Of a stretch of DNA of 64,000 nucleotides, positions 1 to 64,000 are shown piece after piece. A program made the position numbers and the translations under genes. The notes beneath the pieces were generated by a model that searched no databases, had not been told where the DNA came from, and worked only from the letters and a program-made list of their open reading frames with translations. The DNA comes from an uncultured Alphaproteobacteria bacterium (GTDB lineage: Bacteria > Pseudomonadota > Alphaproteobacteria > Micavibrionales > Micavibrionaceae): positions 100,070 to 164,069 of the forward strand of contig CAMLMC010000003.1 in the NCBI GenBank assembly GCA_946481075.1, given 5' to 3'. Each line of letters starts with the position of its first letter. Within the stretch, counting starts at the first letter, position 1.

Positions 1-1947
1 GGCGACGATGTTGTCGATCTTTCGAATGGTACATATACGAACGACCTGACGATCGATGGCGGAACGGGACATGACGTCCTGGTCGGGTCATCGCAGAATG
101 ATGTCATCCATGGAGGCGAAGGCAATGACCATCTGCATGGCGGTTCGGGCGATGACAGCCTGTTCGGCGGCGCGGGGGATGACATATATTATTATGCCAT
201 TGGTGATGGAAATGAGACGATCGCGGAAACATCCGGCCATGATACGATCCGCTTTGATGAAGGCATTCTATTGTCGGATATTCAGTTAACCGTGGAGGAT
301 AGGAATATCCTGTTACACATTGGCGATGCGGTCCTGACAGTCGAAAACCATTATGCGGAAGACGGATCAGGCCGTGTTGAAACCCTGGTCTTTGCCGATG
401 GAACGACATTCGATCTCGGTGCCTATGTTCCGAATACGGCGCCTGATGCCGTCGATGATATTGTCACAGGCTATCGTGACATGGTCGTGACCGGATCGGT
501 TCTATCAAATGATACCGACGCCGATGGAGATACGCTGAGCGTTCAGCCCCAAACATTGACGACCATACATGGCGGCACCGTCGAAATTCTTGCGGACGGG
601 ACGTATACCTATACACCAGCACAGGGTTTCATTGGCACCGACAGTTTTGACTATCAGGCCATCGACGGTGCCGGCGGGGAAGACACGGCAACGGTTACGG
701 TGAGCATAGGTTACCGTCCCGATGATATTGTCGGAACGGAAGACGGCGATACGCTGATTGGCGGTGATGGCGACAATATCCTTTTTGGGTTGTCCGGCGA
801 CGATGTTCTGTATGGTGATGATGGTTATCTCGGTGGAATCCTGATGGACAAGTCCTTTAGCGATACGAATCTATCGGAACTAAAGGAGCGTGTGAATATC
901 GCCAAGCTCAATCCCTCGGCGGTGCCATCCCTTGGTATTGCTTCTGGCAATCTGAGTGTTGATTTTGGAACTACCGCAACGATTACGTTCCGTAAGGGCT
1001 TTGCCGGTCATAACAATAGCATGGGATCGTTTGGGATTGCCGAAGATGGTACGATTGTCAGTGCGAGCCTTCTTTGGAGCAATGTCAAGACGGCAGGTCT
1101 GAATACTGCGCACACAATCGATTTACCGGTGGGTGCGAATGGCGGAAACTTCGGTTTCTTTATAATCTCAAACGGACACAACATCAATAGCGGCTATAAA
1201 AATCTTGATGTTACCGGTGATGGCAATATCCGGTTCATTTACAATTACGGCAAGACCGATGCACGCGATGCAAAAATAACCGATAATGGAAAGCATATTT
1301 CTGTTGTCTATGATGACGGGACGACGACAAAGGTTTTAAAAGGCCATACATATTTTACGAGCGAGCGCGGTGACGATACAGCAATCAATGGTGATGGAAA
1401 AACGCATGTTGTATCCGGCCTGAACGGCGGAAACACGGATTCCCTGCGCATAGGCTTTGAAGATTTGCACAACCTTGGGGATGCGGATTATGAAGACGTT
1501 CTGTTCGATCTGAACATCAACCCGGTGGATATCGGCGATATAAACGGCGGAAACGATATTCTGGATGGTGGGGCCGGAAACGATCTTCTTTATGGCGAAG
1601 GCGGAGATGACATTCTGGTGATCGGGGATGGCCTTGATCGCGCTTTCGGTGGTAAAGGCGCGGATGTCTTTGCAATCACGACCATCGACGGTCTGGTCGA
1701 CAGAGTAGAAGACTTCAATGCCGCCGAGGGCGATATTATCAACATCGCCGATGTTCTGGAAGGCTATGACCCCCTTTCATCCGATATCGGAAACTATCTG
1801 ATGCTGGTCCGGAATGGCGCAGACACCGAAATCCACATCAACCGCGACGGTGATACGGGCGGCGAATTTACAATGGCCGCACTGATTGCAGGAAACACGG
1901 ATATCGACCTGTCCTCTATCATTGCCGATCAAAGCGCACTAGCTTGA
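1..1947 (+). CDS. RTX-type secreted protein with Ig-like and DUF4114-like domains, 5' end outside window
   Basis: The frame is open from base 1, so the N-terminus lies outside the window; a TTG at 271 is not a credible start because RTX repeats precede it in the same frame. Visible domains in order: GGxGxD nonapeptides (fragment residues about 20-60, e.g. GGSGDDSLFGGAGDD), a cadherin/Big-like domain with VLSNDTDADGDTL (about 145-240), a module ending in FTSERGDD and a Gly/Asp-rich segment typical of DUF4114 (about 300-510), a second RTX block (GGAGNDLLYGEGGDD) and a hydrophobic C-terminal tail. Calcium-binding RTX repeats plus an uncleaved C-terminal signal mean type I secretion. The DUF4114-like module and tail resemble those of the giant adhesin at 14333, so the secretion system at 22351-27560 may export both. 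Adhesin or extracellular enzyme cannot be decided without the N-terminus. Confidence 0.88.
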   Translation, partial: GDDVVDLSNGTYTNDLTIDGGTGHDVLVGSSQNDVIHGGEGNDHLHGGSGDDSLFGGAGDDIYYYAIGDGNETIAETSGHDTIRFDEGILLSDIQLTVEDRNILLHIGDAVLTVENHYAEDGSGRVETLVFADGTTFDLGAYVPNTAPDAVDDIVTGYRDMVVTGSVLSNDTDADGDTLSVQPQTLTTIHGGTVEILADGTYTYTPAQGFIGTDSFDYQAIDGAGGEDTATVTVSIGYRPDDIVGTEDGDTLIGGDGDNILFGLSGDDVLYGDDGYLGGILMDKSFSDTNLSELKERVNIAKLNPSAVPSLGIASGNLSVDFGTTATITFRKGFAGHNNSMGSFGIAEDGTIVSASLLWSNVKTAGLNTAHTIDLPVGANGGNFGFFIISNGHNINSGYKNLDVTGDGNIRFIYNYGKTDARDAKITDNGKHISVVYDDGTTTKVLKGHTYFTSERGDDTAINGDGKTHVVSGLNGGNTDSLRIGFEDLHNLGDADYEDVLFDLNINPVDIGDINGGNDILDGGAGNDLLYGEGGDDILVIGDGLDRAFGGKGADVFAITTIDGLVDRVEDFNAAEGDIINIADVLEGYDPLSSDIGNYLMLVRNGADTEIHINRDGDTGGEFTMAALIAGNTDIDLSSIIADQSALA

Positions 1948-1972
1948 TCTTTGCGGAACGCCGCGCTAAAAA
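1944..1972 (+). promoter_or_regulatory. Candidate sigma70 promoter for the RsmC-like gene
   Basis: TTGATC, 17 nt spacer, TAAAAA. The -10 box ends 6 nt before the ATG at 1979, so transcription would start at or next to the start codon. No ribosome binding site is visible. Confidence 0.4.
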
Positions 1973-1978
1973 TATGGC

Positions 1979-2995
1979 ATGAGCGATCCTTCCCCCCTTG
2001 AAACCCTTTTCCTGCCCTTTGAACAGAATGTTCTGCCATGGCCGGATAAGGTCCTGTTTATAGGGGCACAATATCACGCGGCATTGAAGAATATTCCATC
2101 GCCTATCCTATGGCAGGTATTCAAACCATTTTCGGATAGTTTAAAACGTGATGGGTTGTTGCCGTCCGATACGCTTCCCGTCGGAACGTTCGACATGGTC
2201 TTATGTCTGGTGCCAAAACAACTGGACGAAGCCAAATTCTGGATTGCGGGCGCAATCGAAAGATTGAATGACAATGGCACGCTTGTGTTATCTGCTGCGA
2301 ATGACGCCTTTGGCGCGCGTTTAAAAAAATGGATGGAAGAGGCCGGAATCCAGTCCATTCAGACGGAATCAAAAAACAAGGCGAAAGTTGTCTGGGGTGT
2401 TAAAGGCCAGATAGATCAAATCTTGATGCAGGAATGGCTTGATAAAGGCGCCGTCCGTACCCATGATTTTGGCGATGGTTTGATGTTAAAGACCCTGCCG
2501 GGGATATTCAGTTGGGACCGTATTGATCCGGCATCACGCCTTCTTGCGCAAAACCTGCCCAGGGACATGCGCGGCAAGGTTGCTGATTTCGGCAGCGGCT
2601 ATGGTTATTTGTCTTTGATGACTGCAAAAAATTGCCCGCGCATTGAAAAAATGACACTGATAGAGGCCGATCAACGGGCCCTTGCCTGTGCAGAAGAAAA
2701 TTTAAAAAATCACACCATAGAGCCTCTATGGCATGATCTGACCAAATCCTTGCCACCTGCCATGATCTTTGATCATATCATTATGAATCCGCCATTCCAC
2801 ACGGGAAAGAAAACCGACACGGCGTTGGGGCAGGCATTCATTGCGACGGCTTCGAAACATCTTAAGAAGAATGGCTCTCTTTATATGGTCGCGAATGCCC
2901 ATCTTCCCTATGAATCTATTTTGCAAAAATCATTTTCATCCGTGGTGCAGGTTATGCAGCAAGACGGATTTAAAATTATCAAGGCGGTCAAATAA
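1979..2995 (+). CDS. RsmC/RlmG-like class I methyltransferase
   Basis: A 338-residue protein with the two-lobed layout of RsmC-type rRNA guanine-N2 methyltransferases: a degenerate N-terminal methyltransferase-like half, then a catalytic half with the SAM motif VADFGSGYGYLSLM (about 200-213) and the catalytic NPPFH signature (about residue 263). The family modifies 16S or 23S rRNA guanines; which position this one modifies cannot be read from sequence. The ATG at 1979 has no Shine-Dalgarno but has a candidate -10 box six bases upstream. The stop overlaps the next gene's ATG by one base (taATG), so the two genes are co-transcribed. Confidence 0.82.
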   Translation: MSDPSPLETLFLPFEQNVLPWPDKVLFIGAQYHAALKNIPSPILWQVFKPFSDSLKRDGLLPSDTLPVGTFDMVLCLVPKQLDEAKFWIAGAIERLNDNGTLVLSAANDAFGARLKKWMEEAGIQSIQTESKNKAKVVWGVKGQIDQILMQEWLDKGAVRTHDFGDGLMLKTLPGIFSWDRIDPASRLLAQNLPRDMRGKVADFGSGYGYLSLMTAKNCPRIEKMTLIEADQRALACAEENLKNHTIEPLWHDLTKSLPPAMIFDHIIMNPPFHTGKKTDTALGQAFIATASKHLKKNGSLYMVANAHLPYESILQKSFSSVVQVMQQDGFKIIKAVK

Positions 2996-3657
2996 TGATG
3001 GAAAAGATAGATGGCGTTATCTGGGATATGGATGGAACGCTCTACCGTTATGATGAATTGTTCAAAACCGCCTGTAATCATGCGGCTGCCCGCGCCGCGA
3101 TTACGGTTCGGCCGGAATACACATATGAATATGCGTTCGAACAATGTGTGGCCGCCGAAAAGAAATTTGGCTTCAGTCTGCAATGGTTTCATGAAGAAAC
3201 AAAAATGACCTTTGAATCCATGCATTTCGTTTATCACAATTCTATTGATGAGAAAGTAATCCAACGGAATGAAGATATGGCGAACGGTTTGCGCTCGCTC
3301 ACCATTCCATCGGTTCTTCTCACCAACTCCTCACGTGGATGGGTTTCTCGTGTTACGAAACATTTGGGAATTGACGATATATTCACGGAAAATAATATCC
3401 TTGCGCTCGAAGACTTTAATTTTCAGCCCAAGGGCCGTAGCACAGCCGGGTTTGAAAAAGCGATTGATCTGCTCGGGCTTCATCCCTCACGAATATTGCT
3501 GGTGGAAGATTTGCCGCGGAATCTGGTTCGGGCCAAAGAAGCAGGCTTGCAAACAGCGCTTGTGCATCACGGGCAGGTTCCGGATGATCAGTCCAATTGC
3601 GACTATCTGTTTCAGGATGCGATAGAAGTAACAAACGCCTTAAAAAAGGCGGCCTGA
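2995..3657 (+). CDS. HAD-superfamily hydrolase, pyrimidine 5'-nucleotidase-like
   Basis: 220 residues with all HAD motifs: motif I DMDGTLY near residue 11, motif II LLTNSS near 105, a conserved Lys in FQPKGRS near 143, and motif IV LLVEDLPRNL near 165. The second Asp of motif I and the alpha-helical cap fit a phosphatase. The closest general type is the YjjG/SDT1-like pyrimidine nucleotidase group, but the substrate is not defined by sequence. The ATG overlaps the stop of the methyltransferase; a second ATG follows immediately at 2998. It ends exactly where the convergent AAA+ gene ends, with no intergenic space. Confidence 0.78.
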   Translation: MMEKIDGVIWDMDGTLYRYDELFKTACNHAAARAAITVRPEYTYEYAFEQCVAAEKKFGFSLQWFHEETKMTFESMHFVYHNSIDEKVIQRNEDMANGLRSLTIPSVLLTNSSRGWVSRVTKHLGIDDIFTENNILALEDFNFQPKGRSTAGFEKAIDLLGLHPSRILLVEDLPRNLVRAKEAGLQTALVHHGQVPDDQSNCDYLFQDAIEVTNALKKAA

Positions 3658-4653
3658 TTATTCCTCATCTTCGAAACGCTGGCTTCCATCCGTATCGCTG
3701 AAATTCTTCGCGCCCGTTTGCACTGCCATTTTCGTAGGGTCGAATGTTTCACCTTTCACGTATGGCTTATCCGATAGCGCGCCGGGGTGGAGGCCAGTTT
3801 CCTTGGCAACCATCATATACACAGCCTCCATCGAAAGTGTGCGCATCTCGCCGCGGAACATATTTTGCCATGCACAGGCGGCGTCCAATGTGATGATGGA
3901 TTTATCCGGTTGTGTCCGTTTTCTCATATGTTCATCGGTCAGTTTCACAACTTCGCGCATACAATCATCGGGAATGCTGAGTTTGTGGTGGCGTTCATAA
4001 TTCGGGCGAATGCCTTCGAGGATTTTATACGTTTCCTCAAGATCCGGCATTTTCAAATGGACTTTCTGGAAACGTCGGTCCAATGCGGGGTCGAGCGCGA
4101 CATACTGGCGGAATTCGTCAATCGTCGTCGCGCCGATCACATGGATATCGCCGACCGTCAGGTATGGTTTCATGACTTCGGACAGGCCCGCATAGGCCGA
4201 TCCCTTCACGCCCGGCATAATTGTGTGGATTTCGTCGATGAACATGATGTATCGCGGAAATTCCGGATGGTGGTATCGTTCGGCAAGGCCGCGGCAAATC
4301 GGGATAAAACGATCCTGAAATTCTGCCGGGGAATTCGTTCCGGCCGCCATCGCGGGCATATCGAGTTCCAGCACCTGCGCGCCTTTCAGGTAATCCGGGA
4401 CGCGTCCGGCGACCACAGCCTGTGCAAGACCAACGACAAGGGCGGTTTTCCCAACCCCGGCTGGCGCGAGAAGGCAGACGTTCTTGCGGTTACGTTGAAG
4501 AAGAATCAGCATGACATTGTCGATTTCGGCATCGCGTCCGACAATCGGATCAAACCGCCCCTCGCTGGCAAGGGCGGTGTAATTGCGGCAATAGAGGTGG
4601 ATCAGATTGTCCAGCTCGTCCTGTGGCACCTTGAAATTATGATTTTTTGCCAT
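3658..4653 (-). CDS. Solitary ClpA/ClpB-like AAA+ ATPase module
   Basis: 331 residues matching the first AAA+ domain (D1) of ClpA/ClpB: the entry motif GRFDPIVGRDAEID near residue 37, Walker A APAGVGKTAL near 65 (first Gly replaced by Ala), Walker B IMFIDEIH, sensor 1 VIGATT, and the arginine-finger segment DPALDRRF. ClpA and ClpB proteins are normally over 700 residues with an N-domain and a second AAA+ ring; both are absent, and the tail is short and acidic. No ClpP-binding loop of the ClpA D2 type is present, so it is unlikely to feed ClpP. Role unknown: a free-standing remodelling ATPase or a decayed paralog are both possible. Confidence 0.8.
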   Translation of the reverse strand: MAKNHNFKVPQDELDNLIHLYCRNYTALASEGRFDPIVGRDAEIDNVMLILLQRNRKNVCLLAPAGVGKTALVVGLAQAVVAGRVPDYLKGAQVLELDMPAMAAGTNSPAEFQDRFIPICRGLAERYHHPEFPRYIMFIDEIHTIMPGVKGSAYAGLSEVMKPYLTVGDIHVIGATTIDEFRQYVALDPALDRRFQKVHLKMPDLEETYKILEGIRPNYERHHKLSIPDDCMREVVKLTDEHMRKRTQPDKSIITLDAACAWQNMFRGEMRTLSMEAVYMMVAKETGLHPGALSDKPYVKGETFDPTKMAVQTGAKNFSDTDGSQRFEDEE

Positions 4654-4690
4654 GGTTGATTACAGAATCCGTGCGTTTATCGACACCTAT

Positions 4691-4720
4691 ATTGTACCGG
4701 AATTGGTTAACAATAAGCAA
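4691..4720 (-). promoter_or_regulatory. Candidate promoter for the AAA+ gene
   Basis: Reading on the minus strand: TTGCTT, 18 nt, TACAAT, giving a leader of roughly 30 nt before the ATG at 4653. Moderate match to consensus only. Confidence 0.35.
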
Positions 4721-4728
4721 ACGCGGGC

Positions 4729-5598
4729 CTAGATAACATATAGGAGCCGGTCGAGATCGGCGTATTTCAGGCAGTTCATGATATTTTCCTCGACAACCGG
4801 TTTGGGGCGGTAGCCGATTCCAAGACCCGCCGCCGCCAGCATAGGGATATCGTTGGCGCCGTCACCGAGCGCAACGGTCTGGGCCAGATCAATACCCAGT
4901 TCCTGCGCATGTGATTTTAAAAAGGCCAACTTTGAATCTTTATCGAGGATCGGTTCACCCACCGTTCCGTCCAAAACCTTGCCATCATTGCCAAGGCTGT
5001 TGCCGTGATTGACGTTGAAGCCGCATTTCTCACCGATCGCATTTGTGAAGAACGTAAATCCACCGGAAACGAGAACGCAGGTCATGCCCTTGGCGCGGGC
5101 CGACATGACAAGCGTATCCGCGCCTTTGCACAATTTGGTTTCTTCCAGTGTTTGATAGAGCGCGGAAACAGGAAGGCCTTCTAAGAGGGCGACGCGTTCT
5201 TTCAGGGCTGCTTTAAAATCCAGCTCACCATTCATGGCGCGGGCGGTGATGGCGGCGATTCTATCCTTGATGCCTGCTTTGGCGGCAAGTTCATCAAGTG
5301 TTTCGGATTCGACAATTGTCGCGTCCATGTCGCAAATCAGGAGTTTGCGTTCCGGCGCGGGATGCGGGATGCACAAAAGATCGATGCGGTCTTCGCTTAC
5401 AATCTCCCGCATCTCTTTCATCTGCTGCATGGTCACCCCATTCTGAATCGGAATACCTGCCGCAATGTGCGGTTTCATCCAGCCGGGTTTTCCGGCAAGG
5501 CCGATGGCCTGATCCGCGATATAGGCTCCCATCTTTTCGACATGGGCAATTCCGACATCGATGTCGCTTGAGAGAAGATAGAGCGTGTGCTGTGTCAT
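4729..5598 (-). CDS. serB: Phosphoserine phosphatase SerB
   Basis: 289 residues. It hydrolyses O-phospho-L-serine to serine, the last step of serine synthesis, in the cytoplasm. HAD motif I DMDATIVESET (near residue 91), the substrate-loop region ITARAMNGELDFKAAL, motif II VSGGFTFFT and motif IV LGDGANDIPML are all intact. A roughly 80-residue N-terminal regulatory region precedes the catalytic domain, as is usual in proteobacterial SerB. The ATG starts directly after the pdxJ stop (zero-base gap), so the two genes form an operon divergent from serC. Confidence 0.95.
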   Translation of the reverse strand: MTQHTLYLLSSDIDVGIAHVEKMGAYIADQAIGLAGKPGWMKPHIAAGIPIQNGVTMQQMKEMREIVSEDRIDLLCIPHPAPERKLLICDMDATIVESETLDELAAKAGIKDRIAAITARAMNGELDFKAALKERVALLEGLPVSALYQTLEETKLCKGADTLVMSARAKGMTCVLVSGGFTFFTNAIGEKCGFNVNHGNSLGNDGKVLDGTVGEPILDKDSKLAFLKSHAQELGIDLAQTVALGDGANDIPMLAAAGLGIGYRPKPVVEENIMNCLKYADLDRLLYVI

Positions 5599-6381
5599 CT
5601 ATGCCGCCTTTGCCGATTTGTGGCCGTACTGAATAGCCGTAAGATAGGCCGACACCGCGCCGCGCCAGCCCATGTCGAGCGCATCGGATGTAATTGCATG
5701 GCCGATGGACACTTCCGCGCAATCCGGCACGGCGGCGATGAACCGCGCAAGATTGTCGAGGTTCAGATCATGGCCCGCGTTGATGCCAAGACCAACGGAT
5801 TTTGCTGCGCCTGCGGCTGCAACATAATCATCTATCTTAATGTCTTTTGTCGCGTAAGGCCCGGTATAAAGTTCCACGCGGTCCGCGCCGATGTCGGCGG
5901 CGGCGCGTGCATCATCGGCCTTTGGATCGATAAACAGCGACACGCGGCGTCCGGCATCTTTCAACCGTGCGATGACGTCTTGCAAAAAGTCCTTATGTTC
6001 GCGGACATTCCATCCATGGTCCGATGTGCGCTGGTTCGGATCATCGGGGACGAGGGTCACCTGATCACAGCGATGGGCGGTGACAAGTGTCAGAAACTCT
6101 TCGTCCGGATAACCTTCGATATTGAATTCAATATCGGCTGGCACATGTTCCTCGTTCATCATAAAGGACGGGAACGGGCTTTTGTAATCCGCGCAGAAAA
6201 TCGACAATTCCGGGACATCCGTGCGGCGGATGTGGCGCTGGTCGGGGCGCGGGTGGATGGTGATGCCGTGGGCCCCGGCATCCAGAACCATTTTGGCGGT
6301 CGCCAGAACGTTGGGGTATCCGATATCCCGCTGGTTACGGAGGAGGGCAACCTTGTTCAAATTGACGGAAAGCCGTGTCAT
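5599..6381 (-). CDS. pdxJ: Pyridoxine 5'-phosphate synthase PdxJ
   Basis: 260 residues with the TIM-barrel PdxJ signatures: LNKVALLRNQR at the N-terminus, ITIHPRPDQRHI, the catalytic Glu in FNIEGYP, and GINAGHDLN. It condenses 1-deoxyxylulose 5-phosphate with 3-amino-2-oxopropyl phosphate to pyridoxine 5'-phosphate, the ring-forming step of PLP synthesis. Its neighbour serC also acts in this pathway (as PdxF), so the cluster links serine and vitamin B6 synthesis; SerC is itself PLP-dependent. It is the first gene of a pdxJ-serB pair, divergent from serC with an 86-bp gap. Confidence 0.95.
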   Translation of the reverse strand: MTRLSVNLNKVALLRNQRDIGYPNVLATAKMVLDAGAHGITIHPRPDQRHIRRTDVPELSIFCADYKSPFPSFMMNEEHVPADIEFNIEGYPDEEFLTLVTAHRCDQVTLVPDDPNQRTSDHGWNVREHKDFLQDVIARLKDAGRRVSLFIDPKADDARAAADIGADRVELYTGPYATKDIKIDDYVAAAGAAKSVGLGINAGHDLNLDNLARFIAAVPDCAEVSIGHAITSDALDMGWRGAVSAYLTAIQYGHKSAKAA

Positions 6382-6467
6382 CTCTTGTCACTTTCTTTGG
6401 AAAACGCTAGGAAATTGATAGCAGAATTTCGCGCTGCGACAAATTTTAAAGATAAAGGATTGCATTC

Positions 6468-7640
6468 ATGGAAAAACCAGCCGTAAAGCCAAAAAACCCC
6501 TGTTTTTCAAGCGGGCCCTGCGCCAAGCGTCCCGGCTGGTCCGTTGAAGCGCTCTCCGACGCCTTCCTCGGCCGCTCCCACCGCGCCGCCACGGGTAAAA
6601 ACAAACTGAATGAGGTTTGCGACCGTCATCGCGCCATTCTCGGCATTCCCGAAGATTACAAAATCGCGATCGTTCCCGCCTCCGACACCGGCGCGATCGA
6701 AATGGCGATGTGGTCGATGCTGGGCGCCCGTCCTGTCGACATGGTGTACTGGGAGGCGTTTGGCCTCGATTGGGCCAAGGATGTGACGGACCAGTTGAAA
6801 CTGGAGAATGTCACAATCCATAAGGCCGCCTACGGTGATATCCCGGACCTCTATAAAGTGAACACAAAACAGAACGATGTCGTCTTCACATGGAACGGCA
6901 CGACGTCGGGCGTCCGTGCGCCTGATGGCGACTGGATTGCCTCTTCCAGAGAAGGTCTGACATTCTGCGATGCGACCTCCGCCGTGTTCGCTTATGACAT
7001 GCCGTGGGACAAGCTCGATGTGACGACGTGGAGCTGGCAAAAAGTTCTGGGCGGTGAAGGCGCGCATGGGATGCTGGTTCTGTCCCCGCGTGCGGTGGAA
7101 CGTCTTGAATCCTATAAGGCGCCGCGCCCATTGCCGAAAATTTTCCGCATGACCAAGGGCGGTAAATTCGCGGATGGCATTTTCAAGGGCGAAACCATCA
7201 ACACACCATCGATGATGGCGGTGGAAGATTGTCTCGATGCGCTGCGCTGGGTTGAATCCATCGGCGGCGTGCAAAAAACAATCGCACGAAGCCAGGCGAA
7301 CCTGAAGGCGATTTCCGACTGGGTTGCAAAGACTCCATGGATCGATTTCCTGTGTAAGGATGCGGATGTCCGCTCCAACACCTCCATCACGCTCGTCATC
7401 ACCGAAGACTGGCTGAACGCGAAGAGTGAGGAGGATCAGCAAGCGTTTATCAAGGGGCTCGTGAAACTGCTCGATAAGGAAAACGCGGCTTATGATATCG
7501 CCTCCTACCGCGATGCACCGGCTGGCCTTCGCATCTGGGGCGGCGCGACGGTGGAAACATCTGATCTTGAAGCGCTTACCCACTGGCTCGAATGGGCCTA
7601 TGAAACTGCCAAGGGCGAAGAATTGAGAAAGGCCGCGTAA
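6468..7640 (+). CDS. serC: Phosphoserine aminotransferase SerC
   Basis: 390 residues, a class V PLP-dependent aminotransferase of the alphaproteobacterial type (N-terminus [18 protein letters not shown]). The PLP lysine lies in [11 protein letters not shown] near residue 190. It converts 3-phosphohydroxypyruvate and glutamate to phosphoserine, and also serves in PLP synthesis on 3-hydroxy-4-phosphohydroxy-alpha-ketobutyrate. The start is preceded by AAAGGA at suitable spacing. It is followed by a strong intrinsic terminator, so serC is transcribed separately from serA 1.5 kb downstream. Confidence 0.95.
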
Positions 7641-7645
7641 AATTT

Positions 7646-7670
7646 AAAGGGCCCTTCGGGGCCCTTTTTT
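7646..7670 (+). terminator. Intrinsic terminator of serC
   Basis: Perfect 9-bp stem AAAGGGCCC / GGGCCCTTT with a TTCG tetraloop, followed by a T run. Confidence 0.93.
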
Positions 7671-8343
7671 ATAAGTTGTGATCGAATCTTTGCTCGATGA
7701 AACTCTTTGTTATTTCGGACGCCTTTTTGATGCCGGAAAAAGCCAATGCCACTGCGCCAGTTGTTCCCAAGACCACCCCCGCACCTGCGGCGCTGCCCGA
7801 CAGAATCGATAATACGGATGCATCGCTGGCTTGTGATGCGTAATACCCGCCTGCAAGTATTCCTAAATGTGTATAAGATCCCGCCACTATTGCACAGGAT
7901 TTCGCGGTAACGGAAATATCCTTCCCGGTTTTCTCATTGAAATATTCTAGGCCCTTCAGGCTTGCTGCCGCGCCTGCAAAAATACCGGCCATTATATATC
8001 CGCCAAGGGCAATACCTCCTGCAACATCCGCCATCGTATTGGTTACGGCACCAATTGCTAAAGATGTCGGGCCGATCAAGGCTGCTGCTCCCCCGACATA
8101 ATTATGGTAGGTGTCCCGCGTTGCTAAATCAGGGGTTTTGCCTTCTTCGATCTGGGAATCGGTGTAAATTTTGTCGCTTGCTTTGCCGGCAAAATGGTAG
8201 GTCGCCGGAATTGCCGCGGTCAGTGCGGATGTAATCAGGCTGGTTTGAACATCTTTCGTTATGGCCACCGCTGCAACCGCACCGACTGCACCAAAAACGG
8301 ATGTGATGACAACTGGTCCTGCAATGTTATTGTGTTGTGTCAT
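7669..8343 (-). CDS. Gly/Ala-rich multi-pass membrane protein, unknown function
   Basis: 224 residues from the ATG at 8343, chosen because AAGGGA lies about 8 nt upstream; the frame stays open to 8511 but that extension would run across the promoter of the next gene. The protein is very rich in Gly, Ala, Ser and Ile, with about six hydrophobic stretches (e.g. VFGAVGAVAAVAIT, GGIALGGYIMAGIFAG, AGVVLGTTGAVALAFSG) joined by short polar loops, and a basic C-terminus. It is predicted to sit in the inner membrane. I do not recognise a family. It stands alone, convergent with serC and divergent from the 8466 gene. Confidence 0.6.
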   Translation of the reverse strand: MTQHNNIAGPVVITSVFGAVGAVAAVAITKDVQTSLITSALTAAIPATYHFAGKASDKIYTDSQIEEGKTPDLATRDTYHNYVGGAAALIGPTSLAIGAVTNTMADVAGGIALGGYIMAGIFAGAAASLKGLEYFNEKTGKDISVTAKSCAIVAGSYTHLGILAGGYYASQASDASVLSILSGSAAGAGVVLGTTGAVALAFSGIKKASEITKSFIEQRFDHNL

Positions 8344-8431
8344 AATTTTTCCCTTAAGTTGAAAGCTTATTACCATAATAAAAATGAGGGCGCAACAATT
8401 AATCGCCCAAGCTCTATGCGCCAAAAAGGCC

Positions 8432-8460
8432 TTGACATTGTAGGAATATATGCCTATAAT
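8432..8460 (+). promoter_or_regulatory. Perfect-consensus sigma70 promoter
   Basis: TTGACA, exactly 17 nt, TATAAT. The -10 box ends 5 nt before the ATG at 8466, so the expected transcription start coincides with the start codon. Confidence 0.8.
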
Positions 8461-8465
8461 CGGTA

Positions 8466-8840
8466 ATGGAAAATGATATAACACCCCCCGAAAACCCGCT
8501 CCCACCCGCAATCCCGTCTGAAAAGATGCAAGAGGCGGTCAACGCCATCATCTCCTTCTATGGCGAACATGACAATTATTTCACCCGCATGGCCTCGGAA
8601 AAAAAGGTCCATGAATTCATCGAAGCCGTAAAGGATTCTGAACCCGAAGCCTTTGATGACATCCTCACGGGCAATATCAACCTTTTGAACATCGCCTTTC
8701 AAAAAACGATACTGGCGGCCACCCGTCCCCGCGGCGGCCATGATGCCGTGACGCAGGCGGTTCGCCTGTCGGCGCAGTTATCACGTAACATTGATACATG
8801 GCGCCGTCTCAAAGAGTTTGAAAATCGACAAACGAAGTAG
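8466..8840 (+). CDS. Conserved-looking small protein, unknown function
   Basis: 124 residues: a proline-rich N-terminus (NDITPPENPLPPAIP), then a compact helical, charged domain with no signal peptide or membrane segment. Codon use matches its neighbours and the product is soluble-looking. The start is fixed by the promoter: TATAAT ends five bases upstream and no Shine-Dalgarno is present, so translation is probably leaderless. The stop is 5 nt before the ATG of the 8846 gene, so the two are likely co-transcribed. I do not recognise a family. Confidence 0.65.
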   Translation: MENDITPPENPLPPAIPSEKMQEAVNAIISFYGEHDNYFTRMASEKKVHEFIEAVKDSEPEAFDDILTGNINLLNIAFQKTILAATRPRGGHDAVTQAVRLSAQLSRNIDTWRRLKEFENRQTK

Positions 8841-8845
8841 ACAAA

Positions 8846-9406
8846 ATGCCGCGCTGGACCTTGGAAGCAAGACAAAAACAGGCCGAAATCCAACGGCAAC
8901 GCCAATCGTGGCGACACTCCACCGGCCCGCGGACGGAAGGCGGTAAACGCCGGTCGTCGCAAAATGCGCTGACGCACGGGCGGCGGACGGCGGCGGCCAA
9001 ATCGCTGCGCCGCTTCTTGCGGCTCAATTCCAGGTTTGTTACTCTTTTAAACCGCCACATCACGGTGGAAATCCGCCGCATGCGCTCCGCTCGTGATCGC
9101 GATTGCGAAAAAACATCCGCCCTGCTACCGTGGCCTCCTGTTTTCCTAACAAGACAAAATAGGAGTTTAAAAAGAGAACATGCCAAAAGTCCTTATTTCC
9201 GACAAAATGAACGGCCTTGCCGAAGACATCTTCAAACAAAAGGGTGTCGAGGTCGATGTAAAAACCGGTTTGAAACCCGAAGAACTGATCGCCATTATCG
9301 GCGACTACGATGGCCTCGCCATCCGCTCCTCCACCACTGTGACCCCCGAAGTGCTTGCCGCCGCCAAAAATCTGAAAGTGATTGGGAGAGCCGGTATCGG
9401 CGTTGA
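8846..9406 (+). CDS. Short basic protein with STGPRT/SSQNALTHG motifs, stop apparently lost
   Basis: The first 68 or so residues are rich in Arg, Lys and Gln and carry WRHSTGPRTEGGKRRSSQ and NALTHGRR. I recall this pattern from small uncharacterised alphaproteobacterial proteins of about 70 residues, where it reads STGPRTxEGKAxSSQNAxKHG. The open frame continues to 9406, running 227 nt into serA, and the later part looks like noise. A one-base insertion in the T run at 9045-9048 would place a TAA directly after residue 68, at the expected end. It is either a recent frameshift or a sequencing error, so the true 3' end is uncertain. Function unknown. Confidence 0.5.
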   Translation: MPRWTLEARQKQAEIQRQRQSWRHSTGPRTEGGKRRSSQNALTHGRRTAAAKSLRRFLRLNSRFVTLLNRHITVEIRRMRSARDRDCEKTSALLPWPPVFLTRQNRSLKREHAKSPYFRQNERPCRRHLQTKGCRGRCKNRFETRRTDRHYRRLRWPRHPLLHHCDPRSACRRQKSESDWESRYRR

Positions 9407-10757
9407 CAATGTCGATGTGAAGGAAGCGACCGCGCGCGGCGTCATCGTCATGAACACACCGTTCGGCAATTCCATCACCACGGCGGAACATGCCATCGCC
9501 ATGATGTTTGCGCTGGCGCGTGAGATACCAGAGGCGAACACATCCACCCACGCCGGAAAATGGGAAAAGAACCGTTTCATGGGCGTTGAACTTTACAACA
9601 AAACCCTCGGCGTGATCGGCTGCGGCAATATCGGCTCCATCGTTGCGGACCGCGCGCTGGGATTGAAGATGAACGTCATTGCGTTCGATCCGTTCCTGAC
9701 CGAAGAGCGCGCCGTTGAACTCGGCGTGAAGAAGGTTGAGCTCGATGATATCTGGGCCAATTCCGATTTCATCACGCTGCATGTGCCGAAGAACGACAAG
9801 ACGAAGGGCATCATCAACGCGGCCTCCATTGCCAAAATGAAAAAAGGCGTGCGCATCATCAACTGTGCCCGCGGCGGCTTGATTGTGGAAGATGATCTGA
9901 AGGCCGCGATGGATTCCGGCCATGTTGCTGGCGCCGCGCTCGATGTGTTCGATGTGGAACCGGCCAAAGAACATCCCTTGTTCGGCAACGAAAAACTGGT
10001 TTGCACGCCGCACCTTGGCGCAAGCACGGATGAAGCGCAGGTCAATGTCGCGATTCAGGTTGCGGAGCAAATGGGTGATTTCCTGATGACGGGCGCGATC
10101 ACCAACGCGCTCAACATGCCATCCATTTCGGCGGAAGATGCGCCGCGCCTTCGTTATTACATGAAGCTTGCGGAACAGCTTGGCTCCTTCGCAGGGCAAA
10201 TCACGGAAAACGCGATCAAGAAAATCTCCATCTCGTTCGAAGGTTCTGTGACGGAACTCAATGTCAAACCGTTGGTGCAGATGGTTGTGGCCTCACTTCT
10301 GAAAACGCAAATGGATACGGTCAATATGGTGAACGCCATGAAGATTGCGGAAGATCGTGGCATTCAGGTGACCGAGAGCCGTTCTGCAACATCGAAAGAA
10401 CATCGTTCGCTGATCGCGCTGACGGTGGAAACGGAAAGCCGCACACGCACAGTCTCCGGCACACTCTTTACGGGCCGTGAGCCACGCATTGTGAATATCG
10501 AAGGTGTTCCGGTCGAGGCCGCGCTTGCCGCCAACATGCTCTTCATCCGCAACGAAGATAAACCGGGCCTGATCGGTGGCCTTGGAATGATACTGGCGAA
10601 CGCCGGGCAAAACATTGCCGACTTCCGCCTCGGCCGCGCCGAAGGCGGCGACTCTGCCGTGTGTCTCGTCACGCTCGATGCGCCAATCAATGATGACCTA
10701 TTTGCGGAAGTGTCAAAATTACCACAGGTCAAAACGGCAAAACGCTTGACTTTTTAA
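9180..10757 (+). CDS. serA: D-3-phosphoglycerate dehydrogenase SerA
   Basis: 525 residues, the long (type I) form. It oxidises 3-phosphoglycerate with NAD+, the committed step of serine synthesis. Seen: a substrate-binding half, a Rossmann fold with GVIGCGNIGSIVADRALG (about 142-159), the catalytic Arg in NCARGGLIVED, the Glu in DVFDVEP and the His in TPHLGAST. An intervening domain is followed by a C-terminal ACT domain (MLFIRNEDKPGLIGGLG, about 454-470) that in this family can bind serine for feedback. The ATG follows AAGAGA. It overlaps the run-on reading frame of the 8846 gene. Confidence 0.96.
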   Translation: MPKVLISDKMNGLAEDIFKQKGVEVDVKTGLKPEELIAIIGDYDGLAIRSSTTVTPEVLAAAKNLKVIGRAGIGVDNVDVKEATARGVIVMNTPFGNSITTAEHAIAMMFALAREIPEANTSTHAGKWEKNRFMGVELYNKTLGVIGCGNIGSIVADRALGLKMNVIAFDPFLTEERAVELGVKKVELDDIWANSDFITLHVPKNDKTKGIINAASIAKMKKGVRIINCARGGLIVEDDLKAAMDSGHVAGAALDVFDVEPAKEHPLFGNEKLVCTPHLGASTDEAQVNVAIQVAEQMGDFLMTGAITNALNMPSISAEDAPRLRYYMKLAEQLGSFAGQITENAIKKISISFEGSVTELNVKPLVQMVVASLLKTQMDTVNMVNAMKIAEDRGIQVTESRSATSKEHRSLIALTVETESRTRTVSGTLFTGREPRIVNIEGVPVEAALAANMLFIRNEDKPGLIGGLGMILANAGQNIADFRLGRAEGGDSAVCLVTLDAPINDDLFAEVSKLPQVKTAKRLTF

Positions 10758-10774
10758 TCAAATAGGATTATTAT
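10746..10774 (+). promoter_or_regulatory. Candidate promoter overlapping the serA 3' end
   Basis: TTGACT, 17 nt, TATTAT. The -10 box is the loop of a small perfect inverted repeat (TAGGAT-TATT-ATCCTA, 10763-10778). It would drive the 10860 gene, but the terminator-like hairpin at 10811 lies between. Confidence 0.4.
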
Positions 10775-10810
10775 CCTAAATAACATAGGGCGCATTGCGT
10801 CCGGCTTTTA

Positions 10811-10838
10811 AGGCGGCCCTCGGGTCGCTTTTTCTTTT
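10811..10838 (+). terminator. Intrinsic terminator of serA
   Basis: Stem GCGGCC / GGTCGC (one G-T pair) with loop CTCG, then CTTTTTCTTTT. If the promoter at 10746 is active this hairpin would instead act in the leader of the 10860 gene. Confidence 0.7.
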
Positions 10839-10859
10839 AACTCCTCAAAAAATTGGAAA

Positions 10860-11498
10860 ATGAAAATGTCTATATTCACGGATATAGCGGGGCTTTTGCG
10901 CGGCTCCGTCGGCAACAACATGGATAACGATCCTGATGATGTTGCGAATACAAAACGTAACTTTGCGGCTATCGGCCGTTACAAGAAGCCCGTCGAAAAC
11001 GGCTATATCGATCAGGAACTTGACGAGGCAATTCTAAATCATCAACGCGACAACAATTTGAAAGTTGATGGGATTATGAAACCCGGAGGTGAAACAGAAG
11101 CTTCAATTATCTCTCAAAGATTAGGGATTCCCAGAATAGAGCCTAACAGAGAAGAGAAGGAGACGAATATACAGCAGGCGAATGCTGCCGTTCTACCATT
11201 AATCATGCGGTTAGGATTGCCTGCGGTTGCCGGATCCTTGTGGTGGCAAAATGAATCCAATAAGGAACAGAGAGAAAATGCAGTTAGGCATTTAGAAAAT
11301 AAGCTTCAAGGAAAAACAGCAGACCCAGATCCTTATCAACATTGCATGGATCAATATGATGCTGATTTAAAAGAATGTAGTTTAATTGCTGATCCAGGAA
11401 ACCGTGCTGCATGTAGAGAAACTGCTGCATTAAGAATGAGCCAATGCCTTCGTGATTTGCCACCCGGAGATAGACGAAGGTTGCAAACCAAGTTTTAA
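10860..11498 (+). CDS. Unknown protein with peptidoglycan-binding-like N-terminus and Cys-rich C-terminus
   Basis: 212 residues. Residues about 35-85 (YIDQELDEAILNHQRDNNLK, then VDGIMKPGGETE) have the spacing of a PG_binding_1 repeat (one turn, then xxVDGxxxPGGxT). A short hydrophobic stretch follows near 118-135 (LPLIMRLGLPAVAGSLWW). The last 60 residues contain four cysteines in a C-x9-C-x11-C-x10-C layout. There is no cleavable signal peptide. Two ATGs lie two codons apart (10860 and 10866). Base composition looks more AT-rich than its neighbours. It converges on and overlaps the 11495 gene by 4 nt. Function unknown. Confidence 0.6.
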   Translation: MKMSIFTDIAGLLRGSVGNNMDNDPDDVANTKRNFAAIGRYKKPVENGYIDQELDEAILNHQRDNNLKVDGIMKPGGETEASIISQRLGIPRIEPNREEKETNIQQANAAVLPLIMRLGLPAVAGSLWWQNESNKEQRENAVRHLENKLQGKTADPDPYQHCMDQYDADLKECSLIADPGNRAACRETAALRMSQCLRDLPPGDRRRLQTKF

Positions 11499-11827
11499 TT
11501 TTCGCCTAGGGCCCAAAGATTTCTTGGAAGAATTCTTTCTTGTTCGATATAGCTCTTCTCATTAAAGCCGAATTGTCCGCCTCTTTCATAAATGCGTATG
11601 AAGGTATTTAAAATTTCATACGCCGTTGTAAGAGCCTCTAAAGTATCCTCACCATGCACGGTGCGTACTCTGCTATCTTCAAATCCAGTAACGATGAAGG
11701 GGCAAGAAAACCCGTATTCGCTCTTGTAGGGGGCACCAATCAGGATACTGCAATTAATTATTTTACCAGTGTCTTTGTACTTAAAGACGTATGACCGTTC
11801 GGCAATAATGTCTTCAATCTCATCCAT
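11495..11827 (-). CDS. Small unknown protein, possibly DUF6968-like
   Basis: 110 residues, acidic and soluble, with the pattern CSILIGAPYKSEYGFSCPF followed by ITGFED-like and DTLEALTTAYEIL segments. This recalls the DUF6968 group, in which a short beta-rich half precedes a helix; the assignment is tentative. It starts at an ATG 18 nt inside the CsbD terminator and overlaps the convergent 10860 gene by 4 nt. Lower GC than the flanking metabolic genes suggests the pair may have been acquired together. Function unknown. Confidence 0.5.
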   Translation of the reverse strand: MDEIEDIIAERSYVFKYKDTGKIINCSILIGAPYKSEYGFSCPFIVTGFEDSRVRTVHGEDTLEALTTAYEILNTFIRIYERGGQFGFNEKSYIEQERILPRNLWALGEN

Positions 11828-11840
11828 TCCATATTAATAC

Positions 11841-11872
11841 AACAAAAACCCCGCTTGAAAAAGCGGGGTTTT
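11841..11872 (-). terminator. Intrinsic terminator of the CsbD gene
   Basis: Perfect 12-bp stem AAAACCCCGCTT / AAGCGGGGTTTT with a 4-nt loop. The minus strand continues into a T run, serving the CsbD-like gene. Confidence 0.92.
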
Positions 11873-11891
11873 GAATTTGAAGCCAAGGCGA

Positions 11892-12074
11892 TTATAGATC
11901 GACGCCTTTTTTAATGGCGTCTTTGGCTTTGCCAACATTTTGCTGGAACTTGCCTTTGCCTTCTTGCGCCATGCCTTCGGCGTCCAGACGGGATCCGTCT
12001 TTGGCGACGGCTTGTTTGGCTTTACCCATGCCTTCGTTGTAAAGGCCTTTTGCTTTATCGGATGCGCTACCCAT
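11892..12074 (-). CDS. CsbD-like stress protein
   Basis: 60 residues from the ATG at 12074, selected over the longer frame (to 12125) because AAGGAGA lies 8 nt upstream. The sequence shows the CsbD pattern of repeated KAKG / [13 protein letters not shown] / [15 protein letters not shown] segments, highly charged and lacking hydrophobic residues. CsbD-family proteins are abundant under general stress and have no known enzymatic role. It is monocistronic with its own terminator. Confidence 0.82.
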
Positions 12075-12142
12075 TTTTGGAATCTCCTTTTGTTGGATTG
12101 CATTCAACCCTACAAACGGAAACAAGCGGAGCGGGGTTCCGC

Positions 12143-12625
12143 TTAATTATTGCGCCAGATAAATTCGGCCAAATGCCCCGCGAATGTCAGCCATAGAATA
12201 TAGGGAAGGAAGCAAGCGGCGGCGGCGCGGCTGACCGGCCAGATCAAATAGGCGAGCATCGCTGCCGTAAAAATCAGAACGAGAATTAAAAGATAGGACG
12301 CGAGCAGGGCATGGCCGACAAAAAATAACGGGCTCCAGATCCAGTTCAAAATCATATGGCCCGCGAAAAATATCAGGAACATTTTGCGTTCTGGGTTGTC
12401 GCGCTTTTCAAAAACCATCCAGAATGACAGGGACAGCAATATATAGAGAATCGTCCATGCCACCCCGAACGCCCAGTCTGGCGGGTTGAGAGGGGATCGG
12501 GCAAGGCCTTGATACCAGTCATCAACGCCGTGGGAGGTGATCCATCCCATCAACCCACCCATAGCCTGAAACCCCGCCACAATGACAATCAATGATGTCC
12601 AGCGGTTACCTATATATATGTGCAT
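12143..12625 (-). CDS. TspO/MBR-family membrane protein
   Basis: 160 residues with five hydrophobic segments and the TspO signatures: [19 protein letters not shown] (about 45-63) and [10 protein letters not shown] near residue 100, with [24 protein letters not shown] residues at the C-terminus. The family binds tetrapyrroles and cholesterol-like ligands in the inner membrane and in alphaproteobacteria modulates pigment or porphyrin metabolism. The start at 12625 has GAAGGA upstream; an in-frame GTG at 12646 is less likely. It is divergent from the aldehyde dehydrogenase gene. Confidence 0.88.
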
Positions 12626-12742
12626 TGTTTTTTCGGTCCTTCTCACCTTTGTTTAACCATTTTATGGATATGGTTACTATTCGGGGAACTATTTCGGCAT
12701 CCATATGTTCTCCAAGCATCTCATTCCCGGGGGAAATTTAAA

Positions 12743-14170
12743 ATGGTAAAAAATCAGGGATTTATCAATGGCAACTGGACGGATGCGCCGGGCCGAAAGG
12801 TTTTTGCCGTTTTAAACCCTGCCACGGGCGAGAAAATTGCCGATGTAGCGGATTTGGGCGCAGATGAGACGGCCCATGCGATCGGCGCCGCCGAAAAGGC
12901 CTTTCAGGGTTGGGCCGGGCTCATGCCGCTTGACCGTGCCAAGCTTATGTACGCATGGGCCGAGCTGATCGAAAAACATGCCGATCGCCTCGCCCGACTG
13001 ATGACAACCGAACAAGGTAAGCCATTAATCGAATCCCGCGCCGAAGTTCTGGGTGCCGCGGGAACCGTACGCTGGTGCGCCGAACAAGGCCGCCGTATGT
13101 ACGGTGAGTTTATCGAGGGACACAAGCCCGGTACCAAGATTATTATAAGCCGCCATCCGGTTGGTGTTGTGGGGGCCATCACCCCTTGGAATTTCCCGGT
13201 TAGCATGATCACGCGGAAAGTCGCGCCAGCTCTGGCTGCGGGATGTACGGTTGTACTTAAACCCGCCGAAGATACGCCGCTTTGCGCCCTCGCTTTGGCA
13301 GATTTGGCGAAAGAAGCCGGAATTCCCCCGGGCGTTCTGAATGTCATCCCAACATCCGATGCGGCGCCCGTAGGTACAGTCCTGACCAAAGACGTACGGG
13401 TAAAAAAGATATCCTTTACGGGATCGACCGAAGTTGGAAAGATTCTGATGGCCCAGGCCTCCCATCATGTACAGAAGGTTTCCCTCGAATTGGGCGGCAA
13501 CGCCCCCTTTATAGTTTTGCCCTCCGCTGATCTGGAAAAGGCAGTTGCCGGTGCGATTGCCTGCAAATTTCGCAACGCTGGCCAGACCTGCATCTGCGCC
13601 AACCGCACTTTCGTTCACAAGGATGTCTATGACCGGTTCCTGGAGCTGTTCGTGGAAAAGGTTCGGGGGCTTAAAGTCGGCAACGGACTTGACGATGGCA
13701 TTAATATAGGCCCGCTTATTAATATGGAAGCCATTGAAAAAATTGAAAAAATGATTGATTCGGCAGTATCCGGCGGGGCGAAAATCCACGTGGGCGGTAA
13801 ACGTCATTCATTGGGGCGGACTTTTTTCGAACCCACAGTCATGACCAAAGTGGCCGATGATATGGCATTGTCATGCAATGAAATTTTTGGCCCTGTCGCG
13901 GTCCTCTACAGTTTTGAGGGCGAGGAAGAGGTCATCCACCGCGCCAACAATACCCCGTTCGGACTGGCAGGTTATGTTTACGGAACCGATTCGGCCTCGC
14001 TTTGGCGGGTATCGGACGGTCTCCAATATGGAATGATCGGTATGAACGAACCCCTGATCGCCACCGACCTTGCCCCTTTCGGGGGCGTTAAGGAATCCGG
14101 AATTGGCGCGGAAGGGGGCGAGTATGGTTTATTGGAATACACCGATTTGAAATACAGATTGCTGGGGTAA
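12743..14170 (+). CDS. gabD: NAD(P)-dependent succinate-semialdehyde dehydrogenase-like enzyme
   Basis: 475 residues from the ATG at 12743, chosen because GGGGGAA lies upstream; the open frame reaches 12620 but the extension has no ALDH similarity. ALDH motifs: VVGAITPWNFPVSM (about 147-160), FTGSTEVGK, the catalytic Glu in LELGGNAPF (near residue 252) and the catalytic Cys in GQTCICANR (near 286). The NAGQTCICANR and ITRKVAPALAAGCT patterns are those of GabD, which oxidises succinate semialdehyde to succinate in GABA breakdown. A related semialdehyde is possible. No GABA transaminase or transporter lies nearby. Confidence 0.85.
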   Translation: MVKNQGFINGNWTDAPGRKVFAVLNPATGEKIADVADLGADETAHAIGAAEKAFQGWAGLMPLDRAKLMYAWAELIEKHADRLARLMTTEQGKPLIESRAEVLGAAGTVRWCAEQGRRMYGEFIEGHKPGTKIIISRHPVGVVGAITPWNFPVSMITRKVAPALAAGCTVVLKPAEDTPLCALALADLAKEAGIPPGVLNVIPTSDAAPVGTVLTKDVRVKKISFTGSTEVGKILMAQASHHVQKVSLELGGNAPFIVLPSADLEKAVAGAIACKFRNAGQTCICANRTFVHKDVYDRFLELFVEKVRGLKVGNGLDDGINIGPLINMEAIEKIEKMIDSAVSGGAKIHVGGKRHSLGRTFFEPTVMTKVADDMALSCNEIFGPVAVLYSFEGEEEVIHRANNTPFGLAGYVYGTDSASLWRVSDGLQYGMIGMNEPLIATDLAPFGGVKESGIGAEGGEYGLLEYTDLKYRLLG

Positions 14171-14223
14171 TAGAGATTTGGTAAAAGTTGCGATAATTCG
14201 TGAATTAAGTATTAACATAATAA

Positions 14224-14252
14224 TTGACAAGAGGGAGCAGATAGCGTAAAAC
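14224..14252 (+). promoter_or_regulatory. Candidate promoter of the giant adhesin gene
   Basis: TTGACA, 17 nt, TAAAAC, leaving a leader of about 75 nt. AAGGAGAA stands 8 nt before the ATG at 14333. Confidence 0.55.
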
Positions 14253-14332
14253 TTGCGCACTCTGTTCACAATTTGTTAACAATTTGCCCAGTCAGCAAAA
14301 CATTACGGGCGTCACATAAGGAGAAGTAGACT

Positions 14333-17300
14333 ATGGCATCGAACAACATCATTCTCGCTGTCCCAAGCGCAAACACATCAGTTGATTACACGCTGCCGGA
14401 CAGCTCTTCTGCAAAGCTCTCTTTCTCCCCGGAAGACATCAATGGTCTGAACCTCGATGGCAAAGGCGGGCTGGTGATAAGCTTCGTTGAAGGCGGTTCC
14501 GTTACCATCTCCAACTTCCAGTCCTTCATCGATAATGGCAACACTCTGTCGCTTGCTGACGGCACACAGGTTGACCCGAAACTTCTCTTTAATGCTCTTG
14601 GCGGCGAAAACGACAACCCGTTCATTGCGGCTGATGCTATCCGCATCGGTGTTCCGGCCGATGGTACAACGCGCGAAATTACGCTCGAATCCGGCAAAAA
14701 ATATGTTCTCAACTTTGATCTGTCCGAAACGAATGGCGCCGAAGTTGTTGACGGCGACATGGTGATCGGCTTTGCGAATGGCGGCAAGATCGTCATCAAC
14801 GATTACGAGACAGCAATGGCTGGTGAAATGCCGCCGGAGCTGAGCATCGCCAGCAAGACTTGTGTGGTAACTGGCAACGAATTGATCACAAACATTCAGG
14901 CACTGGCCGCTGCAGGCGCGCTTGATCAAACAGTGATCGTTGAAGAAGAAGCCGAAGAAGACGCCAAACGCAAATCAACCATTGCAGACGCCGACATGGT
15001 TGGTGCCGATGATATCGGCCCCGGTGATGAAACAGCCCTCGGCTATCAGGCCCCAAAAGTTGAACCGGAATCTGCCGAAAGCGATGAAGATGTCGCGGAT
15101 GTCGAACCGGCGGCCGGTGAACAGGACATGGCCGAGGCCGCACGCGAACTCGCTGAAATCGAAACCGCCGCAGGTGGCCCTGCTGGCGGCGCCCGCAACT
15201 CCGGTTACGGTTATGGCAGCCGTCCGGGTTCCGATCCGTTTACAGGCAAACCGGACATCGGCCCGATCGATCCGACACAGCTTGGTTACAGAGCGCCGAC
15301 AATTGAGCCGAATCGTTTCTTTACACCGGCGAACAGCAACCCGCAGGCAATTGGCCCGAATGCACAGTTCCTCGACGAGACGAACCTCGATGGTGGCCCG
15401 ATCAGCAAATCCGGCACAATCAATATCGACTTCGGCGCCGATGGCCCCGGCGGCATCAATCCGAACAATAATTTCAGCTCTTCGGGATCGAAACTGAACG
15501 GCAATCTGAGCCATAACGGCGAAGCCATTATCGTCAGCGTTGTCGGCAACGATTATGTCGGCAAGACAACAGGCGGTGACACAGTCTTTAAACTGGTGAT
15601 CGATGCGCTGACAGGCAATTATACATTCACACAATATCTGCCGCTCGATCATGCCGATGGCACGGATCCGAACGACACGATCGTCCTGACATTCGGTATC
15701 GTCGCCCGCGATGGCGATGGTGATTCGCTTAACACAACAGTCAATATCTCTATCGCCGATGATGCGCCCTCTATTGAAGGCGCGGAAGAAACTGTCGACG
15801 AAACAAATCTTGGCCCGATTGTCGAAACAGGAAACCTTGCCGTTGATTTTGGTGAGGACGGTGCGGGCACGGTTGTAACGTCTGGTACATTCAGCTCTTC
15901 TGGATCGAAACTGAACGGTACACTTTCATCCGATGGCCACCCGATCACCGTCACGCACACAGCGAACGGTTATGAAGGCGTTGCCAACGGTGTTGTGATC
16001 TTTGAACTGATCCTCAGCACAACGGGCGGTTACACATACAAACAATACGGTAACCTCGATCATGCCGACCCAAACAATCCCGATGACATCATCAAACTGA
16101 CATTCGGTGCGAAAGTAATCGATTATGACGGCGACACAGATGTTGCCCCGATCGTTATCAATGTCAAAGACGATGCTCCGCGCTTCGTTGATTGCGGTTG
16201 CGGCCATACGCCGACACCGGGTAATGCCGTTGAAATCATCGACGAAACGAATCTGAAATCCGGCAATATCGTTGAAACAGGCACATTGAATGTCGATTTC
16301 GGTGCCGATGCACCGGGCTCTTTTGCATTCAAATCGAATGGCTTCACGCCATCGGGCTCGATGAAGAACGGCGCGCTGACGCACAATGGCGTTCCAGTCG
16401 TCGTCACAATCGAAAACGGTCAATATGTCGGTAAGGCTGGCAGCGTGACTGTCTTCACGATGGCGATCAATGCCACGACAGGTGAATACACGTTTACGCT
16501 TCTGGACAACCTCGACCATGCCGATGGCACGAACCCCAACGACATTATTTCACTGAAATTCGATGTGCTTGCATCCGATTCAGAAGGCGATTCTGTTCAG
16601 GGTTCCATCACGGTCAACGTCAAGGATGATGCACCGATTGCAAACAATGACGTCAACACCTACAACACGACAACAGGCGTGGCCAACGGCAATGTCATCT
16701 CTGGCCTGAATGGCGGTGCTGGTGCAGCGGATGTCCTCAGCCAGGACGAAAACAACACGGTTGTGAAGGTTTCCTTCGGCACGACGGAAGTCGATGTTCC
16801 GGCAACGGGCACGGTCTCTATCGACGGTGCCTACGGCACACTGACAATCGCGGCGGACGGGACTTATTCTTATCAGGCGTTTGCCACACCGGGTTCTTCG
16901 ACAGTTGTCGAAAAGAAATTTGCGGCCGGTCCGGCGCTGCCTGATTTCGAATATCAAGCCCTCGATGCAACGGAACAACAATCCATCGGCATCGCTGCGG
17001 GTAACCTCGATGTTAAAGGCGGCGACACGATCCAGTTGAACTTCGTCAAGGAGAACGCGACAAACCACAACACGGTTGCGGTCTTTACAGTCGATGCCCA
17101 AGGCAACATCACTATTGGCAAAGTTCTGGTCAAAGACACCGAAACAGCCACGATGGAAACGCAAAGCTTTACGGTGCCGGGTGGCGCGGTAAAGGCCGGC
17201 ATGATGCTGATTTCCGGCTTTGGTACGACAGACCCGATCCTGTCCAACCTCAACCACACAACAGGCACATTATCCGTTGTTTATGGCTATGGCACGGCAG

Positions 17301-20300
17301 GCGAACGTCCGGCGAAAACGACGGACAATGCAGCCGATATTAAAGTTATCTACACGGCAGGTGATGGCACGGAAACGGTTATTCCCCGCACGGCATACTT
17401 CTCGACAGAGCGCGGCGGTTCTACATCCATCAATCCTGATGGTAAGGCCCACGTTGTTTCCGGCATTCCGGAAGGTGATGACACCGTTCTGCGTATCGGT
17501 TTCGAAGACCTGAACGACAACGACTATAACGATGCTATCTTCGACCTCAAGATCAACAGCTGTGACAAAGCCTGCGGCTGCGGCACCGGCGGTATCAAGG
17601 ATATCTTCGGCTATGTCCTGCAAGACGGCGATGGCGACCGCGATCCGGCAACACTGACCCTGACTGGCAAAGACCTGACGGACGATCATCCGGTCTTCAC
17701 GGCTCCAGGCGTTGAAATCGTGGACGAAACCAACCTGTCTGGCGGGATCATCACCGAAACAGGCAATGTCGTGGTTAACTTCGGCGCGGATGGTCCGGGC
17801 ACTGTTGACCCTGCGGGTACGTTCAGCAGCTCGGGTTCCAAACTCAATGGTTCCCTGACATCGAACGGCGTTCCGGTTGTTGTCACGCTGCTGGGTGATG
17901 TCTACACCGGTAAGGCTGGCAACACGGTTGTATTTACATTCGAAATCAATACGGATGGTTCCTATACCTTTAAACTGTATGAACATCTGGATCATGCCGA
18001 CGGCACAAACCCGAACGATGCGATTGACCTGCATTTCGGCGTGTTGGCGACAGACTGCGATGGCGATACGGCCAAGGAAACGGTTGTTGTCCGCGTGAAG
18101 GACGATGCGCCGAACGCAAATGACGATGTTGTAAACGTCAATGAAAACGGCACGGCGAACGGCAATGTCACGAACAACGACGTTTCCGGACAGGACACGC
18201 CTGCGACAGTGACGCAAGTAGTCTACAAAGGCACGACTTATACGGTTCCTGTGAATGGCGACAATGTCACGATCAATGCCGATCACGGTACGCTGACGAT
18301 CAACAAGACGGGTGCCTATACCTATGTTGCCAAGAACGTGAATTCCGACAAAACGGATGAATTCACATACACCTACAAAGACCATGATGGCGACACCGAT
18401 ACGGCGAAATTGTCCGTCAACGTCAAGAATATGAATGACACCCCGGATATCATCAAACCGGCGGATGAAATTCTGGACGAGACAAACCTGTCCGGTGGCA
18501 CAATCACCGAAACAGGAACAGTGACTGCCGACTTCAAGGGCGATGGTCCGGGCTCGTTTGCAGGTACAGGCACCTTCAGCTCCTCGGGCTCCAAGCTCGG
18601 CGGCAATCTGACGCACAATGGCGTTCCGGTTGTTGTAACTCTGAACGGCAACACCTATGAAGGCAAGGCCGGCGCGCTGACTGTCTTCACGCTGAAGGTG
18701 AATGCCGATGGTTCCTATGAGTTCAAATTGTTCGATAACCTCGACCATGCCGATGGTTCGAACCCGAACGATGCGATCAACCTTGTTTTCGGTATCAAGG
18801 CAACCGACGCCGATGGCGACTCTGCCTCGACAACACTGACCGTTAAGGTTCTGGATGATGCGCCGACGATCAACGGCTCCTCGGGTTCTGTTGACGAAAC
18901 CAACCTGAAATCCGGTCCGCTGGTTGTAAATGGTACACTGGCGCACAATTTCGGTCAGGATGGTGCAGGGTCTCTCGTCACGGGCGATGCGTCTGCTTTC
19001 GTGGCTGGTGGTTCGCTCAAAGGCGGCGCGTTGTCCTCGAACGGCGTTCCGGTTGTCGTCAGCCTCGAAGGCGGCAAATATGTCGGCAAGGCCGGCGGTA
19101 CAACCGTCTTCACACTGACCGTCAATGCGGATGGTTCGTACAAGTACGAGCAGTTCAAGAATCTGGATCACGCAAACGCAAATGATCCGAATGACGAAAT
19201 CACGTTGAAATTTGATGCAAAAATCATCGACTTTGATGGTGATAGCGCCAAGGCGCCGATCACGATCACTGTTCGTGACGATGCACCACGCTTCCCGCCG
19301 GATAATCCGGACAATCCTCCGGAAGATCCTGAGAACCCTCCTCCGGGCGATCCGAATGATCCGGCTCTGGGCAATGGTTACCGTATCGTGGATGAAACCA
19401 ATCTGTCCGGCGGCCAGATCGTAACGCAAGGCACATTGAATGCCGACTTCGGTGCCGATGCACCGGGCAGCTATGCGCTGAAGGCCGGAACGTTCTCCTC
19501 GCACGGTTCGAAAACGGGCGGCACGCTGTCCTCGAACGGTGTTCCGGTCGTGGTAACGCTGGAAGGTGGCAAGTTCGTCGGTAAGGCCGGCGGTACAACC
19601 GTCTTCACGCTTGAATTGAATGCGGCAACCGGCGCGTACAAATTCACGTTGCTGGAACAGCTGGATCATGCGAACGGCAACAACCCCAACGATGTCATCA
19701 ATCTGGTCTTTGGCGTTGAGGCCAAGGATTCGGAAGGTGATGCCGTTTCCGGTACTATCCGCATCGACGTACGCGACGATGCGCCGGATGCCAAGGACGA
19801 TATTGTGAACGTCAATGAAAACGGCACAGCGAACGGCAATGTCATGAACAATGATGTGGTCGGTCAGGACGTTGTCGGCACGATCACGCAAATCGTCTAC
19901 AAAGGTACGACATATATAGTACCGGCGAACGGTTCCGCGCTCGTTATCAACGCCGACTACGGCACGCTGACGATCAACAAGACAGGTGCGTATACCTATG
20001 TTGCGAAGTCCGTCTCGTCCGACAAGCAAGATGACTTTATCTACACACTGCGCGATCATGACGGTGACAAAGACACCGCCAAACTCTCGGTTTGTGTGAA
20101 GAACGGCAACGATACGCCGGATATCATCAAACCGGCGGATGAGGTTGTTGACGAAACAAACCTCGCTGGCGGCGTGATCACCGAAACAGGTTCTGTCACC
20201 GCCAACTTCTATGGCGATGGTCCGGGCACGTTTGCTGCAACAGGTTCTTTCAGCTCTTCGGGCTCCAAGCTCGGCGGCAACCTGACATCGAACGGTGTCC

Positions 20301-22093
20301 CTGTGACGGTTAATCTGTCCGGCAATACCTACACGGGTACGGCCGGCGGTGTGACCGTCTTTACGCTGGTCGTGAACACAAACGGTTCCTACACATTCAA
20401 ACTGTATGAACAGTTGGATCATGCGAACGGATCGGATCCGAACGACATCATCAACCTGACATTCGGTATCAAGGCAACGGACGCCGATGGCGACTCCGCT
20501 TCCACGACGTTGACGGTCAAGGTTCTGGATGATGCGCCGGATGCCAAGGACGATACGGTGAATGTCAACGAAAACGGCACAGCGAACGGCAATGTCATGA
20601 ACAACGATGTGGTCGGTCAGGATGTTGTCGGCACGATCACGCAAATCGTCTACAAAGGCACAACTTACACCGTGCCTGCGAGCGGTAACCTAACGATCAA
20701 TGCCGATTATGGTACGCTGACGATCAACAAGACGGGCGCCTATACATATGTTGCCAAGTCCGTGACGTCTGACCAGAAAGACAACTTCATCTACACATTG
20801 CGTGATCATGATGGAGACATCGATACGGCCAAACTGGAAGTTTGCGTCATCAACAAGGATGAAACACCGGATATCGTGAAACCGGCTGACAAAATTGTCG
20901 ATGAAACCAACTTGTCCGGTGGCACAATCGTGACATCCGGCCAAGTTACCGCCAACTACAAAGGCGATGGCCCGGGTTCGATCAGCGGTACGGGATCGTT
21001 CAGCTCTTCGGGCTCCAAGCTCGGCGGTGTTCTCTCGCACAACGGCACGGCTATCAATGTCACATACTCTGGTGGCACATACACAGGTAAGGCCGGTACG
21101 TTGACGATCTTTACACTGGCGATCAATGCCGACGGCACGTTCACGTTCCGTCAGTTTGAAGAGCTTGATCATGCGGACGGATCCAATCCGAACGACATCA
21201 TCAATCTCAGCTTCGGTGTGAAGGCGACAGATGCCGATGGCGACTCTGCCTCCACGACGATCACGGTCCAGGTGAAAGACGATGCGCCGATCGCCAAGGC
21301 CGATTATTGTACGGTATGGTCCGATGGCGGTTCCATCAGCTCGAACGCCCTGACGAATGACAATTTCGGTCAGGATGGAATGGGCAAGTTGCAGTCGATT
21401 ACGTTCGGCAGCACGACCGTCAATATCCCGTCGAGCGGTACGGCGACAATCTACGGTAACTACGGTTACGTCACGATTGCGGCGAACGGTTCCTACACCT
21501 ACACGGTGACGAGCGGCAGCAGCCAGCCGGCATCGGAGAACTTCAGCTACAAGATCACCGATGGTGATGGCGATAGTACGACGGCTCTGTTGCAGGTCAA
21601 CCTCGTCAAGTGGCTTGGTAACGGCACGACAGACGGCAGCAACGGCAACGACACGATCTATGGTACGACCGGCGCTGATACCTTCTACGGTAACGGCGGT
21701 GATGACTGGCTGTACGGACGTGGCGGCAACGACACCATCTATGGCGGCGCGGGCAATGACCGCATCGTCGGCGGTGCCGGTAGCGACACGCTCTATGGTG
21801 GTTCGGGTGCTGACACATTCTTGTACGAAGCGATCAATGACGGTGTCGACCGCATCAAGGATTTCAACAAGGCGGAAGGCGACAAGCTTGACCTCTCGGC
21901 CCTGCTGAACGGCTTTGATCCGGTGACCGAATCGATCAACGATTTCGTCTTTGCGACCCATAGCGGCGGTAACACGACGATTTCCGTCAATATGGCCGGA
22001 ACAGGTGCCGGTGGCGCCACGGCGATTGCTGTGCTCGAAGGGACGACCGTGTCGATTGCCGACCTGTTCAACAACGGCAATATCGTCCATTAA
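14333..22093 (+). CDS. Giant T1SS-143 repeat adhesin with C-terminal RTX signal
   Basis: 2586 residues, a LapA/BapA-like surface adhesin. An N-terminal prefix (1-200) holds two related beta modules (GGLVISFVEGGSVTI and GDMVIGFANGGKIVI), followed by an acidic low-complexity stretch (200-320). Nine T1SS-143 repeats follow, each opening with (V/L/I)DETNL, near residues 347, 488, 636, 1130, 1381, 1520, 1686, 1939 and 2189. Between them are five VCBS/Big-like domains, one with a DUF4114-like module (YFSTERGG near 1022), and a Pro-rich linker (about 1655-1680). RTX repeats (GGAGNDRIVGGAGSD, about 2430-2500) and a hydrophobic tail form the type I export signal. Almost no Cys. The dedicated secretion genes follow. 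It probably mediates attachment or biofilm formation; the ligand is unknown. Confidence 0.93.
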   Translation: MASNNIILAVPSANTSVDYTLPDSSSAKLSFSPEDINGLNLDGKGGLVISFVEGGSVTISNFQSFIDNGNTLSLADGTQVDPKLLFNALGGENDNPFIAADAIRIGVPADGTTREITLESGKKYVLNFDLSETNGAEVVDGDMVIGFANGGKIVINDYETAMAGEMPPELSIASKTCVVTGNELITNIQALAAAGALDQTVIVEEEAEEDAKRKSTIADADMVGADDIGPGDETALGYQAPKVEPESAESDEDVADVEPAAGEQDMAEAARELAEIETAAGGPAGGARNSGYGYGSRPGSDPFTGKPDIGPIDPTQLGYRAPTIEPNRFFTPANSNPQAIGPNAQFLDETNLDGGPISKSGTINIDFGADGPGGINPNNNFSSSGSKLNGNLSHNGEAIIVSVVGNDYVGKTTGGDTVFKLVIDALTGNYTFTQYLPLDHADGTDPNDTIVLTFGIVARDGDGDSLNTTVNISIADDAPSIEGAEETVDETNLGPIVETGNLAVDFGEDGAGTVVTSGTFSSSGSKLNGTLSSDGHPITVTHTANGYEGVANGVVIFELILSTTGGYTYKQYGNLDHADPNNPDDIIKLTFGAKVIDYDGDTDVAPIVINVKDDAPRFVDCGCGHTPTPGNAVEIIDETNLKSGNIVETGTLNVDFGADAPGSFAFKSNGFTPSGSMKNGALTHNGVPVVVTIENGQYVGKAGSVTVFTMAINATTGEYTFTLLDNLDHADGTNPNDIISLKFDVLASDSEGDSVQGSITVNVKDDAPIANNDVNTYNTTTGVANGNVISGLNGGAGAADVLSQDENNTVVKVSFGTTEVDVPATGTVSIDGAYGTLTIAADGTYSYQAFATPGSSTVVEKKFAAGPALPDFEYQALDATEQQSIGIAAGNLDVKGGDTIQLNFVKENATNHNTVAVFTVDAQGNITIGKVLVKDTETATMETQSFTVPGGAVKAGMMLISGFGTTDPILSNLNHTTGTLSVVYGYGTAGERPAKTTDNAADIKVIYTAGDGTETVIPRTAYFSTERGGSTSINPDGKAHVVSGIPEGDDTVLRIGFEDLNDNDYNDAIFDLKINSCDKACGCGTGGIKDIFGYVLQDGDGDRDPATLTLTGKDLTDDHPVFTAPGVEIVDETNLSGGIITETGNVVVNFGADGPGTVDPAGTFSSSGSKLNGSLTSNGVPVVVTLLGDVYTGKAGNTVVFTFEINTDGSYTFKLYEHLDHADGTNPNDAIDLHFGVLATDCDGDTAKETVVVRVKDDAPNANDDVVNVNENGTANGNVTNNDVSGQDTPATVTQVVYKGTTYTVPVNGDNVTINADHGTLTINKTGAYTYVAKNVNSDKTDEFTYTYKDHDGDTDTAKLSVNVKNMNDTPDIIKPADEILDETNLSGGTITETGTVTADFKGDGPGSFAGTGTFSSSGSKLGGNLTHNGVPVVVTLNGNTYEGKAGALTVFTLKVNADGSYEFKLFDNLDHADGSNPNDAINLVFGIKATDADGDSASTTLTVKVLDDAPTINGSSGSVDETNLKSGPLVVNGTLAHNFGQDGAGSLVTGDASAFVAGGSLKGGALSSNGVPVVVSLEGGKYVGKAGGTTVFTLTVNADGSYKYEQFKNLDHANANDPNDEITLKFDAKIIDFDGDSAKAPITITVRDDAPRFPPDNPDNPPEDPENPPPGDPNDPALGNGYRIVDETNLSGGQIVTQGTLNADFGADAPGSYALKAGTFSSHGSKTGGTLSSNGVPVVVTLEGGKFVGKAGGTTVFTLELNAATGAYKFTLLEQLDHANGNNPNDVINLVFGVEAKDSEGDAVSGTIRIDVRDDAPDAKDDIVNVNENGTANGNVMNNDVVGQDVVGTITQIVYKGTTYIVPANGSALVINADYGTLTINKTGAYTYVAKSVSSDKQDDFIYTLRDHDGDKDTAKLSVCVKNGNDTPDIIKPADEVVDETNLAGGVITETGSVTANFYGDGPGTFAATGSFSSSGSKLGGNLTSNGVPVTVNLSGNTYTGTAGGVTVFTLVVNTNGSYTFKLYEQLDHANGSDPNDIINLTFGIKATDADGDSASTTLTVKVLDDAPDAKDDTVNVNENGTANGNVMNNDVVGQDVVGTITQIVYKGTTYTVPASGNLTINADYGTLTINKTGAYTYVAKSVTSDQKDNFIYTLRDHDGDIDTAKLEVCVINKDETPDIVKPADKIVDETNLSGGTIVTSGQVTANYKGDGPGSISGTGSFSSSGSKLGGVLSHNGTAINVTYSGGTYTGKAGTLTIFTLAINADGTFTFRQFEELDHADGSNPNDIINLSFGVKATDADGDSASTTITVQVKDDAPIAKADYCTVWSDGGSISSNALTNDNFGQDGMGKLQSITFGSTTVNIPSSGTATIYGNYGYVTIAANGSYTYTVTSGSSQPASENFSYKITDGDGDSTTALLQVNLVKWLGNGTTDGSNGNDTIYGTTGADTFYGNGGDDWLYGRGGNDTIYGGAGNDRIVGGAGSDTLYGGSGADTFLYEAINDGVDRIKDFNKAEGDKLDLSALLNGFDPVTESINDFVFATHSGGNTTISVNMAGTGAGGATAIAVLEGTTVSIADLFNNGNIVH
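15370..21300 (+). repeat. Nine T1SS-143 coding repeats in the adhesin gene
   Basis: The repeats begin at about 15371, 15794, 16238, 17720, 18473, 18890, 19388, 20147 and 20897, each encoding DETNL, then D(F/Y)xxDGPG, FSSSGSKL, GxxLxHNGVPV and LDHAxGxNPND elements. Spacing varies because VCBS-like domains are inserted between some repeats. Confidence 0.9.
19778..20663 (+). repeat. Near-identical direct DNA repeats within the adhesin gene
   Basis: About 133 bp at 19778-19910 reappears almost unchanged at 20531-20663 (offset 753 bp, 251 codons), encoding the NVNENGTANGNVMNNDV type of VCBS domain. Such tracts allow in-frame expansion or deletion by recombination. Confidence 0.85.
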
Positions 22094-22107
22094 TGGATAA
22101 ATTTAGG

Positions 22108-22134
22108 AAAGCGGGGAACTTCCCCGCTTTTCGT
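22108..22134 (+). terminator. Intrinsic terminator of the adhesin gene
   Basis: 10-bp stem AAAGCGGGGA / TCCCCGCTTT with a 3-nt loop, followed by a short T-rich tail. It separates the adhesin transcript from the secretion genes. Confidence 0.85.
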
Positions 22135-22203
22135 GCTTTATCAGTAAATTCGGACCGCTTTTTCATCCTGATTTCAATAAAGCAATAAAACTCGTTGTAA
22201 TGC

Positions 22204-22231
22204 TTGACTTTTCATATAAACAGCGTATACA
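22204..22231 (+). promoter_or_regulatory. Candidate promoter of the secretion operon
   Basis: TTGACT, 16 nt, TATACA, with a leader of about 110 nt before the TolC-like gene. The 257-bp gap 22094-22350 holds only this and the adhesin terminator. Confidence 0.5.
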
Positions 22232-22350
22232 ACCGCAAGGACTTTAAAGCGGCCCGGAACCAGAACTGACTTGCGCAGCGGGGCGAATAAGGTCATAAAT
22301 AACTAACCAAAGTCATTGAATTTGAATGACATACGACAAAGGGTCATACT

Positions 22351-23724
22351 ATGGCAAAACATGCACTGAATAATTCTCTTCTGACTGTGGCTTGCGCAAT
22401 GGCGGTAGGCCTTGCATTTCCGGCGATGGCGCAGGAAAGACCTACAGAAATGACCCTATCGAAAGCCGTTTCCGTCGGCGTCATGACAAATCCCGAATAT
22501 GGCCAGGTTGCGGCAAGCCGCCGGGCGACAGACGAAGAATTGAATCAGGCAAAGGCACTTTATCTGCCGTCGATCGATCTTCGCGCCGATGGTGGTTTTG
22601 AACGCACGGACAGCCCGTCCACACGCGCGACAGGCGATGATGACAAAACATTCTCCCGCTACAATGCAAGCCTGACGCTGACCCAAATGCTGTTTGACGG
22701 CTGGGGAACAAAGTACGAGAACGAGCGTCAGAAAAACCGTGTTCAGTCTTCCGCGCACCGCGTGAAGGAAACGGCAGAACTGACAGGTCTTAACATCGTT
22801 GAATCGTTCCTAGAAGTAATGCGCCAGCGTGAGCTTCTGTCCATCACGCGCGATAACGTTGCCGAACACGTCGCCATTATGGGTATGATCGAAGAAGGCG
22901 TGAATGCCGGACGTTCAACACAGGCCGACCTTGAACAGATCAAGGCCCGTTTGTCTTCTGCCCGCGCTCAGGAATCCTCTACACGCCAGCAGCTGCGCAT
23001 TGCTGAATCCAGCTTCTTGCGCGATGTTGGCGATATGCCCAAAGACCTCGTCATGCCGGCCGTTCCGGTGAACGCGATTGCCGCCGATGTCGAAGCCGAA
23101 GTGAAACTCGCTCTGGCACAAAGCCCGACACTCGATGTGCGCGAATCCGACATCGAAGTGGCGTACAATGAATATAAAGGTACGGGCTCTACGCTGTACC
23201 CGCAAGTTGATCTGCAACTCGGCGGCGCGGCTGGCCGCAATGTCGGCGGTATTGAAGGCAATGACCGTTCTGCATCCGCTCTGGTTGTCATGAACTGGAA
23301 CCTCTATCGCGGCGGCGGCGATGTTGCCCGCGTCCGTGAATTCAAACACCGTCACCAACAGGCCAAGGAAGTCCGTTCCATCGCGGCGCGCCAACTGGAA
23401 GATGATGTTCGCCAGACATGGGCGAGCATGGTTTCTGCGGGTGAACGCGCGAAGGAATTTTCCTCCCAGGCTGCCGCGAACGGTGAAGTTGTCCGCGCGT
23501 ACAAAGACCAGTTCAGCCTGGACCGCCGTACGCTTCTCGATGTGCTCGATTCACAGAACGAATTGTTCGTCTCCCGTTCGAACACGATCAACGCCGAATT
23601 CCTTGAAATCTTCTCGGTCTTCCGCCTACTGGCCTTGAAAGGCCAACTCCTGCCGACGCTGGGCGTTGCCTACCCGCAGGAAAGCGAGAAAATCGAAATC
23701 ACGAATAAACCCGCTGAAAAGTAA
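22351..23724 (+). CDS. TolC-family outer membrane channel of a type I secretion system (LapE-like)
   Basis: 457 residues. A signal peptide (hydrophobic 10-24, cleavage after AMA at residue 27) is followed by two homologous halves of outer-membrane-factor type: long charged helices with paired beta strands, e.g. SLTLTQMLFDGWGTKYE in the first half and VVMNWNLYRGGGDVARV in the second. It should form the trimeric exit duct spanning the outer membrane and periplasm. It is the first gene of a three-gene operon after the adhesin and is therefore the likely LapE/TolC partner rather than a general drug-efflux duct. Confidence 0.92.
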   Translation: MAKHALNNSLLTVACAMAVGLAFPAMAQERPTEMTLSKAVSVGVMTNPEYGQVAASRRATDEELNQAKALYLPSIDLRADGGFERTDSPSTRATGDDDKTFSRYNASLTLTQMLFDGWGTKYENERQKNRVQSSAHRVKETAELTGLNIVESFLEVMRQRELLSITRDNVAEHVAIMGMIEEGVNAGRSTQADLEQIKARLSSARAQESSTRQQLRIAESSFLRDVGDMPKDLVMPAVPVNAIAADVEAEVKLALAQSPTLDVRESDIEVAYNEYKGTGSTLYPQVDLQLGGAAGRNVGGIEGNDRSASALVVMNWNLYRGGGDVARVREFKHRHQQAKEVRSIAARQLEDDVRQTWASMVSAGERAKEFSSQAAANGEVVRAYKDQFSLDRRTLLDVLDSQNELFVSRSNTINAEFLEIFSVFRLLALKGQLLPTLGVAYPQESEKIEITNKPAEK

Positions 23725-23751
23725 TCTTTTACAACCGTAAAGGTTTAACAC

Positions 23752-26079
23752 GTGTCAAACAACGAATATGGACCGGGCGCAGGATCTGCGCCCGCGTCTG
23801 ACTCTCAACAACAGAATCAAACAGCAAGAGCGCATGAAGAGACCATCGACTCATGGCCGCTGGAAGCCGACCGCATGGCCATTCAGGACCCGCTCGTGGA
23901 TGCCCTGCGCATTCTTGCGGGTTTCTACGGAAGGCGTACCAGTCCGGGGGCGCTGACCGCCGGTTTGCCGGTGCCGGCAAGTGGTATCACCCCGCAACTT
24001 TTCGTGCGTGCCGCGGAACGTACGGGTTTGCACGCTCGTCTGGCCGACCGCACCATCGAGGCGCTCGCGATTGCACCGAACTTGCCGTGCATTCTGGTTC
24101 TTGAAGACAAACAGGCCTGCATTCTCTGGGAAGTACGCGAACCCGGGAAGACATCGAAGAAAGGTCAGCATAAGGCAAAGGCGGATGAAAAAGGCCGCAA
24201 AGTCCATCCTGAAACCGAATTCGTCGTACAATTTCCGGAAACCGAAGATGAAAAACAGATTCTGAAATTATCGGATCTGAAAAAGATTTACACCAATTAC
24301 GCCTTCTATGTACGTCCTGTCGCCCGCACAGACGAACGCGCCGGCCCTGCCGAAATAGACACAGGCCGTGAATGGTTCTGGAGCGCCCTTTGGGAAAACA
24401 AATCGGTCTATAGCGAAGTTATTCTTGCGGCGGTGATGATCAATCTGTTCGCGATCGCATCCTCGCTATTCGTTATGAATGTTTATGACCGGGTGATACC
24501 CAATAACGCGTACGAAACCCTTTGGGTGCTCGCGATTGGCGTGCTTGTTGTGTATGTGTTTGATTTTATCCTGAAGAATATGCGTGCCCATTTTCTCGAT
24601 TACGCGGGGAAAAAGGCGGATATCAAAATCTCTGCGCGCCTGTTCCAGCAAATGATGGGCATGACTATGGCCTCGCGTCCCGCAAGTGCGGGGGTGATGG
24701 CAAGCCACATGCGTGAATTCGAAGGTTTACGGGATTTCTTTACTTCGGCTACGATGACGACGCTGATCGATCTGCCGTTCATCTTCCTTTTCATCCTGCT
24801 GATTGCCATTGTCGGCGGACCGATTGCCTTTGTCCCGCTCGCGGCGGTACCGATCGTCGTCGGGATCGGCATGTTCATGCAAAAACCGCTGGAAAAAGTC
24901 ACGAAGCAATCGATGATGGAAAGTGCGCTCAAAAACGCGCTTTTGTTTGAAACGATTTCCGGCCTTGAAACCATCAAGGCACAGGCGGCCGAAGGGCATA
25001 CACAGCGCAGCTGGGAAGAACTCACGGAAAAGGCCGCCCGCACATCGGCCAAATCGAAACAGATCAACGCGCTGGCCCTGAACCTCGCCGTATTCGTGCA
25101 GCAGGTGGCAAGCGTCGCCGTCGTTGTCGTCGGTGTTTATCTTATTGCGCATGCCAAACTGTCCATGGGGGCGCTTGTTGCTTGCGTGATTCTGACGGGC
25201 CGCGCCATGGCACCGCTATCATCCGTTGCCGCTTTGCTGACGCGCCTTCACCAGTCGCGTGAAGGCCTGATCCAGTTGAACGATCTGATGCACCGTCCCG
25301 TTGAGCGTCCGGCCGGAAAACATTTTATTTCGATGAACGCACCGGCGGGCAAGGTGGAATTTCAGGATGTGCTTTTCCATTATCCGGGTCAAAGCGTCCC
25401 GGCCTTGAATCATGTTTCCTTCACGATAGAACCGGGCGAACATGTCGGCGTCATCGGCGCGGTGGGGTCCGGTAAGACGACTTTGGAGCGTTTGTTGATC
25501 AACCTTTATCAACCCGATAGTGGCTCTGTACAAATCGATGGCACAGATGTCCGTCAGATTGACCCCGGTGATTTGCGCCGAAATGTCGGCGCCGTGCAGC
25601 AAAGCCCGCAGCTTTTTTACGGCACCGTGCGCAGCAATATCACGATGGGCCATGAAACCGCGCCTGACCGTGCCGTGTTGCGCGCTGCCGAACTGGCGGG
25701 CGTAACCGATTTCTTGCGCGATTCACAGGCAGGCCTTGATACGCAGGTTGGCGAACGCGGCGAAGCCCTCTCGGGCGGACAGCGCCAGTCGGTCGCGATT
25801 GCCCGGGCGCTTTTATACGATCCGCCGATTCTGGTGCTGGATGAACCCACCGCATCGATGGATCCGGCTTCTGAATCACGTTTGCTGAAACGTCTGCAAC
25901 ACGTGACGGCGGGCCGCACGACTATTTTGATTACGCACAAGGGCACGATGCTGAGCCTTGTCGATAAGATTATCCTGATCGACCGTGGCCGCATTATCGC
26001 GTATGGGCCGAAAGACGATATTATCCGCAAACTGCAAAACCGACAGTTCGGCACCTCGGCCGAAGCCACGGATGTATGA
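23752..26079 (+). CDS. Type I secretion ABC transporter, LapB/LssB-like
   Basis: 775 residues from a GTG start. The N-terminal 150 residues align with a C39-peptidase-like domain but lack the catalytic Cys (the position reads DPLVDALRIL), so it recognises rather than cleaves substrate, as in HlyB and LapB. Six transmembrane segments follow (about 220-480), then the nucleotide-binding domain: Walker A GAVGSGKTTLER near 571, signature LSGGQRQSVAIARAL near 673, and Walker B ILVLDEPTASMD. It powers export of the repeat adhesin across the inner membrane. The HlyD-like gene overlaps its stop by 4 nt (ATGA). Confidence 0.94.
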   Translation: MSNNEYGPGAGSAPASDSQQQNQTARAHEETIDSWPLEADRMAIQDPLVDALRILAGFYGRRTSPGALTAGLPVPASGITPQLFVRAAERTGLHARLADRTIEALAIAPNLPCILVLEDKQACILWEVREPGKTSKKGQHKAKADEKGRKVHPETEFVVQFPETEDEKQILKLSDLKKIYTNYAFYVRPVARTDERAGPAEIDTGREWFWSALWENKSVYSEVILAAVMINLFAIASSLFVMNVYDRVIPNNAYETLWVLAIGVLVVYVFDFILKNMRAHFLDYAGKKADIKISARLFQQMMGMTMASRPASAGVMASHMREFEGLRDFFTSATMTTLIDLPFIFLFILLIAIVGGPIAFVPLAAVPIVVGIGMFMQKPLEKVTKQSMMESALKNALLFETISGLETIKAQAAEGHTQRSWEELTEKAARTSAKSKQINALALNLAVFVQQVASVAVVVVGVYLIAHAKLSMGALVACVILTGRAMAPLSSVAALLTRLHQSREGLIQLNDLMHRPVERPAGKHFISMNAPAGKVEFQDVLFHYPGQSVPALNHVSFTIEPGEHVGVIGAVGSGKTTLERLLINLYQPDSGSVQIDGTDVRQIDPGDLRRNVGAVQQSPQLFYGTVRSNITMGHETAPDRAVLRAAELAGVTDFLRDSQAGLDTQVGERGEALSGGQRQSVAIARALLYDPPILVLDEPTASMDPASESRLLKRLQHVTAGRTTILITHKGTMLSLVDKIILIDRGRIIAYGPKDDIIRKLQNRQFGTSAEATDV

Positions 26080-27560
26080 CCATGTTTGAGAAAAAGAAAA
26101 AGCCGATCAAAACTGTCACAGGCAATGATCCCAATCTGGCAAAGGCCCTTCAGGCCGAGTTGAACAAGCGCGGCGGCGCGGTGCCGGGCGGTGATCTTGA
26201 AGCCAACATCAACCAGACCCGTCAGGGCTGGATGGAAAAGCAAATGCAAAAGGCTGCGGCGCATGCCGAGCGGGTTTTGATTACGGACGAAGATTTACCG
26301 CTGGGCCGCCATGTTATCATGCTTGCGATCTGCGGGTTCTTTGTTCTGTTCTTTTTGTGGGCGACATTTGCCAAACTCGATGAAACGACGCGAGGGCAGG
26401 GGAAGGTTATCCCGTCCCGTGAAATTCAGAGACTGTCCACGCTGGAAGGCGGCATCATCGATGAAATTCTTGTGAATGAACGCGAAGTTGTAAAAGAGGG
26501 GCAAACCCTTGTTCGCATGCGGAATATTGCGGCCACATCCGAATATGGATCGACCGAGGCCCGCATTCTTGGCTTGAAGGCCACGATCGCCCGCCTTAAA
26601 GCCGAAGTGGAAGGCACCATACCCGAATTTCCGCCCGAGGTGATGGAAGGCGCGCCGCAAGCCGTGACGGTCGAAATGAATGCCTACCGCGCCAACAAGG
26701 ATAAGATAGACACGCAAGTAACGGTGTTGCAGCAGCAAAGAAGCCAGCGCTCCCAGGAATTGAACGAATTGCAAATCAAATCAGGCGATTTGAAAGGGCA
26801 ATTGTCGCTTGTGCAGGAAGAAAAGGCGATGGTTGCACCGCTGGTGGCCGCCGGTTCCGCGCCCAAGATGGAATTGCTGCAGCTTGACCGCAGCATAAAA
26901 GAGAAACAGACCGAGTTGAACAGCGTCAATTCGGCCATGCCCCGCGCACGGTCCGCGATTGCCGAAGCAGATGCCCGCATTCGCGACCTGACCAACTCCG
27001 CCAAGGCGCAGGCGCAAACTGAATTGTCCGCAAAAAGCATCGAGCTCAGCTCGCTTGAAAAAGGTATCGGCACGTTGGAAGACCGTCGCGACCGTACTGA
27101 AATCAAATCCCCCGTAAACGGGATCGTGCAGGACTTGAAAGTCTATACTATTGGTGGCGTGGTTCAGCCAGGGCAGGATTTTATCGAGATTGTTCCCGTG
27201 GATGACAAACTGATTGTCGAGGCACGCATCAAACCGCAGGATATTGCCTTCCTCTATGAAAACCAACCGGCGACGGTCAAGATAACGGCTTATGATTTTT
27301 CCATCTATGGCGGCCTGAAAGGCAAGGTTATCGGTATTTCGCCGGACGCTGTCGTCGATGAGAAGGGTGAAAGCTTTTATCTTGTCCGTGTCGAAACTGA
27401 CCAGAATACTCTAGACAAAAAAGGCAAGGATGGGAAGGAACTGGCGATTATGCCGGGGATGGTCGCTACCGTCGATATTCTGACAGGGCAGAAAACCGTC
27501 ATGGAATATTTGCTGAAACCTTTCATCAAAACGGTCGATGGCGCTTTAAACGAGCGTTAA
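26076..27560 (+). CDS. HlyD-family membrane fusion protein (LapC-like)
   Basis: 494 residues: a cytoplasmic basic N-terminus (about 75 residues), one transmembrane helix (VIMLAICGFFVLFFLWATF, about 80-98), a barrel-sandwich half (GKVIPSREIQRLSTLEGGII), a long coiled coil (about 150-340, heptad-rich), and the closing lipoyl/beta-barrel half (ETKSPVNGIV-like DRTEIKSPVNGIVQD, then GGVVQPGQ). It links the ABC transporter to the TolC-like duct in the periplasm. Translation is coupled to the ABC gene by ATGA; a second in-frame ATG lies at 26082. The operon ends here with convergent transcription from 27577. Confidence 0.93.
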   Translation: MTMFEKKKKPIKTVTGNDPNLAKALQAELNKRGGAVPGGDLEANINQTRQGWMEKQMQKAAAHAERVLITDEDLPLGRHVIMLAICGFFVLFFLWATFAKLDETTRGQGKVIPSREIQRLSTLEGGIIDEILVNEREVVKEGQTLVRMRNIAATSEYGSTEARILGLKATIARLKAEVEGTIPEFPPEVMEGAPQAVTVEMNAYRANKDKIDTQVTVLQQQRSQRSQELNELQIKSGDLKGQLSLVQEEKAMVAPLVAAGSAPKMELLQLDRSIKEKQTELNSVNSAMPRARSAIAEADARIRDLTNSAKAQAQTELSAKSIELSSLEKGIGTLEDRRDRTEIKSPVNGIVQDLKVYTIGGVVQPGQDFIEIVPVDDKLIVEARIKPQDIAFLYENQPATVKITAYDFSIYGGLKGKVIGISPDAVVDEKGESFYLVRVETDQNTLDKKGKDGKELAIMPGMVATVDILTGQKTVMEYLLKPFIKTVDGALNER

Positions 27561-27576
27561 AACGCTGTTTGATTGT

Positions 27577-28257
27577 TCAATTTTTGTATGCAACGATCAG
27601 GCGATAGGGATAGGTGCTGTTATCGCGGAATACCGATCCTGTGAATTCTTCGGAATGTTCGATGACATTCAGTCCGTGTGCCGCAACTTGTTCTTTTAGC
27701 CACAGAGGGTTGTAACGGCAGCTTAGAAAATTACCGCTCTTCCCTTGCCAGAATCCGATCTCCTGCTGCGGCCTTTCTGTCGGCACATAGGTGAAAACCA
27801 GAATAGCGCCGGACTTCATGATCCGCGCACTTTCCTTTAAAAAATGCTGCACCATATCCGGCGTTAGGTACTCGAGAACGCCGGCACTGATGACGCCATG
27901 ATAAGCCCCATCTTCGAGCGGCCAATGGTCTTTTCCTATATCGCATTTGATCAAAAGTTCGGTAATTTCGCGTTGCAGGCAGACGGAAAGCATATCCTCG
28001 CTGAAATCCAATCCGGCTATCCGGCACGGCATTGCATCGAAAATTTGCTGCGCTAACAGGCCGGTCCCGATCCCGGCATCCGCGATCAAGGGATTCTCGG
28101 CGGCCACGGGTGAAAGATGTTTGATCGCGGCCTCGGCAACCTTATCGGCGGCACTATAGTGGTTCTGCGCCACATCCTCTTCATAGGTGGGTGACCACTG
28201 ACCAAACATCGCCTTTGCTGCATATCGCTGATAAATGCTTTGAAAAAACCGCAACAT
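27577..28257 (-). CDS. SAM-dependent class I methyltransferase
   Basis: 226 residues from the ATG at 28257 (a TTG two codons upstream is less likely). Motif I is IADAGIGTGLLAQQI (near residue 60), with the acidic loop GLDFSEDML and the post-motif HGVISAGVLEYL. The layout fits the Methyltransf_11/25 small-molecule group; the N-terminal AAKAMFGQWSPTYEEDV resembles TPR-containing or UbiE-like methyltransferases that begin with a YD-type helix. Substrate unknown. It is divergent from thrS with an 80-bp gap and is not part of the secretion operon. Confidence 0.78.
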   Translation of the reverse strand: MLRFFQSIYQRYAAKAMFGQWSPTYEEDVAQNHYSAADKVAEAAIKHLSPVAAENPLIADAGIGTGLLAQQIFDAMPCRIAGLDFSEDMLSVCLQREITELLIKCDIGKDHWPLEDGAYHGVISAGVLEYLTPDMVQHFLKESARIMKSGAILVFTYVPTERPQQEIGFWQGKSGNFLSCRYNPLWLKEQVAAHGLNVIEHSEEFTGSVFRDNSTYPYRLIVAYKN

Positions 28258-28337
28258 AGACAAAAATTAACACAAAAAATCCCGTGACGCGCCCGTTTTC
28301 TGCGGCTAAATTACGCTTCTCAACCAAGGAAATTATA

Positions 28338-30317
28338 ATGGAAGCCCAAAAGAAAGCCGACGAAATCGTTATCACCTTGCCCGATGGCGCAAAACGCACC
28401 TATCCGGCCGGGACGACGGGTCTGGAAATCGCCGCTTCCATTTCGCCTGGTCTGGCGAAGGCTGTGATTGCCGCCAAAATCGATGGCGAATTATCCGATT
28501 TGTCCTTGCCGATTGAAAAAGACGCCCATCTCTCGCTCGTCAAGCGCGACGATGCAGAGGCGCTTGGGCTGATCCGTCATGACTGCGCACACGTTCTGGC
28601 AGAAGCGGTGCAGACGCTTTTTCCCGGAACGCAGGTGACGATCGGGCCGAACATCGAAAACGGGTTTTATTACGACTTCTTCCGCAACGAACCATTTTCG
28701 ACCGAGGATTTCGAAGCGATTGAAAAACAAATGCGCAAGATTGTCGAACGCGGCTCGCCCTTCACACGCGAGGTCTGGGATCGGAACGAAGCCATCGCGT
28801 ATTTCAAAAGCAAGGGCGAAAACTTCAAGGCCGAACTGATCCAAGATTTGCCGGAAAGTGAATCCATCAAGATTTACCGTCAGGGCGACTGGCTTGACCT
28901 ATGCCGCGGCCCGCACATGAAATCGACGAAAGATGTCGGCACCGCCTTCAAGCTGATGAAGGTTGCCGGTGCATATTGGCGCGGCGATTCGTCCAAGGCG
29001 ATGCTGACCCGTATCTATGGTACAGCGTGGAGAAACGAACAGGAACTCAAAGATTACCTGACGCAGATCGAGGAAGCGGAAAAACGCGACCATCGCAAAC
29101 TGGGCCGCGAACTGGAGCTTTTCCATTTGCAGGAAGAGGCGCAAGGGTCCGTCTTCTGGCACCCGAAAGGCTGGACGATCTGGGTGGCTTTGGAAGCTTA
29201 TATGCGCCGTCGCCTGAAAGATGCCGGATACAAGGAAGTTAAAACACCGCAATTGCTGGATTCCCGCTTCTGGGAAGCGTCCGGTCACTGGGGCAAGTAC
29301 CGCGAGAATATGTTCGTGGTGCCGGATGTCGTGCCGAACACCGAAGAAGGTCAGAAGGTGTTCAAGGAAGAACCGAAACATTTCATGGCGCTCAAACCCA
29401 TGAACTGTCCCGCGCACGTACAAATCTTCAAACAGGGTATCAAATCCTATCGCGATCTGCCTCTGCGCCTCGCGGAATTCGGGTGTTGTCACCGGAATGA
29501 AGCGCATGGCGCCCTCCACGGCCTGATGCGCGTACGCCAGTTTACACAGGATGATGCGCATATTTTCTGTACGGAAGACCAGATTTTGTCCGAATCTATC
29601 TCCTTCTGCGAATTGACCAAGGCGATTTATAAAGATCTCGGCTTTGACAATTATGTGGTGAAGCTGGAAACCCGCCCGGAAAACCGTATTGGGTCTGACG
29701 AGTTGTGGGATAAGGCCGAAGCTGCGCTGGAAGAAGCCCTGCAGAAAATGGACATGAAATACGAAATTTCACCCGGTGACGGTGCGTTCTATGGTCCGAA
29801 ACTGGCTTTCATCATCAAGGACGCGATTGGCCGTGAATGGGGTTGCGGTACGTTGCAGCTCGACTTCAACATGCCCGAACGTCTCGATGCGCAGTACACT
29901 GGCGAAGACGGCAACAAACACCGCCCTGTGATGCTTCACCGCGCGATCCTTGGCTCGATCGAGCGCTGGATCGGCATTATGATCGAAAACTATGCGGGCA
30001 AACTGCCCGTATGGCTCGCACCGGTACAGGCGGTTGTCACACCTATCACGGACGAGGCACACCCCTATGCCGAAGAAGTTCTGGCAGAATTGAAGGCCAA
30101 AGGTATCCGCGCCGAAATCGATCTGCGGAACGAGAAGATCAATTACAAGGTCCGCGAACATTCCTTGCAGAAAGTCCCGTACCTGTTTGTGGTTGGGAAA
30201 CGGGAGGCGGAAGAACGCAATGTCGCGATCCGTACGCTGGGTTCCGATGGGCAGGAGATCAAGAATCTGACGATTGCAGTTGAGGATCTGGCGCAGATAG
30301 CCAAGGCACCTTATTAA
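28338..30317 (+). CDS. thrS: Threonyl-tRNA synthetase
   Basis: 659 residues from the ATG at 28338 with AAGGA 8 nt upstream; the frame is open from 28284 but the extra 18 residues are not family-like. Domains in order: TGS (about 5-65), the editing domain with [12 protein letters not shown] (zinc-like HxxxH near residue 80) and [13 protein letters not shown], a class II catalytic core with motif 2 around [16 protein letters not shown] and the zinc Cys in [11 protein letters not shown], and a C-terminal anticodon-binding domain. It charges tRNA-Thr. It is followed by infC, the usual pair. Confidence 0.97.
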
Positions 30318-30357
30318 ACCCCTTGAATTCCGCCGGAAATCGCCGTAAAACTACGCC

Positions 30358-30381
30358 ATAACCGCGAAAAATTGCGGTTAT
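30358..30381 (+). other. Hairpin in the thrS-infC intergenic region
   Basis: Perfect 8-bp inverted repeat ATAACCGC / GCGGTTAT with an 8-nt loop, ending 37 nt before the infC start. It is followed by only three T, so it is a weak terminator at best; a structured infC leader is the alternative. Confidence 0.5.
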
Positions 30382-30405
30382 TTGCATCTTTGGAATAACA
30401 ACATT

Positions 30406-30412
30406 TAGGAGA
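30406..30412 (+). promoter_or_regulatory. Shine-Dalgarno site fixing the infC ATA start
   Basis: TAGGAGA lies 5 nt before the ATA at 30418. Its first three bases are an in-frame TAG stop, so no start further upstream is possible. Confidence 0.85.
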
Positions 30413-30417
30413 CGACC

Positions 30418-31002
30418 ATAGCACCACGCCCGCCTTTCGAACCACGCCGCCCGGAAACATCGGACGGTACCCGCGTTAACAACCAAATCCGCGTTCCCAA
30501 AATCCGCCTGATCGACGAAGACGGCGAAATGGTCGGCGTAGTCACGGTCTCTGAAGGAATTAGACGCGCGGAAGAAGCGGGCCTCGATCTGGTCGAAGTC
30601 TCCCCGAACGCCGAGCCGCCGGTTTGCAAAATCCTCGACTACGGTAAATACAAATACGAACAGCAGAAAAAGGCCAACGAGGCCAAGAAGAAGCAAAAGG
30701 TCATCGAGATCAAGGAAATCAAGGTGCGCCCGGGGATCGAACAGCATGATTATGAAGTCAAGCTGAAGGCGGCCCGCCGCTTCCTTGAAGATGAGAATAA
30801 GGTAAAGGTGACCCTCCGTCTGCGTGGCCGTGAAATGGCGCATCAGGATCTGGCCATGCAGGTCATGCAACGCCTGAAAGCCGATCTGGCGGATTTGTCA
30901 AAGGTCGAGCAGGAACCAAAAATGGAAGGCCGTCAGGCCATCATGATGCTGATTCCGGCAAAATCAGCTGCCGTTCCGCTGACGCCGGCGAAGGCCGAAT
31001 AA
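30418..31002 (+). CDS. infC: Translation initiation factor IF-3, ATA start codon
   Basis: 194 residues when read from the ATA at 30418. IF-3 binds the 30S subunit and checks the start codon. The N-terminal domain includes [18 protein letters not shown] and [23 protein letters not shown]; the linker is [16 protein letters not shown]; the C-terminal domain has [17 protein letters not shown] and [11 protein letters not shown]. The first ATG (30529) would delete most of the conserved start of the N-terminal domain. Between the in-frame TAG at 30406 and 30529 there is no ATG, GTG or TTG. A non-canonical AUA/AUU start is the known basis of IF-3 autoregulation. rpmI and rplT do not follow. Confidence 0.95.
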
Positions 31003-31030
31003 AAAGTGGCAAGTTTTTAAGTGATACGAA

Positions 31031-31065
31031 AAGGCCGGACATTCATTCCGGCCTTCTTTCTTTTT
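31031..31065 (+). terminator. Intrinsic terminator of infC
   Basis: 9-bp stem AAGGCCGGA / TCCGGCCTT with a 7-nt loop, followed by CTTTCTTTTT. It may also serve the convergent trxA weakly. Confidence 0.92.
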
Positions 31066-31076
31066 ACAGCGTATCC

Positions 31077-31394
31077 CTAGATGGCGCTTTCGGCCCATTC
31101 CGTCAGTTGCGTTTTCGACATGCTGCCAACACGGGTGTCCGTCACCTGACCGTTTTTGAAAACCATCAGGGTTGGAATGCCGCGGACGCCATATTTGGTC
31201 GGGGCCTGCGGATTTTCGTCGATATTGACCTTGACGATCTTGGCCTTGCCGGCGAGATCGTTTGAAAGCTCATCGACGAGGGGGCCGAGTGCCTTGCACG
31301 GGCCGCACCATTCCGCCCAGAAATCGACAATCACGGGGCCCTCGGCCTTTAAAACTTCGGCTTCGAAGGATGCGTCGGAGACATGTTGGGTCAT
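31077..31394 (-). CDS. trxA: Thioredoxin
   Basis: 105 residues with the active site WAEWCGPCKALGP (Cys pair near 31 and 34), the cis-Pro in RGIPTLMVFKNG, and the usual FDAEVLK-type first helix. It is the cytoplasmic disulfide reductant. AGAGAG lies before the ATG at 31394. In many alphaproteobacteria trxA follows addA on the same strand; here an unrelated gene on the other strand (31545) separates the two. Confidence 0.96.
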   Translation of the reverse strand: MTQHVSDASFEAEVLKAEGPVIVDFWAEWCGPCKALGPLVDELSNDLAGKAKIVKVNIDENPQAPTKYGVRGIPTLMVFKNGQVTDTRVGSMSKTQLTEWAESAI

Positions 31395-31486
31395 AAGTAA
31401 CTCTCTTTCTTTATTACATCAGTAACATTGCCATTTGGCGCGCCATTATCAAGAGGAAGTGTCGAAAATCCTTACATGCGGTTTTG

Positions 31487-31515
31487 TTGACATAATGTTA
31501 AAGCTTTGCTAATAA
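31487..31515 (+). promoter_or_regulatory. Weak candidate promoter for the 31545 gene
   Basis: TTGACA, 17 nt, TAATAA. The -10 box is poor; the first downstream ATG (31524) lies 8 nt beyond it. Confidence 0.3.
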
Positions 31516-31544
31516 ATCGCAAAATGGCAACAAAAGGTAGTTTT

Positions 31545-32573
31545 ATGGGTTCCGTATCTGCGTCCAAACAGCGTTTTCTTGATCGTGCCTCCCGTTATAA
31601 CGAAGAGGTCAATACAATCCTATACTGGATTGGCAATCATATGCCGCAATATACCCATATGGCACATAGTCTGGTAACACACCATGATCTCAGGACAGAC
31701 GACCTTTATGTGAACGCCAAGGCCAAGATAGCCTCTCTACTCCTCCTGACAGAACCTGATGTGGAAGCGGCAATTCAGCGCTTTGCCGGTATGATGAATA
31801 TTCGCTGGCACGGGGCCGAAACCGGCCTTGTGTCTTTTCTCAATGATGGTCCGGAAGATTGGTTGAAGGACGAAGGGTTTTTTGAGGAGCGGGGCCTCAT
31901 TCGCGGCGTCGCGCGTTATTATATGATGCCCCAGACCCTCGAGAGCGGGCTAGAATTACAAACCTTGAAACAAGGCATTGCTCCCGAACTTCGGCGAATT
32001 TTTGTCGCATGCGTGGACTGTGCCCACACAAATCAAGCAGGTTATGGCGTACGCATACCGCCTTCGACACTGACCTATGTCGCGGCGCAGCTCTGGCCAG
32101 AGGGTGAAGAGAAGCAAGCTTTGTTCGAACGATTGGCCCAGCTGATACCCCAGGCATCCTACCTTGTCGGGATTGAAAAGTCGGCAAAGGCCATCCAAAC
32201 ATTATCGGAGCATTTTGCTATCGATATAAGTGACATTTCCATTAGGGAAACAGAGCGTCAAAAAGAGGGACGGGATAAAGTGTCCGCTAATAGTAAAAGT
32301 ACGAAACAGGGGGTAAGCTTAACGCAGGAACTGGATCTGCTGGTCGCGCGCGGGGCTATCTCGGTGGCTGAGCGCAAAGCCTTTCTCTGGCTCACCTCAA
32401 AGGAAGAGGCGGGGGAGAAACCGTCCTTGATCGCCCTGCAAAGTCTCCTTATGACCCGCAACGTCCGTGTCAGTTTTTCTGACGCTGCGTGTTTCAAGGA
32501 CCGTATGGCGGATGAATTGAAAGTTCTTCGTGCGGATGTCGACAATAACAGCATCAGGCTTGGAATGCGCTGA
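31545..32573 (+). CDS. Unknown soluble protein between trxA and addA
   Basis: 342 residues from the ATG at 31545, preferred because AAAGGT lies upstream; an ATG at 31524 is the alternative. No signal peptide or membrane segment. Mostly helical and charged; features include NEEVNTILYWIGNHMPQYTH near the start, a VACVDCAHTN segment with two Cys, a polar linker (about 240-260, KSTKQGVSLTQEL) and a C-terminal helical domain. I do not recognise a family. It interrupts the usual trxA-addA adjacency, and its 3' end overlaps the convergent addA by 20 nt. Confidence 0.6.
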   Translation: MGSVSASKQRFLDRASRYNEEVNTILYWIGNHMPQYTHMAHSLVTHHDLRTDDLYVNAKAKIASLLLLTEPDVEAAIQRFAGMMNIRWHGAETGLVSFLNDGPEDWLKDEGFFEERGLIRGVARYYMMPQTLESGLELQTLKQGIAPELRRIFVACVDCAHTNQAGYGVRIPPSTLTYVAAQLWPEGEEKQALFERLAQLIPQASYLVGIEKSAKAIQTLSEHFAIDISDISIRETERQKEGRDKVSANSKSTKQGVSLTQELDLLVARGAISVAERKAFLWLTSKEEAGEKPSLIALQSLLMTRNVRVSFSDAACFKDRMADELKVLRADVDNNSIRLGMR

Positions 32574-35500
32574 TCTCCATCAATCTGGCACCATCCGTCC
32601 ATAATAGGGCGCAGCGTACACGGCGGTCTGGATAGATGGATGAAAGGGCCTGCGCGTAGGCCGTCATTTGTCTGCGGTACACGGCGGGCACATCCGAAGG
32701 ATCGGTGGGCGGTGGCCGATTGGTTTTGTAATCAATGATCAGGATTTCCGTTACCCCGACCAGGATCCGGTCGATCTGGCCTGAGATCAATGTTCCGTCC
32801 GCCAACAGGCCTGTGACCGGGACTTCCGCCAGTGAGCCCGGACCAAATATGTGACCGAATGCGGGATCGTTCAGGATCGCCATAACCTCGCGTACAATCT
32901 GTGCCTGTATATCAACGGGAAGTCCGAACGCCTTGTTGGCGACGAACTGCTGTGCCGACATCTCCCGCGTGTTGATCGGTGCATCCGGTAGAATTTGTAA
33001 AAGTTTGTGCGTGACTGTCCCGCGCCGGAAACGATGGGGGTTGTCGACGGTTTTTATGGGTGAGGCCGCCACGCTTTCTTCCTCCGAGGGGCGTGAGGGG
33101 ACAAGCGGCCTGGGCGGATGTGGTTCCAGCGCCGGCGGCTTCCAGAAAAATCCGGGTACGGCCACCTTGTCTGTTTCAGCATATTTCTCGACATCTGCGG
33201 CTTTATCCGGTTTATCCGCCGTCCTTGCAGTTTCGAGCCGGAGAATCGGAATATCCCGTCCTTCTTTATCGATTATGCCGGACGGTATCTCCTGTATGTC
33301 GGGATGGTTTTTCAAGGCATTGCGTATATCCTGATACCAATAGGCTGTATTGCTATCCTCGGACGGTTTACGCTTGCCCGTGTAGCCCCCGATATAAAGC
33401 CTTTCTTCCGCCCGCGTCATGGCGACATATAAAAGGCGTCTGTACTCCGCGTCTTCTTTTAGCTGTATTTCCTGTAACGCATCGCGCGCGAACGGCGGCG
33501 TCTCGGCACGGTTGCCGCAAACTATGGGGATATCCAACCCGGTTTTATGCGGCCACAGAATACGTTCGGCCTTTGATGATCCTGCCGTACGCACGGTATC
33601 AGGCATAAAAACGATAGGTGCCTGTAAGCCCTTCGCACCATGTACCGTCATAATACGCACAGCGCCGCCGCCTTCTTCCAGTTGTCGTTTGATCTCGCTT
33701 TCACCCTGTTCATGCCATTGCAAAAAGGATTGAAGGCTGGGAGTGTGTCCCCGTTCATAGACAAGGCAGAGATTCAGAAACTCATCGAGCGGGTCGACCG
33801 CATCCTCACCCAGACGCTTTTTGATCGCGTGGAGTCCGTTAACGGCGCTTGCCGGGCAAGGTGATTGGATGACATCGCTAAAAAATTCATAAGGACGGTC
33901 AAGGCCTGCCCGTTCGATGAGATTTTCAAGATAAGCGATTAACGCACCGTCCCCGCTTTTTCTCATGGAATCCCATAACGTTCTTTCAAGGCGTCCCTGA
34001 GATAAACGATAAAGTTGATCCTCGCTGTATCCGATTAATGGCGATTTTAAAAGTGTGGCGAGTATAAGGTCGTCATCCGGCAAGAGCGCGAATTTGGCCG
34101 CCGCGCAGAGATCTTCGACCACAAGCTGTTGGGCCAGCACCATGCGATCGATGCCGCTGACGGCGATTTTGCGCTGCTTGAGGGCGCGCACAAGCTGCGG
34201 GACGAAGGCATTGCGTGATTTAACAAGGATCAGAATATCGCCGGGGTGGATCGGGCGATTATAGGATTGGAGGATGGTTTTTCGGTCCAGCCAATCCTTG
34301 ATCGTGTCCCCGATACGGTTGGCCATGATTTGCGCGCCGGATTTGCTCTCCCGGACATCGACGGGGATATCCCATCCTTCCGGATTTTCGCTGTCCGCAT
34401 CATCATCCATGGATTCGAACAGGGGCCATAGTTCAACCAACCCTGCCTGTCCCGTACGAAAGGCGAAATGATCGAGGTATTCCCCCGACAAGGTGGCTTG
34501 TATGTCTTGCTGGCCAAAGACAGAATCGACCGCGTCCAGTACGATCTGCACGGAGCGGAAGGACGTATTCATCGGTACGGGGGAAAATATCTGCCCGGAT
34601 AATCGCACCTTTTCTTCAAACCATTTAAACATGTCCCTGAATTTATCCGGTGCGGCGCGCTGGAAACTGAAGATGGATTGTTTCTCGTCACCGACAACAA
34701 AAATCGTACGGGTTTTTTCGGTCGCACCGAGGCCTGAAAAAAATTCATCACTTAAAAGTTGGATGATTTCCCATTGTTCGGGGTTGGTATCCTGCGCCTC
34801 ATCAATAAGTATGTGCTCTATACCCTCATCAAGTTTATAAAGGACCCATGCCGTAGATGCATACCATTGTGTGTTCCTGAATTCGCCTTTCAACAGATCA
34901 CGCGTACGAAGAATCAGGTCGTTGAAATCCAGTGCGCCTCGCTGATCCTTGAGCTTTTGATAGGCCGCAAGAATCGCCTCTGCAAATATTATAGCGTCCC
35001 TTGTTAAAGTGGCCGTCACATAAGACTTCATCAATTGTTCAAAGCTATAAATGCGCTCGGCCTCGGCCAGAAGCTGGTCCTCCAGCCCGGGAACCAACTT
35101 GAGGGCAGCTTTGGTGATGATGGTCTTGCGTACCTCTCCATCCGTATCTTTCAGGAATATTTTACGATAGGCGTCGTAATGCGTTTCGCGAAGGGCAGCC
35201 GAATCGTTATAGGCGGCAATGATCAGGCCCTTTTCTGTGTCATTCTCACTCTTGCTCGAGGACAGTGCTTCACAAAGCATAGGTACATTGATGACGGGTG
35301 CGGATTTTAAGAACAGCGCCCGTACTGTTTCAATATTCTGCGCGGGATCAATCTCAAGGGATGCGCACAGGGCGGTATAGATTCCATCGGCGTCGAAGTG
35401 AGTGCGTATGATGGATTGCAACTGGTGACGTTCGCCATTGATCGCGGTGATAAGGGCGGTGATCTGTTCCTCGTTCATACGGCTTGCGATATTGTGTATG

Positions 35501-36081
35501 GCAAGGCCGAGCGGCGAGGTTGTATCAAGGGCGGCAGAACGGAGTACGTCTTGCATGGCCCGCTTTAAGAGTTCGCTCGCTTCGATGTCCTCCAGAACCG
35601 CAAAATCGGGGGTCAGCCCGGCTTCGATCGGGAATTTTCCTAGAACCGACTGGCAAAAAGAATGGATTGTCATGATCTTCAATCCACCCGGGGTATCGAC
35701 TACTTTTGCAAATAATTGACGTGCGGCCGCAATCTCCTCTTCGCTCGGCGTACGGCCAAGCAAATCCTTTTCCATGCTGGCAGAAAGCGCATCATCATTG
35801 AGTACAGCCCATCTGGCCAGACGATCCGAAAGACGTATGGCCATTTCGTTGGCGCCAGCCTTGGTGAAAGTCAGGGCAAGAATTTTTTCAGGGGCGGTGG
35901 CCGGTTCCCCGTTCTCCCGTGGCAGAAGGAGGCGAAGCATACGATCAGTCAGCACTTTGGTTTTGCCGGAGCCGGCGGACGCATTCACCCAAGCCGAGAC
36001 AAGCGGGTTCGAAGCGGTACGCTGTCTCTCGCCCGGATCATGCGATTGTATGTTTGGGGATCGCGCTAGTCGTTCCATCAT
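32554..36081 (-). CDS. addA: AddA helicase-nuclease of double-strand break repair
   Basis: 1175 residues of the alphaproteobacterial AddA type. SF1A helicase motifs: Walker A ASAGSGKTKVL (near 33), motif II LIDEAQD (Asp427), motif III GDEKQSIFSFQRA and motif VI YVAMTRAEERLYIGG. A C-terminal PD-(D/E)xK nuclease follows (GQIDRILVG, then LIIDYKTNR near 1116). With AddB it resects double-strand breaks and loads RecA. The ATG overlaps the addB stop by 4 nt, so the two are translationally coupled in the order addB-addA. Confidence 0.95.
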   Translation of the reverse strand: MMERLARSPNIQSHDPGERQRTASNPLVSAWVNASAGSGKTKVLTDRMLRLLLPRENGEPATAPEKILALTFTKAGANEMAIRLSDRLARWAVLNDDALSASMEKDLLGRTPSEEEIAAARQLFAKVVDTPGGLKIMTIHSFCQSVLGKFPIEAGLTPDFAVLEDIEASELLKRAMQDVLRSAALDTTSPLGLAIHNIASRMNEEQITALITAINGERHQLQSIIRTHFDADGIYTALCASLEIDPAQNIETVRALFLKSAPVINVPMLCEALSSSKSENDTEKGLIIAAYNDSAALRETHYDAYRKIFLKDTDGEVRKTIITKAALKLVPGLEDQLLAEAERIYSFEQLMKSYVTATLTRDAIIFAEAILAAYQKLKDQRGALDFNDLILRTRDLLKGEFRNTQWYASTAWVLYKLDEGIEHILIDEAQDTNPEQWEIIQLLSDEFFSGLGATEKTRTIFVVGDEKQSIFSFQRAAPDKFRDMFKWFEEKVRLSGQIFSPVPMNTSFRSVQIVLDAVDSVFGQQDIQATLSGEYLDHFAFRTGQAGLVELWPLFESMDDDADSENPEGWDIPVDVRESKSGAQIMANRIGDTIKDWLDRKTILQSYNRPIHPGDILILVKSRNAFVPQLVRALKQRKIAVSGIDRMVLAQQLVVEDLCAAAKFALLPDDDLILATLLKSPLIGYSEDQLYRLSQGRLERTLWDSMRKSGDGALIAYLENLIERAGLDRPYEFFSDVIQSPCPASAVNGLHAIKKRLGEDAVDPLDEFLNLCLVYERGHTPSLQSFLQWHEQGESEIKRQLEEGGGAVRIMTVHGAKGLQAPIVFMPDTVRTAGSSKAERILWPHKTGLDIPIVCGNRAETPPFARDALQEIQLKEDAEYRRLLYVAMTRAEERLYIGGYTGKRKPSEDSNTAYWYQDIRNALKNHPDIQEIPSGIIDKEGRDIPILRLETARTADKPDKAADVEKYAETDKVAVPGFFWKPPALEPHPPRPLVPSRPSEEESVAASPIKTVDNPHRFRRGTVTHKLLQILPDAPINTREMSAQQFVANKAFGLPVDIQAQIVREVMAILNDPAFGHIFGPGSLAEVPVTGLLADGTLISGQIDRILVGVTEILIIDYKTNRPPPTDPSDVPAVYRRQMTAYAQALSSIYPDRRVRCALLWTDGARLMEISAFQA

Positions 36082-39065
36082 GACGCGTCTCCCTGTTCAT
36101 CAAGCGCCGTCCATTCTTTGACACGCGCCAGATGCTCGTAGTCATTGAATCTCGGGGCATTGCGGGGACGGGGTAAACTGTAATACGCGGTGTCCTCGCA
36201 ATCAAACCGGTCGATCAGATCTTTGATACCCTGCGCTGCATTTTTTATGGCTTGAGAAATCTGGTTGGCATCGGCCATGATTTTCTGTTCGCCGCCTTCT
36301 TTGGATCCATTCATGATCCAATAGGATAATGCGGCGACACTATTAGGATTAATTCTTGTGAATCCGCCATTCTGAAGAATGAGGCCCTCCAGCGGCAATT
36401 GTGGAAGTCTGCCTTCCATCATTTGTTTTATTGTGTATTGCCCGCCGGATTTGTAATCGATGATCGCGGCTTCTTTTCCATCCCGTGACAGGTCAATTCT
36501 GTCCGCCCGCGCCGTCATGATGAAATCCCCGCCATTCGCCTGCAGGGTCATTATACCTTCGCTTTCACGCAGGGCCGGTTTGAAATGATCGCGCCATGCT
36601 ATCTCGGACCGAACATACCAGGCGGCTATTTTTTCAAGGCGTGGCCGCCAAAGGGCGATAACATCGCTTTGAATGCCGGTACGCGACAACTCCTCATCAA
36701 GTATCGCCATAATTACGCGTTCTGCATTCGATGGTATGTCATCCGGATGCATCGCGACAAACCGGTCCAGCGCGTCATGGATCAGCGTACCCCGCGCTGC
36801 CGCGTCCAGTTCCTTTTCCAGATCGTCAAGTTTTTTGAGTCCGAGGATATAGCGGGCATAAATGCTGTACGGATCCTGCAACCATCTTTCCACCTGTGTA
36901 ACCGGCAGTTTTCTTGGCCGTACGGTAACAGGCGGCCGCGGCGCAGGCCGTTCGACGGGGCTGTATTCATCCGTATGATTGATGGCGCGCGCGTATCCCA
37001 ATAATTTCCCTCTGCGTATGCTTTCCGGTGGAATGCGGCAGGCGGTCAGGACTGCATCCAAACGTTGAAGCCATCGTGCCGGTACGGTCGGCGTACCATC
37101 AATACGGGACGAACGCGTCATGATAACCCGCGGCGCGCACATGGCCTGGGCGAAATCATGGGCGGAAAGACCTATTCCACGCTCCGGCGGCGGTAAGCCA
37201 AAAGCCTTACGCATCGGACGCGACATCCACGGGTCATTCTCGGCTTCCGGCGGCCATGACTTTTCGTTGAGCGAGGCAAGGACCATGACATCGGCCTGAA
37301 GCAGGCGGGCTTCGAGTTGTCCGAGAATCACAAGGCGCGGATGCAAGCCGTAATTCGGCCGGACTGTGCATTTTTCCATTGAAAGGCGCAGCGCGGATAG
37401 AAAATCCTCAAATGTTACCATAGGCAACAATGATGCTTCATCAATTAGCTCGGCAATCAATATCGAAGCCGCTTCGCCCTGTTGGCCGCCCCAAAGACGC
37501 GCTTCATCGGAAAAATTCTCGGCGCAACGTATAAGGGCACCGCACCAATCCTGCGCCCTTTGTTTATCGCCCATCGCCATGAGGTCGGTGAGAGGCCTGT
37601 AAAAGTCTTCGAGCGCCTGAAGAGTCCCATCCAAACCATCCGGCAAAAACCTTTTATCGGCCCGTTTTTGCTGCGCTATGACATTGTATCTTTCGATTCC
37701 ATGGCCAGTCAGAATGCCGCGCATGAGATAGCGGTCCAGATCACGAATGCGCCCGCGCCAATTATCGGGCGCATGGGGTCGGCACAGGGCATGTTTGGCG
37801 AAGGAGAGCAGGGCGACCGGCGCAAAGTCCTTTTGTGCAGCATATCCGCACAAAAGAAGATAGCTGCCGATAGGTGTATGCGAAAGTTTTTCGCCCGCCG
37901 AATCATCTACCGCGATATCCCACCGGCGGCAGATCATCGCCACACGGCGGGCCAGGTTTTGATCGGGTGTGACAAGGGCCGCTGTCTTGCCGGGGGTCTG
38001 GAGCGTTTCACGAAAGGCCATGGCAACAACAAGAGCCTCTTCCTGCGGTGTGTCGCAATCATAGCGTTCGAAAGTAATATCTGCTTGGCTTATGACGGGA
38101 TGATCGGAGAGTTTTTGCCACTCCCCGCTTGTGGCGGCGGGCCGCATCACCTCCGAAAGCAGCCTTGGCATGGCGCTATTGCCTTCGGGCGAATCGGGAT
38201 TTTTTGTGCGGTAGGGCCAGTCTTTCACCGCTTCTCGTTCAACCTCGAAGACCTGCAGCAAATTTCGGAGCGTCTTTTGCGGATGGCTGTCATCGAGCGC
38301 ATTCCAACTCTGCTGATCGAGCCTCTGGTCCAGCCCTGGTAGAACAATACATCCGCGCGGTAATCCGGCGATCGTTTTCAACAGCCGCGCCGCCGCGGGG
38401 ATGGACCCTGTCGATCCCGCCGCAATAACAGGATGGGAAGGCGGCGCATCCGTCCAGCGCTGTGACAGTTTGTGCAGCAAACGATTGCGGCGGTCAGCGG
38501 CATCGATAACGCCCTGTTCTTGCAGAATGCGTGGCCAGTGTTCGCTGATCAGGCTCAGGAAATCGAGGCTGATCTGCCATTGCTCGGCAAACCGGTCGCG
38601 GTCGACGATGTGCGGCAAAGCGGCCATATCGAGATTTTCGGTATAAATCTGGTCCATCAGGCGGGCGAGTGCATCAGCCAGTTTCAAATCCTGCTCTAAC
38701 CCATGATCATAAATTCCTGATGCGCCGATCAGGCGGGCCAGCAAAAAGCGGCGGCGCATCGGGGGAATCGACGGCGGAAGGTCCAGATTGTCGGCGCTGC
38801 CGGCCATCAGGGCCAATTCCTCGTCATCAACATCCCCCAACGGTTGCAGGCGCGGGAGGAGAAGCGGCTTACCGAAGCTTAACTTCAGGAACGAATCGCG
38901 TAAGGAACGGCAGGCGCGACGAGTGGGAAGCAAGACCTGATACCGCGCCAGTTCTTCGGGCTTGCCTTCGGCCATCTCCAGTATCCCGGACGCCAGTGTG
39001 TCGGCGAACGGCCTGTGTGGAGATATGGTGTATAGGCATGGCTTACGGTCCCACTCAATGCTCAT
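36078..39065 (-). CDS. addB: AddB subunit of the double-strand break repair complex
   Basis: 995 residues from the ATG at 39065; the longer frame (to 39134) would overlap the upstream gene by 73 nt, whereas this start gives an ATGA overlap. N-terminal inactivated helicase-like region (VLLPTRRACRSLRDSF), a central RecB-like region, and a C-terminal nuclease with IDYKSGGQYTI near residue 868. The downstream Cys cluster (C-x2-C-x5-C) of Bacillus AddB is not seen, so no iron-sulfur staple is evident. It binds DNA and cuts one strand. Second gene from the end of the tsaE-murU-addB-addA operon. Confidence 0.93.
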   Translation of the reverse strand: MSIEWDRKPCLYTISPHRPFADTLASGILEMAEGKPEELARYQVLLPTRRACRSLRDSFLKLSFGKPLLLPRLQPLGDVDDEELALMAGSADNLDLPPSIPPMRRRFLLARLIGASGIYDHGLEQDLKLADALARLMDQIYTENLDMAALPHIVDRDRFAEQWQISLDFLSLISEHWPRILQEQGVIDAADRRNRLLHKLSQRWTDAPPSHPVIAAGSTGSIPAAARLLKTIAGLPRGCIVLPGLDQRLDQQSWNALDDSHPQKTLRNLLQVFEVEREAVKDWPYRTKNPDSPEGNSAMPRLLSEVMRPAATSGEWQKLSDHPVISQADITFERYDCDTPQEEALVVAMAFRETLQTPGKTAALVTPDQNLARRVAMICRRWDIAVDDSAGEKLSHTPIGSYLLLCGYAAQKDFAPVALLSFAKHALCRPHAPDNWRGRIRDLDRYLMRGILTGHGIERYNVIAQQKRADKRFLPDGLDGTLQALEDFYRPLTDLMAMGDKQRAQDWCGALIRCAENFSDEARLWGGQQGEAASILIAELIDEASLLPMVTFEDFLSALRLSMEKCTVRPNYGLHPRLVILGQLEARLLQADVMVLASLNEKSWPPEAENDPWMSRPMRKAFGLPPPERGIGLSAHDFAQAMCAPRVIMTRSSRIDGTPTVPARWLQRLDAVLTACRIPPESIRRGKLLGYARAINHTDEYSPVERPAPRPPVTVRPRKLPVTQVERWLQDPYSIYARYILGLKKLDDLEKELDAAARGTLIHDALDRFVAMHPDDIPSNAERVIMAILDEELSRTGIQSDVIALWRPRLEKIAAWYVRSEIAWRDHFKPALRESEGIMTLQANGGDFIMTARADRIDLSRDGKEAAIIDYKSGGQYTIKQMMEGRLPQLPLEGLILQNGGFTRINPNSVAALSYWIMNGSKEGGEQKIMADANQISQAIKNAAQGIKDLIDRFDCEDTAYYSLPRPRNAPRFNDYEHLARVKEWTALDEQGDAS

Positions 39066-39784
39066 CCACGGCCCTCCGTGCGGTAGGCGGCATCCACCCG
39101 TTCCAGCTCGGCAGGCGTGCTGATATGATGCCACTCGCCCCGATGTTCGATTGCGTAAAGGCTGCCTTTTTGCTGCGCCTTGTCCATAAGGGATAAGAAC
39201 GAGAAGGCGCCATCCGGTGTTCCCTCGAACAAGCGTGGATGGACGATCCTGATCCCCGCAAACATATGGGTGCCGCTTTTATCCGTCCGGCGGACCGCCC
39301 GGCCATCCGGCGTTAAAACATAATCGCCGACGCCGCCCGTAAGAGTCATGCCATCTGTTTTTTGCAACAATAGAATCATATCCATCCGGGATTCATCCCA
39401 TGCGGCGGCAAGCCGGAAAAGCGCAGTATTGCTGGGTTCTTCCTCCCATAATGCATCGCCGTTGATCATATAGAACGGATTCTGGTCAAAAACATGCAGC
39501 ATTTTTTTGACCCCGCCGCCTGTGTCGAGCAAGTCATTTTCATGCGATATGATAATGCGCGGTTGCTGCAGCAATTCCAGATGCTTTTGCAAAACGGGGG
39601 CCAGATAATGGGTGTTGACCACTACCTCCGTTACGCCCTCTTTCTCCAGTTTTTCAAGGGCCCGGTGGATAATGCTCTTGCCTGCAACAGGCACCATGGG
39701 CTTTGGCATGGTGTCGGTATAGGGGCGCAGGCGCGAACCCATGCCGGCGGCAAGAATAAAGGCTTTATCGGGTTTGGGGGTCAT
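39062..39784 (-). CDS. murU: MurU-like nucleotidyltransferase
   Basis: 240 residues from the ATG at 39784, which matches the family's beginning (KAFILAAGMGSRLRPYT); the frame extends ten codons further. The GxGxRLRPxTxxxPKPM signature is intact, with the metal-binding Asp in NGDALWE. In Pseudomonas and Caulobacter MurU makes UDP-MurNAc from MurNAc-1-phosphate in cell-wall recycling. The sugar cannot be fixed from sequence. The start overlaps tsaE by 20 nt and the stop overlaps addB by 4 nt. The kinase AmgK, usually beside murU, is missing here. Confidence 0.82.
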   Translation of the reverse strand: MTPKPDKAFILAAGMGSRLRPYTDTMPKPMVPVAGKSIIHRALEKLEKEGVTEVVVNTHYLAPVLQKHLELLQQPRIIISHENDLLDTGGGVKKMLHVFDQNPFYMINGDALWEEEPSNTALFRLAAAWDESRMDMILLLQKTDGMTLTGGVGDYVLTPDGRAVRRTDKSGTHMFAGIRIVHPRLFEGTPDGAFSFLSLMDKAQQKGSLYAIEHRGEWHHISTPAELERVDAAYRTEGRG

Positions 39785-40199
39785 GAACCTCAATCTCTCT
39801 GTGGTTGGGGCCATCGTTGCCGATACGAAGGGTAATATACTGCGCCTTGGGGGGCGTGTAAGGGCCCAGACGTTCAGGCCATTCTATAAGAACGATGCCG
39901 CTGGTGAGGGCGTCCTCCCAGCCGATTTCGAAAATCTCATCCGGCTCTTGCAGGCGATAAAGATCAAAATGCCAGAGCGGCCCTTTTGGCGTTTCATAGC
40001 TCTGGACAAGGGTGAAGGTGGGGCTAGGCACATCGGTATCGGCTTGCATCAGGCTGCGCACAAAGGCGCGCGCGAACACGCTCTTCCCGGCCCCGAGCGT
40101 TCCTTGCAACAAAAACACCTCATCACCCTTGCAATTCTGGGCAAGGTGGGCGGCTATCGCCTTCGTTTCTTCCTCGCTGTGGCTCGTAAAATGGCTCAT
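39765..40199 (-). CDS. tsaE: tRNA threonylcarbamoyladenosine ATPase TsaE
   Basis: 144 residues with Walker A GTLGAGKSVFARA (near 36), SPTFTLVQSYE, and HFDLYRLQ, the P-loop, switch and Walker-B-like segments of TsaE. With TsaB and TsaD it installs t6A37 in ANN-decoding tRNAs. It is the first gene of the tsaE-murU-addB-addA operon. The minus-strand -10 box ends five bases before the ATG and no Shine-Dalgarno is present, so the operon's first gene is probably read from a leaderless transcript. Confidence 0.94.
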   Translation of the reverse strand: MSHFTSHSEEETKAIAAHLAQNCKGDEVFLLQGTLGAGKSVFARAFVRSLMQADTDVPSPTFTLVQSYETPKGPLWHFDLYRLQEPDEIFEIGWEDALTSGIVLIEWPERLGPYTPPKAQYITLRIGNDGPNHREIEVHDPQTR

Positions 40200-40204
40200 A
40201 TGGG

Positions 40205-40233
40205 TTTATACCGCCCCGCGGCTTTAATATCAC
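40205..40233 (-). promoter_or_regulatory. Candidate promoter of the tsaE operon
   Basis: Minus strand: GTGATA, 17 nt, TATAAA, ending 5 nt before the ATG at 40199. It points to a leaderless mRNA. Confidence 0.5.
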
Positions 40234-40317
40234 GCGGGTTTTTGCGCTTTTCAACGGGGCATATCCCCCGCGCAAAAACCATGGTTTTGGCCGGCGAACC
40301 ATGGCATAAGAAATGCC

Positions 40318-41334
40318 ATGACGGATATGATCAAAACGGATGTTGCAGTGATCGGCGCGGGGCCTGCGGGGCTTTTTGCCGTGTTTGAATGCGGCATGGT
40401 CGGTCTGCGTTGCGCGGTTTTCGACTCCCTTTCCGATATCGGCGGGCAATGCACGGCGCTTTACCCTGAAAAGCCTATCTATGATATTCCGGGTTTCCCT
40501 TCGGTTCTGGCAGGGGAACTCATTGAAAACCTTGAAAAACAGGCGGCGCCGTTTGCCCCGGCCTATTGTCTGGGGCAACAGGTCGTCTCCGTGCAAAAGG
40601 ACGGTGATGGCTGGTGCCTCGCCACATCCGCCGGAACATCCGCGCAGGTCTCGGCAATCATTATTGCCGCGGGCGCGGGCGCTTTTGGACCGAACCGCCC
40701 GCCGATTGACGGGATTGAGGCGTATGAAGGCAAATCGGTTTTCTACATGGTCCGGCGCAAAGATGATTTCAAGGATAAAACCATCGTGATTGCCGGCGGC
40801 GGAGACAGTGCAATTGACTGGGCGCTGGCGCTTGCTCCCCTCGCCAAAAAAATCCATCTGGTGCATCGACGTGATAAATTTCGCGCCGCCCCGGAAAGTA
40901 TGCGGCAGGTGGAATTTCTGGCCTCGGTCGGGAAAATATCCATGGAGGTGCCATTCCAACTTCAAAAATTACAGGGACAGGATGGATTTTTAACCGCGGT
41001 AGAATTGCAGTCTCTGGAAGGTGACGTCAAAACCGTGCCCGCCGATATTCTCCTGCCCTTCTTTGGCCTTGCCACATCATTGGGGCCGATCGCGGAATGG
41101 GGGCTTGCCATAGACCATGGCCATGTGACGGTCAATCCTCTGACATGCGAAACGAATATTGCGGGAATATATGCTATAGGCGACATTGCCGCATATGAAA
41201 ACAAGATGAAGTTGATCCTCACGGGCTTTCATGAAGCGGCCTTGTCGGCCCATGCCATCCGTCGTCAACTCAACCCCGGGCAAGAATTCCATTTTGAATA
41301 TTCCACAACCAAGGGCATTCCGAACGCCGCCTGA
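40318..41334 (+). CDS. Ferredoxin-NADP reductase, thioredoxin-reductase-like type
   Basis: 338 residues. FAD motif GAGPAGLFAVFECGM near 14, then DIGGQCTALYPEKPIYDIPG, NADP motif GGGDSAIDWALALA near 160 and VHRRDKFRAAP. Thioredoxin reductases have a CxxC just before the NADP motif; here that position is non-cysteine, which places it with the FNR type 2 enzymes (Chlorobium/Bacillus YumC group). It passes electrons between NADPH and ferredoxin or flavodoxin. It is divergent from tsaE and interrupts the tsaE-divL adjacency. The start has no clear Shine-Dalgarno; CATAAG seven bases upstream might be a -10 box. Confidence 0.88.
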   Translation: MTDMIKTDVAVIGAGPAGLFAVFECGMVGLRCAVFDSLSDIGGQCTALYPEKPIYDIPGFPSVLAGELIENLEKQAAPFAPAYCLGQQVVSVQKDGDGWCLATSAGTSAQVSAIIIAAGAGAFGPNRPPIDGIEAYEGKSVFYMVRRKDDFKDKTIVIAGGGDSAIDWALALAPLAKKIHLVHRRDKFRAAPESMRQVEFLASVGKISMEVPFQLQKLQGQDGFLTAVELQSLEGDVKTVPADILLPFFGLATSLGPIAEWGLAIDHGHVTVNPLTCETNIAGIYAIGDIAAYENKMKLILTGFHEAALSAHAIRRQLNPGQEFHFEYSTTKGIPNAA

Positions 41335-41347
41335 TACGGTTTCATCT

Positions 41348-41376
41348 TTGGCGCCTTAAGGTATTTGGGGTATAAT
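41348..41376 (+). promoter_or_regulatory. Promoter with exact TATAAT for the 41382 gene
   Basis: TTGGCG, 17 nt, TATAAT. The -10 box ends 5 nt before the ATG, so the mRNA should be leaderless. Confidence 0.65.
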
Positions 41377-41381
41377 TTTTT

Positions 41382-41798
41382 ATGCGCAGTCTTATCCTTG
41401 TATCGTCATTGGTGTTTTTATCCGCAGTTCCGGCCGATGCCGCTGCGCCGCAAAGGCCTTCTGTGACTGGCGGGGCGGCGGGCGAAATTACGTCCGCGCC
41501 GGTTTGTGCGGACCTGATCAACCGCTCTACCGTAACCATACAGGGCACTTTGTCACTCATGCCGCAGACGTTGCCTGATGGTACGCTCCAGCATTATAGC
41601 GACAATTTCAAGCTGTCCCCGAATGAAAAGAAGGAAGTTTGTGCTACGGGCCCGTTCTATGAGGGCCGCCGGCTGGAGCTCACGATCCGCACGCTGATGC
41701 CTCTTTTCTCCTGCAAAACCTCGCTGGAGCGGGATATCTATCTGGATATGAGCGAAGATTATGACGGCGTGAAACAATACTCCGCCACATGTCACTAA
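41382..41798 (+). CDS. Small secreted Cys-containing protein, unknown function
   Basis: 138 residues. A signal peptide is clear (MRSLILVSSLVFLSAVPADAAA, cleavage near 20-22). The mature part is about 115 residues with four cysteines (in APVCADL, EVCATGP, FSCKTS and SATCH), which could form two disulfides in the periplasm. The segment NRSTVTIQGTLSL followed by LKLSPNEKKEVCATG-like residues looks like a small beta domain. No family recognised. Convergent with divL, six bases apart. Confidence 0.72.
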   Translation: MRSLILVSSLVFLSAVPADAAAPQRPSVTGGAAGEITSAPVCADLINRSTVTIQGTLSLMPQTLPDGTLQHYSDNFKLSPNEKKEVCATGPFYEGRRLELTIRTLMPLFSCKTSLERDIYLDMSEDYDGVKQYSATCH

Positions 41799-41804
41799 TG
41801 ATTT

Positions 41805-44105
41805 CTAGGCACCGCGGGGCAGGTCGATAAGAACCTTGGTTCCCTTGCCTTCGATACTATCGATAGTGATTGCCCCATCATGCAGCTCGATAATGTTTTT
41901 CACCAGACTGAGGCCAAGGCCCGCACCGGTTTGCTTTCCGGCATTTTGAAGACGTTCGAAGGGCTGGAATATCCGCGCCAAATCCTCTTTGGCTATGCCG
42001 ATACCGGTGTCTTCAACCATTATTTCTATACTGTCCCCTTTTTGATTTGCGTCGATAACGATTCTGCCATCCTCGGGGGTAAAGTTGATGGCATTGCGTA
42101 TCAAATTCAAAATTGCTTGTTTCAAACGGCGCTCATCCGCAACAATACTGCCTATATTATCGGGACAGGATAACTTGACGCTGATCTTGCGCTTGCGGGC
42201 CCATTCCTGCGTCAGATCAAGTAACCCACTCAAAAGGGCGAACAAGTTGACCGGCTCCTTGTTCAGTTCCAGATAGCCGGCCTCGATCGAGGCCAGATCC
42301 AGAATGTCATCGATCAGGTTGGTCAGGCGGGCTCCCGCTTCATGAATGCCGGCCGTATATTCCTTCTGTCTATCATTGAGCGGGCCAAAATATTGGTGAT
42401 CGAGGATTTCGGAGAATCCCATGATACTGTTGAGCGGCGTACGCAATTGATAGGACACGTTCGCCAGAAAATCGGTTTTCAACTGGTCTGCGGCTTCCAG
42501 CGCGTCGTTCTTGTCGCGCAGCGCGCTCTCAACCCTTGCTGAATCTGTAATGTCATAGAAAGACACCATCACGCCGCCATCGGGCAGGGGCATGGTCGCG
42601 TAGGACAGATGCGTACCGTCCGTACGTTCAGGCAGACGGCCTTTTGCCTCCTGACGCTCCAGCCCTAGTTCGACGAGCTTGGTCTTCATATCCGCCTGAT
42701 TTTCAGCGGCGAAAAGCGGGGACATGCGCTCCGACAGGCGGCTTATATGGGGAGATCCGTCGAGGTTTTCGGGATTTAGGTTCCAAAGAGCTACAAAAGC
42801 AGGGTTTGACAGGCGCAAACGGCCGTCGCCGCCGAACACGGCAACACCTTCGGATAGATTGTCGAGCGTTTCCTTCTGGACCGCGATCAGGGTGTTATAG
42901 GAGGATTCAAGCTCAAGACGGCTTGTCACATCTTCGAACGTGGTCATCAGTCCGCCCATAGGATGGGGGACGATAAGCATGCGCAGGGCGCTGCCATCGG
43001 GAAGGTACAGCATATCTTCATGCGGGTCGATCAGGCGGGTGAACAGATCGATCCATCCCTGCTTGTACTTGCGGAAATCGGCCTGTTCAGGCAGACGGCG
43101 GTTTTCCCGCAATTTCTCCAAGATGTCCCCGATTTTAGGCCGGCTGTGAAGCCATTGATCCTCCAAACCCCAAAGCTGGGCAAAGGCAGAATTAAAGAAT
43201 TCAAGCTGCTGGTCCGGCCCATAGATCGCAATCGCGCTGCGGAGTTGTTCCAACAGGGTTTTGTTGGCGGCGAGATAACGGTTCAGTTCGGTCTGAAGCT
43301 CCTCCTCACGTGTTAAATCCCGCGCATAACCCATGGTGCGGTCCGTTCCTGGCAAAGGCATTTCAGCAATTTGCATCCATTTGCGCTTGCCTTGGACAAT
43401 CAAATGGCACTCACTGCTTTTCGGTTTGCCCGAGGCCAGGGCCTCGCGCGCCATGGATTTGGGCGGAACACCCTTGCTTTTCGGAGACAGGGTAATTTCA
43501 TATTGGCTGGCAATCGCCTCCGCCGCCGTGATGCCGAGCAAATCGGCATAGGATTGGTTGACCCAGATCAAATCCGTGGCGGGGTCCCTGATCCAGACAG
43601 GCATCGGCAGGGATTCAAGACCGCCCTGCATCTGGCCCAGCTCGCGTTCCAGCGCTTCCTTGGCCGATTTCAGGTTACGGGCGATGTCGTCCTCATCGCT
43701 GATATCCTCGGCCCAGACGATGTTGAAACGATCTTCGCCGCCGATTGCCGCGCCCGCTGCGCCGCGCAGCCGCAGGACCCGCTTACCGTCCACGGAGCGG
43801 ACCTTGATGGAAAAAGGCGTGCCGGTTTCCTCCAGTTTCATAAACTGGCCCTCCAGCGCGGCCGAATCGCTGGTGGAGAGCGCAGCTTGAATATCTTCTA
43901 CCGCTTCGACGCTCGCCAGCCCTAAAAGCGCCTTGAATCCTTCACTATAGGCAACACTGCCATCTTCGTGGAAGCCGCAATACTCGCCCGGAAACGCATT
44001 CAGAAAGGCTTCGAGGCGCGCTTTTTCAACGGCGAGCCTGTCTGCCCCCGTCAGGGGCGACAACAGGCTGGAAAACAGGGATGGTTTTTCGGCGGTGCGT
44101 TTCAT
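41805..44105 (-). CDS. divL: DivL-like PAS pseudokinase with Tyr552 in place of phospho-His
   Basis: 766 residues. A short basic N-terminus and coil is followed by at least three PAS-type domains (about 35-150, 165-280, 290-520), then the DHp helix DFLANVSYQLRTPLNS and a complete ATPase domain: N-box LIRNAINFTP, G1 DTGIGI and G2 GAGLGLSLV. The phosphorylated His is replaced by Tyr552. Caulobacter DivL (769 residues) has Tyr550 at this position and acts as an allosteric regulator of CckA and DivK in asymmetric division. The location between tsaE and ahcY also matches divL. Membrane anchoring is not evident. Confidence 0.87.
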   Translation of the reverse strand: MKRTAEKPSLFSSLLSPLTGADRLAVEKARLEAFLNAFPGEYCGFHEDGSVAYSEGFKALLGLASVEAVEDIQAALSTSDSAALEGQFMKLEETGTPFSIKVRSVDGKRVLRLRGAAGAAIGGEDRFNIVWAEDISDEDDIARNLKSAKEALERELGQMQGGLESLPMPVWIRDPATDLIWVNQSYADLLGITAAEAIASQYEITLSPKSKGVPPKSMAREALASGKPKSSECHLIVQGKRKWMQIAEMPLPGTDRTMGYARDLTREEELQTELNRYLAANKTLLEQLRSAIAIYGPDQQLEFFNSAFAQLWGLEDQWLHSRPKIGDILEKLRENRRLPEQADFRKYKQGWIDLFTRLIDPHEDMLYLPDGSALRMLIVPHPMGGLMTTFEDVTSRLELESSYNTLIAVQKETLDNLSEGVAVFGGDGRLRLSNPAFVALWNLNPENLDGSPHISRLSERMSPLFAAENQADMKTKLVELGLERQEAKGRLPERTDGTHLSYATMPLPDGGVMVSFYDITDSARVESALRDKNDALEAADQLKTDFLANVSYQLRTPLNSIMGFSEILDHQYFGPLNDRQKEYTAGIHEAGARLTNLIDDILDLASIEAGYLELNKEPVNLFALLSGLLDLTQEWARKRKISVKLSCPDNIGSIVADERRLKQAILNLIRNAINFTPEDGRIVIDANQKGDSIEIMVEDTGIGIAKEDLARIFQPFERLQNAGKQTGAGLGLSLVKNIIELHDGAITIDSIEGKGTKVLIDLPRGA

Positions 44106-44153
44106 GATAATGGTTAATAGTACGGCGCTCCCGCCGCAAAGGAAACCGGAAAA

Positions 44154-44990
44154 TTACAAAATAATGGTTCGCCGCCCATGCAGGAAGATGCGGCGCTCGG
44201 TGTAAAGTCTTACGGCTTTGGCCAGTACACGCGATTCAATATCGCGGCCCAATTGCTGCATCTTTTCCGGTGTGGCTGTATGGTCCACGGACTCAACCCC
44301 TTGCGTGATGATGGGCCCTTCGTCAAGGTCGTCTGTGGCGTAATGCGCTGTGGCGCCAATAATTTTAACCCCCCGCTCATAAGCTTGATGATAGGGCCGG
44401 GCGCCTTTGAATCCGGGGAGAAAAGAGTGGTGAATGTTAATGATCCGCCCTTGATATTTGTTGCACAAATCATGCGATAATATCTGCATATAACGGGCAA
44501 GGATGATGAGCTCCGATCCTGTATTCCTGATCAATTCGTCTAATTGTGACTCCTGCGCTGCCTTCCCCGCATCCAGGGGGAAATGGTAAAACGGCAATTC
44601 CGCATGCTGCACAATTTGTGCAACATCGTTGTGGTTTGAGGCCACAGCCGCAATATCAATGGGGAGCGCCCCCGTGCGGTGCCGATAGAGCAAATCATGC
44701 AGACAATGATCGGCCTTGGATACGAGGATAAGTGTGCGAACGGGCGCGGATAGGTCGCAGACCCGCCAATCTATGCCGAACCTTACGGCATTGGCTTCGA
44801 AATCCTTTGTAAAGCCGGCAAGGCTGTTTTGCTGCAACGGGGAGAATACCACGCGCATGAAAAACTGCCCGGAGAAGTGGTCGAAGAACTGCGATGACTC
44901 TTCGATATTGCACTGGTTGTTAGAGAGCGTGGTGGCGACGGCGGCCACAATCCCCGGTTTATCGACGCATTGAAGGCGAAGTACTTGCAT
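44154..44990 (-). CDS. purU: Formyltetrahydrofolate deformylase PurU
   Basis: 278 residues: an N-terminal ACT domain (LRLQCVDKPGIVAAVATTL) and a formyltransferase-fold domain with INIHHSFLPGFKGARPYH (about 222-239) and GATAHYATDDLDEGP (His/Asp active site). It hydrolyses 10-formyl-THF to formate and THF, balancing one-carbon pools. The ATG at 44990 lacks a Shine-Dalgarno, but GACAAT six bases upstream with TTGCCG at a 17-nt spacing suggests a leaderless start. Divergent from the 45095 gene. Confidence 0.94.
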   Translation of the reverse strand: MQVLRLQCVDKPGIVAAVATTLSNNQCNIEESSQFFDHFSGQFFMRVVFSPLQQNSLAGFTKDFEANAVRFGIDWRVCDLSAPVRTLILVSKADHCLHDLLYRHRTGALPIDIAAVASNHNDVAQIVQHAELPFYHFPLDAGKAAQESQLDELIRNTGSELIILARYMQILSHDLCNKYQGRIINIHHSFLPGFKGARPYHQAYERGVKIIGATAHYATDDLDEGPIITQGVESVDHTATPEKMQQLGRDIESRVLAKAVRLYTERRIFLHGRRTIIL

Positions 44991-44996
44991 GGGGGA

Positions 44997-45025
44997 ATTG
45001 TCTCCCGTTCGGCGGCGGGCGGCAA
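44997..45025 (-). promoter_or_regulatory. Candidate promoter of purU
   Basis: Minus strand: TTGCCG, 17 nt, GACAAT, ending 6 nt before the ATG at 44990. Confidence 0.4.
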
Positions 45026-45094
45026 GAGGGGATAAGAAAAGTTTGCATTTTACGCTCCCGTTTTCTATAACGCTTAAAATTCAGGAGATCGCCG

Positions 45095-45589
45095 ATGTCT
45101 AATACTCATTCGTTTGAAGCTGCCGCAGCCCCGGACACTTATCCGGATATATATGATTCTTTGTTTGTAGAGACTGTGCCAGATGCGAAATGCGCCGATT
45201 TTGTGGAAGGGCTTGCCGTATTTATCCCCCACAATCCAACTCGAAATATTGTTCCGGATCATTTGCGCGATTTTTGCCTGGAAATGGAAGGTGTATCACC
45301 AACCGAAGATATGGGAGCGGAATTTGCCGCTGCTTTTGAAACGCTTAGAAAAGTTGCGATGGATGCAACGTCTCTCGATGGCAACAAGAATGTTTGTTTG
45401 GCAATAGGTGCGCAAGACAAACTACTGGATGGTCTAATCGCCTTTAATAAGGCGCAGGATGTTTTGCGATTGACCTCAACCGGTAAACGCCATTTCGAGG
45501 ATAGAATTCGGGCCCGTCAGATTTACTGGGATATGGCGGGTCACGGCGTTGCTTCGGTGACGATGCCGAACCCCACAGGATACCGCTAA
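45095..45589 (+). CDS. Small acidic soluble protein, unknown function
   Basis: 164 residues, acidic, no signal peptide or membrane segment. CAGGAGATC lies 8 nt before the ATG, an ordinary ribosome site. The middle is helical (AEFAAAFETLRKVAMDATS) and the C-terminus is basic (KRHFEDRIRARQIYWDM). No family recognised. It carries its own bidirectional terminator and sits alone between purU and ahcY, in a spot where alphaproteobacteria usually have divL next to ahcY. Confidence 0.6.
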   Translation: MSNTHSFEAAAAPDTYPDIYDSLFVETVPDAKCADFVEGLAVFIPHNPTRNIVPDHLRDFCLEMEGVSPTEDMGAEFAAAFETLRKVAMDATSLDGNKNVCLAIGAQDKLLDGLIAFNKAQDVLRLTSTGKRHFEDRIRARQIYWDMAGHGVASVTMPNPTGYR

Positions 45590-45594
45590 GGAAT

Positions 45595-45621
45595 AAAAAA
45601 CCCGCCAATCGGCGGGTTTTT
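45595..45621. terminator. Bidirectional terminator between the 45095 gene and ahcY
   Basis: Stem AAAAACCCGCC / GGCGGGTTTTT with loop AATC; A and T runs flank both sides. Confidence 0.92.
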
Positions 45622-45638
45622 CTTTGAATCTGTCTTTC

Positions 45639-46952
45639 TTAGTAACGGTAGGCGTCCGATTTGAACGGGCCTTGCTGTTCGACACCGATATAGTCGGCCT
45701 GTTCCTTGTTCAGCTTGGTCAGCTTTGCGCCGAGCTTTTCAAGGTGCAGCATCGCGACTTTTTCATCCAGATGTTTCGGCAGGACGTAGACCTGTTTCTC
45801 GTACTTGTCGGCGTTGTTCCAGAGCTCGATCTGCGCCAGCGTCTGGTTGGTGAAGGAGGCGGACATCACAAAGGACGGGTGTCCCGTTGCGCAGCCGAGG
45901 TTCACGAGGCGGCCTTCCGCTAGCAGGATGATGCGCTTGCCGTCGGGGAATTCGATCTCATCGACCTGCGGCTTGATGTTCGTCCATTTCAGGTTGCGCA
46001 GCGCGTCGACCTGGATTTCGTTGTCGAAGTGGCCGATGTTGCAAACAATCGCGCTGTCTTTCATCGCACGCATGTGTTCGATCGTGATGATGTCGATGTT
46101 GCCTGTTGTGGTCACAAAGATATCGGCGCGCGGGGCGGCATCTTCCATCGTGACAACTTCAAAACCTTCCATACAGGCCTGCAGGGCGCAGATCGGGTCG
46201 ATTTCCGTGACCAGAACGCGTACGCCCTGAGAGGCGAGGGAGGCGGCAGAGCCTTTACCCACATCGCCGTAACCGGCGACAACGGCCACTTTACCGGCCA
46301 GCATGACGTCCGTTGCGCGGCGGATACCGTCGACAAGGGATTCGCGGCAGCCATATTTGTTGTCGAACTTGGATTTCGTAACGGAATCGTTGACGTTGAT
46401 CGCCGGAACCATCAGCGTGCCTTTTTTGGCCATTTCATAGAGGCGCAGAACGCCGGTCGTCGTTTCTTCGGAAATGCCGCGGACGTCTTTCATCAGGTCC
46501 GGGTAATCCTTGTGCATGATGGCCGTCAGGTCGCCGCCGTCATCGAGGATCATGTTCGCGGTCCAGCCATTCGGTCCCTTGATCGTCTGGTGGATGCACC
46601 ATTCGGCTTCTTCGTTCGTCTGGCCTTTCCAGGCAAAGACCGCGCAAGTGCCTTTGGCGGCTATCGCGGCGGCGGCATGGTCTTGCGTGGAGAAGATGTT
46701 GCAGGAGGACCAGCGGACAGTCGCGCCGAGCGCCTCGAGTGTTTCGATCAGAACGGCGGTCTGGATGGTCATGTGCAGGCAGCCGGCAATGCGAGCGCCT
46801 TTGAGAGGTTGCGATGCGCCGTATTCCTTGCGCAAGGCCATCAGGCCCGGCATCTCTTTTTCGGCCAGTTCGATCTCTTTGCGGCCCCAGCTGGCGAGGC
46901 TGATATCTTTTACTTTGTAGTCATTTTCGACTGTTTGTGGTTGTGCGCTCAT
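45639..46952 (-). CDS. ahcY: Adenosylhomocysteinase (SAH hydrolase)
   Basis: 437 residues from the ATG at 46952, with AAGGAG 6 nt upstream; the frame extends 27 codons further without family similarity. Signatures: [31 protein letters not shown] (Lys and Asp of the active site), the NAD motif [15 protein letters not shown] and the C-terminal KSDAYRY. It hydrolyses S-adenosylhomocysteine to adenosine and homocysteine, relieving methyltransferase inhibition. No SAH riboswitch structure is seen in the 93-bp upstream gap. Confidence 0.97.
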
Positions 46953-47045
46953 GATGGCTCCTTGGTGTTCAGTAAATCTTAAGAATTCCGCGCTAAGACT
47001 TAAGGAAAGCCATGCCAAATTGCAAGCTTTCATACGGATCTAACC

Positions 47046-47423
47046 ATGACCATAAATGATTTTAACGCCGAAGCATCGAACCCGCGCTTTACCTATCGGA
47101 AAAGTCCTGTGCAGGACCGCGCCTTCATGATCATGAAGTTAACAGATGCGGAACCAGTCGCCGTGGGTGATTACACGGTGCTGGATAAAAGCGAAGATAT
47201 TGAGTTAACAGAGAAAAAAGTGATGAACCTTGTCTCTTTGCTCAATGGCCGGAAAAAGCTCATGCAACTCGGCCATGAAACCAGATCCCGCATTCTTTAT
47301 AATGTCGTCAGCGAATGTGATGACGATGGCAAGATGCGGGTGATTTTCTATCAACTGGGGCAGGAAGGCGTATCCGTCGAAAATGCCCTTTTCAGACTGG
47401 AGACCACAGAATATGTCCATTAA
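47046..47423 (+). CDS. Small unknown protein next to ahcY
   Basis: 125 residues, soluble, with a beta-rich layout: FTYRKSPVQDRAFMIMKL, VGDYTVLDKSED, then LVSLLNGRKKLMQLG and VSVENALFRLE. No motifs recognised and no signal peptide. It is divergent from ahcY. No Shine-Dalgarno is visible before the ATG. The stop lies 11 nt inside a short downstream frame (47413). Function unknown. Confidence 0.6.
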   Translation: MTINDFNAEASNPRFTYRKSPVQDRAFMIMKLTDAEPVAVGDYTVLDKSEDIELTEKKVMNLVSLLNGRKKLMQLGHETRSRILYNVVSECDDDGKMRVIFYQLGQEGVSVENALFRLETTEYVH

Positions 47424-47547
47424 TTTCAAAGAACTCGTCAATCCGATCCTGCAAGGCTTTTGCGATGCGGGCTCTGACCCTGCCTATCAGGGACCGAATC
47501 TTCACTCGGAACAAAAGGTTTCGACAGGCCCGGAATTTAGCCGTTAA
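47413..47547 (+). CDS. Possible 44-residue small protein overlapping the previous gene
   Basis: ATG at 47413, 11 nt before the stop of the 47046 gene, reading MSINFKELVNPILQGFCDAG and ending GPEFSR. It fills the gap up to rapZ, with which it converges (4-nt overlap). The overlap suggests coupling, but no homolog is recalled and a random frame of this length is possible. Confidence 0.3.
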   Translation: MSINFKELVNPILQGFCDAGSDPAYQGPNLHSEQKVSTGPEFSR

Positions 47548-48386
47548 TACCGGTACAAATCCCGGTGCTCGGCACTAGCATTCATGCCTTTTCCCTGCAG
47601 CCATTCCTGCAGCGTTTCCACCACAAAAACCGATCTGTGTTTTCCACCCGTGCAGCCAATGGACACGGTCAGGTAGTTTTTACCTTCATGACGGTAACGG
47701 TCGAATAAAGGCTCCAGTAGGTTTTTTAAATTTTGCAGGAAAGGCGCGAAGGCCGCATCGCTTGCAACATAATCCTGAACTGGCTTGTCCTGTCCGCTTA
47801 ATGGCTTCAGATCCGGCTCCCAATGCGGGTTTTTCAGGAAACGCACATCCATCACGATATCCGCCTCGCGCGGCAGGCCGTTCTTGAACCCGAACGACAT
47901 CAGGGTGATATTCAAGCGCCCTGCAGCATTCTCGCCAAAATAACCTTTTAAAACGCGCCGTAAATCATGGATTGATAATTCGGTTGTATCAATGAGCGGG
48001 TCTGAGATTTCCCGTAACGGATATAATAGCGCGAGCTCCTTTTTGATCCCTGCGCTGACCGGACGGTCCGCGGCGAGCGGATGAACACGCCGTGTTTCGG
48101 TAAAGCGTTTTTGCAGCACGGATTCGTCTGCTGTTACAAATAAAAGGCGCGCAGTGTATTGCTGCACCTTTTCCATGATTTTGTTGGTGTCAAATCCCCG
48201 CGATCTGGTATCAATGCCGAGCGCGATCGGCTTGCCTTCTTCCGGACTTCTTGAAATCAGCTCATCGATCAGCGGCAGGGGAAAATTGTCGAACACTTCA
48301 TAACCCAGATCTTCGAGAACTTTCAGGGCCGACGACATGCCGGCGCCGGAAAGGCCTGTGACGATAATAGGTTGTCTATAGGCCAT
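47544..48386 (-). CDS. rapZ: RapZ/YvcJ-family protein with altered P-loop
   Basis: 280 residues. The family binds nucleotide through GxSGxGKS and has a C-terminal RNA- and protein-binding domain; here the P-loop reads GLSGAGMSSAL, so the Lys is replaced by Met17. The rest is conserved: LEDLGYEVFDNFPLPL, DVRFLKNPHW, SIGCTGGKHRSVFVVE. In E. coli RapZ delivers GlmZ to RNase E; in alphaproteobacteria it usually lies with hprK and PTS genes. Its ATG overlaps chvG by 11 nt. hprK and ptsH are not adjacent. Confidence 0.88.
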   Translation of the reverse strand: MAYRQPIIVTGLSGAGMSSALKVLEDLGYEVFDNFPLPLIDELISRSPEEGKPIALGIDTRSRGFDTNKIMEKVQQYTARLLFVTADESVLQKRFTETRRVHPLAADRPVSAGIKKELALLYPLREISDPLIDTTELSIHDLRRVLKGYFGENAAGRLNITLMSFGFKNGLPREADIVMDVRFLKNPHWEPDLKPLSGQDKPVQDYVASDAAFAPFLQNLKNLLEPLFDRYRHEGKNYLTVSIGCTGGKHRSVFVVETLQEWLQGKGMNASAEHRDLYRY

Positions 48387-50172
48387 TGCCTGCCACCTTG
48401 TTCAAAAGGACGTTGAAGCGAGCGCCGGCAATGCTGCCGTCATCGGCGCGAAGGTTCTCCGCCCAGATTTGGCCGCCGTGGGCATCCACAATCTGTTTGG
48501 AGATAGACAGGCCGAGCCCGGAATGTTCGCCGTAATTTTCATGTTGCGGCCGTTCAGAATAGAAACGCTCGAAAATGGTCTGCAACTTGTTTTCGGGGAT
48601 GCCCGGCCCTTCATCATCTATTTGCACAATAACCTTCTCGCCTTGCACCGACAGACGGATGCACACGCGCCCCTCCGGCGGAGAGAAGGAAAGGGCATTG
48701 GTAAGGAGGTTCCCAAACACCTGTGTCAGGCGGTCGGCATTGCCCTTGACAAAAATGTTGCGGTCTTCCGGAAGGTCCACGGCTATTTTATCGTCACCTT
48801 CGCTATCGCCATCCACGCGCAGCAAAGGTTTTTTATAGGCATCGCGGAGCTGCAGGATAAGGGCCGGCATATCCACCGTCCCCATTTCATCGCGGGAGAG
48901 TTCCGAATCGAGGCGCGATGCGCTGGAAATATCCGTAATCAAACGGTCGAGCCGCTGGACGTCGTGCAGGATGATATCGAGCAATTTGGCCTGTTTTTCG
49001 GGGTCCTTGATTTTTGCTGCGGTTTCAACAGCACTGCGAAGGCTGGTCAGCGGGTTTTTAATTTCGTGGCTGACGTCTGCGGCAAAGCGTTCGATCGTGT
49101 CCATGCGAGTCATGAGGGCATATGTCATGTCGCGCAGCGCGAGCGACAAATCGCCGATTTCATCGTTCCGGTGTGACATGTCCGGGATTTCGACATGGCG
49201 GCCTTTGCCGGTCCGAACGGCTTCCGCAGCAAAGGCGAGCCGCTGAAGGGGACGCGAAATCAGGCCGGAGAGATAGATGGACAGCATGACGGTGATACCG
49301 AGGGAGCCGAGGAAGACGCGAAAAACATCGACCCGGACTTCGGCAATGCTGCGTTCCAGTTCGGTCCCGTCCTTGATCAAAAGAACCACGCCCATAATCT
49401 GGCGGCTTTTCAGGATGGGGGCGGCCACGGTCAGAACGATGCGCCCGCCCTTGTCTTTCCAAGCGCTGGCCTGCACGGTGCCGGACAAGGCGGCCTGCGT
49501 GTTCGGGAACATATAGATGTTGGCGGCGTCGCTTTCGGGGAAATTCTGCAACTTGGTTTTCATCGGGATCAGGTCTAGAAAACGTGTGGCCGACTGGGTG
49601 AAGAGGGAGTCAAACGTCACGCGCGGCTGCACGGGCAAAAGATTCTCCATCTCTACCTCGCTGCCGCTGGCGGCGCCGCTCAGACGGTGGGAATCGGCCA
49701 TCAAACTGCCATCGATGGCATAAAGCCGGATACGGCTTTTGCTGATTTCGCCAAGGCGCTGGACCATCCGGCGCGCCAAATCGGGTTTTACGGCTTCTAT
49801 TTCCTGCGGGTCCTCGAAAGGGATGGGGGAGATTTGGTAGACCGGGCGGACAGCGCCTTCGGAAATGGCGCCGCTGAAAAGCTGGGCTTCGGACCGCAGG
49901 CCCGCAAGCTCCCCATCGATCAGGCTTTCGGTGTACTGGCCGAGATAGAGAATGCCAAGACCGAGTATCATGATGGCGATAATGTTGACGGCCAGAATGC
50001 GAAGCGTCAGGCCGCTCATCTGGTCGCTTTGGATGGTGACATCGAACGGGTCCTTCTCACGCTTTTTTTTGCGTAAGAGGCGCAGCAAAACGGTTACGGG
50101 TCGCAAGAGCGGACTATTCCTTGTAGCGGTATCCGATGCCGTAGAGGGTTTCGATGTGGTTGAATTCGTCAT
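48376..50172 (-). CDS. chvG: ChvG/ExoS-like sensor histidine kinase
   Basis: 598 residues. A basic cytoplasmic N-terminus, a first transmembrane helix ([19 protein letters not shown], about 60-78), a periplasmic sensor region (about 80-270), a second helix ([19 protein letters not shown]), HAMP (about 305-350), the H-box [18 protein letters not shown], and an ATPase domain with [15 protein letters not shown] and HSGLGLSIS. ChvG-ChvI responds to acid and cell-envelope stress in alphaproteobacteria. It overlaps chvI by 59 nt. Unlike the usual order, hprK is missing between chvG and rapZ. Confidence 0.92.
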
Positions 50173-50818
50173 CTACGGCCTTGAATTTCTTGCGCACACG
50201 CTTGATATGGGAATCGATTGTGCGGTCATCGACGTAGATATTCTCACCATAGGCCATATCAATCAACTGATCTCTGTTTTTAACGTGGCCGGGGCGCATG
50301 GCCAGTGCCTTGACCAGCAAATATTCGGTGACAGTGAGATTAACGGCATCACCCTTCCAGGTGCACAGATGGCGGGCATCGTCCAGTTCGAGATGGCCGC
50401 GAACCAGCGTGTCTGCCTTACTGCCCTTTGGCTCTTCTTCCCTGTTTTTGAGAAGGTCCTGACGGCGCAAAAGGGCGCGAATCCGCTCGATCAACAGGCG
50501 CTGTGAAAACGGCTTGGTAATGTAATCATCCGCGCCCATCCGCAGGCCGATAACTTCATCCACCTCATCATCCTTGGAAGTCAGGAAAATGACAGGGATG
50601 GCGGATTGTTCGCGCAGTTTGGACAAAACTTCCATTCCATCCATGCGGGGCATTTTAATGTCGAGCACGACAAGATCCGGCGGACTCTCGGTCACACCCT
50701 TCAGGCCTTCCTCCCCGTCGCTGAAGGTTTTCACGGCAAATCCTTCGGCTTCCAGAGCCATGGAGACGGATGTCAGAATATTGCGGTCATCATCAATTAA
50801 AGTAATTTTATGGGTCAT
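50114..50818 (-). CDS. chvI: ChvI-like OmpR-family response regulator
   Basis: 234 residues from the ATG at 50818, with AAGGAAG 8 nt upstream. The receiver begins [15 protein letters not shown], with the phospho-Asp in [14 protein letters not shown] (near 55) and Lys in [10 protein letters not shown]. The DNA-binding domain has the winged helix ending [17 protein letters not shown] and IGYRYKE. It pairs with ChvG. The long 59-nt overlap with chvG implies coupled translation. It is the first gene of chvI-chvG-rapZ. Confidence 0.93.
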
Positions 50819-50941
50819 AATGATTTCTTCCTTTATCAAGGACATATGTAGCGGCCAAAATCAGCGGGAAAAGGGCCTGATTGGGGCAATTTCGTGGTTC
50901 CTTCCACTTCCTAGCAGACGATATAGGGAAATCAAAAAGAT

Positions 50942-52354
50942 TTATAGTTCAAAACGCGATCCCGGCGTATTGCGTGTTCCATTGAAGGCATAAGCCGTGG
51001 TGCTGTTCTTTTTGTTTTTGGCAATGGCGGCATAATCGTCCGGTACGGCCACTTCGTCATCCCGCCATTCTGGTACATTCGGCGCGTCGCTATTCCAGAC
51101 GATCTCTGTAGCCGCACACCGTAAAGCCAGCAAGCAAGCCGGGAAATCCTTCAGGATTTCAGGTGGATTGCGTGCAATATCAACCGCGGCGTCCGCAACA
51201 TTCTGCGCAATATGATCAATGATCCGGTTGGCTTCGTCATGAGAAATGCCGTTTAATTCGGCTATTTTCATCAGGTCATACCGGTTGTTGATGCTTTGGG
51301 AATAAAGCCCCCCATGCTCTGGTTGCGGATCGTAATTCAGGGCGGAGCCACGTTCGCCAAGCTCGGGATAGATTGCCGTTGTCATTGCATCATAGACGGG
51401 GGCAAAGCGGATATGGACATCGTGGGTATCACGGTCAAAGGTCTTGAGAACGGAAATATTCTTCAAATGCATGTCGTAATCCAGCATGTAATGCGCCAGA
51501 ATAATTCGTTTGAAAAGGGCTTCGCGGTCCGCTTCCGGATTGGAAGACTGCTTCTCCAATGCGGTAAAACAGACGGATACATCTGTTCCATATTTAAATT
51601 GTTGCGGCGGCCTGTCTGTTACGTTGCAAAAATCCGCAATCCGCGTCAATTTCGTCAAATCATCATCGACATGGGGAATATCGAACCGTTCAATCAAAAG
51701 GGCTGGCGCCATTCCCTCCGGCATTTGGACAAGCGCAGCATCAGCTGTATCGAGGCCCGCCCTGCGGGCTATTTCCAGCCCCATCCATTCGACAGCGGGC
51801 AGGGATTCATAATAACCTTCACGCGGGACCTTCAAAATATGGCTAAAGGTCGAATGGACGGCCGGTAAAATAACTTGTCCTCCATCGAGATCGGGCAGCA
51901 AGGAAACAGGGATTTTTACCTGTGCACCGGAAAATTTAGGGGTCAGTTCATGGTCCCACAGTCCGGCCAATCTTGTTTCGAAGTCTGGGGTAAAGCCGGG
52001 AGCCGACGGTCCGGCATAAAGACCTGTAAAGGTGCCGTCTTTGATACCGCCATCTTTCAGCTGTGTATGAAGGGTGTCGATTCCCACCTTGTCGAGCGAG
52101 AAAGCGCCTTCGGGGATAACGGTCAGGTTGGATAGAAAGCGGATCCCCTCTTCAACATAGGTCTCTCCCCGCAAAAAACCGGCCAGCCAGCCTTCCGGCT
52201 GCATATATTTGAAGGTATTGGGCAATTCGCCGGGATGGCTGTTTTCCAAAAATCGCGCAAGTGGCGTGTTGGCGCTTTCCCAATTGCCCTTGGGGCCATC
52301 GGTATCGATGTAACCGATGATTTCACGGAAGTAAGCGACGGCGAGCCTTGTCAT
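50942..52354 (-). CDS. Orphan HipA-like kinase
   Basis: 470 residues. The C-terminal part carries the HipA fold: KFSGAQVKIPVSLL, a SHILKVP lysine segment, YYESLPAVEWMGLEIARRAG, PALLIERFDI, the catalytic loop DYDMHLKNISVL and the metal-binding APVYDAMTT. HipA kinases phosphorylate tRNA synthetases or, in variants, other proteins, and are normally paired with a HipB repressor. No HTH gene lies on either side (folC upstream, chvI downstream). Loss or trans-encoding of the antitoxin, or a non-toxic housekeeping kinase, are possibilities. The C-terminal 60 residues are polar and may be unstructured. The start lacks a Shine-Dalgarno. Confidence 0.85.
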   Translation of the reverse strand: MTRLAVAYFREIIGYIDTDGPKGNWESANTPLARFLENSHPGELPNTFKYMQPEGWLAGFLRGETYVEEGIRFLSNLTVIPEGAFSLDKVGIDTLHTQLKDGGIKDGTFTGLYAGPSAPGFTPDFETRLAGLWDHELTPKFSGAQVKIPVSLLPDLDGGQVILPAVHSTFSHILKVPREGYYESLPAVEWMGLEIARRAGLDTADAALVQMPEGMAPALLIERFDIPHVDDDLTKLTRIADFCNVTDRPPQQFKYGTDVSVCFTALEKQSSNPEADREALFKRIILAHYMLDYDMHLKNISVLKTFDRDTHDVHIRFAPVYDAMTTAIYPELGERGSALNYDPQPEHGGLYSQSINNRYDLMKIAELNGISHDEANRIIDHIAQNVADAAVDIARNPPEILKDFPACLLALRCAATEIVWNSDAPNVPEWRDDEVAVPDDYAAIAKNKKNSTTAYAFNGTRNTPGSRFEL

Positions 52355-52395
52355 GCCGCCATACTAGCGGCTAAAGGTTATTTTTTTATAAAAAA

Positions 52396-53799
52396 TTATC
52401 CTTCAAATCCCAGAATATTCCCCATCAAAAACAGGGATCCGGTCATAACGACGCGGGCGGGCTTGCCGGATGTGTACGCTTCTGCCACGCGTACGATGGC
52501 GTCCTTGGCGTTGGCGGCGGTCAGGATATTGGGGAATCCCAACTCCTCGGCAACGGCTTTTAATTCATCCGCCTTATAACTAGTGGCCTCATCCATTATT
52601 TCCGTAACGGTAATACTGGCGGCATAGGGGAGAAGTGGTTTCAGGAAAGCACGCGGGTCTTTGCGGTTGACCATGGCCACGATCAGGTGAATCGGTTTTG
52701 CGTCTGTCTTCGACCATTCTTCAAACTGTTTCGCCAGCACAAGACCGCCGGTATCGTTGTGGCCGCCATCGATAACGATTTCCCAGTTGTCCGGCAAAAG
52801 CCTTTTAAATCCGTGGTTTTCCAGAGTCTGAAGCCTGCCCGGCCACTCGATTTGGCGGAGCGCTGTGGATAAAATTTCGGGTGAAAAATGCTCCGGCGCG
52901 ATGACCCGGAATGCCTCTATCGCTGCACCGGCGTTCCAAAGCTGGTGACTCCCAAGAAGATTGGGCTTTGGCAGGCGAATAGAGTCATTTCCGTAGCGAA
53001 ACAGCATCATGTCCGATTCAGGTTCGGTGCACCAGTCCGCTCCCCACACATGAAGCGGTGCGTCTGGGGATAAGTCTGCGGATTTTTGGCGGATAACATC
53101 CAGAACGCCCGCTTCAAGAGCTTCGGGGAACTGATAGCCCACGATACAAGGCGCACCCGCCTTGAGAATACCCGCCTTTTCGGCGGCGATTTTTGGCAGG
53201 GTATCGCCCAGAAACTTCATATGATCATAGGAAATCGCCGTGATAATGGTGGCTACAGGGTCCGGCACGATGTTCGTTGTGTCGAGCCGCCCGCCCATAC
53301 CGGTTTCCAGCAAAAGATAATCAGCAGGCACACGTGAGAAGGCCAGGAACGCGGCAGCGGTGAAGATTTCGAAGAACGTGATCGGTTCACCCGCATTGGT
53401 TTCGATACATTTCGTCAGCACGTCGATGAGGCCTTCCGAAGAGATCAATTCACCGGCGAGGCGGATGCGTTCCGTGGGGTGGACCAGATGCGGCGAGGTG
53501 TAGACATGAACCGAGTGACCCGAGGCCTCCAGCAGGGCCCGGAGCGCGGCAATTGTAGAGCCTTTCCCATTGGTTCCGGCCACATGAACCACTGCGGGCA
53601 GGCGCAAATGGGGGGCTCCGATCCGCTCCATAAAACGATACGTCCTGTGTAAGGACATGTCGATTTCGGTGTGATAGAACCCGTATAAATGCTGAAGGAT
53701 CGCCCGAAGGCGATCCTCTACAAACGGGTCGTCAGATGCGCCCGTGAACCGTTTATGCACCGGCAGATTTTTTGACTGGTTTGACATTGATGGCTGCAT
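52396..53799 (-). CDS. folC: Bifunctional folylpolyglutamate/dihydrofolate synthase FolC
   Basis: 467 residues. The P-loop VAGTNGKGSTIAALRALL lies near 69-86; LLLETGMGGRLDTTN and VIDGGHNDTGGL are the family's central signatures. It joins glutamate to dihydropteroate and to reduced folates. Its start overlaps the accD 3' end by 47 nt (35 nt if the ATG at 53787 is used). The order accD-folC on one strand is common in alphaproteobacteria; it forms the end of the trpB-to-folC run. Confidence 0.94.
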   Translation of the reverse strand: MQPSMSNQSKNLPVHKRFTGASDDPFVEDRLRAILQHLYGFYHTEIDMSLHRTYRFMERIGAPHLRLPAVVHVAGTNGKGSTIAALRALLEASGHSVHVYTSPHLVHPTERIRLAGELISSEGLIDVLTKCIETNAGEPITFFEIFTAAAFLAFSRVPADYLLLETGMGGRLDTTNIVPDPVATIITAISYDHMKFLGDTLPKIAAEKAGILKAGAPCIVGYQFPEALEAGVLDVIRQKSADLSPDAPLHVWGADWCTEPESDMMLFRYGNDSIRLPKPNLLGSHQLWNAGAAIEAFRVIAPEHFSPEILSTALRQIEWPGRLQTLENHGFKRLLPDNWEIVIDGGHNDTGGLVLAKQFEEWSKTDAKPIHLIVAMVNRKDPRAFLKPLLPYAASITVTEIMDEATSYKADELKAVAEELGFPNILTAANAKDAIVRVAEAYTSGKPARVVMTGSLFLMGNILGFEG

Positions 53800-54796
53800 T
53801 GTTGGCAGCGGGCTTGGCTAGTTTTGCGGCTGCCTTTTTCTTGATGATGCCGACAGGGCCGGATGATTTGCCACTCTTAACCGAGGCGGACTTCCCGCCA
53901 AGCAGTTTCAGTCCGCCGCCGAGACCGGCACCTTGGCCGCTTTTATCCTTAACCATGAGAAGGCCGAGAATGCGTCCCAAAGTTTCTTTCAACTCTGTAC
54001 GTTTGACCACAAGGTCGACCATGCCATGTTCTTGCAGATATTCGGCGGTCTGGAATTCCTTGGGCAGGGTTTCACGAACCGTTTCCTCGATCACGCGGCG
54101 ACCGGCAAAGCCGATCATAGCGCCGGGCTCTGCCACATGGATATCGCCGACCATCGCAAAGGACGCGGATACACCGCCTGTTGTCGGGTTGGTGAGAAGA
54201 ACGATGTAGGGCAGGCCCTCCGCTTTCACCATATCGACCGCAATGATGGAGCGCGGCATCTGCATAAGGGACAAGGCGCCTTCTTGCATGCGCGCGCCGC
54301 CCGAGGCCGGAATGGCAATAAGGGCAGACCCCGTTTTCACGGCGGTTTCGGCCGCTTTCACAATGCCTTCGCCGACGGCGGTGCCCATCGATCCGCCCAT
54401 AAAGGCGAAATCGAACGCGGCGATGACAACCGGATTGCCGCCGATTGTGCCTTTGGCAATCTGGATTGCATCCTGTTCGCGGGTTTTTTGCTGGGCGGCT
54501 TTCAGACGGTCCGCATATTTCTTGCTGTCTTTGAACTTCAACGGATCGTGAGGGACATTGCCAAGGGCGATGCGCTCGTAATGACCTTCGTCGAATAAAA
54601 GGGCCAGGCGGTCCTTGACTGGCAACGCCATGTGATTGCCGCAGTGATAGCAGACATTCAAATTGGCCTTCAGCTCCTTGTGGAACAGCATGCCGTCACA
54701 GGATTCGCATTTTTGCCAGAGATTGTCGGGAACGTCTTTCTGATCCGCGATAATGGAACGGATACGCGGACGGATAAAATTGGTCAGCCAGTTCAT
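53753..54796 (-). CDS. accD: Acetyl-CoA carboxylase carboxyltransferase subunit beta
   Basis: 347 residues. The N-terminal zinc ribbon has CESCDGMLF and CYHCGNHM (four Cys); the crotonase-like carboxyltransferase core has GGSMGTAVGEGIVKAAE and SGGARMQEGALSLMQM. With AccA it transfers carboxyl from biotin to acetyl-CoA for malonyl-CoA. The C-terminal tail, about 50 residues rich in Lys, Ala and Gly (KKKAAAKLAKPAANNA), is longer than the usual E. coli end and may be disordered. It lies 66 bp after trpA and overlaps folC. Confidence 0.95.
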   Translation of the reverse strand: MNWLTNFIRPRIRSIIADQKDVPDNLWQKCESCDGMLFHKELKANLNVCYHCGNHMALPVKDRLALLFDEGHYERIALGNVPHDPLKFKDSKKYADRLKAAQQKTREQDAIQIAKGTIGGNPVVIAAFDFAFMGGSMGTAVGEGIVKAAETAVKTGSALIAIPASGGARMQEGALSLMQMPRSIIAVDMVKAEGLPYIVLLTNPTTGGVSASFAMVGDIHVAEPGAMIGFAGRRVIEETVRETLPKEFQTAEYLQEHGMVDLVVKRTELKETLGRILGLLMVKDKSGQGAGLGGGLKLLGGKSASVKSGKSSGPVGIIKKKAAAKLAKPAANNAAINVKPVKKSAGA

Positions 54797-54862
54797 GGGT
54801 AATTATAAGCCCTGTTGTTAAACCAGCGCGCAGGGTGCTCTATTCACAGGCTTTCTGTCAAG

Positions 54863-55663
54863 CTAAACGGCGCTTCGAAGCGATTTTACCTGTGTGGAAA
54901 TAATGTCCGTCAATCGTTTATCGCTTTGATTCTCCTTGATATTTCTGACAATCGTGGATCCGACGACCACCCCGTCCGCTACGGCCGAAAATGCCCTGGC
55001 ATCCTCTGGCGTTTTGATGCCGAAACCGGCGACAATCGGCAAATCGGTCTTTTTGCGGATGTCTTTAATATGTTGCGCCACTATATCGGCGTCGGCTGTC
55101 GTGGTGCCGGTGATGCCGAGGATCGATACATAATAAAGGAAACCGCTCGCGCTTTTCAGAATTTTATCAAGGCGGGTTTCATCCGATGTCGGGGCGATCA
55201 GGCGGATCAGCGCAATATTATTTTGCTGCAGTTTTGGCAGAATTTCATTTTCCTCTTCCGGCGGGATATCGGCGATGATCAGGCCATCAACACCTATCTT
55301 GCTGCAATCATTGGAAAATTTTTCGATGCCGTATCGCAGGATCGGGTTGAAATAACCCATAAGGACAATCGGGGTATCCGAATTTATGCTGCGGAATTGC
55401 GAAACGACGTCTAAAACGCCTTGTAGGGTCATGCCGCCATTCAGGGCGCGGATGCCTGCCGCCTGAATTTCGGGTCCGTCGGCCATGGGGTCCGAAAACG
55501 GCATGCCGATTTCAAGGATATCCGCGCCGCTTTGCGCGATTTTGTGCAGCAATTCCAGACTGGTCGTGGCGTCCGGATCCCCTGCCATCGTGTAGGTGAC
55601 AAGGGCTTTTTTATTGGATTGCTTCAAACGGGCAAAAACCTGATCAAGACGGTTCATGGACAT
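54863..55663 (-). CDS. trpA: Tryptophan synthase alpha subunit
   Basis: 266 residues from the ATG at 55663, with AAGGA 8 nt upstream; a longer frame to 55837 is spurious. The catalytic Glu and Asp lie in LEIGMPFSDPMADGP (near 50) and IADIPPEEE. The phosphate loop is in GFGIKTPEDAR and VGSTIV. It cleaves indole-3-glycerol phosphate. It normally directly follows trpB; here three unrelated genes intervene, and its start overlaps the HNH gene by 20 nt. Confidence 0.96.
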   Translation of the reverse strand: MSMNRLDQVFARLKQSNKKALVTYTMAGDPDATTSLELLHKIAQSGADILEIGMPFSDPMADGPEIQAAGIRALNGGMTLQGVLDVVSQFRSINSDTPIVLMGYFNPILRYGIEKFSNDCSKIGVDGLIIADIPPEEENEILPKLQQNNIALIRLIAPTSDETRLDKILKSASGFLYYVSILGITGTTTADADIVAQHIKDIRKKTDLPIVAGFGIKTPEDARAFSAVADGVVVGSTIVRNIKENQSDKRLTDIISTQVKSLRSAV

Positions 55664-56363
55664 AGTGGAGATCCTTTTGTAAAAGCTTTTCCATACGTTG
55701 GCGCAAAATATCATCGTCTTCTGTTTTTTCACGGAAACCGCCGGGAATGACGGGTACGATTGTTGGCCGTCCGTTTTGATTTTTGGGGCGGAAGCCCAAT
55801 ATCTCTTCCAGTCCTGCGCGCGTTTGGATATGGGCAAACCGGCCCTTATATACGTTTAAATAGGAAGGCATAATGCATAGATTGGATATATCATTTGTGC
55901 CACCCCATGATATTTCCTGAATATGGTCTACTGTCAAATCATACCCTACCCCCCTTGAAATTTGTGGGATACGGTTTCTCTGCGCAAGAAGATTGATCTG
56001 CCCTCTTGAAAGTCCCATTTCCATTAAGTTTTTTTGGGTTGCCTTGTCCTTGAAGGCCGCTTTTAAAAAGCCCCATCTGACTTTGGTATCAAATTCTTCC
56101 CGCAGGGTAATCCGGCGGGAATCTTCTGCGGCAACTGGCCGGTAATAGAAAAATTCAAGACTATCGGGCAGATTATGCGTAATTCCTTCGACTATTAAAA
56201 GCGAATCGCGCCTCCCCTGTAGTTTTCGCAATATTTTACTGCCCTCTTTTTTATTATCGTTCGAGAAGGCGGTATCGAGTTTAGCTGCAAGATCGGTAAT
56301 CTCCGAGACTAAGAAGTCTTTGATCCGGTTGGCTGTTTTATCTATGTCTGCCGGACTAAGCAT
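55644..56363 (-). CDS. HNH endonuclease-domain protein inserted in the trp operon
   Basis: 239 residues from the ATG at 56363 (a GGGGA lies upstream; GTG at 56375 is the alternative). The first 130 residues are helical and charged with no known domain (SRGQINLLAQRNRIPQ). Then comes the HNH-like core: YDLTVDHIQEISWGGTND, then ISNLCIMPSYLNVYKGRF, in which D-H, GG-N and N-x5-K match the HNH consensus. A basic tail follows. No phage, restriction or intron genes surround it. It overlaps the GyrI-like gene by 8 nt and trpA by 20 nt, so all are translated from one mRNA. Confidence 0.72.
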   Translation of the reverse strand: MLSPADIDKTANRIKDFLVSEITDLAAKLDTAFSNDNKKEGSKILRKLQGRRDSLLIVEGITHNLPDSLEFFYYRPVAAEDSRRITLREEFDTKVRWGFLKAAFKDKATQKNLMEMGLSRGQINLLAQRNRIPQISRGVGYDLTVDHIQEISWGGTNDISNLCIMPSYLNVYKGRFAHIQTRAGLEEILGFRPKNQNGRPTIVPVIPGGFREKTEDDDILRQRMEKLLQKDLHYVHEPS

Positions 56364-56847
56364 CGATCCCCACACAAATCAGGACTTCATGCAGGCCTTC
56401 TTCGAAAAAACGCGGGCCGTAAATTTCGACATCTGTTCTGAAGGCGCGCTTGAGATCGGTTTTCCAGATCGATTGCCATGTTTCTAAAAGGGCCTTTGGT
56501 TGTTCTCCCTGCGCCGCAAAGATCAAATAATCGCCGGATTCGACAAACACGCTGGAAAGCCCGTCCACAATCGCGAAATCATCGTTTTTGACGCGGCAAC
56601 CGATGGTCAGAGAATAGGCGGCCTCGTGATCGCCTTCATAATCATGATAGATGGCATATATCGCCTCGCCATCCTTGGCCGGAATGGCCTCGCCGACCGC
56701 TTCTTCAAAGAAACGCTGCCACAGCGTATTGATGTCATCCGTGGCTTTCCCGTCCTTATTCGTTGTGCGGGTTGTGATACCGACAACGGTGAAGCCGCCC
56801 AGTTTCTGGGACTCTTCGGGGGAATTTGAAATATTATTTTGCTGCAC
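56356..56847 (-). CDS. GyrI/YdeE-like small-molecule-binding protein
   Basis: 163 residues from a GTG start, with AAGGA 8 nt upstream. The two-fold beta-alpha-beta layout of the SOUL/GyrI-like domain is visible: FTVVGITTRTTN, AIYAIYHDYEGDHEAAYSL, VFVESGDYLIFAAQGEQP and TWQSIWKTDLKRAF, ending DVEIYGPRFFEEGLHEVLI. Such domains bind small hydrophobic or cationic ligands, alone or fused to AraC-type regulators; there is no DNA-binding domain here. The start overlaps the YdcF-like stop by 1 nt. The ligand is unknown. Confidence 0.7.
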   Translation of the reverse strand: MQQNNISNSPEESQKLGGFTVVGITTRTTNKDGKATDDINTLWQRFFEEAVGEAIPAKDGEAIYAIYHDYEGDHEAAYSLTIGCRVKNDDFAIVDGLSSVFVESGDYLIFAAQGEQPKALLETWQSIWKTDLKRAFRTDVEIYGPRFFEEGLHEVLICVGIDA

Positions 56848-57524
56848 TATTGCGGTCCTTGTAATAAGGGAAGTGGTTGCGCCAAAGCAGCCACGCGGGA
56901 GTTGATGAGATTGATACTGATGTCGGTAATATAGCCCGCCTCTTTATAAGCGGTGATTTTGGCATATTCCTTGAGCACGATAGGGGCCGTTTCGGCATGC
57001 AAGCCGAATTTCTTGGGCGGATAGGGGAAAGGGTTGACATTAGAGGCCATGGCCAGAACCTGCGGCCAGTTTTGCGCCAATGTCATTAAAAAGCGGCGGC
57101 CCGCCACAATATTTCCGACTGCAATCAGGCTGTTAATGCCGCGTGGACCATAAGAATCGTAGATTTTATCGCGGGAATAAAGGACATTTTCCTGCGTGTT
57201 GGTTGATAAGGTTTCCGTGATGATGTCTTTGGCCGGAATATTTTGCTGCAGCAAATGATGCTCTATAACTTCGGCTTCTAATTGACCGGAATTGTCGGTA
57301 CGGCCACCGGAGACAACAATTTTGTCGCAATAGCCGTTTTTATAAAGCCGCGCACCCTCATCGGCCAATTGCCTGTAGCAATGCTGGTTTCCGAAAATAA
57401 GGGCGATGTCTGCTTTGGCCAAATCTGTCTTTTCAATCAGCATAAAGCGCGAGATATAGGGCCATTCCTCGTTGGCTTGTTCGTTGGCGGCAGGCCCTAT
57501 GAAGTGTGGCCGCAGATACATCAT
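56847..57524 (-). CDS. YdcF/SanA-like DUF218 protein
   Basis: 225 residues with the DUF218 core: [10 protein letters not shown] (near 40), [19 protein letters not shown] (near 70-88), [16 protein letters not shown] and [19 protein letters not shown]. YdcF binds SAM-like ligands in one structure and ElyC/SanA members act at the envelope; this one lacks an obvious signal peptide or membrane helix. The ATG overlaps the trpB stop by 4 nt (ATGA). Role here unknown. Confidence 0.75.
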
Positions 57525-58732
57525 ATCTCAACCCCCAGATGCCCCGCGACCGTGAAGATGTCCTTGTCGCCGCGGCCTGAAAGATTGACGACCATCAGAT
57601 TGTCCGAAGGCAAGGTGGGCGCCAGTTTCAGGGCATAGGCGATGGCGTGGGAGGATTCGAGCGCCGGAATAATCCCCTCCATTTTGCTGCACAATTGAAA
57701 GGCCTCGAGCGCCTCTTGGTCCGTCACGGAAACGTAATTTACCCGTTTCCGGTCAAACAGATAAGCGTGCTCCGGCCCGATACCGGGGTAATCAAGGCCT
57801 GCCGAGATGGAATGCGCCTCGGTAATTTGCCCGTCATCATTTTGCAGGAAATAGGATTTCATGCCGTGCAGCACGGCGGGGCTGCCCCCATTCAGGGATG
57901 CCGCATGCTGATCTGTATCAACGCCATGTCCCGCGGCCTCGACGCCATAAATATTGACGGAGGGTTCGTCCAGAAACGGATGAAACAGGCCGATGGCGTT
58001 CGATCCGCCGCCGATACAAGCGACGAGCGTATCGGGAAGACGGCCTTCTTTTTCCATCATCTGCTCCCGCGTTTCATGACCGATGATTGACTGGAAATCC
58101 CGCACCATTTCGGGGAACGGGTGCGGACCGTTCACGGTGCCGATCAGGTAATAGGTGTCTTCGACATTCGCAACCCAGTGGCGCAGCGCTTCGTTGATCG
58201 CGTCTTTCAAAGACTGGGATCCGCTTGTCACGGGGACCACTTCCGCGCCCAGCAATTTCATACGGAAAACGTTGGGTTTTTGCCGCTCGATATCCTTCGC
58301 CCCCATGAAAATGGTGCAGGGGAGATCGAACAGAGCGCAAACAGTGGCGGTCGCCACGCCATGCTGTCCTGCGCCGGTTTCCGCAATAATCCGCTTTTTA
58401 CCCATGCGCTTGGCGATAAGAATCTGGCCGAGGCAGTGATTAATCTTATGCGCGCCGGTGTGGTTCAGTTCATCCCGTTTGAAATAGATTTTGGCCCCGC
58501 CGCAATGTTTGGTCATTTTCGCTGCAGAATAAAGCGGTGACGGGCGGCCGACATAATCTTTGGCGAGGGCATTATATTCATCCCAAAAGGCTTCATCTTC
58601 TCGCGCCGCATAGAAGGCTTTTTCAACCTCTAGGATCAGCGGCATCAAGGTTTCGGCGACATAGCGGCCGCCATAGGGGCCGAAATGCCCGTTTTCATCG
58701 GGGCCGGAGCGATATGAATTCTGTTTGGACAT
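57521..58732 (-). CDS. trpB: Tryptophan synthase beta subunit
   Basis: 403 residues from the ATG at 58732, matching the usual proteobacterial N-terminus ([20 protein letters not shown]); an in-frame GTG at 58768 is the alternative. The PLP Lys is in [12 protein letters not shown]; the glutamate for catalysis in [11 protein letters not shown]; the phosphate loop [10 protein letters not shown]. It condenses indole with serine. It overlaps the YdcF-like gene by 4 nt, so it heads a translationally coupled set running to trpA. Serine from the serABC cluster is its co-substrate. Confidence 0.96.
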
Positions 58733-58774
58733 GGGCTTATTTGTAACGGCTTGGAGGCCCGCCGTCACGCCTTT

Positions 58775-59416
58775 TTAAGCACGCCGGACCGCCTCTATAA
58801 ACGCGCGGATTTTGGAGGGATCCTTGACGCCGCGGGTAATTTCAACCCCGCTAGATACGTCTACCGCATCGGGTTTTAGTGTATGGATGGCCTGTCCTAC
58901 ATTTTCAGGGTTCAATCCGCCCGCCAGCATCCATGGTCTAGACGGACGAAAATCCCGCAAGATATCCCAATCGAATGTCTGGCCGCTGCCGCCAGTCAGT
59001 TCGCCGTGCTTGGGCGCATCAATCAACAGCCAGTCACATATGGCGGCATAATATGCGGCCTTTTCTTTTATCTGGTCTGCGGGCAGGGCCTTCATCACGG
59101 GTTTGCCGAATGTTGCGGCGATTCCTGCGCACTCTTCCGGCGTCTCCTGCCCATGAAGCTGGATCAGGTCGATGCGGACATTGTTCAGCACTTCTTCTAT
59201 TTTGCCGCGTGGACTATCCGCAAACAGGCCGACAATCCGGATATCGGCCGGAACATAGTTCGCCAGATAGGCCGCGACCTCGATCTCGACAAAGCGGGGC
59301 GAGGCCGGAATAAAATTGAGGCCGACAAAATCGGTCCCGCCCTCCAAAGCCGCCGTCATCGCGTCCGGTGTACGTATGCCGCAGATTTTGATTTTGGTAT
59401 TGGCGGCGGCGTTCAT
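58775..59416 (-). CDS. trpF: Phosphoribosylanthranilate isomerase
   Basis: 213 residues from the ATG at 59416, 4 nt after the pyrF stop; the longer frame is not family-like. The catalytic Cys lies in KICGIRTPDAM (near 9), with the general acid Asp in LIQLHGQE / LLIDAPKHGELTGGSGQ, and WMLAGGLNPENV. It is a TIM-barrel isomerase for the third step of tryptophan synthesis. It is followed by trpB after a 42-bp gap. Confidence 0.95.
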   Translation of the reverse strand: MNAAANTKIKICGIRTPDAMTAALEGGTDFVGLNFIPASPRFVEIEVAAYLANYVPADIRIVGLFADSPRGKIEEVLNNVRIDLIQLHGQETPEECAGIAATFGKPVMKALPADQIKEKAAYYAAICDWLLIDAPKHGELTGGSGQTFDWDILRDFRPSRPWMLAGGLNPENVGQAIHTLKPDAVDVSSGVEITRGVKDPSKIRAFIEAVRRA

Positions 59417-59420
59417 TTGC

Positions 59421-60119
59421 TTACGCCAGTGATGCCATAATGTCACGCGCCGCCTGAACCGGATCTGCGGCACCAGTGATCGGGCGCCCGATCACAAGGT
59501 GTGTAGCGCCAGCCTCCATAGCCTCACGCGGTGTCATCACCCGTTTCTGATCTCCCACATCTGAACCGGCCGGGCGGATCCCCGGCACCATCAAAACAAA
59601 GTTTTCGGGAAGGGCGTTTCGTAATATTTTGATCTCATGGGCGGAGCAGACAACGCCGGCCAAACCTGCATCATGGGTAAGGCGCGCCAGACGCACCACT
59701 TGCCCCTGCGGGTCATGACCCTGACCCACTGCGTCAAGCGCGGATTCATTCATGCTGGTCAACACAGTCACGGCCAAAAGCTTGCTGGAAGGGCGGCAGG
59801 CGGTCAGGGCGGCACGCATCATCTCCGATCCACCGGAGGCGTGAACATTCAGATACGCCACGTCCAGAGAGGCGGCCGCTGACACCGCGCCTGCGACTGT
59901 ATTGGGAATATCATGATATTTCAGGTCCAGAAACACGGATGGCTTGACCCGGTTTTCAAGGATCGTTTGAACCCCTTGTGGACCGTGCGTGTTGAAGAAT
60001 TCGAGGCCCAGTTTGATGCCCACCCCAACGCTACCTAGCGTTTCGGAAAGTTCTTTCGCCTTTCCCATATCCTTGGTGTCGATGGCGCAGTAGATGATAG
60101 GCAGGGAGGCAGCGGTCAT
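59421..60119 (-). CDS. pyrF: Orotidine 5'-phosphate decarboxylase
   Basis: 232 residues. The catalytic cluster is in FLDLKYHDIPNTVAGA (Asp-Lys-x3-Asp, near 62-72), and the phosphate-binding end in LMVPGIRPAGSD and LVIGRPITGAADP. It makes UMP. It is translated from an ATG overlapping the stop of the LapA-domain gene by 4 nt. The order ihfB, LapA-domain, pyrF, trpF, trpB is typical of alphaproteobacteria. Confidence 0.96.
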   Translation of the reverse strand: MTAASLPIIYCAIDTKDMGKAKELSETLGSVGVGIKLGLEFFNTHGPQGVQTILENRVKPSVFLDLKYHDIPNTVAGAVSAAASLDVAYLNVHASGGSEMMRAALTACRPSSKLLAVTVLTSMNESALDAVGQGHDPQGQVVRLARLTHDAGLAGVVCSAHEIKILRNALPENFVLMVPGIRPAGSDVGDQKRVMTPREAMEAGATHLVIGRPITGAADPVQAARDIMASLA

Positions 60120-60469
60120 GGTTTTCTTTCCAGAAGCAGGCGGGGATTGCTGACAATGTTATGGTATTTGTATGTATTCTCGTTGCTGACCGAAAGCTGT
60201 TTTTCAAGCGCGGCAATTTTCCTTTTCTGTTCTCGCGCCTTTGCGCGAAGGCGGCCATTCGCCGCCCATGTCATAAGCGCCCCAAAAACAAATCCGAAAA
60301 TGATGCCGCCCAGCACGGGAAGATAGAGCGGCATGGGGACTGCGGCATGAAAGGGGCTAAGGAGGATATCGACCGGCTGCGGGTGAAAAAACGCAAAAAG
60401 GACCGCAACAATAAAAACCGGCAGGGTGATAATCCAGGCAAGGGCGCGGAACATGAAATCTTTCATCAT
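60116..60469 (-). CDS. LapA-domain (DUF1049) inner-membrane protein
   Basis: 117 residues with two transmembrane helices (WIITLPVFIVAVLFAFF, and LGGIIFGFVFGALMTWA) and a C-terminal coiled tail (KAREQKRKIAALEKQLS). This is the lipopolysaccharide-assembly LapA/YciS type, unrelated to the LapA adhesins. AGGAAGGA precedes the ATG. Between ihfB and pyrF it keeps the gene order common in the class. Confidence 0.88.
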   Translation of the reverse strand: MMKDFMFRALAWIITLPVFIVAVLFAFFHPQPVDILLSPFHAAVPMPLYLPVLGGIIFGFVFGALMTWAANGRLRAKAREQKRKIAALEKQLSVSNENTYKYHNIVSNPRLLLERKP

Positions 60470-60564
60470 TCCTTCCTAGCATGAAGAAATAGCCCTGCTC
60501 AATCATCCTTGCGGATAAGTGCGGGGATAGTTGTGGGTATAAGTTTGCCCCAGATGACCGCCAT

Positions 60565-60589
60565 AAAAAAACGCCCCTATGGGCGTTTT
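60565..60589 (-). terminator. Intrinsic terminator of ihfB
   Basis: Stem AAAACGCCC / GGGCGTTTT with loop CTAT; the minus strand runs into a T tract. It separates ihfB from the LapA-domain gene. Confidence 0.92.
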
Positions 60590-60607
60590 AAAATTCCGTC
60601 GTTTATC

Positions 60608-60910
60608 TCAATCGTCTTCGCCGTGGTCGACCCCGCCGTTCAGGCGTTCACGTAGGCCCTTTCCGGTTTTGAAGAAAGGAAGACGTTTCGCCTCGACATG
60701 CACGGTTTCGCCTGTGCGGGGGTTGCGGCCTGTGCGCGCATCGCGGGATTTGACGGAAAACGCCCCGAAACCGCGGAGTTCAACACGGTCGCCCTTGGCG
60801 AGCGCGCCTGAAATTTCATCGAATACGGTATCCACGATTTTTTCGACATCACGCAGGAACAGATGCGGGTTGCGCTCTGCCAGCTTTTGTATGAGTTCGG
60901 ATTTGGTCAT
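60608..60910 (-). CDS. ihfB: Integration host factor subunit beta
   Basis: 100 residues. The HU/IHF fold with [15 protein letters not shown] at the start, the beta-arm [21 protein letters not shown] (intercalating Pro within) and [16 protein letters not shown]. It bends DNA as a heterodimer with IHF-alpha. AAGGAGACGG lies before the ATG. A terminator follows. Confidence 0.95.
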
Positions 60911-61037
60911 GCCGTCCGTCTCCTTAATTGCTTGATATACAACCAGAATGCCGCAAATTGTGGGCCCCCGTCAAGCAAAACCCTGAAAGTAAAGGATTTT
61001 ATTTTAAAAGGGGCGGAAATCTGCGGAGTCTATACGG

Positions 61038-63134
61038 TTATTCCGCTCCATGACCCTTTTCCACCAAGGCCCTCAGTTCCTTCATTTCCGCTTTCAACGC
61101 ATCGTTCTCGGCCTTGAGTTCCTTGACGGCATTGATAAGGGCGTAGGGCAGAGCCGATGGATCGAGGTCAAGATAACCATCTTTTCGCTCCGATATCATT
61201 TCCGGCAAAACTTTCTGCGCATCTTGTGCGGAAAGGCCGATGAATTCGCGATCTGAAGGTTCGTTGCGGATATTGTCTTTCTTGTAATGGAAGCGGATGG
61301 GATTGAGACGTAACAATTCATCGAGTCCAGCCGTGTAGGGACCATCAACATTTTTCAACCGTATATCCGATGATGCCGTCCACGATCCGCCGCCCGGTTT
61401 AAGGGCGTTGGTAAAAACATTGAAGTTTCCACCATCCACCGAAGCAACCAGCGCCGCGCCTGTCGATGACTTCACGGCGCCGTGATTGTCCCCTCCTGAA
61501 TAACCCTGATTATACATGCGGATGCCGCCATAAGAACTATGGGCGGAAAGTGTTAGGCCGCCATGGGCGTGGATTCTATAAACACCGGCGTTGGCCGCAC
61601 TATTGGGTCGGTTATAATCAAGATCATCCGTGGGAAGGGATGAGGCCAGAACCAAACCCCAATCGTTGTACCCGCCGCTGATACCGCCCGACCCCTTCAT
61701 GAACTGTCCGTAAACATGGAGCCGCGCTTCGGGTGTGTATGTCCCGATTCCGACATTGCCTGTCGCGGAATCAATGAACATGCGTTCGAGATAGGAAGAT
61801 CCGTTCCAGTAGGTGAGGAAGAAATCCTCGCGCTGCGAGGTGGTGGCCCAGCTCGATCCCTTGGCTTCGAACAGCCAGCCACGGGCGGTGGCGGCACCGA
61901 GTTGTGAGGCCGCGTCGCCATGGGTGTTGAGGGCAAGGCCCGCAATCCCTGTCGCCGCACCTTCAACGCTGATCGCGCCGATCCCGCTCTTGTTGCTGAC
62001 ATGAAGCCTCGATGCGGGTGTGGGTGTTCCGATCCCGATATTGCCGCCATCCAGTGCGGTCAGGGTTTCGGTGTTGTATTGATTGAGGATGGAGAAGCGG
62101 GCCGAGGTGCCATTCACTTTAAGATAAACAGGGGATGCAATGCCGCCTGTCGGGCCGCCGATTTCAAGGCCGCGTTTTATGCTGCTGGCGACCGTCGAAA
62201 ATTGCGCGATCGGATAGGACCCGCCAACCCCGCTGCCTGCCACGTTATCTGTTGTGGCAAGGACCGTGTCGAACCTGACAGCCGGTGTGGTCGTGCCGAT
62301 CCCGACATTGCCCGCATCGTAATAAATATCGCTGCCCGTGGCGGTCCACAGGCTCTCGCCACCGCCACCGCCGCCGCCACCGCCGCCACCTCCACCACCG
62401 GAGCCGGAATATTTACAGTAAATAACGGCGACGTTTTTGGGGCGTGATTCCGTGCCGCCATCGGCATTGATGGTGAGGGAGTGGGTGTGGGCACCGGCAT
62501 TGTTGATGGTGAGGGAGTGGGTGTGGGCACCGGCGCTGTTGATGGACAATGTGTGGGCGTGGTCACCCGCCGCGTTGACGGCGCCTGTGGTTGTGATGTT
62601 GTTGGGCTGGCTGAGCTGGGCTCCGTATCTATAATCCGCGTTGTTATCGCCGCGACCGCTTAGGGAGTGAGTGTGGCTACCTGTGGTGTTGGTCGAGCCA
62701 CTATGCGTATGGTCGCCTGCGCTCGCCGCACTTCCGGTATGACCGTGGTCGCCGGCGCTAGCGGCGCTTCCGGTATGGCTGTGCGATTTGTTGGAATCTG
62801 CCTGAATGCTGCCTGCGGCGCGCACGGTATCGTTGGTGCCGGTGGGGTCGATACCGCGCAGGAACCGTCCCCGTGCAGGCGTATATTCATCCCATCCTTC
62901 GGGACAACTGGAGGCCTCGAACGCCACGATCATGTCGGGTGTCATCGATCCGCCGCCTGAACCCCCGCCACCTAGAACGCGCCAGTCGGTACCGTTGCAG
63001 AACTGGATAGCCTGCGCATCGGCATTGTAAAACACATCCGCCGCCTCGCCTGCAGGGCCCGTGCACGCGGCGTTTGCGCTTTCTGGCGCAAGAACAAAGA
63101 ATATCGTGCCGATTAAAAGAACCTTCCTAATCAT
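61038..63134 (-). CDS. Secreted fibre protein with HxH collar and S74 self-cleaving chaperone
   Basis: 698 residues. Signal peptide (cleavage after ANA, residue 22). A tail-fibre collar-like domain follows (RGRFLRGIDPTGTND near 87), with seven His-x-His motifs between residues 118 and 218, as in phage T4 gp37, then a 14-Gly run (about 246-259). Next come shaft repeats with NVGIGTxTP motifs (near 280, 370, 460), and a C-terminal peptidase_S74 domain with ASSDIRLKN (Ser588/Ser589) and IGLSAQDAQKVLPEM, ending in a coiled coil. S74 domains help fibres trimerise and then cleave themselves off. This looks like the mosaic fibre proteins reported in Bdellovibrio predators, here in an alphaproteobacterium. 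GAGGT precedes the start. Confidence 0.85.
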   Translation of the reverse strand: MIRKVLLIGTIFFVLAPESANAACTGPAGEAADVFYNADAQAIQFCNGTDWRVLGGGGSGGGSMTPDMIVAFEASSCPEGWDEYTPARGRFLRGIDPTGTNDTVRAAGSIQADSNKSHSHTGSAASAGDHGHTGSAASAGDHTHSGSTNTTGSHTHSLSGRGDNNADYRYGAQLSQPNNITTTGAVNAAGDHAHTLSINSAGAHTHSLTINNAGAHTHSLTINADGGTESRPKNVAVIYCKYSGSGGGGGGGGGGGGGGESLWTATGSDIYYDAGNVGIGTTTPAVRFDTVLATTDNVAGSGVGGSYPIAQFSTVASSIKRGLEIGGPTGGIASPVYLKVNGTSARFSILNQYNTETLTALDGGNIGIGTPTPASRLHVSNKSGIGAISVEGAATGIAGLALNTHGDAASQLGAATARGWLFEAKGSSWATTSQREDFFLTYWNGSSYLERMFIDSATGNVGIGTYTPEARLHVYGQFMKGSGGISGGYNDWGLVLASSLPTDDLDYNRPNSAANAGVYRIHAHGGLTLSAHSSYGGIRMYNQGYSGGDNHGAVKSSTGAALVASVDGGNFNVFTNALKPGGGSWTASSDIRLKNVDGPYTAGLDELLRLNPIRFHYKKDNIRNEPSDREFIGLSAQDAQKVLPEMISERKDGYLDLDPSALPYALINAVKELKAENDALKAEMKELRALVEKGHGAE
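62359..62400. repeat. GGN triplet tract coding for poly-Gly
   Basis: A run of about 14 CCN/CCG-type triplets (plus strand) encodes 14 consecutive Gly in the fibre. Length changes would stay in frame. Confidence 0.85.
62467..62574. repeat. 36-bp tandem repeats in the fibre gene
   Basis: Two nearly identical 36-bp units (62467-62502, 62503-62538) and a degenerate third, each encoding a GAHTHSLTINxA element. They are part of the seven-motif His-x-His region. Confidence 0.85.
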
Positions 63135-63155
63135 TCTTGCTACCTCAATATTCTA

Positions 63156-64000
63156 TCACAAACACACGGCGAGGACATCTATCCGGCACATCCATCCTGA
63201 ACCGCCTTCATCCATGCAGGTGGATGTAGCGGTATTATTTGAAAAGTTTGATCCACCTTCATAATAAAGTTGTCCAGTGCCCGTTCGTTGTGATTGTGAA
63301 CCTCTAAATCCAAGCATAGTATAATAACCGCAAGCTCCATATCTTGTTGGAGATGCGCACGAACTCCATGGATAGTTCGAGGGGCAAAAGGCGGCCTTGG
63401 CATGACAGGCAATCAAAGTCTTTCCTGCAGGACAAGTTGCGGTCGCAGTGGCGGAACAGCTCATACCTGAACAGGCCTGTCCTGCTGTCACGGTTGTTGC
63501 GCCGCCTCCCCCCAGAGCGGATTGAGCGATACAGTTGGTGCCGCTGGTGTTGCAGATCTGTGGGGTGAGAACGGATTGTGTCGCGACGAGGCGCCCATCG
63601 GCATAGGACAGGGTGTAACCGCCGCTGCTCTCGCACGCGCCTTCGCATCCCGCGCCGATCCACCCTGTGGCCGCGATGTTGCCCCCCACATGAAGGTTCG
63701 TGGCCGGCGAGGCCTGATTGATCCCGACATTGCCGGCGATCCGCACCCCGCTCGCATATTCGGTGTTATAGTTCAGATACAGGACGCTGTTGGCCTTGTC
63801 GCCCAGCAGCGCAAGGCGGCGCGTTGTCCCGCTGCTGCCGATGGTGCCGCCCTGTATCCACACATCGTAGGTCGCATGCCATCCAGGGAAGGCCGTTATG
63901 CCGAGATTATCAATGCGGTTGTTGTTCATGTTCAAGAGCGCGGTCGCGGTATGGTTGCCGAGATTGTCGGCGCCGGAGACATCGGCGGCGCAGGCCCATG
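63156..64000 (-). CDS. Second fibre-type protein with Cys-rich C-terminal domain, 5' end outside window
   Basis: The frame is open to the right edge, so the N-terminus is missing; the ATG at 63935 is not the start because the upstream codons continue the repeat (SGADNLGNHTATALLNMNNN). Shaft elements include the DNLGNHTA and RIAGNVGINQASPATNLHVGG motifs seen in the 61038 gene and in tail-fibre-like proteins. The C-terminal 110 residues hold at least nine Cys in pairs (ACSGMSCS, CPAGKTLIACHAKAAFC, YPWSSCASP) with no S74 domain, so this is a different head. It lies 21 bp upstream of the 61038 gene on the same strand; the two are probably co-transcribed. Confidence 0.75.
   Translation of the reverse strand, partial: WACAADVSGADNLGNHTATALLNMNNNRIDNLGITAFPGWHATYDVWIQGGTIGSSGTTRRLALLGDKANSVLYLNYNTEYASGVRIAGNVGINQASPATNLHVGGNIAATGWIGAGCEGACESSGGYTLSYADGRLVATQSVLTPQICNTSGTNCIAQSALGGGGATTVTAGQACSGMSCSATATATCPAGKTLIACHAKAAFCPSNYPWSSCASPTRYGACGYYTMLGFRGSQSQRTGTGQLYYEGGSNFSNNTATSTCMDEGGSGWMCRIDVLAVCL

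Follow-up and report, generated by a model that had tools for sequence, protein, structure and literature searches.

The described proteins closest to the fibre analysed here are the T4 long-tail-fibre tip, gp37, whose D11 domain is inserted into its collar and whose iron sites are critical for folding and structure (PMC6957217), and the MAT fibres of Bdellovibrio such as Bd3182, which combine a signal peptide, a peptidase S74 domain with the motif SDxxxK, an NVGIGT-type shaft and interchangeable tips (PMC10769870). Fibres with S74 domains usually mature by trimerisation and self-cleavage, Bd3182 giving two bands in a manner blocked by S782A, and cleavage in other S74 proteins opens a ligand cleft (PMC10769870). 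A term search of that paper's main text returned no mention of HxH, metal, histidine, collar, Micavibrio or Alphaproteobacteria. For the alphaproteobacterial predator M. aeruginosavorus ARL-13, type IV pili were proposed to mediate attachment in the 2011 genome paper, the main text of which contains neither "fiber" nor "hemagglutinin" and has one "adhesin" in another context (PMC3189940). Among the open-access papers listed by our literature searches, we saw no description of comparable fibres in Micavibrionales.

The window, a 64,000-nucleotide stretch of contig CAMLMC010000003.1 from an uncultured member of the Micavibrionaceae (assembly GCA_946481075.1), carries such a gene at 61038..63134 on the minus strand, where its two neighbouring genes described below also lie. 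Its 698-residue product, read from an ATG start and annotated from the ORF call, Pfam and PHROG, begins with a signal-like peptide (residues 1-22; 63069..63134), seen by eye and in a 12-row alignment and predicted to be cut at SANA/AC. This is followed by an N-module of the form C-x-x-PAG...YN...QFCNGTDW (residues 23-60; 62955..63068), delimited in a 12-row alignment, a recurrent module rather than a proven anchor; it was rejected as a unique anchor because proteins carry it in several copies and stem proteins contain it as well. An internal collar domain (residues 71-241; 62412..62924) bears an inserted needle with a ladder of seven HxH motifs (residues 118-218; 62481..62783) at 118, 130, 142 and 154 and again at 192, 204 and 216, spaced by exactly 12 residues inside each run; shuffling residues 71-241 20,000 times never gave seven (mean 1.06). 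An eighth HxH, at 522, is not part of the ladder. The 35-residue loop between the fourth and fifth motifs (62562..62666), which alignments equate with the T4 tip loop, is a putative receptor-binding site. Beyond the collar lie a 14-glycine linker (residues 246-259; 62358..62399), a shaft (residues 262-475; 61710..62351) with NVGIGT at 276 and 460 and NIGIGT at 365, a distal segment (residues 476-588; 61371..61709) that may form a second tip of the mature fibre, and the S74 intramolecular chaperone (residues 589-698; 61041..61370). The last assignment is made by profile and motif: Pfam PF13884 matches residues 589-646 above cut-off (E 1.1e-9), and SDIRLK, providing S589 and K594 of SDxxxK, starts 110 residues before the C terminus, where self-cleavage at S589 is predicted.

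An earlier sequence-only reading of this gene had named the ORF, signal peptide, seven HxH motifs, shaft repeats and S74 domain, and all of these are present, the signal peptide as judged by eye. Its phage-collar-like domain is borne out by PHROG tail profiles (best phrog_4849, residues 88-238, E 1.6e-26) but not by the Pfam scan, in which Collar goes unmatched. What has to be revised is the notion of a tip, since the HxH ladder is internal and the S74 domain is predicted not to be the tip of the mature fibre. The predicted monomer structure is weak, averaging a pLDDT of 52; blocks reach means of at least 70 in the S74 domain, a single stretch of the shaft and portions of the N-module and collar only. 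On these parts rest its fold matches to the ICA domain of MyRF (7dc3, E 3.9e-5), the best, and to Bdellovibrio fibres (E about 1e-3). MyRF, a eukaryotic membrane-bound transcription factor, shares the S74/ICA chaperone fold and differs from the window fibre, in which no transmembrane-like stretch follows S74. By eye, two relatives' fibres (L141, 8283-11579; L142, 5253-9974) do end in such a hydrophobic stretch, which resembles MyRF in this respect; their precursors might stay membrane-held until self-cleavage.

Residues 86-242 alone match T4 gp37 (2xgf_A) at E 3.4e-7 in a PDB sequence search, the other three of four matches listed up to E 10 lying at E 0.96 or above; 2xgf is not among the matches listed when the whole fibre protein is the query. 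Because composition bias is high, the T4 fragment was also aligned with 2000 shuffled queries, against which the true alignment scores 217 vs. a mean of 71 (sd 10, maximum 116), and 116 vs. a shuffle maximum of 85 when histidines are masked. The likeness to the T4 tip proposed earlier is thus upheld, and we class the needle, on its sequence, as a gp37-type HxH ladder in a collar domain: both proteins have seven HxH inserted in the collar and a tip loop of similar length, but the window needle has the order 4 + 3 where the T4 fragment has 3 + 4, keeps a perfect 12-residue period, occurs in a cellular setting and is followed by 457 residues instead of standing at the C terminus. By analogy with T4, iron held by three chains is predicted. 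A count of the collar pattern in 121 proteins (the window fibre and 120 listed of 319 relatives found) gave 40 copies spread over 35 proteins, with 34 at internal sites and 6 at the C terminus; 32 of the 40 hold no more than one HxH, which argues that the ladder is an insertion, as is D11 in the T4 collar. At least five glycines fall within 18 residues after 14 of the 34 internal collars, vs. 8.5% of all 18-mers in these proteins. In a ladder survey of 343 proteins, a biased set made up of the window fibre and 342 listed by three homology searches, at least four HxH within 220 aa were found in 107; in 86 of them no more than 60 aa separate the end of the ladder from the C terminus, and 14 of the other 21 exceed this limit by less than 30 aa. 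Only three of the 107 (the window fibre, P0015 and P0040) have S74 downstream of the ladder.

The remaining parts of the fibre point in several directions. Compared with 13 relatives, its six segments have four different nearest neighbours: P0001 for the N-module (75%) and second shaft segment (90%), P0004 for the needle (65%), P0002, from a Hyphomicrobium MAG, for the distal segment (60%), and P0006 for the first shaft segment (46%) and S74 (63%). In P0001 a stretch resembling C1q (Pfam match below threshold, E 0.044) takes the needle's place and the S74 domain differs (32%). By this comparison of segments, the fibre has a mosaic shaft with interchangeable tips. A tree of 126 different S74 domains (116 columns, quick support) comprised 86 other rows, 19 Micavibrionales rows from loci passing the motif filter, 12 phage rows, six labelled stem, two Bdellovibrionota and the window; the window falls in a 49-row set (SH-aLRT 99) with 46 of the other rows and both Bdellovibrionota rows, and with no phage, Micavibrionales or labelled stem row. 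This fits, without proving, an S74 part imported from outside the order.

The earlier comparison with Bdellovibrio fibres accordingly stands for the SDxxxK S74 domain (48% to Bdellovibrio P0107) and the mosaic parts, and a direct sequence match to 8ojn adds to it (E 0.0027), but membership in the MAT superfamily is left unsupported. In MATs the signal peptide leads into a conserved, beta-rich domain some 130 aa long; the N-module of the window fibre, set against P0107 and P0095 only, found its best matches at internal sites 30-36 aa long (P0107, 30% over 30 aa). The window fibre further differs from MATs in its internal HxH needle, its polyglycine linker and its partner gene.

That partner lies immediately upstream, where the 3' part of a second gene (63156..63998) is identical over 280/280 residues to P0166, a 603-aa protein with a pseudopilin-type stem and a cysteine-rich end. 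P0166 has no PHROG match and no Pfam match up to E 10. The predicted structure of the stem has a long N-terminal helix and a GspG-like fold, T2SS GspG being its nearest fold; GspG was found only by a second-look aligner, and Foldseek gave no match at E ≤ 0.001 for the whole stem model. Assignment to a known family was rejected, with no pilin match in Pfam and none in NCBIfam, and a PDB sequence search returned nothing convincing (best E 0.15). The pilus adhesins of the PilV/shufflon type likewise have a pilin-type N terminus and exchangeable ends (PMC9045228), and two among 120 stem relatives listed bear the name PilV; they differ from the window's neighbour in that Pfam Shufflon_N falls on the shaft, not the stem, of three relatives and is absent from P0166, and in that the neighbour's stem is nearest to GspG. 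Equal longest contigs suggest that P0001 and P0166 (8320 each), and P0003 and P0173 (21332 each), are neighbours.

The pairing, missed by the sequence-only reading, recurs across the order. Our map covers 22 loci, namely 17 with stem and N-module on one contig and five of eight around fibre matches (L139, L140 and L146, with no stem match, were left out). A stem gene is directly followed by an N-module gene on the same strand in 15 of the 22 (L141, L142, L145, L175, L176, L178-L180, L182-L187 and L189), in a looser layout in L179, L183, L184, L186 and L187, where the second gene's first N-module starts at residue 128 to 255; an intervening ORF, unflagged stem or locus edge marks five (L144, L177, L181, L188 and L190), and L143 and L191 do not show the pairing. 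The map includes L176, which we take to be M. aeruginosavorus strain EPB, and L177, which is ARL-13 (PMC3189940); these genomes hold 41 and 37 N-module matches, respectively, and five S74 matches each. In L177 (6216-14748) a stem of 462 aa and a long shaft of 2375 aa are two ORFs, and L176 has a single ORF of 2739 aa in their place. An ARL-13 operon with stem and N-modules is located near 1.638-1.655 Mb. The window's nearest relatives, G001 and G017, both carry stem genes; the N-module is unmatched in G017, and its single match in G001 is weak (E 5e-4) and lies outside the stem loci examined there. The N-module was found in 62 of 142 genomes of the order. The search for S74 in related genomes called for earlier found it in 57 of these 142 vs. 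30 of 385 in a class sample that includes order members, two of the 30 among them, so that the class figures set a ceiling on the rates outside the order. Stems and S74 fibres are thus typical of the order.

The needle itself is rare there. A tip model of 142 positions (A1) matches 6 of the 142 genomes, five of them over only 28 to 81 positions, and the best match, in G034, covers positions 17-137 and lies in a protein with PHROG tail-collar matches beside a tail-fibre-assembly gene, in a phage-like locus (L196, 1-4006). A phage source for the needle is thus at hand. The earlier label of a predator-type fibre is apt insofar as the lineage includes a cultured predator, but the HxH ladder is no predator hallmark. 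Several other arrangements were seen in the order: secreted-fibre arrays in L139 and L140 (M. aeruginosavorus) with a common N terminus of the type GPEQMPRR..ICNGTTW and ends that are S74 or other; by eye, fibre genes adjoining fxsA- and secB-like genes in L142, L145 and L195; and, also by eye, an N-module protein with collagen-like repeats and a Hint/intein-like C-terminal part in L141 (7129-8265).

Downstream, the fibre gene is flanked by himD-lapA-pyrF-trp, the IHF-beta gene himD (60608..60910), placed by Pfam and synteny, marking the chromosomal side. The window's TrpB finds its best matches in MAGs of the Micavibrio order (91% over 282 aa to L056; 82% to L001, Micavibrio sp. UBA7689). Neither window fibre is matched in 31 related loci (blastp, E 1e-3), 16 of which show himD; by eye, rpsA directly precedes himD in L002, L003, L004, L006, L007 and L009, and another ORF lies between them in L001 and L008. 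These fibre-free loci with rpsA beside himD indicate that the fibre genes are an insertion in the window. Elsewhere in the window, 14333-27560 encodes a 2586-aa protein that combines nine DUF5801 stretches with cadherin-like and RTX parts; outer-membrane efflux, ABC and HlyD genes come after it in the manner of a giant type I secreted adhesin operon, and a second RTX/cadherin-type end lies at 1-1947. DUF218, Cass2/GyrI-like and HNH genes stand between trpB and trpA (55644-57524); the GyrI-like gene recurs at this place in L001, L005, L009, L012 and L013, and HNH in L009.

We consider it probable, with some reservation, that the gene encodes a secreted modular adhesive fibre, second after a GspG-type pseudopilin-stem fibre. 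That it is instead the tail-fibre gene of a prophage or its remnant is improbable, even though phage tail profiles match the collar, the needle finds matches in 16 phage records and the S74 region in 274, GC content stands at 58% vs. 53%, the order's strongest tip match is phage-associated, and the window ends 866 bp upstream of the fibre gene. The earlier statement that no phage genes surround it holds on the visible side, where no capsid, tail or lysis family is named in 35 Pfam-scanned ORFs of the window (6 + 10 + 9 + 10), a set that includes both fibres, the fibre itself aside, but is limited upstream to those 866 bp. The prophage reading loses further weight through the signal-like start, a neighbouring fibre of a kind common in the order and unmatched in PHROG, the himD-lapA-pyrF-trp flank, the grouping of S74 with both Bdellovibrionota rows and none of the 12 phage rows, and the yield of just one locus, with 34 residues matched, when close relatives were sought in viral contigs. 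The earlier idea of a cellular fibre built from phage parts is to this extent supported.

Two further readings concern what such a fibre does. That the fibre serves attachment in general or biofilm formation, and plays no part in predation, is rather unlikely but worth keeping in view: fibres related to it are found in Agrobacterium, Brucella, Hyphomicrobium and others, among which we know of no predators, and partial homologues lie on 12 plasmid records, in none of which a single place covers 80% of the query, while the genomic enrichment of stem and S74 in the order and the fibre gene arrays of cultured M. aeruginosavorus may speak against it. A somewhat stronger minority case can be made that the ladder is mainly a folding or stability device and that receptors are bound by the distal beta segment which S74 releases, in keeping with the importance of the T4 iron sites for folding and with the ligand cleft exposed in other S74 proteins; against this, the loop between the fourth and fifth HxH is placed where the T4 needle tip contacts receptors (PMC6957217).

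In the favoured reading of a secreted modular fibre, the chain would be exported by Sec, the C-terminal S74 chaperone would drive trimerisation and then cut at S589 to free the shaft end, and the collar needle would fold round metal held, as in T4, by the HxH motifs of three chains. The 14-glycine linker would let needle and shaft diverge into two binding heads, the chain running out through the metal-laddered needle, back to the collar, over the glycine hinge and into a second, S74-matured fibre; since the collar is complete at residue 241 and leads into the glycines, such a fork is the simplest geometry. The partner's pseudopilin-like stem suggests that both fibres could be displayed or exported jointly through machinery resembling a type IV pilus or a type II secretion system; the ARL-13 annotation lacks GspCGHK, whose place may be taken by proteins of the type IV pilus (PMC3189940). 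The fibre would then grip other cells, plausibly prey, as the lineage alone leads us to infer. The fullest version, a two-headed trimeric adhesin serving as exchangeable secreted partner of the pseudopilin-stem fibre, within a prey-gripping system of the Micavibrio order that evolved in parallel to the Bdellovibrio MATs through shuffling of phage tail tips, we offer only tentatively; if it is true, one trimer bears two independent receptor tips.

For the recognition of prey by epibiotic alphaproteobacterial predators, the locus offers a specific candidate operon that has counterparts in cultured M. aeruginosavorus. It shows a phage-type needle used within a bacterial protein instead of ending it, and fibres on pseudopilin-like stems, which connect components of tail fibres with the machinery of pili or type II secretion. 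The gene pair recurs in relatives of the window genome, cultured Micavibrio included, and may contribute to the hold of these bacteria on other cells.
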